In this document: positions 1-22,338 of the stretch, in pieces | Layout of the letters: each line of letters begins with the position of its first letter | How positions within the stretch are numbered: the stretch's first letter is position 1 | Origin: a virus | Strand: one strand, 5' to 3' | Virus record (IMG/VR): IMGVR_UViG_3300048924_000349 | Location: 1-22,338 of that record | DNA length: 22,338 nucleotides | The notes under the pieces: generated by a model | What the model was told of the DNA's origin: nothing | The model's database searches: none | What the model saw: the letters and a program-made list of their open reading frames with translations, nothing else | Translations under genes and position numbers: made by a program

Positions 1-1
1 C

Positions 2-100
2 TTCCCGAAATCGGGAAAAGTGTTACCGAAAACGGGAAAAACCTTCCCGGAAACGGTAGACACCCAAGACTATAACAAGAACAATATTAAAATATCCTCG
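2..100 (+). other. ori: Lambda-type replication origin: iterons plus AT-rich segment
   Basis: Three tandem 21-bp units occupy 2-22, 23-43 and 44-64. Each has a core like CCGAAATCGGGAAAA or CCGAAAACGGGAAAA, and the last is degenerate. They are followed at about 70-97 by an AT-rich stretch (ACAATATTAAAATAT core). Iterons inside the O gene followed by an AT-rich unwinding region is the known lambda ori design. The array probably continues left of the window, so the repeat number is unknown. O binding is inferred. Confidence 0.7.
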
Positions 101-535
101 TCTCGGAATTCTGACGAATCCCGAAACCAGAAAACTCGAAAGTTTCTCTCACGCCATCCAGAAGCTGCCGACGGGATATACACCCCAGCAGGTAAATCAT
201 GGGGATCCGCTGACGACTTAAAGGCCGCTCGCTGGATTTACGACAGGCTTCTCACCGTCAACGCATCGCTTTCCGAACCCAACTGGGCTGAATGGGCAAA
301 TACCATCAGGCTGATGCGTGTCCAGGACAAGCGCACGCACTACGAAATTTGTGACCTGTTCCAGTGGGCCAACCGGGATGAGTTCTGGAAAGACAACATC
401 CTGAGTCCCTCGAGTCTTCGCAAACAGTGGGATCAGCTCACCACCAAACGGATGCGAGCAACCGGAGCGGTAAAACCTTCTCGGGGAGGTATCGACCTGC
501 ATAACACCGACTGGATTGACGGGGTGCTGGAATGA
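2..535 (+). CDS. O: Replication initiator O, C-terminal part (left-truncated by window)
   Basis: This is the C-terminal part of a lambda O-type initiator, which binds origin iterons and recruits P and host DnaB. The frame is open to the left edge, so the true start lies outside; an internal GTG at 20 is unlikely to be the start because the same seven-residue repeat (LPKTGK-like) continues upstream of it. The first ~22 residues are these repeats, encoded by the iterons. The rest matches the pattern of the lambda O C-terminus: an aromatic-rich FQWANRDEFWKDN block, an LSPSSLRKQWDQL block, and a DLHNTDWIDGV tail that in lambda O reads DLTNTDWIYGV. It overlaps the start of P by an ATGA junction, as in lambda. 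The N-terminal DNA-binding domain is not in the window. The family assignment rests on remembered motifs. Confidence 0.88.
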   Translation, partial: FPKSGKVLPKTGKTFPETVDTQDYNKNNIKISSSRNSDESRNQKTRKFLSRHPEAADGIYTPAGKSWGSADDLKAARWIYDRLLTVNASLSEPNWAEWANTIRLMRVQDKRTHYEICDLFQWANRDEFWKDNILSPSSLRKQWDQLTTKRMRATGAVKPSRGGIDLHNTDWIDGVLE

Positions 536-1218
536 AAAACCTTGCCGAAAGCATTCGCAATTTTGACCTGGAACAGGCTCGCCGCGTGGCGCACAACCTG
601 CCTGAGCAGTACACCGAGCGTGAGCAAACTGAACAGGTAGCCAAGATTATCAACGGGCTGTTCGTACAGCTGGCCGCCGCTTTCCCTGCAAGCTTGTTTA
701 ATCGGAGCCAAGACGACGTTGACGAAATCCGCCGCCAGTGGGTGCTGGCATTCAAAGAAAACGGGATCACCACTCTGGAGCAGGTTGAGGCCGGTATGCG
801 CATGGTACGCCGTCAGGAGCGTCCATTCCTGCCTTCGCCTGGCCAGTTCATCAAGTGGTGCAGGGAAGGGCGCTGTGTGCTGGGGATCACCACCGCTGAC
901 GTGATGGCTGAATACTGGAAGTGGCGCAAGCTGGTGTTCCGGTACCCGAGCAGCGAGCAGTATCCCTGGCCAAAGCCTGTTTTTTACCACATCTGTCTGG
1001 AGCTGCGGCGCCGTGGAACAGATGGTCAGTTGAGCCAGAAAGAGCTTGAGCATGAGGCTGGCGATATTCTGGACATGTGGGAAAAGCGGGTGCTGGCCGG
1101 TAAGCCGATTCCGCCTTTACGGCGGGCGTTGGCCGCGCCGGTAGCGCCGAAGGGGCCGACACCGGCAGAGCTTTTGAAAGCCAAATATGAGCGAATGAAG
1201 GCAGATGGAAGAGTGTAA
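532..1218 (+). CDS. P: Replication protein P (DnaB helicase loader)
   Basis: A 228-residue protein that looks like lambda P (233 residues), which delivers host DnaB helicase to the O-origin complex. Seen in the sequence: an N-terminus close to lambda P (MKN start, NFDLEQARRVAHNLPEQY), then QVAKIINGLF, FPASLFNR, EIRRQWVLAFKENGITT and RRQERPFLPSPGQF, all near-identical to lambda P blocks as remembered. The C-terminal half is more diverged but ends in the usual basic helical tail. Its ATG overlaps the O stop, implying translational coupling. The 3' 80-100 bp recur in diverged form at 1653-1780, beyond two small ORFs, which marks a past recombination. Confidence 0.93.
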   Translation: MKNLAESIRNFDLEQARRVAHNLPEQYTEREQTEQVAKIINGLFVQLAAAFPASLFNRSQDDVDEIRRQWVLAFKENGITTLEQVEAGMRMVRRQERPFLPSPGQFIKWCREGRCVLGITTADVMAEYWKWRKLVFRYPSSEQYPWPKPVFYHICLELRRRGTDGQLSQKELEHEAGDILDMWEKRVLAGKPIPPLRRALAAPVAPKGPTPAELLKAKYERMKADGRV

Positions 1219-1396
1219 CTATGCCAGTAAAGATTCTTATGATTCGTACCGCATGGCGAATGAGTTAAAGGCTTTGTCTTCTTTGCGTGTTATAACCGAG
1301 TACAAGCCGCCTCTTCTGGCGACAAAGAGGCATCAGAATGAAATTAAGAATCACAAGAGCAATCGGCCTCAGCAAGTTCTCGCCACGTTGGGTTAA
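1205..1396 (+). CDS. Small hypothetical ORF overlapping the end of P
   Basis: A 63-residue ORF that starts inside the last codons of P (14-bp overlap), with AAGG just upstream of the ATG. The protein is hydrophilic and lysine- and asparagine-rich, with no signal peptide or membrane segment and no motif I recognise. It overlaps the better-supported 1338-1556 ORF in another frame by about 59 bp, so at least one of the two may be spurious. Its position right after P is where lambdoid phages keep variable small early genes. Weak call, based on coupling position only. Confidence 0.3.
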   Translation: MEECNYASKDSYDSYRMANELKALSSLRVITEYKPPLLATKRHQNEIKNHKSNRPQQVLATLG

Positions 1397-1556
1397 GGTT
1401 ATCTGTTTACGGTTGACTAAAAACGATATTGAGCGCTCCCTCAACGCACTGCTGGCCACAATTAATGAATCTGAACTCACCTCTGAGCAAGTCAAAGCAT
1501 TGAGGGAATGCGTTGACAGAATTAACCTAGCAAGGGGGAAGGGGATGAAGGCGTGA
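1338..1556 (+). CDS. Small hypothetical early phage protein
   Basis: A 72-residue ORF with a good ribosome site: AGAGG seven bases before the ATG. The first ~25 residues are basic (five Arg/Lys), and the rest looks like an amphipathic helical segment (LTKNDIERSLNALLATINES onward) with balanced charges, as expected of a real small protein. I do not recognise a family. Its stop overlaps a GTG (GTGAGC at 1553) that would start the next gene, but that frame meets TAA after five codons, so the original downstream neighbour seems lost at the junction. It lies in the early rightward series after P. Confidence 0.55.
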   Translation: MKLRITRAIGLSKFSPRWVKVICLRLTKNDIERSLNALLATINESELTSEQVKALRECVDRINLARGKGMKA

Positions 1557-1570
1557 GCAATTTTGATTAA
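1553..1570 (+). pseudogene. Truncated start of a lost downstream phage gene
   Basis: The stop of the preceding ORF overlaps a GTG start in the GTGA pattern used by coupled phage genes, but the frame reads only MSNFD before TAA at 1568. Immediately after, base composition becomes AT-rich and unlike the flanks. I read this as the first codons of a gene cut off by the rearrangement. It could also be a chance overlap, because five codons are too few to identify. Confidence 0.3.
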
Positions 1571-1642
1571 GCATGTTTCGATGTTGATTTGTTAGAATAG
1601 ATTTTATGCAAAATCAACGGCAAACGTGATGTTGCTACATGC
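1571..1642. repeat. Nested inverted repeats at the cargo junction
   Basis: The outer arms GCATGT (1571-1576) and ACATGC (1637-1642) enclose inner arms GTTGATTT (1583-1590) and AAATCAAC (1611-1618). The 72-bp segment is AT-rich and lies exactly between the truncated phage gene start and the P-gene remnant. It could be a remnant of a small mobile hairpin element or a fold left by an illegitimate join. The arms are short and may be chance. Confidence 0.35.
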
Positions 1643-1652
1643 ATGAGAGAAA

Positions 1653-1780
1653 GGTAGACGATACCGTATATACGCCGCGCGTTGGTTACGCCAGTATCGC
1701 CGAAGGGGCCGACACCAGCGGAGTTGCTTAAAGCCAAATCAGAGAGAATGAAGTCTAAGATGTATGGTATAGAGCGATAA
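1653..1780 (+). pseudogene. Remnant duplicate of the 3' end of gene P
   Basis: From 1671 to 1753 the DNA aligns without gaps to 1118-1200 in the intact P gene: 83 columns with about 16 differences by hand count, roughly 81% identity. Weaker similarity extends left to about 1653 with a one-base gap. The same reading frame is kept and translates as IRRALVTPVSPKGPTPAELL followed by KAKSERMK, against LRRALAAPVAPKGPTPAELL in P, then ends at TAA 1778-1780. An in-frame TAG at 1655 cuts it from anything upstream, so it is a remnant and not a gene. The divergence level suggests a P gene of a different phage, brought in with the fimbrial block, and not a fresh duplication. Confidence 0.85.
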
Positions 1781-1793
1781 TGTTTGAATGCAA

Positions 1794-2645
1794 TTAGGGG
1801 CATGTCCACGACACACTTACTGTGGCTGATTTTTCACCTGGCTGCGATGATGGTAATAAGTTTAATCCAAAAGTGAGAGGTGGTGTGAACTGCATGCTTG
1901 TATTGACTATCTCATCATTTACAGTCAGTTGTGTCGATTCTGTAATAGAGCTGTTTTGTATTTTAATAGGGATGTTGTTTGTGTTTTTTGTATAGGATAT
2001 CGTTTCATTCATATTATTTTTTTGATCAATGGATAATGGCCCCAAATTAATCGCATTAGGTATAACGATGTGATCTTGAATTAGACTTAAAGCGTTAAGC
2101 ACTCTCGTGGCAGTTGGTTTCATATCTGATACTTGGATGTTATTGGAAGTGATTAGCGCGGAAACATTAATAATATTTTCACCTTGTGGCATTGTTATGC
2201 TTTCGTCGATTTTTGCTACCTTAGACGAATAGTACTCTGATGTTAGAACAATATTGGTGGTTGAGTTTTTAATATTACACTTACCGTCAACGCTTTCATT
2301 ACACGGTATGGTTACGCTAAAAGTATTAACTCCTGCTGGAATCGGAGTGCTAGAGTAAGAATAGGCATCTCCACCTGAAAATGAATGATGTATGCGTACA
2401 TAATTCCCGGCCAGCGCGGTACTTGTCAATGCATTTGGAAAATCAAGCGTTATGTGAAAGTTTTTGAATTTTGGAGAGCCTAATGCAATTCCGGAAGGTT
2501 TAAGCTCCACCAACAGGCTTGAAGATTCCCCATCAGGTAAACGGATGCGATCACGCAAACCCCAAGGTTTCATTTGCTCACATTGCAAAACCGCTGCTTC
2601 AGTCGAGGCCGTAATAAAAATCAATACTGCGAGTGTTTTTTTCAT
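1794..2645 (-). CDS. Putative fimbrial tip adhesin / distal minor subunit
   Basis: A 283-residue secreted protein at the distal end of the fimbrial series, where FimH-like adhesins normally sit. The start is taken at 2645 because it gives a short signal peptide (MKKTLAVLIFITASTEA, cleavage near residue 17-19); the frame opens further to 2714 but that extension is not signal-like. The length is about twice a pilin domain, fitting an N-terminal receptor-binding domain plus a C-terminal pilin-like domain. The N-terminal half has a cysteine pair (CNESVDGKC). The last residues form an alternating strand (TVSVSW) as needed for donor-strand complementation but end in TCP, unlike classical subunits. 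I see no clear FimH signature. The gene is AT-rich and separated from the minor pilin by 120 bp. The role is inferred from position, export signal and size. Confidence 0.7.
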   Translation of the reverse strand: MKKTLAVLIFITASTEAAVLQCEQMKPWGLRDRIRLPDGESSSLLVELKPSGIALGSPKFKNFHITLDFPNALTSTALAGNYVRIHHSFSGGDAYSYSSTPIPAGVNTFSVTIPCNESVDGKCNIKNSTTNIVLTSEYYSSKVAKIDESITMPQGENIINVSALITSNNIQVSDMKPTATRVLNALSLIQDHIVIPNAINLGPLSIDQKNNMNETISYTKNTNNIPIKIQNSSITESTQLTVNDEIVNTSMQFTPPLTFGLNLLPSSQPGEKSATVSVSWTCP

Positions 2646-2674
2646 ATAAATATCGTCAATTTTAACTATTATCT

Positions 2675-2693
2675 TATCAATTAAGAATTGATA
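2675..2693. repeat. Short palindrome between minor pilin and adhesin genes
   Basis: TATCAATT (2675-2682) and AATTGATA (2686-2693) form a perfect 8-bp stem with a 3-base loop, 30 bp upstream of the adhesin start. A second palindrome, GGACATGTCC, lies at 2703-2712. They may modulate read-through from the pilin operon into the adhesin gene. AT-rich palindromes of this size are common, so this is only noted. Confidence 0.35.
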
Positions 2694-2765
2694 GTGCTTT
2701 ATGGACATGTCCAACTAGCATTAATCATTGTTATAAAATATAGAGTTAGAACCTTTTAATGGCTT

Positions 2766-3299
2766 TTAGCTGTAATCTATCGAAAATGTGACTAAAGACT
2801 GAAAGGAACCACCCGTTACACGCCCAGAGCCTGTTGCAGCATAACCTGCTGAGAATTTATGTGTACCACTGGACTGCTCATAATTGATTGTTACCTTCTT
2901 TTTACCATCAGGAATAAGTATATTTCCGTTTGCGTCAAGTAGTCTAAGTCCAACATTTTTGGCAGAACTGGTATTTTGGAATAGGGTGCTGTCACCGTTT
3001 GTAACAGCCGTTCCTGAGGGGGTGATATTCACAGTCTTTACACCACCACTACAATTCATTTTCAATGTGAAATCAGTTATTCCTTGTATTGCATTGCTGT
3101 TGTTTAAACTGCTTGTATCAACTTCAGGAAGATCTACTGAAAAAGAAGTCTCATTAAAGGAACAAGTTTTCGCTTCCAGGACTCCGGTAATAGTAAATTG
3201 TGTAGATGTAATGTTGGCTGCATGTAAGTGTGAGTTCAGTATGGGCATTCCAAAAGCCATTCCGAAAATAACACTTTTCAGCGCGTAATTAAGCTTCAT
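2766..3299 (-). CDS. Minor fimbrial subunit (FimF/FimG-like pilin)
   Basis: A 177-residue exported pilin-domain protein. The start at 3299 is chosen over an upstream frame extension because it has AAGGA seven bases before the ATG and gives a normal signal peptide (basic MKLNYALKS, hydrophobic core, cleavage near LHA-AN at residues 27-28). The mature protein has the usual pilin pattern: a donor strand near TSTQFTITGVLEAKTC, a disulfide pair at C46 and C83, a glycine-rich GSGRVTGGSF turn, and a terminal beta strand with penultimate tyrosine (FSIDYS). Such subunits link the rod to the adhesin. It starts 25 bp after the usher stop, so it is co-transcribed. It is clearly different from the major pilin at 6739-7254. 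Confidence 0.9.
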   Translation of the reverse strand: MKLNYALKSVIFGMAFGMPILNSHLHAANITSTQFTITGVLEAKTCSFNETSFSVDLPEVDTSSLNNSNAIQGITDFTLKMNCSGGVKTVNITPSGTAVTNGDSTLFQNTSSAKNVGLRLLDANGNILIPDGKKKVTINYEQSSGTHKFSAGYAATGSGRVTGGSFQSLVTFSIDYS

Positions 3300-3324
3300 G
3301 TTTATTTCCTTGTTAGCAGTTTGA

Positions 3325-5925
3325 TCAAAGACAGACTGAGTTGATTTGGGCAATAGTAGCAACCTGATCTTTGTCACTGATACGGTAATTAATCACGCAA
3401 TGTTGATGCTGTTGTTCACCCCATTTTGCTGTTAAGGAGCCTTCATTCTGAAGACCAGACAAATATACTTGTCCACCATCGCCTACAATTCCGCTGACTT
3501 TATCGCTACTTACAATAGTACCAAATGGAAGTGGTTTACCGTTGCGAGTAAGGTTCATTATGGCGCGGTGACCACGCTGTACGTCAAAACTTGCCCGAAC
3601 AATTGCCCCTTTTGTCGGTACGACTCGCGCCACACCGCTGTCAATTTCAGTTTTGTCATCGAGCGTACTGGTATCCAAAGAAATGCTATTTTCGCGATAG
3701 GCAGTGGCATAAGGCTTGATAGCATATCCGCGCCAATCAGTTGTGACACCAGTTGCACCTTTAACGTCTGCACCGCTGGCCCCCGGTGCAGCAATTAGCA
3801 CTGCACTTTCCATCACTTGCTGGCCCTGAGTCAGACCATTTCGGTGCGCTATAAGGGCACCACTTAAGCCGTAGTTCACGCGCTGGTAATCATCGCTATA
3901 ACTGTATCCTAGTGACGAGTTGCCATAACCGCCGCGATGGTTTAATCCAGCGTTTCCGGTACCGCCGCGGCTGCTACCATTTCTGCTGTGACTATATCCT
4001 TGTGAAACATTCCAGTTAAGGGTATTGCCTTCCAGAGCCGTACCGCTTAATCCTGCTTGCTGACTCAGGTTGCCATGATTATCCCTGCTGCCATAAAACG
4101 TAGCGTGGACAGATCGTGATTCTTTTTTCCATGAAAATAGCTGATCTAGTGGAACCGACAGCGACAGGTTGAAAATCTTGTCTGTCCATGACGGATTGCC
4201 TTCATTCTTCTGCTTATTAAAGCTGTAAGAAAGTGAGTAGTTAACGGGCCCCAAGGTACTGCTATAGCCACTTTGTAGCGATGTATTAGAGCTACCGGAA
4301 TTCCAGTAGGTCTGCTTAACACCGGTGATGTAAAGAGAACCCGCGGTACCAAGACTCTGCGAGATATTAGCTTCCAACCTGGCTCGTTTGGTGTTGTAAA
4401 GATTGTAGTAGTCGGAGTAGGTGTCCTGAATACGGTTACCATATTCATCGTACTCATCGTGATCGTATAAACGCCCACTCATGGTTTTCAGCGCTGTTTC
4501 ATCAAGGGTATGGAAACCCTTCGTCGAATATCGATATCCTGTCAGACGGAGATTCGTACCCGTAGGATTAAATGAATGCGCATAGAGGAATCTGACCGAT
4601 TGCCCTTTGTGGCTCGAACCATCTGCCAGAGTACTATCCGCATGCGTTACGTCTGCAGATAATGCTCCGATTGAACCCATGTTAATGCCCAGCCCCAATT
4701 GCTCGGCCAGGTATTTCTCAGAATACTGTGCTCCACCATATATGGTTACGTTGTGCGGAAGTCCCCATAAAAGAGTGGCCTCACCAAAAGCAGGATCCTC
4801 GTAACGGTCGCTATTACCCGTAAAGCGGCCTGCAGTCATGCTGTATGTCATCCTTCCTTCACGCTGTAGTAACGGAACAGAGGAATAGGGCACAGTAAAC
4901 ACGTGAGTATTACCGTTGGCCTCTTTTACACTCACCTCCAGATCGCCACTGCTATACATTGGGTAGAGATCTGTTATCTCGAATGCACCTGGAGAAACGT
5001 TCGTCTGGTAAATGCTATAACCATTCTGGCGAACCAGTACCTGTGCGTTGCTTTCAGCTACGCCGCGGATCACCGGGGCGAATCCCCTCATGGTATCCGG
5101 ATACATGTTGTCATTTGTAGACAGGCTGATGCCTTTGAAACCCAGCGAGTCAAAAATCTGATTTGATGTCGAACTCTCACCAATCACCAGATTGCTGCGC
5201 AAGGGGATGACCGATCGTTCAACATAAGTCTTCATGCGTTGCCATGAATGCTGGGTTTGGTATTTGTTGCTGTAGTAACTCCAGGTTCGAAAATCACGCA
5301 GTCGCCAGGCTCCAAGATTGATGCCGCTATTCAGGTTAAGGAAGTAATTATCACTGTCCGATTTGCCGGCAAAGGTGTTGCCACCGCTGAAGTTATAATT
5401 TAGTAAAGCGGCATTAATACCTTCATCCCAGAGAGAAGGGTCAATATATCCGCGCGCCTGATTATGTAATGAAGCCTGCGGAATGCTGATAAAAAGCTGC
5501 ATTTTAGTGAAATCAAAGCGAGTAAATGCATCCGGGATGACTTTCTCCGGTGTTACGCATTCAGTCTCTCCAAGAGAAGTGATCTTCGTAAAGAGAGCTA
5601 CTTTCACCCCCAATGAAGCCAGCATTTCCCGTGTTAGGCATACTGAGAGCCCTGTATTATCTCTACTGCGCTGCTGTTCAGTTTGTTCTTCTCGTTTTTT
5701 AAACGTTAGCGTTTGTTGACCCAGGCTTCTTTCATTCAAAAAAACCTCAACCAGATATTCTCCAGGCCGCTGTGAGCCAGAAGCCTGGAAAATACTCAGA
5801 TCGGCAGCTGCATCAGCATCCGCCCCCAAAAATTCTGGCGGGAAATAGAGCCCTGCGGCATTAGCGGCGAAACCGGCCTGAATAAATAAACCAGTCAGGG
5901 CTATCGATAAAGTAGACTTCTTCAT
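3325..5925 (-). CDS. Outer-membrane fimbrial usher, FimD class
   Basis: An 866-residue usher that translocates and assembles pilin subunits at the outer membrane. The signal peptide runs about 1-23 (MKKSTLSIALTGLFIQAGFA). The mature N-terminus has the YFPPEFL motif, followed by blocks remembered from FimD: CLTREMLASLGV, ARGYIDPSLWDEGINA, LNYNFSGGNTF, LNLNSGINLGAWRLRD, RGFAPVIRGVA, QNGYSIYQTNVSPGAFEI (plug region), FTVPYSSVPLLQREG, a long repeat-rich barrel, TDWRGYAIKPYATAYREN, and a CTD with GNGKPLPFG-like and GQVYLSG motifs. The final cysteines (HCVINY, SVCL) are conserved. All domains are present and uninterrupted, so it looks functional. A GTG at 6009 would extend it by 28 residues into the chaperone gene; I prefer 5925 because it gives a clean signal peptide, though its ribosome site is weak. 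Confidence 0.96.
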   Translation of the reverse strand: MKKSTLSIALTGLFIQAGFAANAAGLYFPPEFLGADADAAADLSIFQASGSQRPGEYLVEVFLNERSLGQQTLTFKKREEQTEQQRSRDNTGLSVCLTREMLASLGVKVALFTKITSLGETECVTPEKVIPDAFTRFDFTKMQLFISIPQASLHNQARGYIDPSLWDEGINAALLNYNFSGGNTFAGKSDSDNYFLNLNSGINLGAWRLRDFRTWSYYSNKYQTQHSWQRMKTYVERSVIPLRSNLVIGESSTSNQIFDSLGFKGISLSTNDNMYPDTMRGFAPVIRGVAESNAQVLVRQNGYSIYQTNVSPGAFEITDLYPMYSSGDLEVSVKEANGNTHVFTVPYSSVPLLQREGRMTYSMTAGRFTGNSDRYEDPAFGEATLLWGLPHNVTIYGGAQYSEKYLAEQLGLGINMGSIGALSADVTHADSTLADGSSHKGQSVRFLYAHSFNPTGTNLRLTGYRYSTKGFHTLDETALKTMSGRLYDHDEYDEYGNRIQDTYSDYYNLYNTKRARLEANISQSLGTAGSLYITGVKQTYWNSGSSNTSLQSGYSSTLGPVNYSLSYSFNKQKNEGNPSWTDKIFNLSLSVPLDQLFSWKKESRSVHATFYGSRDNHGNLSQQAGLSGTALEGNTLNWNVSQGYSHSRNGSSRGGTGNAGLNHRGGYGNSSLGYSYSDDYQRVNYGLSGALIAHRNGLTQGQQVMESAVLIAAPGASGADVKGATGVTTDWRGYAIKPYATAYRENSISLDTSTLDDKTEIDSGVARVVPTKGAIVRASFDVQRGHRAIMNLTRNGKPLPFGTIVSSDKVSGIVGDGGQVYLSGLQNEGSLTAKWGEQQHQHCVINYRISDKDQVATIAQINSVCL

Positions 5926-5974
5926 AATATTAACCAGAGGCAGAACTATTAGAGGAACAATTGCGCTAAGCACC

Positions 5975-6670
5975 TTACAGATTTTGCTTTTGCTGAGCAG
6001 AAACCGCACCGTAGTCGTTTATTGTGCTGTAGGTCAGCGTACGAGGACTTCCTGATGCCAACAGGGATTCAGTACTAAATGGTGCCACCATCGTGTCAGC
6101 AACCTTGCGACCATCGAGTGCGACCTGGACCATAGTTATGTGATAGGGAGAAGGATTGCTAATTTGCACCTGGTTCCCGCTCCGTTTAAAGGTCAGCATC
6201 GATGGTGCCTTTTCGACAGGAACATTGAGACCAGAGGGGCGTACAAACATTTTGATGCGCGTAACAGCAGCGAGCATAAGTGTGTTTTTCCCTTCCATCT
6301 TTGATTTGTCTACTGACGGAATTGCCTTCGCGTTGAAGTAGTACAAAGTTTCTCTGTCCTGTGGCAGGGAAGGACCACCGAAAATTACGCGCAACATATT
6401 CTGGTCGCCTGGGTTACTTACATATAGCGGAGGAGTAATAATAAAGTCAGTGGATTTATTGCCCTGCGCATTCTCCGTCCAACTTTGTACAAGATAGCTG
6501 GTCTCTTGCGAAGAATTACGAACAGACAAAGTGGCCTGCTTGGCATCCATAGGATATATAAGGCGTGTTCCACCCAAGACAATACCTCCCGCCGAGGCCA
6601 AATGGGGGAAAAACATTACTATGCATAATATTGAAGCGAGTAGCTGTTTTTGAAAGGAATAATAAAACAT
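5975..6670 (-). CDS. Periplasmic fimbrial chaperone, FimC class
   Basis: A 231-residue two-domain PapD/FimC-type chaperone that caps pilin subunits in the periplasm and delivers them to the usher. The ATG at 6670 has GGAG six bases upstream; a TTG four codons earlier is less likely. The signal peptide ends near LASA-GG (residues 26-28). The conserved subunit-binding arginine is in GTRLIYP (R36, near mature residue 8-9) and the conserved lysine in TRIKMFVRP. Chaperone landmarks NPGDQNMLRVIF, ETLYYFNAKAIP and the NPSPYHITM block are present. It ends about 50 bp before the preferred usher start, consistent with one transcript. No missing key residues. Confidence 0.96.
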   Translation of the reverse strand: MFYYSFQKQLLASILCIVMFFPHLASAGGIVLGGTRLIYPMDAKQATLSVRNSSQETSYLVQSWTENAQGNKSTDFIITPPLYVSNPGDQNMLRVIFGGPSLPQDRETLYYFNAKAIPSVDKSKMEGKNTLMLAAVTRIKMFVRPSGLNVPVEKAPSMLTFKRSGNQVQISNPSPYHITMVQVALDGRKVADTMVAPFSTESLLASGSPRTLTYSTINDYGAVSAQQKQNL

Positions 6671-6738
6671 ATGATTCTCCAAAATTGATCATGAAAAGGG
6701 TAGCACCCCATTTGATAGGGGTGCCGCGGGCTGAGGAA

Positions 6739-7254
6739 TTAGTTGTATTTCACGGTAAAATCTACAGTTGAATTGGCCAACCCGACTGCCACATTGTTAT
6801 CCAGAGCTATATAGCGCGCCGTGAAATCGAATTCATTAGGATTAGTTGAACTAACGTTGATGGACTGTGCGTGTGTAGAACCATCAACGACCACTGGGGT
6901 ATTTTGATCCAAAATTTGGATGCCAACACCTGAAGCCGTTGTTTTCAGTGCATTGTTAATACTTGGTGGGGTCTCACCTTTGAAAGTGATGGTAGCATTG
7001 GCGGTATCACACTGATCAAGTGCAATTGTGAAGCCAACCGGTTGAGAATAGTTTCCTTGATTTGCAAGTACACTTTTCTCGATATCACCTAATACAACTG
7101 TTTGTCCTTTAGACCCATTATTGATTACACAAGTGTTTTCTTTAATTGAACCGTTAAATACAACCGAACTGGTTTCACCTTCATTAGCTGCGAATGTGTA
7201 CGCAGAAGCCATAACCATGGCAGTAATAGTTGCAACAGAGAAAATCGTTTTCAT
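6739..7254 (-). CDS. Major fimbrial subunit (type 1-like pilin)
   Basis: A 171-residue pilin, first structural gene of the leftward operon. The start at 7254 has AAGGAT nine bases upstream and gives a typical signal peptide (MKTIFSVATITAMVMASAYT, cleavage near FAA-NE at 23-24); the frame's upstream extension to 7383 lacks signal features. The mature protein carries the FimA-type pattern: VVFNGSIKENTCVI donor-strand region, disulfide C42-C82, SVDFTVKYN-like ending (TVDFTVKYN) with penultimate tyrosine, and the mid-protein Gly/Ala/Thr-rich strands. It should polymerise into the rod. A 68-bp gap leads to the chaperone gene. Its leader contains a strong stem-loop and two copies of a repeated 8-bp motif. 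Confidence 0.94.
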   Translation of the reverse strand: MKTIFSVATITAMVMASAYTFAANEGETSSVVFNGSIKENTCVINNGSKGQTVVLGDIEKSVLANQGNYSQPVGFTIALDQCDTANATITFKGETPPSINNALKTTASGVGIQILDQNTPVVVDGSTHAQSINVSSTNPNEFDFTARYIALDNNVAVGLANSTVDFTVKYN

Positions 7255-7389
7255 AGATATATCCTTAGTTTCAAAAATATTAATTCTGCATTGAGAATTA
7301 ATAGGGTGAAATGCACTACGGGCAGTGAATGAGACATACTGCTCGCAATGACTTTTATTTGCATAGTGAATGCGTGAGCACAAAAATAA
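7255..7389 (-). promoter_or_regulatory. Leader/control region of the fimbrial structural operon
   Basis: This 135-bp AT-rich region lies between the LuxR-like regulator gene and the major pilin gene. It contains two direct copies of AGTGAATG (7324-7331 and 7365-7372) and, nearer the pilin start, a perfect 10-bp inverted repeat. I could not place a convincing -35/-10 pair for the leftward direction. No pair of recombinase-type inverted repeats bounds it, so a fim-type phase switch is not visible. An operator role for the repeats is inferred. Confidence 0.5.
7278..7303 (-). repeat. Perfect 10-bp stem-loop in the pilin mRNA leader
   Basis: TATTAATTCT (7278-7287) and AGAATTAATA (7294-7303) pair perfectly around a 6-base loop, 23 bp before the pilin ATG and outside its ribosome site. 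It could be an operator dyad or a 5' hairpin that stabilises the mRNA. There is no T-run after it in the transcribed direction, so it is not an ordinary terminator. Confidence 0.55.
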
Positions 7390-7917
7390 CTATAAATAAT
7401 TAATCTCGCTAGCAACAAACGTTCTTACTTCATTCAAATGCCTCAAGTTTAATTTTCTAGCTATGATCGCTATGCGAGTGTAAATTGTTTTGTTATTGAC
7501 ATTGGCTAGTTTCGCAACGCTTGATACATCTGTATGTTGAGCTACTGACCAAGCGATTTCTTTATCTTTTCTGGATAGTACTGATAGTTCCGACATCATA
7601 ATTAAGTGTTGCTTTAAATCTGACCAGTCAATAGGCTGTCCATTTTTCAGCAAGTGTATAATGTCAATCAAGTTGTCATCACGTCCGAATGTTGCTAATG
7701 GGCTTAACACTTTTGAATGAACATTAATTCCTTTTAAAATATATATGTACTGGTTGGCTTTGAGTTCGATACCATCTATTTCATCCAGTATTTCTGAAAG
7801 AGATGTAAAGGAGTCAATGTCAACAATGCAAGCATGCGTTTTAGGAAGGATTTCCCTCAGCAAATGAATGAATGCAATTTTGATATAGTTGTTCTTTGTA
7901 AAAATTCTGTGTCGCAT
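7390..7917 (-). CDS. LuxR-type HTH transcriptional regulator
   Basis: A 175-residue protein with a C-terminal LuxR/FixJ-type helix-turn-helix at about residues 110-168: a LSRKDKEIAWSVAQ helix, then DVSSVAKLANVNNKTIYTRI recognition region and ARKLNLRHLNEVRTF. The N-terminal ~100 residues alternate strands and helices (ACIVDIDSF, YIYILKGINV) like a receiver fold, but I do not see the phospho-acceptor and lysine pattern with confidence, so it is probably an atypical or degenerate receiver, as in fimbrial regulators such as FimW. It sits between the EAL gene and the major pilin gene in the same direction. Its ribosome site is weak. It most likely controls this operon; activator versus repressor cannot be told. 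Confidence 0.8.
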   Translation of the reverse strand: MRHRIFTKNNYIKIAFIHLLREILPKTHACIVDIDSFTSLSEILDEIDGIELKANQYIYILKGINVHSKVLSPLATFGRDDNLIDIIHLLKNGQPIDWSDLKQHLIMMSELSVLSRKDKEIAWSVAQHTDVSSVAKLANVNNKTIYTRIAIIARKLNLRHLNEVRTFVASEINYL

Positions 7918-7978
7918 TTAAAGACTAAAACCCATTAATGAGAATCTATTGTGAATTTTGCATATTCTCAATTTTTTG

Positions 7979-8779
7979 TTAAAGATACTTAATGGCAAAG
8001 TGTTCAATACATACTGGACGAGAGAATAAAAATCCCTGACAAGTGAGAACACCTTTCTCTTTAAGCAGTTGATATTGTTCTTCGGTCTCCACTCCTTCAG
8101 CAATAAGCTGCATACCGAGACTCTTAGATAGCAATAAGATTGCATCGAGCACGGTTGAGTAAACCAAAGAGCCATTGCTGATGACAGTAAGACATCTGTC
8201 TATTTTTATTGTGGAAAACCCAGCATGTTCAATGTATTTGAGACATGAACTTCCACTTCCAAAGTCATCAATAGCAAAACGCACGCCTGACGCAGTCAGT
8301 TGTTGCATAGATTCAAGAGCAAAATCATCGAAATCCATGGTTCCGCGTTCCACGATTTCCAGCACTACAGCTATACGGCCTTCAAATGTTTCATTAAAAT
8401 CTGTGACCGCTTCAATTACTCTAGGTGCGTTCAGTTGCCTTGCACAAATATTAAAAGAAAGATAGAAGTCGTTTGGTAAAGCTCCTCTATATCCTTCAAA
8501 AAAGCTTTTAACCCCGGACAGTAGCGCACATGTCACATCATTAATGATCTCACAGGACTCCATGGCAGATAAGTATTTTTCTGGAGAGTAAAGAACGCCA
8601 TCTTTAAGAACTCTCAGTAATACCTCTCCACCAACAATCACGTCATCCTTGTACACCGGCTGAACATAAGGCACAAATTCAGCACCGTTTAGTTCCGCTG
8701 ATAAGATCGTTTCTCTAATCAATGTGCGTGCTTTGATGAATAAACGTTCTGCCTTCATGAGCATTTTGGTGCTTATCAT
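7979..8779 (-). CDS. EAL-domain cyclic-di-GMP phosphodiesterase
   Basis: A 266-residue stand-alone EAL domain protein predicted to hydrolyse c-di-GMP to pGpG in the cytoplasm. GGAG seven bases before the ATG supports the start at 8779. Catalytic-site residues appear complete: E52 in the EVLLR version of the EAL motif, N110 (SFNICARQL), E141 (EIVER), D171-D172 (DDFGSGSS), K192 (KID), E228 (AEGVE) and Q248 (QGFLFSRP). No GGDEF, PAS or membrane segment is visible; about 30 helical residues precede the domain. It is the first gene of the leftward series, 61 bp before the LuxR-like gene. EAL proteins such as FimK and MrkJ are known neighbours of fimbrial operons. Enzyme activity is inferred from motif completeness. 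Confidence 0.93.
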   Translation of the reverse strand: MISTKMLMKAERLFIKARTLIRETILSAELNGAEFVPYVQPVYKDDVIVGGEVLLRVLKDGVLYSPEKYLSAMESCEIINDVTCALLSGVKSFFEGYRGALPNDFYLSFNICARQLNAPRVIEAVTDFNETFEGRIAVVLEIVERGTMDFDDFALESMQQLTASGVRFAIDDFGSGSSCLKYIEHAGFSTIKIDRCLTVISNGSLVYSTVLDAILLLSKSLGMQLIAEGVETEEQYQLLKEKGVLTCQGFLFSRPVCIEHFAIKYL

Positions 8780-9121
8780 TCTTTCGCTCCTTATCTACAA
8801 GATTCGCTACCCGGGATATCGCTTCTTTCCCCGGACTGTGAATGGCGGTAGGGCGGATGACTGCTCCTGGAGATTAAGAACCTGCTCATTCACTTCTGCG
8901 AATAATCCTATCAACCAAAAACGTAATGCAGGTATATGTATCGTGAGTTTGTTAAATTACAAATCAATGTTCTAATAATTCATCCATTTACAAGCAATAT
9001 GACTGCAAAAACTGCTGCTGTGCCTGGCTGTGCTAGGATGAGACTAAGAATTTGATGGGTTTCCGTAAGTTGCAGAAACGAGAGATACCATTCAGTTACC
9101 ATCATGGATAAGGAGTCAGAG
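8780..9121. promoter_or_regulatory. Divergent control region between EAL gene and ToxR-like gene
   Basis: This 342-bp gene-free region separates the leftward fimbrial series from the rightward regulator pair, so it should hold promoters for both. It contains GTGAATG (8838-8844) and its inverted copy CATTCAC (8887-8893), 42 bp apart. The 10-mer AGTGAATGAG, read on the minus strand at 8885-8894, is identical to 7324-7333 in the pilin leader. The right part (8935-8990) is very AT-rich. I could not fix exact promoters. Confidence 0.55.
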
Positions 9122-9931
9122 ATGGTTTTCGTGATTGATAATAGGGTTTACTATCGCTCGGAAGATGGTGCTATATGGCCATCCGGAGACGAGGGCTCTA
9201 CTGTCATTCTGACCCTGACAATGAACAGACTTCTTGCATGTCTTCTGGAAAAGCATGGTCAGGTTCTGACGCGAAATGAACTTCTGTATAGCGTATGGGA
9301 TGCTCATGGTCTCCGTTCTTCTAGTCACACGCTAAACAAATACATCTCCGAACTTAGAAAGCATTTCGTACAGTTTGGGATTGTCGAGGAGTGTATTACT
9401 ACCGTGCCTCGCGTTGGTTTTATGTTTAATAGTGAAGTCGAGGTAAGGGTTCTGACTCAATCCACTATTGAGCATGAGTCTCGGTTGGAAGATGGAAACA
9501 ATGAAGCGAAAGTAGTAAAAGAAAGCTCGCCCGTGCGAGTTAAATATAGAAAATTACCTATCTCTCTGGCATTGGCAACCGTTTTAATAAGCGCGTTCTT
9601 GATTACGTTAGGGCTTAGGGTTCCATCAAAAGATTTGGCTCAGGTAAGAGAATTGAAGACTTATTTTCTCTTTAACTATGGGTCGTGCCCTGTATACACT
9701 GTACAAAGAAACTCCGCATCGCTTTCTGAACAAAAAAAAGACTTGTTCATCGAGTTGGCAAAGGCCAATGGAATTGACTGTCTGGACGGAACCTCATTCT
9801 TGTATCAGGTTTCTGAGTCATATCTTTATGGCAACAAGGGACGAGCTTTCATCAGTCGGTGTACTTCAAGAAACGATAAATACATCTCCTGTCTGAATAA
9901 CTATTGGAATGGTTATGAACGCACTCACTAA
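9122..9931 (+). CDS. ToxR-like membrane-bound winged-helix regulator (MarT/YqeI type)
   Basis: A 269-residue one-component regulator. The ATG at 9122 is chosen because AAGGAG lies six bases upstream; the frame also has an ATG at 9104 that would place this site inside the gene. Residues 1-105 form an OmpR/ToxR-type winged helix (LTLTMNRLLACLLEKHGQVL, RNELLYSVWD, SSSHTLNKYISELRKHF, TTVPRVGFMF wing). A charged linker follows, then one membrane segment at about 145-166 and a periplasmic domain of about 100 residues with four cysteines (C189, C220, C247, C257) that could form disulfides. The length equals that remembered for E. coli YqeI, and the next gene is FidL-like, the arrangement known for marT-fidL and yqeI-yqeJ. 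It probably regulates the divergent fimbrial genes; this is inferred from position. Confidence 0.88.
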   Translation: MVFVIDNRVYYRSEDGAIWPSGDEGSTVILTLTMNRLLACLLEKHGQVLTRNELLYSVWDAHGLRSSSHTLNKYISELRKHFVQFGIVEECITTVPRVGFMFNSEVEVRVLTQSTIEHESRLEDGNNEAKVVKESSPVRVKYRKLPISLALATVLISAFLITLGLRVPSKDLAQVRELKTYFLFNYGSCPVYTVQRNSASLSEQKKDLFIELAKANGIDCLDGTSFLYQVSESYLYGNKGRAFISRCTSRNDKYISCLNNYWNGYERTH

Positions 9932-10406
9932 AAAAACAGGGTTGATTGCTATACTTCTACTCACAGTTCTTGCGTTATCTGTTTGGTTCTATGTGCACAA
10001 ACGGCAGAATCAAAACTATCTGAAAGTTAACTGCTCAACGATTTTACGCTATAACCATCAAGAGCCAGATTTCGTTGCGACGTTGGACATGGTTTTTCGT
10101 TTAGATGAAAACCATGACGGACAAGCTGTCTTGTCAGGAAATATTCGCTCTGAAACAGGGGCGCAAGTTATATCTCGAACAATTTTGTTTAATTATGAAA
10201 TGGACAGGCCTGGTGAGATCTCCATTATGGATACGCGTTACGTAAAAACTCACCGCGACACCGCTGATGAAGAGAGCTTCAAAAACAGCTTCTTTTATGT
10301 CCCGGATGGAACGGCTCGCCAGCTGAGAGTTGAGCCTTCCAGTAATGGTTGGTTGATAGGAAACTTACAGTCGCCATTTGCTCTGTGCGTGAACAGAGAA
10401 GGTTAA
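9909..10406 (+). CDS. FidL-like inner-membrane protein
   Basis: A 165-residue protein whose start overlaps the end of the ToxR-like gene by 23 bp, so the pair is co-translated. An ATG two codons downstream (9915) is an equally possible start. One N-terminal membrane segment (about residues 11-28, LIAILLLTVLALSVWFY) anchors a periplasmic domain of about 130 residues with two cysteines (C42 and C160) and a SPFALCVN ending. This layout and the conserved-looking blocks (VLSGNIRSETG, DGTARQLRVEPSSNGWLIG) resemble the FidL-like family encoded next to MarT/YqeI-type regulators. The role is probably to modulate its partner, by analogy with ToxS, but that is inference. Confidence 0.82.
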   Translation: MVMNALTKKTGLIAILLLTVLALSVWFYVHKRQNQNYLKVNCSTILRYNHQEPDFVATLDMVFRLDENHDGQAVLSGNIRSETGAQVISRTILFNYEMDRPGEISIMDTRYVKTHRDTADEESFKNSFFYVPDGTARQLRVEPSSNGWLIGNLQSPFALCVNREG

Positions 10407-10417
10407 AACATTTCATT

Positions 10418-10450
10418 TCTGCTGCGGGTAGATTCCACGCCCGCAGCAGA
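10418..10450. terminator. Perfect 11-bp palindrome after the FidL-like gene (terminator-like)
   Basis: TCTGCTGCGGG (10418-10428) pairs perfectly with CCCGCAGCAGA (10440-10450) around an 11-base loop, starting 12 bp after the FidL-like stop. It is GC-rich and stable, but no T-run follows on the plus strand, so it is not a classic intrinsic terminator. It may shield the mRNA end, or mark the right edge of the cargo block. Confidence 0.5.
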
Positions 10451-10590
10451 GCCACACACAATTCTGATTTTCGCCCCGATTTCCAATCCTCAAAAACCTT
10501 AAGCTCCATTATGTCCACGGTAAGATGCTGTCTGTAGTTTGTCAGGCGGTTTCGTCATCATGGTGTTTTGGGTTGGGTGCCCTTAAAGCG
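10451..10590. other. Gene-free segment at the right cargo boundary
   Basis: No convincing gene is seen here on either strand. The segment lies between the palindrome after the regulator pair and the SOS promoter of the dinI-like gene. The change from cargo to phage sequence must lie within it, but no target-site duplication or integrase core can be recognised. Confidence 0.4.
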
Positions 10591-10641
10591 TTGCAAAATC
10601 CGCGAGATATGTTTATAAATATACTGTATATACATACAGTA
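10591..10641 (+). promoter_or_regulatory. SOS promoter with LexA box for the dinI-like gene
   Basis: A -35 TTGCAA (10591-10596) and a -10 TATAAA (10614-10619) are spaced by 17 bp. Immediately downstream, 10622-10641 reads TACTGTATATACATACAGTA, which fits the LexA consensus CTG-N10-CAG and has symmetric TA flanks. LexA bound here would cover the start site. GGAGGG precedes the ATG at 10661. Confidence 0.92.
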
Positions 10642-10660
10642 ATTCATTGCGGAGGGAAAA

Positions 10661-10885
10661 ATGAAAATCGAGCTAACCATTGATCGCATGAAGAAACTTC
10701 CTGATGGAGCTATACCTGCGCTCGAGTCAGAACTGCTCAAAAGACTCAGCAAACAGTTTGATGACTGCCAGCTAACGATCAAGCGTGCCGGTAATGATGG
10801 TTTGACTGTTTTTGGGGGCGATAAGAAAGAGATTGAGCATATCGTGCAGGAGACCTGGGAAAGCGCGGACGAGTGGTTTTATTAA
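10661..10885 (+). CDS. DinI-like SOS protein
   Basis: A 74-residue member of the DinI family, small proteins that bind RecA and modulate its filament and coprotease activity. The pattern matches DinI along its length: MKIELTI start, a LPDGAIPALESELLKRL helix, the LTVFGG strand, and the diagnostic acidic C-terminal helix ending QETWESADEWFY (DinI has QETWESADDWF). It has its own LexA-controlled promoter and a strong GGAGGG ribosome site. In lambdoid prophages such genes couple phage behaviour to DNA damage. It is the first identifiable phage gene right of the fimbrial block. Confidence 0.92.
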   Translation: MKIELTIDRMKKLPDGAIPALESELLKRLSKQFDDCQLTIKRAGNDGLTVFGGDKKEIEHIVQETWESADEWFY

Positions 10886-10991
10886 TCGCGTGAATTTTAC
10901 TGGAGCAGTTTCAAAGAGTATCGCTGTTTGCGTTCCCCTGGCTGTTCCCGATTACTGTTTACCGCGTCAATAAGTCGCTCTGGGGGAAATA

Positions 10992-11234
10992 GTGTGTAGT
11001 GCAGATGCCTTTAATGCAGATGATCAATGGTACGACGTGGTCAGAAGGGCCGATAACGCAGTTATCTATAGCTTCCCGGCGGAAGGGAGATATCTGGTTT
11101 ATCGAGTAAATGGAATAGTTTCATTACGACCGTTACTCGAAGAGGAAGAAATCTTCACTTTCAACGGGTTTATGCAATTTGCAAAACGACTGGGGTACCG
11201 AGTAACACCACCGTCTGATATTATTCTTTCATAG
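10992..11234 (+). CDS. Small hypothetical phage protein
   Basis: An 80-residue ORF starting with GTG, preceded by GGGGG five bases upstream. It is acidic, soluble and compact, with alternating strands (AVIYSFPAEGRYLVYRVNGIV) and a C-terminal helix (FNGFMQFAKRLGYRV). No family is recognised. It stands between the dinI-like gene and the DUF1367 gene, where lambdoid phages carry variable nin-type genes, and runs in the same direction. Confidence 0.7.
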   Translation: MCSADAFNADDQWYDVVRRADNAVIYSFPAEGRYLVYRVNGIVSLRPLLEEEEIFTFNGFMQFAKRLGYRVTPPSDIILS

Positions 11235-11273
11235 GCCTGAACAACCTATACCTGATGCGCCACGGAGAGAACC

Positions 11274-11876
11274 ATGGCGCTAGAATTACAACTTATCAAA
11301 CACCATTCAGGAATACTGATCCCGGCAACGCCCGAGACCAGGGATATCCTTCAATCCAAAACCCGGCTCGGCGATGTTCTTGTTGCCGAGTTCAGGCGGG
11401 TACGAAATCCGGCATTCCACCGGCGCTTTTTCGCGCTTCTCAATCTCGGTTTTGAATACTGGGAACCAACCGGCGGGGCTATCTCTAGCAACGAGCGGAA
11501 GCTGATCACCGGCTACGCAAAATTCCTGGCTTCATATGGCGGGAACGAGGGGGCTCTGATCGATGCTGCTGAACAGTACCTGGAACAGGTTGCTTATCGG
11601 CGCGTCACGAATGGCATTAGCCTGTGCAAATCCTTCGATGCTTACCGCTCTTGGGTAATCGTCGAGGCAGGGCACTTTGATGCCATTCAGCTACCAGACG
11701 GCACACTCAAAAAACATCCACGTAGCATCTCATTCGCCAACATGGACGAGCTCGAGTTTCAGCAACTCTATAAGGCCGCGCTCGATGTTCTTTGGCGCTG
11801 GGTCCTGTCCCGTTCATTCCGCAGTCGTGATGAGGCAGAAAATGTCGCCGCTCAGCTGCTTGGCTTTGCGGGGTGA
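11274..11876 (+). CDS. DUF1367 family phage protein
   Basis: A 200-residue protein of the DUF1367 type, common in the nin region of enterobacterial lambdoid phages and of unknown function. The recognisable block is FRRVRNPAFHRRFFALLNLGFEYWEP, interrupted in other members only by small changes, and the N-terminus (IKHHSGILIPATPETRD) also fits. GGAGAGAACC precedes the ATG. The stop overlaps the next gene in a TGATG arrangement. It is basic and aromatic-rich with no membrane segment. DNA-related function is only a guess from context. Confidence 0.88.
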   Translation: MALELQLIKHHSGILIPATPETRDILQSKTRLGDVLVAEFRRVRNPAFHRRFFALLNLGFEYWEPTGGAISSNERKLITGYAKFLASYGGNEGALIDAAEQYLEQVAYRRVTNGISLCKSFDAYRSWVIVEAGHFDAIQLPDGTLKKHPRSISFANMDELEFQQLYKAALDVLWRWVLSRSFRSRDEAENVAAQLLGFAG

Positions 11877-12082
11877 TGGGGATGAAACATTCTTGGTTCC
11901 ACCACACCGATTGCAGCACCGAACAGGCCGACGAGCTGGTTAAACGTTACAAAGCGCGCGGCGTCCGGGTTGAGCGTAGTCTAAACCAGGATTACGTGAC
12001 CTGGACTGTCAGTGCATTCCTTCCAACCTCAAATACACCAGCGCGCCCGGATAGCCGCTGGCGAAACCGGACGTGGGGGTGA
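11876..12082 (+). CDS. Small conserved-looking phage protein between DUF1367 gene and rusA
   Basis: A 68-residue ORF coupled to the DUF1367 gene: its ATG at 11876 overlaps the upstream TGA. Another in-frame ATG at 11882 (after GGGG) and a GTG at 11873 are alternatives. The protein has a histidine-rich start ([10 protein letters not shown]), a helix with paired charges ([20 protein letters not shown]) and a strand ([10 protein letters not shown]), then a basic tail. No function recognised. It overlaps the rusA start region, in keeping with tightly packed phage early genes. Confidence 0.75.
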
Positions 12083-12084
12083 GC

Positions 12085-12447
12085 GTGAAGACGTATCAAA
12101 TCACTTTGCCCTGGCCGCCGAGCAATAACAGGTATTACCGCCACAACCGCGGGCGTACGCATATTAGTGCTGATGGCGTCGCGTACCGCTATGCCGTGGC
12201 CAGTGTCATTCGAAGCGTCCGGCTAAATATCCGAACGGCTGCACCACTCAAAATCCGAATTGAATGTCATATGCCCGACCGCCGGCGCCGCGATCTGGAT
12301 AACCTGCAGAAAGCTGCATTCGACGCTTTAACCAAGGCGGGATTCTGGCTGGATGACTGCCAGGTTGTCGACTATCGCGTTGTGAAAAAGCCTGTCGTTA
12401 AGGGCGGGAAATTAGAACTCACCATTACCGAGCTGGAGACCGCATGA
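12085..12447 (+). CDS. rusA: Holliday junction resolvase RusA
   Basis: A 120-residue RusA-type endonuclease that resolves Holliday junctions and branched replication intermediates. The GTG at 12085 gives exactly the RusA length and the usual [21 protein letters not shown]-terminus, with GGGGG upstream; GTGs at 12073 and 12079 are alternatives. The catalytic aspartates fall at the known positions D70 and D72 ([15 protein letters not shown]) and D91 (WLDDCQVVD). Basic residues surround them. Its stop overlaps the start of the antiterminator gene (ATGA). Looks intact. Confidence 0.95.
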
Positions 12448-13277
12448 ACCTTGAAAACACCCTCAAATATCACTTCGCCAAATCGACAATGATTAATGAT
12501 TCTCCGCGTGCAACGGCGTCAGACTCATTAACCGGGACGGATATTATGGCCGCTATGGGCATGACGCAGGAACGGGCAGCCTTGGGTTACAGCGCTTTTC
12601 TCGGGAAGATGGGTATCAGCAAGAATGACCGGGAGAGGGCGATCGAATTGCTGGCCCAGTATGCGCTGACCAGGTGCGATCGGGTGGCTGCACTGCGCAA
12701 ACTGGATGCCGGGGTTAAGCCACTGGTGATGCATCAGCTGGCCACCTTCGCGTTCGAGGACTATTCCCGCAGCGCCGCCAGCGTGAAGCAGTGCGATGGC
12801 TGCAATGGGGAAGGGTTTATAGACGCTGAGGTTTTCAGCATGAAGTCTCACACTCCGGCAAAAGAGAAGAAGTTCGTGAAGATGTCTTTGCATATGGGTG
12901 TCGAGAATATTCGACCTTCGGAGTATGAGGTGCGCAGGCAGGTCATGGAGGTAGCGCGCGTTCTATGCCCTCAGTGTAAGGGTAAGAAGGTTGTAAGTTG
13001 CGCCTGTAAAGATTGCCATGGACGTGGGAAAGCCGTTAATCAGGTTCTTACAGAACAGCAGGGTGTTCCGGTTCTGGCTGATTGCAAGCGCTGCAGCGGG
13101 CGCGGGTATGAACGAATTCCATCAACTGAGGCTTACGCCGCGATGTGCCAGATAACGGATGCAATCACCCTCGATACCTGGAAGAAGTCTGTTAAGCCAT
13201 TCTACGACCAGCTCATCACCAAGTTTGATATCGAAGAGGCGTGGGCTGATGCGCAGCTGAAGCAGATAACAAAATAG
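12444..13277 (+). CDS. Q: Late-gene antiterminator Q
   Basis: A 277-residue Q-type antitermination protein, which loads onto RNA polymerase paused at the late promoter and lets it read through terminators into lysis and head genes. The length and central zinc-binding pattern fit the larger Q family (as in phage 82): [24 protein letters not shown] and CKRCSGRG repeat the CxxCxGxG module. Flanks are helical. It is translationally coupled to rusA and is followed directly by a PR'-like promoter and a terminator, its expected target. No defect seen. Confidence 0.92.
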
Positions 13278-13299
13278 GGCGTGAATTTATCGTGAGCTA

Positions 13300-13345
13300 T
13301 TTACTTTTCCCGAAACTGTGGTAATTTTGCTCTAACGATGGGTTA
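13300..13345 (+). promoter_or_regulatory. Predicted late promoter PR' with Q-utilisation region
   Basis: A -35 TTTACT (13300-13305) and -10 TAATTT (13322-13327), 16 bp apart, are followed by GCTCTAACGATGGGTTATTG. The lambda PR' start region reads nearly the same (GACTCAACGATGGGTTAATT), so transcription probably starts near 13334 and pauses shortly after. The Q-binding element should lie between -35 and -10. Assignment rests on this similarity and the position after Q. Confidence 0.75.
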
Positions 13346-13359
13346 TTGCCTTCGTTTAA

Positions 13360-13389
13360 AGCCCTGCGGTTAACCCCGTGGGGCTTTTT
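13360..13389 (+). terminator. Intrinsic terminator after the late promoter (tR'-like)
   Basis: AGCCCTGCGG (13360-13369) pairs with CCGTGGGGCT (13376-13385), two pairs being G-T, around a 6-base loop, followed by TTTTT. It lies only about 26-55 bases after the predicted late start, so without Q the late transcript would be very short. Antitermination by Q at this site is the expected late switch. Confidence 0.88.
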
Positions 13390-13467
13390 GCTTCTGGCGA
13401 TTTAAGAATTATTGAAGAGCTAGCGCTGTAACGGAAAAAAAGTGATACTTCGCCAGTTGCGAGCCTT

Positions 13468-13761
13468 TTAGTATCCATGGAAGAAGTAGCGAATCTTCAA
13501 GCCGATAAACTTCAACACTGGCCAGACATAATGTTGGATTAAAAATAGGACAGGTGGAACAACTAATGTCGCTCCAGTTGCGCAGAGTGCGTATACCGCC
13601 GAGTCCTTTGCGATTAATGAGTAATTTAGGTTAAGTGTTTCAAGATTAATTGCATTGGCTGTACTCGAACCTACAAATCCAGAGCCAAAAACTACCAGAA
13701 ACACATAAAGTGATACTGTTATGAGCCTTAAAATTAACCGAATGTATTTCACGATGAACAC
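13468..13761 (-). CDS. Putative small membrane protein on the antisense strand
   Basis: A 97-residue ORF opposite to the late operon, between the tR'-like terminator and the holin. A GTG at 13761 is taken as start; GTG at 13752, preceded by AGGTG, is an alternative. It has two hydrophobic segments, about residues 9-33 (LILRLITVSLYVFLVVFGSG) and 56-80 (AVYALCATGATLVVPPVLFL), with basic residues at both ends (IRLILR, LKIRYFFHGY). No family recognised. Location and orientation fit a moron expressed from the prophage, such as an exclusion factor, but there is no direct evidence of function. Confidence 0.5.
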   Translation of the reverse strand: MFIVKYIRLILRLITVSLYVFLVVFGSGFVGSSTANAINLETLNLNYSLIAKDSAVYALCATGATLVVPPVLFLIQHYVWPVLKFIGLKIRYFFHGY

Positions 13762-13864
13762 CTGCTGATTGATGTCATCGTTTTACACAAATGCCATCTG
13801 TTTAGCTAGCTTATAGGTCGCTTGGTTCTAAATAATATCCTGTTCATTGCCTTACCCTCACATT

Positions 13865-13886
13865 GCCAGCCTGTCGCTGGCTTTTT
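13865..13886 (+). terminator. Intrinsic terminator upstream of the holin
   Basis: GCCAGC (13865-13870) and GCTGGC (13876-13881) form a perfect stem with a 5-base loop, followed by TTTTT. It is a second barrier between the late promoter and the lysis genes, to be overridden by Q-modified polymerase. Confidence 0.85.
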
Positions 13887-13993
13887 AATTTCAGGCTCCA
13901 GGAACCATCATCGACACGCCTTTTTGTTAAATCGTCCCGACGGACTGACCCCTTTCAAACACACAGCACCCGCTAACTACGCGAGGTGAGAGT

Positions 13994-14218
13994 ATGTATC
14001 GCATGGACAAACTAACCACCGGTGCTGCTTACGGCGCTTCAGCCGGTAGCATCCTAAACGGCATGCTGAATGCCTACAGCCCCGAGCAGTGGAACGCTAT
14101 CGGTGTGCTGGTGGGCATCATCGTCGCCGTACTGACGTATCTGACAAATCTCTATTTCAAGATCCGTGAAGACAACCGTCGCAACAGGAGCCGAGATGAA
14201 CCCGACACTCAGAAATAA
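13994..14218 (+). CDS. Pinholin-type holin (phage 21 S-like)
   Basis: A 74-residue class II holin with two membrane segments (about 10-27 and 35-55) and a basic tail. It resembles phage 21 [17 protein letters not shown], then [13 protein letters not shown] and [14 protein letters not shown]. The start carries the dual-start arrangement of S21: M1 and M4 with a basic residue between (MYRM), which in phage 21 gives antiholin and holin forms. GAGGTGAGAGT precedes the ATG. The first segment is Gly/Ala/Ser-rich, as needed to leave the membrane. It overlaps the endolysin start by 23 bp. Holin plus SAR endolysin is the expected pairing. Confidence 0.92.
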
Positions 14219-14690
14219 GCTGGTGGGCACCATTGTTGGCGGAGCCAGCGCTATCTCTATAGCAGCAGTCATGCTGGGCAATGCAGATGGTCTTGAAGGA
14301 CGTCGTTATTACGCTTATCAGGATGTCGTCGGTGTCTGGACTGTTTGTGATGGACATACCGGGGCTGACGTTCGCCGCGGTCACCGATACACCGATAAGG
14401 AATGTGACGCCTTACTTCAATCCGACCTGCGCAAAGTTTCTGCAGTTATCGACCCACTGATCAAGGTCCATGTTCCCGACACTACTCGTGCCGCACTTTA
14501 CTCTTTCACCTACAACGTTGGTTCTGGTGCTTTCGCCAGATCAACGCTGCTGAGGAAACTGAATGCCGGTGATGTTCCGGGTGCATGCAAAGAACTGCAG
14601 CGCTGGACGTATGCCGGTGGAAAGCAGTGGAAAGGATTGATCACCCGGCGCGAGATTGAGCGTGAAGTCTGCGAGTGGAGCCAGAAATGA
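14196..14690 (+). CDS. SAR endolysin (GH24 lysozyme, R21-like)
   Basis: A 164-residue muramidase with an N-terminal signal-arrest-release segment. The ATG at 14196 follows GGAG at a short distance; the frame extends upstream inside the holin but lacks signals. Residues 9-28 form a weakly hydrophobic Gly/Ala/Ser-rich helix ([20 protein letters not shown]). The GH24 triad follows: E34 (DGLEG), D43 (YQDVVGVW) and T49. Later conserved blocks include [49 protein letters not shown]. Membrane-tethered enzyme is released when the pinholin collapses the proton motive force. Intact. Confidence 0.95.
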
Positions 14691-15058
14691 GCCGATTAAC
14701 AGCAATCATCTGCGCTGTCGTTATCTGCCTGCTGGTTTCCATGGCTTGGACAATTAACCACTACCACGATAATGCCATCACTTACAAAGACCAGCGCGAT
14801 AAGGCGACGGTCCGTGCAGAAACATCGGAGGCGATCACCAGCAACGTGATCACCACGATGAACCTCATTCGTGACATCTCACAGGCTACCCAGAATGCAA
14901 AGAACGAACTGGCTCAAAAGGGCGAGACTCGCATTGTCTACATCAGGCAGGCGCTTGAAGGCGATCCGTGCGCTAACCAGCTTGTTCCTTCTGCCGCTAC
15001 TGACAGCTTGCGGGAATACGCAGACAGTTTACGTCCCGGCCCCGGTGGTGCCGATTAG
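14687..15058 (+). CDS. Rz: Rz inner-membrane spanin subunit
   Basis: A 123-residue i-spanin. The ATG at 14687 overlaps the endolysin stop (ATGA). An N-terminal membrane anchor (about residues 5-24, [20 protein letters not shown]) is followed by a charged helical periplasmic region ([20 protein letters not shown] onward) typical of the Rz coiled coil. The C-terminus is Pro/Gly-rich. An Rz1-type lipoprotein is encoded in another frame from within its 3' end, the classic nested arrangement. Together they fuse inner and outer membranes in the last step of lysis. Confidence 0.88.
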
Positions 15059-15233
15059 CACTGACCTGACCGCAGACACGCCGATCCCCGGAATGGTGGT
15101 TCCGTTCACGTGGCAGGCCAGTCTGGAGTTAAACGCTCAGCTCTATACGGCGCTGGGGCAGTGCAATCTGGATAAGGCAGGGATTAGAAGTATTGAAGAA
15201 CGCCGTAATGCTGTGCAATCAGCAGACAAATGA
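14955..15233 (+). CDS. Rz1: Rz1 outer-membrane spanin lipoprotein
   Basis: A lipoprotein gene overlapping the 3' third of Rz in the +1 frame and running 175 bp past it. The lipobox LLTAC-G follows a short signal ([19 protein letters not shown]); the only start close enough is TTG at 14955, preceded by AGGCAGG. An ATG at 14871 would add 28 basic residues and is unlikely. The mature part is about 74 residues, with an early proline cluster ([10 protein letters not shown]) and a [20 protein letters not shown] helix, longer than lambda Rz1 but like the extended Rz1 proteins of other enterobacterial phages. Confidence 0.85.
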
Positions 15234-15300
15234 GATGGATGATGTCGTTGATGCTATCAGTGTAAAGACAAGCTAAAAGCATAAATGAGCCTTTTTTCAT
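15184..15300 (-). CDS. Candidate 38-residue hydrophobic small protein
   Basis: A minus-strand ORF with a perfect AGGAGG ribosome site four bases before its ATG, overlapping the 3' end of Rz1. It encodes a basic start (MKKGSF) and a largely hydrophobic body ([20 protein letters not shown]) that could lie in a membrane. A long bulged hairpin (arms beginning CTATA and ending TATAG, plus strand about 15310-15345) sits directly upstream of its ribosome site. Size and character recall phage small peptides or type I toxins, but I recognise no family. Confidence 0.4.
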   Translation of the reverse strand: MKKGSFMLLACLYTDSINDIIHLICLLIAQHYGVLQYF

Positions 15301-15309
15301 TAAACCTCC

Positions 15310-15345
15310 TATAGAAACGAGGGAGGCGAAGTCCTCTCTCTATAG
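15310..15345 (-). repeat. Bulged hairpin upstream of the small minus-strand ORF
   Basis: CTATA (15310-15314) and GAGGGAGG (15320-15327) pair with CCTCTCTC (15334-15341) and TATAG (15342-15346, ends approximate), leaving a 5-base bulge and a 6-base loop. On the minus strand it ends at the start of the AGGAGG site of the 38-residue ORF, so it could influence translation or mark an mRNA processing point. Seen by eye; energy not calculated. Confidence 0.4.
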
Positions 15346-15355
15346 TGGGCTCTAA

Positions 15356-15427
15356 TTATTTTGCTGCGGTTACCCCCTCATAAGTGGTCTTTAATGCAGA
15401 AATCACTTTGTCCAACCTGTTGGACAT
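15356..15427 (-). CDS. Candidate 23-residue small protein
   Basis: A minus-strand mini-ORF with GGGAGGT four bases before its ATG. It encodes an amphipathic peptide (MSNRLDKVISALKTTYEGVT, then AAK). It lies 55 bp upstream of the 38-residue ORF in the same direction and may share its transcript, for instance as a leader peptide. Too short for family recognition; the ribosome site is the main support. Confidence 0.35.
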   Translation of the reverse strand: MSNRLDKVISALKTTYEGVTAAK

Positions 15428-15497
15428 TCTACCTCCCATACTGCAATACCTATCCTTTACGAGGAATAAATCACTAAATTTCCTTCAGAGGGGATAG

Positions 15498-15540
15498 GCA
15501 TGACAGCAGGCATTCATTGAGTGCCTGCTGTCATGCTTTT
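15498..15540. terminator. Perfect 15-bp terminator hairpin
   Basis: GCATGACAGCAGGCA (15498-15512) pairs perfectly with TGCCTGCTGTCATGC (15522-15536) around a 9-base loop, followed by TTTT on the plus strand. It should end rightward transcription after the lysis genes unless antiterminated, and insulates the following moron-like gene. Confidence 0.85.
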
Positions 15541-15575
15541 AGTTACAATAACCTCATCAAAACAGTGAGGTTAAA

Positions 15576-16103
15576 ATGGATTCAAACTCAATTTCTTTGG
15601 CTACAATGCTTATTGCAAAAGAGGCTTCAAACTGGGCATTTTGGACTATGATAGCAAGTGCTGTAAGTGCTATTGCAGCCATAGGTACAATTGTTGTTGC
15701 TATGTGTGCTTTGAGTTCATGGCATAAGCAGGAGGCACTGAAAGTTCGAGTAAATTTCAAGCATGCAATACTCGATCTTAAAGATGCGTTAAAGGCAATG
15801 CCGAAGAAATGGTCCTATCCACAGATTAATACTGCTCGAATTTTGATAAATACCTACCCGGATATGTCTCATCGTACCCATGATGCGACACGTATTTACT
15901 TTCAAAAAAATGATCTTATCTCAGCTTATGAGCAAGCTGTGAAATGTTGGATTATGTGTGATGGTCTCTTCGAAAATAAGGATGTAAATGTCTTTTGGAA
16001 AACATTTTCAGACCAATATAAAATCTATGTAAAGGCTGGTGGAGAGAGGGAGGGAATGGAATCTCTTCTTGATGAAATTGCCAAAAACTTAAAACTATTT
16101 TAA
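15576..16103 (+). CDS. Hypothetical membrane-anchored protein (moron-like)
   Basis: A 175-residue protein with GAGG upstream of its ATG. A hydrophobic stretch covers about residues 20-47 (WAFWTMIASAVSAIAAIGTI continuing to VVAMCAL), predicted as one membrane segment, followed by a cytoplasmic helical domain with several tryptophans and basic residues (HKQEALKVRVNFKHAILDLK). No family recognised. It is AT-richer than the lysis and packaging genes, is preceded by a strong terminator and followed by an opposite-strand gene, so it is likely an independently expressed accessory gene. It could be an exclusion or defence protein, but nothing in the sequence proves this. Confidence 0.75.
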   Translation: MDSNSISLATMLIAKEASNWAFWTMIASAVSAIAAIGTIVVAMCALSSWHKQEALKVRVNFKHAILDLKDALKAMPKKWSYPQINTARILINTYPDMSHRTHDATRIYFQKNDLISAYEQAVKCWIMCDGLFENKDVNVFWKTFSDQYKIYVKAGGEREGMESLLDEIAKNLKLF

Positions 16104-16159
16104 CTTTTTACAGCATCTCCATGGCTTCTCATAAGCCCTTGAACAACGGGCCTTTTAAT

Positions 16160-16191
16160 GCCATCACGGTGGGCCTGACCATAGTGATGGC
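16160..16191. repeat. Inverted repeat between two convergent accessory genes
   Basis: GCCATCAC (16160-16167) and GTGATGGC (16184-16191) are perfect inverted arms around 16 bases, lying between the 3' ends of the convergent genes at 15576-16103 and 16198-16617. Just before it, GCCC/GGGC arms with TTTT (16137-16156 region) look like a weak rightward terminator. A transcription-stop role for both is likely but unproven. Confidence 0.45.
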
Positions 16192-16197
16192 GAAATA

Positions 16198-16617
16198 CTA
16201 CTCATCTATGAGATGTTCTACTTCCTCTACTACAATCTCAAACCAACTCGGCTGTGATACTTGGCTCGGCTCACCATTGGCATACTCGGTGTGAATTGGC
16301 AGGTAAGGTCCAACATGTATCGCAGGATAAGAATTACAAGCCTTATTGTTAAACTGATCCAGCGTTATATCTAAGCACTGCCCATCTATATCTACCCAAG
16401 CATGTGAGTCAACAAGACCGTTACAGCCTTTGTCAAAACTCACAACCTTAGCTCTACAACCAATCCGGCGGTTAATAATTTCAGCCAAAATAAGCGCGCT
16501 ATCAGAACAACATCCGAGTGGAAAATTGTTAAAAGGAATGTCGGGTAATGATACAGGCGATCTCTTTTGAAGGTGATCTCTCACCTGTTCTGCCAATACT
16601 AAAAATTTATTATCCAT
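16198..16617 (-). CDS. Transglutaminase-like Cys-His-Asp protein (moron)
   Basis: A 139-residue soluble protein, antisense to the late operon just before the terminase genes. It shows the papain/transglutaminase-like triad in order: Cys36 or Cys37 in FPLGCCSDSALILAEII, His72 in VDSHAWVDIDGQ, and Asp83 in CLDITLDQF. The GCC-D-A, SHAW and DIT-DQF blocks recur in a known group of bacterial hypothetical proteins. There is no signal peptide. The start at 16617 lacks a good ribosome site, so expression may be low or the start may differ. Substrate and role are unknown: a protease, transglutaminase or acyltransferase-like activity are all possible. Opposite orientation and AT-rich sequence suggest expression from the prophage. 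Confidence 0.8.
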   Translation of the reverse strand: MDNKFLVLAEQVRDHLQKRSPVSLPDIPFNNFPLGCCSDSALILAEIINRRIGCRAKVVSFDKGCNGLVDSHAWVDIDGQCLDITLDQFNNKACNSYPAIHVGPYLPIHTEYANGEPSQVSQPSWFEIVVEEVEHLIDE

Positions 16618-16731
16618 TTTTTGCTAAGTAGTAAGGCTAATCGCAGTCAGAATTGAGAAAACTTGCGCGAATAGCTCGTGAATTCCAAAGGTTACTATCG
16701 CTTTCTTTAACAAATTTATCCAGAGGAAATT

Positions 16732-17718
16732 ATGGCAAAACCGGACTGGGGCGTGCTTCAGCAACGGTTCCTGTCCGAACATGCCGCAACCGGCGTATCA
16801 CCAAAGGAATGGTGTGAAGCGCAGGGACTGAACTACGCAACCGCACGCCGATATATAAAAAAGCCTGCTGCGGAAAGTGCGCAAAAATCTGCGCAGAAAA
16901 AAGTGCGCACTGCGCAGAAAGAACAAAGCGCAGAAGAGTTAGTGGACATAAAGCTTAGTGCGAAGGTAAAGCGATTTATTGCTGAATACCTGAAGGACAA
17001 CAACGCCACGGCAGCCGCCGCACGCGCTGGTTATAGCGACCCAAATTATGGTCGTCAGCTCATAACGAATCCTAACGTTGCGCAGGCTATTGCGCAGCAG
17101 CAGAAAGCCTCCATTGTGCGCACGCTTGGCTGTGCCGATGAGGTCTTGGCCCAGATGTGGCAGCTCGCCACTTTCGATGCAAACCAGCTTTCGCAGTATC
17201 GCCGCGGCGCGTGCCGTTACTGCTGGGGCTTCGGTCACCATTACCAGTGGCGCGATGCAGTTGAGTTCGAAGAGAAGAGGCTCGAGGCTGTTGAACGTGA
17301 CAGACGTGAACCCGAAGATTCTGGCGGTTACGGCTACGACCACAACAGAGAGCCTAACCCTGAATGCCCGCGCTGTAATGGTGACGGCATTGGCCAACCT
17401 TACTTCCCGGACACCCGGAAACTCCCTCAAGTCTCACGGCTCGCATACTCCGGCGTGAAGGTCGGCAAGAATGGCGTCGAGATAACCGCAATCAGCCGTG
17501 AGCGCATGTTCGAAGCAGTGATGAAACGGCTTGGCCTTGCTGATAGCGAGTTCGCCCAGCGCCTGCAGCATATAGAAATCGAACGCCGGCAGCTTGAGGT
17601 CGAGAAACTCCGTAAAGAGCTGGCAGGTGATGGTGAGGAGGATGGACCAACCCCAGTGCAGATCAATATCAACGTAGTGGATGCGAGGGCAGACGATGGG
17701 GAGCAGCCCGACACTTAA
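16732..17718 (+). CDS. Terminase small subunit
   Basis: A 328-residue DNA-recognition subunit of the packaging motor, with GAGG upstream of its ATG. Residues 1-45 look like a helix-turn-helix (GVSPKEWCEAQGLNYATARR). A low-complexity AQK-rich linker follows, and at about 78-125 the Terminase_2 pattern (KVKRFIAEYLKDNNATAAAA, then RAGYS and ITNPNVAQAI). Two CxxC pairs (CRYCWGFG and CPRCNGDG, about residues 161-220) suggest a zinc-binding insert. The tail is a charged coiled coil (QRLQHIEIERRQLEVEKLRK). It overlaps the large-subunit gene. The gene starts a new rightward packaging block after the accessory region. Confidence 0.92.
   Translation: MAKPDWGVLQQRFLSEHAATGVSPKEWCEAQGLNYATARRYIKKPAAESAQKSAQKKVRTAQKEQSAEELVDIKLSAKVKRFIAEYLKDNNATAAAARAGYSDPNYGRQLITNPNVAQAIAQQQKASIVRTLGCADEVLAQMWQLATFDANQLSQYRRGACRYCWGFGHHYQWRDAVEFEEKRLEAVERDRREPEDSGGYGYDHNREPNPECPRCNGDGIGQPYFPDTRKLPQVSRLAYSGVKVGKNGVEITAISRERMFEAVMKRLGLADSEFAQRLQHIEIERRQLEVEKLRKELAGDGEEDGPTPVQININVVDARADDGEQPDT
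16879..16932 (+). repeat. GCGCA repeat cluster inside the terminase small-subunit gene
   Basis: GCGCA occurs at 16879, 16891, 16905, 16912 and 16928, several times as TGCGCARAAA. Small-terminase genes often contain the pac site or binding repeats they recognise, so this may be the packaging signal. The repeats also encode the AQK linker, so a purely coding explanation is possible. Confidence 0.4.
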
Positions 17719-19003
17719 CATTCCTCAGGCGCGGTTCCTCGCGATGCAGCACAAATTCAAAGCCTATGTTGCCGGGTTCGGTTCGGGTAAAGCGTGGGTG
17801 GGTTGTGGCGGCATCTGCAAAGGGATGTGGGAGCACCCGAAGATTAACCAGGGCTATTTCGCGCCAACATATCCGCAGATCCGTGACATCTTCTACCCGA
17901 CGATTGAAGAGGTAGCCTTCGACTGGGGGCTGAGCGTCAAAATCAATGAGGGGAACAAAGAGGTTCACTTCTACGAGGGTCGACGATACCGCGGGACCAC
18001 AATTTGCCGCTCGATGGAGAAGCCCGGCTCGATCGTCGGCTTCAAAATCGGTAACGCGATGGTGGATGAGCTGGACGTTATGGCGGCTGCCAAAGCGCAG
18101 CAGGCGTGGCGAAAAATCATTGCCCGTATGCGTTACAACATTCCCGGTCTGAGAAATGGAATTGACGTCACGACAACGCCGGAAGGCTTCAAGTTTGTCT
18201 ACCAGCAGTTCGTTAAGGCTGTGCGGGATAAACCGCAACTGGCGTCACTGTATGGACTGATTCAGGCAAGCACGTTCGACAATGCGAAGAATCTACCGCC
18301 TGATTACATCCCCTCGCTGCTGAGTTCTTACCCTGACGAACTGATTCAGGCTTATCTGCGCGGGAAGTTCACTAACCTCAACAGCGGGACCATTTACCAC
18401 GCATTCAACCGTAAGCTAAATAACTGTTCTGACGAGATTCAGGATGGGGATCCGCTATTCATTGGAATGGACTTCAACGTGGGGAAAATGGCCGCGATTG
18501 TTCACGTAAAGCGCAATGGTCTGCCGCGTGCGATTCGTGAGCTGGTGAAGGTCTACGATACTCCGGCGATGATTAAGCGCATTCAGGAAGAGTTCTGGCG
18601 CTATGAGGACGGTCGCTACGTTAAAAACCGGGAGATTTACATCTATCCTGATGCATCAGGGGATTCACGCAAATCCCAGAACGCAAGCAAGACCGATATC
18701 GCTCAGCTCAACGATGCAGGATTCAGCGTCATTGTTGATGATGCCAACCCGCCGGTTAAAGACCGCATCAACTCGATGAATGCCATGTTCTGTAACGCCA
18801 ACGGCGAGCGCCGCTATCTGGTGAACGTCCAGAACTGCCCGGTTTATACCGAGAGCCTTGAGCAGCAAATCTGGGCGACAAATGGCGAACCGGACAAATC
18901 AGCAGATAACGATCACCCCAATGATGCTGGTGGGTACTTCATCGTGAGGGATTACCCGATCGTGAAACCGGCATACTCAATCACCATGGACACCACTTTC
19001 TGA
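17696..19003 (+). CDS. Terminase large subunit (ATPase-nuclease)
   Basis: A 435-residue packaging motor protein. ATG 17696 is preferred (GAGGG seven bases upstream); ATG 17681 is possible, both inside the small-subunit gene. N-terminal ATPase: Walker A region AGFGSGKAWVG and Walker B AMVDELD, with motif III-like TTTPEGF. C-terminal RNase H-like nuclease: acidic residues in GMDFNVG, YPDASGDS and NDHPNDAGGY. Most of the protein looks normal in length and order. The oddity is alanine where the Walker A threonine or serine is expected (GKA, codon GCG at 17792), which could weaken ATP hydrolysis. Whether relatives share it cannot be told here. It abuts the portal gene. Confidence 0.93.
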   Translation: MGSSPTLNIPQARFLAMQHKFKAYVAGFGSGKAWVGCGGICKGMWEHPKINQGYFAPTYPQIRDIFYPTIEEVAFDWGLSVKINEGNKEVHFYEGRRYRGTTICRSMEKPGSIVGFKIGNAMVDELDVMAAAKAQQAWRKIIARMRYNIPGLRNGIDVTTTPEGFKFVYQQFVKAVRDKPQLASLYGLIQASTFDNAKNLPPDYIPSLLSSYPDELIQAYLRGKFTNLNSGTIYHAFNRKLNNCSDEIQDGDPLFIGMDFNVGKMAAIVHVKRNGLPRAIRELVKVYDTPAMIKRIQEEFWRYEDGRYVKNREIYIYPDASGDSRKSQNASKTDIAQLNDAGFSVIVDDANPPVKDRINSMNAMFCNANGERRYLVNVQNCPVYTESLEQQIWATNGEPDKSADNDHPNDAGGYFIVRDYPIVKPAYSITMDTTF

Positions 19004-19004
19004 T

Positions 19005-20393
19005 ATGGCAAACGACGACATCACCTGGGTTCGACCAGAACACCGGGCGGCTTCTGCTGCCTGGCGGAAATACAGGGACTTTTGCAAAGGAGCTGAGGCC
19101 GTAAAGGCAGCGGGTAATAAGTACCTGCCTTATCTCGACCCAACTGATAAATCCACTCGCAATCGCAAGCGCAATGAGGACTATCTGAGCCGCGCGGTGT
19201 TCTATGCCATTGCCGGTAATACGAAAATCGGCATGCTTGGGATGGCGTATCGCAAGGACCCCACGTTTAACGGCCCTGAAAAGCTCAATTACCTGTTGGA
19301 CAATGCTGACGGTGCCGGCACCAGTATTTATCAGCAGTCGCAACTGGTGGCCGAGAACGTGCTGGAAGTTGCGCGAGAGGGGCTTTATGTCGATTACGCA
19401 GAAGCCTCCGATGAGGCGATCATCCTCCGCTATCCGGCAGAGAACATCATCAACTGGCGAACAAAGCGAATTAACGGGCGCGATCAGCTGGTGCTGGTGG
19501 TACTGCGTGAATGCGTAGAAGAGCCGGATGGTTACGCTTATAAGGATGAAATCCAGTACCGCGAACTGGCGCTGGAAGAAGGCCGGTTCATCTGCCGGGT
19601 ATGGCGCCGGGCTGGTGGCACTGCAAGCGGAACCTACACCGTTGACAGTGAGTACCACCCTAAGCCGAAAGGAAAGGACTACTGGGACGAAATCCCGTTC
19701 ACATTCGTCGGGGCCCAGAACAACGATCCTACAATTGATGATTCACCTCTGGCTGCGCTGGTGGAGATAAACCACGGTCATTACCGTAACAGTGCTGACT
19801 ATGAGGACAGCGTGTGGTTTTGTGGTCAGGTGCAGCCGTACATGACAGGGCTTGATACCAACTGGCGTGATCACCTCGAGAAGAAGGGCGTTAAAATTGG
19901 TTCCCGATCACCGCTTTTGCTTCCTAAGGAGGGCTCGTTTGGTTATGCCCAGGCGCAGCCGAACATGCTGGCTAAAGAGGCCATGGACAGCAAACGCGAT
20001 TACATGGTGCAGCTTGGCGCCCGATTGATTGAGCAGAACGCCACGGCGAAGACTGCTACCCAGGCGAGCGGTGAGCAAACATCCTCAACGTCTGTGCTCG
20101 GTATCTGCGTTTCGAACGTTTCTGAGGCCTACACGTTGGCGCTTAGCTGGTGTGCGAAATACCTCGGCATCAAGGGCGAAACGACGAGTTACACCATCAA
20201 CCAGGAGTTCATCGCGAAGGTTGCCGAGTCGGGCATGGTGACGGCAATCGTCAACGCCTGGCAGTCCGGTGCGCTGCGCGATAGCGATATGATTCGCGCA
20301 TTGCAAAAGCTTGACCTCATTGACCCGGCCGACAGTCCGGACGAGGTTATTGATGTGCTTCGCAATCAGGCACCAACGTTGACGGGAGGCTGA
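19005..20393 (+). CDS. Portal protein (DUF4055 family)
   Basis: A 462-residue protein starting one base after the terminase stop region, in the canonical portal position. It has the DUF4055 look: an N-terminal helical region (WRKYRDFCKGAEAVKAAG, KYLPYL), RAVFYAIAGNTKIGMLGMAY, AREGLYVDYAEAS, YPAENIINWR, then a DEIPFTFVGAQNND strand block and a helical crown with NATAKTATQASGEQ. Portal dodecamers form the DNA entry channel and dock the terminase. No interruption seen. The stop is two bases before the MuF-like gene. Confidence 0.9.
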   Translation: MANDDITWVRPEHRAASAAWRKYRDFCKGAEAVKAAGNKYLPYLDPTDKSTRNRKRNEDYLSRAVFYAIAGNTKIGMLGMAYRKDPTFNGPEKLNYLLDNADGAGTSIYQQSQLVAENVLEVAREGLYVDYAEASDEAIILRYPAENIINWRTKRINGRDQLVLVVLRECVEEPDGYAYKDEIQYRELALEEGRFICRVWRRAGGTASGTYTVDSEYHPKPKGKDYWDEIPFTFVGAQNNDPTIDDSPLAALVEINHGHYRNSADYEDSVWFCGQVQPYMTGLDTNWRDHLEKKGVKIGSRSPLLLPKEGSFGYAQAQPNMLAKEAMDSKRDYMVQLGARLIEQNATAKTATQASGEQTSSTSVLGICVSNVSEAYTLALSWCAKYLGIKGETTSYTINQEFIAKVAESGMVTAIVNAWQSGALRDSDMIRALQKLDLIDPADSPDEVIDVLRNQAPTLTGG

Positions 20394-20394
20394 T

Positions 20395-21492
20395 ATGGCC
20401 ACCATTAACGAAAGCCTGCGCGATGAGTCGATCGCACATTCCGTCTGGTTAAGTCGCTACGCCACCGGTGTGGCAAACCGGATGGTGAAGTTGCTTAACG
20501 AAACGGACGCGGATCTTTCGGCACGGCTACTAGATGCGCTGGACAGATTGCCGCCGGAGAGCTTCACCGTTAACCGTCTGGAGAGTTTACTGGGCAGCGT
20601 GCGCGAACTTAACCATCAAGCCGTAGCGTCCATGCAGGCAGGGCTCGAGAGTGAGCTGGTGGCGCTGGCAAAGAACGAAGCCAGTTATCAGCTGAGCCTG
20701 TTCGATTCCCTTCTGCCATCACAGGTCCTGTCTCACTATCCGCTGCAGGGTATTACAGCCGATATGGTGTATGCCGCGGCGATGGCGCAGCCCTTTCAGG
20801 GGCGGCTGCTGAGTGAGTGGGCGGATAATCTGGAATCGGACAGGCTGGCGCGGATAGTGAACGCCGTTCGAAGGGGGTATCTTGCCGGCGACACGGTAGA
20901 AACAATCGCGCGCAGTGTTCGCGGCCACGCCAATAAAGATTATCGCGACGGCGCGCTGCAGATGAGCAGGGCAAATGCCGCCAGCATCGCTAAAACAGCT
21001 GTGAATCATCTGGCTGCCACAGCGCGCAACAGCTTCACCAGTGCCAACAGCGATATCGTGAAAGGCAAACAGTGGCTGTCTACACTGGACAATAAAACCA
21101 GCCACGACTGCATTATTCGTGACCTGCTGCGTTACACCCTGGATAACAAACCGGTCGGGCATAAGGTGCCTTACCTGCAGGGACCCGGGAAGATTCATTT
21201 CTGCTGCCGTTCTACTGAAACTCTGATTCTCAAGTCCTGGCGCGAACTCGGCATTGATATTGATGAGATGGCCGAGGGTACTCGTGCCAGCATGGATGGC
21301 CAGGTGCCAGCTAAAACCTCGTATCTGGAATGGCTCGCGCGCCAGTCGGCACAACGCCAGGATCAGGTTCTGGGTGCCGAGCGTGGACGTCTGTTCCGCG
21401 CGGGTGAAATCGACCTGGCTGATATGTTCACTGACAAAGGCGAGTGGATCAGCCTGGAACGGCTGAAGCAGCTCTCAGGCACAGACAACTAA
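20395..21492 (+). CDS. MuF-type minor head / head morphogenesis protein
   Basis: A 365-residue protein following the portal, as minor head proteins of the Mu F/SPP1 gp7 type do. The N-terminal half is helical. The characteristic MuF region lies at about 195-275: NAASIAKTAVNHLAATARNS, then QWLSTLDNKTSHDCIIRDL, and the GPGKIHFCCRSTETL box with HxxCRS. The C-terminal part contains SYLEWLARQSAQRQDQVLG and RLFRAGEI, seen in many family members. It probably enters the procapsid with the portal. Closely packed with its upstream neighbour and followed by a terminator. Confidence 0.9.
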   Translation: MATINESLRDESIAHSVWLSRYATGVANRMVKLLNETDADLSARLLDALDRLPPESFTVNRLESLLGSVRELNHQAVASMQAGLESELVALAKNEASYQLSLFDSLLPSQVLSHYPLQGITADMVYAAAMAQPFQGRLLSEWADNLESDRLARIVNAVRRGYLAGDTVETIARSVRGHANKDYRDGALQMSRANAASIAKTAVNHLAATARNSFTSANSDIVKGKQWLSTLDNKTSHDCIIRDLLRYTLDNKPVGHKVPYLQGPGKIHFCCRSTETLILKSWRELGIDIDEMAEGTRASMDGQVPAKTSYLEWLARQSAQRQDQVLGAERGRLFRAGEIDLADMFTDKGEWISLERLKQLSGTDN

Positions 21493-21511
21493 CAATCACA
21501 TCTTACTCCAC

Positions 21512-21537
21512 GCCCTGGCATCCGCCGGGGCTTTTTT
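21512..21537 (+). terminator. Intrinsic terminator after the MuF-like gene
   Basis: GCCCTGGC (21512-21519) pairs with GCCGGGGC (21524-21531), one pair being T-G, around the loop ATCC, followed by six T. It lies within the head operon, so it probably lowers or resets transcription before the scaffold gene or depends on Q read-through. Confidence 0.88.
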
Positions 21538-21572
21538 ATGGGCGAGGCCCGGCAAAATCCCGAGGGGAAATT

Positions 21573-22338
21573 ATGTTAATTCGAAACATGCTTCTGAAAT
21601 ATTACGCACCTGAAAGTGGCGGTGAGGGCGGTGGTGGTGGCGGTATCGAAATCACTCCTGAAATCCAGAAGCTGATTGATGAGCGTGTGACCAGCGAAGT
21701 CACTGGCCTGAAATCGAAAAACTCTGAGCTGCTGGGAACCATTAAGCAGCAAAAAGAAACCCTGTCACGCTTCGATGGTATCGATCCTGATGCAGTGCGC
21801 GGGATCCTCCAGCGTTTTTCCGACGACGAAGAGGCAAAGCTGATTGCCGCCGGAAAAATCGATGAGGTGCTCGATAAGCGCACCGAGCGTCTGCGTGCTG
21901 ACGTCGATAAGCAAATCAAAGCCGCAAACGAGCGCGCGGACAAAGCCGAAGCGTTCTCCAACAAATTCCGGGATCGAGTTCTGGGCGATGCAATCCGTGC
22001 AGCAGCCTCAAAAGCTGGCGCGCTGCCGGAAGCATCTGACGATCTGATTCTGCGTGCCAAAGGCACATTCCAGCTCAACGACGAAGGCGAGGCCGTAGCA
22101 GTTGATGCAAATGGCGACGTTCTGTTCGGTAAAGACGGTAAAACTCCACTAAGCCCGCTTGAGTGGGCGGAGTCTCTTAAGGAGACGGCTCCGCATCTGT
22201 TCCCTCGCGCGGAAGGCACCGGCGCGGGCACACACAAACCAAACGGTGGTGGCAGCCTGAAACGTTCCGAAATGAGCGCCAGCGACAAAGCGGACTACAT
22301 CCGCAAGCATGGCCAGCAGGCCTTCCTCAAACTTCCAA
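21573..22338 (+). CDS. Phage scaffold-like / capsid assembly protein (right-truncated by window)
   Basis: An open frame of 255 codons running off the right edge without a stop. GAGGGG precedes the ATG at 21573. After a short start (MLIRNMLLKYYAPESG) comes a glycine-rich run, then charged coiled-coil sequence (LKSKNSELLGTIKQQKETLS), a DPDAVRGILQ block, more coiled coil rich in Lys/Glu/Asp, a FRDRVLGDAIRAAASKAG segment, a KDGKTPLSPLEWAESL block, and a TGAGTHKPNGGG linker near the end. This composition and position before the expected major capsid gene fit a scaffolding (DUF4355-like) protein. The C-terminal capsid-binding end is not visible. Family name given from pattern only. Confidence 0.82.
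   Translation, partial: MLIRNMLLKYYAPESGGEGGGGGGIEITPEIQKLIDERVTSEVTGLKSKNSELLGTIKQQKETLSRFDGIDPDAVRGILQRFSDDEEAKLIAAGKIDEVLDKRTERLRADVDKQIKAANERADKAEAFSNKFRDRVLGDAIRAAASKAGALPEASDDLILRAKGTFQLNDEGEAVAVDANGDVLFGKDGKTPLSPLEWAESLKETAPHLFPRAEGTGAGTHKPNGGGSLKRSEMSASDKADYIRKHGQQAFLKLP

Follow-up and report, generated by a model that had tools for sequence, protein, structure and literature searches.

How does a complete set of pilus-building genes come to lie inside a lambda-like phage, and does the phage carry it as cargo? That phages deliver toxins, effectors and defence genes to bacteria is well established; when a whole adhesion organelle moves between bacteria, plasmids and islands are usually held responsible. 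We analysed a 22,338-bp stretch of DNA (hereafter the window), IMG/VR record IMGVR_UViG_3300048924_000349, a stand-alone fragment that ends before the integrase, cI, att sites and tail, and in which integrase, cI and tail genes are therefore not visible. The host of this phage is most likely Enterobacter. We consider it very probable that the block between the P and dinI genes is exchangeable lysogenic-conversion cargo residing in a hotspot, and that it comprises a complete chaperone-usher fimbria with its own membrane sensor.

Borders of the slot

On the left, a lambda O-like gene, cut by the contig end, is followed by a lambda P-like helicase loader (532–1218, plus strand; PF06992 at 3e-48, phrog_109 at 1e-79), which is conserved up to position 1211 in relatives compared with the window. 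On the right, conservation resumes from about 10580, and the anchor (10584–10885, plus strand) consists of the dinI upstream region, whose conserved part holds a LexA-box-like CTGTATATACATACAG, and dinI itself (10661–10885; NCBIfam DinI, 7e-21). DinI, NinB/DUF1367, RusA, Q, lysozyme, terL and portal follow in normal order, and all visible phage genes of the window are open. GC content is about 0.54 in the backbone and 0.35–0.48 in the cargo block, with a drop at both borders. We place the slot proper at 1212–10583, correcting the borders given in an earlier note on this DNA, because its left part also contains a phage accessory gene and a degenerate copy of the P 3' end. The accessory element (1287–1570, plus strand), recognised by comparison with relatives and by a profile match of its 72-aa gene (1338–1556) to phrog_34901, is found inside the slot of many relatives at varying positions. 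The P 3' end is repeated in degenerate form at 1656–1753 (plus strand; 78.6% identical to 1103–1200); this repeat directly adjoins the tip gene and is likely a recombination scar.

A gamma1 fimbrial operon and its predicted regulators

All nine cargo ORFs in the ORF list are open and full length. Pfam matches and the open frames agree with the earlier claim of an intact pilin, chaperone, usher, minor pilin and distal adhesin candidate, of which the tip remains putative; the operon is of the gamma1 chaperone-usher type. The major pilin (6739–7383, minus strand; PF00419 Fimbrial, 2e-19) likely starts at an internal ATG ahead of its signal peptide. Next come the periplasmic pilus chaperone (5975–6682, minus; PF00345 PapD_N and PF02753 PapD_C, FimC-like at 254 bits) and an 894-aa outer-membrane usher (3325–6009, minus; PF00577 Usher at 3e-189, PF13954 PapC_N at 5e-42, PF13953 PapC_C at 9e-23), whose N-terminal, barrel and C-terminal Pfam domains together cover residues 55–878 and which scores 991 bits against the closest NCBIfam fimbrial usher model, where the cut-off is 995. 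The minor subunit (2766–3377, minus; PF00419 Fimbrial, 8.6e-20) is FimG-like, matching the FimG model at 1e-14, which is under that model's cut-off. The last gene of the operon (1794–2645, minus) would encode a 283-aa tip adhesin with a pilin-like C-terminus; its start was set at the ATG preceding a signal-like sequence, the ORF itself extending to 2714. This protein (1794–2714) had no Pfam match, no PDB sequence match and no domain recognisable by sequence, and its AlphaFold model was unusable (pLDDT 39.5).

In usher, chaperone and pilin domains and in assembly gene order, the operon resembles the type 1-like (gamma1) fimbriae Fim and Lpf. Unlike them, it has an usher at most 55% identical to the others found outside E. 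cloacae, a tip not recognisable as FimH, and a co-component pair in place of a fimBE-type invertase gene, of which the block holds none. Seven pairs of inverted repeats, mostly imperfect, surround the pilin promoter and form no convincing fimS-like switch; promoter- and terminator-like matches did not exceed those in shuffled sequence. The phage and plasmid records searched held no usher of at least 60% identity, a single-sequence search of viral contigs returned no close usher relatives, and none of the isolated phages in the collection searched carried this operon. A usher profile search of viral contigs matched three (L062, L063 and L064). We rejected L062 and L064 as fimbrial phage cargo, since in both a host fim-type cluster lies beside the phage, outside the integrase; L063 matched the profile in the same manner.

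The four regulatory or signalling genes that had been proposed for the block could each be given a predicted identity. A LuxR/GerE-like DNA-binding regulator (7390–7917, minus strand) has a weak GerE match (0.0095), a single weak match among plasmids, none in viral contigs, and a 32% homologue in a phage carrying an AIDA-type adhesin, itself matching GerE at 7e-4. An EAL-domain protein (7979–8779, minus; PF00563, 8e-42) is a predicted c-di-GMP phosphodiesterase. The third gene (9104–9931, plus; PF00486 Trans_reg_C, 1e-13) encodes a predicted membrane-bound winged-helix transcription factor of the ToxR/PsaE/VtrA kind, and of 10 further loci that were read, 8 have a homologous gene adjoining usher or AIDA genes. 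It overlaps by 23 bp the fourth gene (9909–10406, plus), whose product has no family match by sequence. The AlphaFold model of this protein (pLDDT 78) consists of a helix (residues 2–35) and eight strands, and in a structure search its best matches lay in a range of Z 10–11.2, led by VtrC (11.2) and ToxS (11.0), with the next unrelated structure only at 7.8.

On the strength of this overlap and predicted fold, that of a membrane-anchored, lipocalin-like ToxS/VtrC-like partner, the two genes form a predicted co-component pair of the ToxR/ToxS-VtrA/VtrC class. They share with ToxR/ToxS, VtrA/VtrC and PsaE/PsaF the membrane winged-helix factor, the overlapping downstream gene and the lipocalin-like partner (PMC9214523, PMC6657601, PMC8407435), as well as conserved cysteines close to either end of the periplasmic portion of the partner. 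They differ from those systems in being phage-carried, and sequence similarity to VtrC/ToxS-type partners is very low (4–9% in structural alignment). The earlier note did not mention this co-component identity.

Alternative cargo and an independent counterpart

Comparison of 72 non-identical P-dinI slots yielded 42 alleles of 2.1–10.0 kb (median 4.9), carrying defence systems (Dsr1, PD-Lambda-4, ThsB, DarTG) as well as metabolism and transport genes. E. coli 210205630 has the same backbone (91–94% in three blocks) with different cargo in the slot. These comparisons show the P-dinI interval to be a hotspot for cargo in a lambdoid phage family so far mainly found in Enterobacter. Adhesins occupy 3 of the 42 alleles: the present fimbria, a CS1-type fimbria, and an AIDA-type autotransporter accompanied by an Aah/TibC heptosyltransferase, in a 49.9 kb record with an integrase, a portal gene and an open tape-measure gene. 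All three adhesin alleles include a ToxR/ToxS-like winged-helix and partner pair. Neither the hotspot nor the alternative adhesins had been recognised in the earlier note, and we found no description of the P-dinI slot, or of a lambdoid phage with this fimbria, in open-licence papers.

The fimbrial and AIDA phages have in common a related EAL gene and sensor module next to dinI, which suggests that the phage may equip its lysogen with a surface organelle that can be switched in response to a sensed signal. We give about an even chance to the broader idea that the slot is an adhesin-conversion platform, in which phages exchange whole unrelated adhesin systems together with ToxR/ToxS-like sensor pairs. 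If it is correct, a defined slot in a common lambdoid family, with three unrelated adhesin systems and their membrane sensor pairs, would mean that Enterobacter strains can gain surface adhesins directly through temperate phages.

Enterobacter cloacae DSM 26481 (NZ_CP056117.1, near 3,687,668) has the same nine genes on its chromosome, in identical order from a P 3' end to dinI, within a decayed prophage at dcp. This recurrence in an independent genome upholds the claim that the block is cargo inside a lambdoid backbone and not host DNA at its edge. The E. cloacae block differs from the window in its degraded prophage (the integrase adjoins a P fragment and DUF1367 is disrupted, with the operon intact) and in its divergent tip, major pilin and minor subunit (35%, 52% and 62% identical). 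The usher is 94.5% and the regulators are 89–95% identical; set against an usher at about 95%, the divergence of pilin and tip suggests that the exposed pilus parts change fastest.

A cargo block of about 8.7 kb had been thought to strain packaging. The observed range of slot lengths does not support this: Escherichia phage PHB10 (MK524177.1, a 57.2 kb record), whose backbone is 92% identical over 45% of the window, carries a 10.0 kb slot, occupied by LysR, amidohydrolase and reductase genes and, unlike the window's, holding no adhesin. There is thus no need to assume that the phage has a larger capsid, has lost genes in compensation or is defective.

Competing explanations and a proposed mechanism

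The window is a single unsupported viral record and its GC content falls at both block borders, as might be expected if a fimbrial contig from a host chromosome had been fused to a phage contig during assembly. Such a chimera is very improbable. The E. cloacae match is continuous over window positions 7119–12106 (92.4%), so that the fimbrial block runs unbroken into dinI and NinB, which contradicts the assembly join that the earlier note had named as a refutation at 10.5 kb. At 1.6 kb, the other position named, a join is largely contradicted, as the E. cloacae tip gene ends 28 bp from the P 3' end; the accessory element at 1287–1570, moreover, is a slot component in many relatives. We think it still less probable that the operon is host DNA at a prophage border, left by integration beside a chromosomal fim cluster. 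Pickup of this kind does happen, as in L062 and L064, and may account for part of the published counts of FimD in prophages: 22 ushers of chaperone-usher fimbriae were assigned to prophage regions in Salmonella, all but one of these prophages being incomplete or questionable (PMC9238391). Unlike those ushers, some of which may reflect such neighbourhood effects, the present operon is interior, lying between replication and lysis genes in a continuous phage backbone, and in relatives the slot is about 10 kb from the integrase and holds other cargo in its place.

It is unlikely, if less so, that the operon entered a defective chromosomal prophage, where the host now maintains it and phage no longer moves it. 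We found a single close relative of the operon, in a degraded prophage that has lost phage genes and kept the operon intact, and the links between chaperone-usher systems and prophages in the literature nearly all involve incomplete prophages (PMC9238391). Against this stand the open phage genes of the window, the integrase, portal and tape-measure genes in the record of the AIDA counterpart, and a slot length within the range of relatives that include PHB10. The cargo might alternatively benefit the phage, with pili or an altered surface excluding or capturing other phages much as the known defence systems in several slot alleles would; we consider this quite improbable, since a full assembly line, with a sensor pair that accompanies adhesin genes elsewhere, argues for an ordinary role in adhesion.

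For the reading as exchangeable conversion cargo, we propose the following mechanism. The fimbrial genes are oriented against phage early transcription, and in a lysogen would be transcribed from their own promoters. The winged-helix factor and its partner would sense a periplasmic signal and switch the adhesin genes, a switch that may be tuned by the LuxR-like regulator and, through a lowering of c-di-GMP, by the EAL protein. Chaperone and usher would then build pili presenting the tip protein at their end, where it would mediate adhesion. Homologous recombination between phages, in O-P to the left of the slot and in dinI-ninB-rusA-Q to its right, would exchange the cargo, and we infer that phage particles transfer the block. 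With all pilus genes and control proteins in one exchangeable slot, a single infection could provide a bacterium with a new adhesin and, with it, a new means of attachment.

The arrangement recalls the cargo hotspots known from P2 phages and from P4 satellites, in which fixed phage genes likewise flank a slot with many alternative loci, defence systems among them; it differs in phage family and position and in having adhesin organelles among its cargo (PMC9122126). P and dinI provide a simple anchor pair for surveying such cargo.

Fimbrial genes between P and dinI

The earlier note had described a chaperone-usher operon carried by a lambdoid prophage, and our gene calls in the window, a linear IMG/VR record of 22,338 bp, bear out its position between P and dinI with the flanking phage genes in their usual order. 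The left flank holds a lambda O-like gene in part and P in full (532-1218), and the right flank DinI, NinB/DUF1367, RusA, Q, lysozyme, terL and portal genes; the fragment carries no integrase, repressor, att or tail. Nine open genes fill the interval. The minus strand encodes a putative tip (1794-2645/2714), a minor subunit resembling FimG, an 894-aa usher, a PapD-type chaperone and the major pilin, together with LuxR-like and EAL proteins; a winged-helix protein (9104-9931) and its overlapping partner (9909-10406) are encoded on the plus strand. With an E-value of 3e-189, the usher cannot be a chance match, and the tip had no recognisable identity by sequence or by model. GC content is 0.35-0.48 within the fimbrial block versus about 0.54 outside. 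To the right, a 39-bp near-perfect palindrome (15498-15536), possibly a terminator, lies between the lysis genes and the ORF that follows them, and the lysis-terminase interval holds two more small low-GC genes (15576-16103 and 16198-16617); the prophage of E. coli 210205630, which shares the backbone, lacks the stretch bearing these two.

The best check on whether the window derives from a single molecule was the chromosome record of Enterobacter cloacae DSM 26481. It matches window 7119-12106 at 92.4%, unbroken across the regulators, dinI and NinB, which contradicts an assembly join between phage and chromosome at 10.5 kb. A join at 1.6 kb is largely contradicted as well: in E. cloacae 28 bp separate the tip gene from the end of a P fragment. 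On this side the window is more complex. Since the fimbrial block is also in this chromosome, its P-dinI placement is found in two independent sequences. The E. cloacae region adjoins dcp-, ydfG- and rspR-like genes, where E. coli 210205630 has its prophage too. In E. cloacae the prophage has decayed, with an integrase ORF adjoining the P fragment and DUF1367 disrupted, and all its fimbrial ORFs are open.

At the window's left border, an accessory element typical of the slot (1287-1570) comes after P, with a degenerate second P 3' end beyond it (1656-1753, 78.6% identical to 1103-1200), probably a recombination scar. The scar would have formed when a phage bringing its own O-P recombined onto a fimbria-bearing phage, the old P end staying behind. 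Many P-dinI slots contain the 0.28-kb element and its 72-aa gene (phrog_34901), at positions that vary relative to the cargo; it could act as an internal recombination anchor.

Usher identity between the window and E. cloacae is 94.5%, and that of the regulators is 89-95%. The low dN/dS of usher, chaperone and regulators (0.11-0.32) argues that these genes are maintained under selection. Among the exposed parts, identity falls to 52% in the major pilin, 62% in the minor subunit and 35% in the tip, a strong divergence that fits subunits exchanged or fast-changing on a stable assembly machine.

Cargo and host range of the P-dinI slot

P stays conserved in relatives until about window 1211, and homology returns near 10580; the intervening DNA is mostly unrelated. 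We gathered slots from loci found via P or NinB, genome loci, E. coli 210205630 and Escherichia phage PHB10. The 72 non-identical slots formed 42 alleles of 2.1-10.0 kb (median 4.9 kb), counts that rest on the best 80 matches per search and a 60% mutual-coverage rule. At 9.4 kb the window slot is long, yet inside this range, and the slot of PHB10 (a 57.2-kb record, its gene order circularly permuted relative to an integrated prophage) reaches 10.0 kb; the objection that a block of about 8.7 kb would strain packaging therefore has little force.

Other alleles carry defence proteins (Dsr1, PD-Lambda-4, ThsB/TIR, DarTG) or genes for alkylsulfatase, MFS and HlyD-type transporters, BLUF-EAL, glyoxalase and amidohydrolase. 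The commonest allele (L052 13926-15107, L054 1956-3137, L059 1919-3100) encodes a BLUF-EAL blue-light protein, accompanied by a glyoxalase-like gene, and is a second way for c-di-GMP genes to arrive via the slot. Large proteins without a family match in L055 (4642-8190) and the L060 slot, such as one of 1182 aa adjoining TIR/ThsB-like proteins, may be undescribed defence components.

Among 61 Enterobacter species genomes, 11 had the dinI anchor at ≥91% identity and a twelfth had it at 79%; of 5426 E. coli genomes, only 1 carried it. In a family-wide sample of 392 genomes, strong matches (E ≤ 1e-150) were confined to three, all of them also in the Enterobacter set. This distribution points to Enterobacter as the most likely host.

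Adhesin loci and their predicted regulators

Of the 42 alleles counted in this way, 3 are adhesin loci; they are of three different types, each with a winged-helix/partner pair. L075 and L077 encode a 1202-aa AIDA-type autotransporter, an Aah/TibC heptosyltransferase (601 bits; cut-off 200) and a LuxR-like protein; adjoining dinI are genes for EAL, winged-helix and partner proteins 75%, 68% and 62% identical to those of the window. The 49.9-kb L075 record has an integrase, a portal and an open 1021-codon tape-measure frame, and a third contig, L089, shows the start of the same locus after P. The adhesin locus of L110 is of CS1 type, with a CS1 pilin, TcfC/CooC usher domains, a TcfA-like chaperone and two large tip-like proteins; its winged-helix and partner proteins are more distant from those of the window (31% and 20%). 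The AIDA-slot gene order (LuxR-like, AIDA, heptosyltransferase, EAL, winged-helix, partner) also appears in L179 (2404-10457), where P and dinI were not detected; with AIDA 82% and heptosyltransferase 94% identical to the AIDA phage slot, this is possibly a chromosomal donor or a former prophage.

By profile search, 102 of 392 family genomes contained winged-helix relatives (E ≤ 1e-25), and 8 of the 10 winged-helix loci read also had an usher or AIDA gene. In the tree, the winged-helix proteins from window and AIDA phage cluster together, apart from chromosomal relatives (support 94/93, just under the starred level), and the deep part is unsure because of long branches. The partner was modelled (pLDDT 78) as one membrane helix plus an eight-strand barrel; its top five structural matches were all ToxS or VtrC entries (Z 10.0-11.2), followed by a gap to 7.8, and conserved cysteines lie near both ends of its periplasmic part. 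Alike in gene overlap, winged helix, partner fold and cysteines, the pair fits the description of co-component systems (PMC9214523), a function predicted here from sequence and model. Fimbriae are regulated by PsaE/PsaF in Yersinia (PMC6657601, PMC8407435).

Prophage-borne fimbriae and hotspots

Cargo hotspots have precedents in P2 phages and P4 satellites (PMC9122126). In the open-access literature we found no description of the P-dinI slot, or of a lambdoid phage with several kinds of interior adhesin loci. We read the fimbrial block as probable lysogenic-conversion cargo in a phage hotspot, known in kind and unusual in cargo. In Salmonella, 22 chaperone-usher ushers have been reported in prophage regions; with a single exception, the prophages were incomplete or questionable (PMC9238391). 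In two IMG/VR viral contigs, L062 and L064, a prophage integrase is closely bordered on its outer side by a host fim-type cluster with FimZ-, FimY/W- and EAL-like genes. Contigs of this kind can yield false prophage-borne fimbriae, and some of the prophage-tied fimbriae reported in Salmonella may be neighbourhood effects of this sort.
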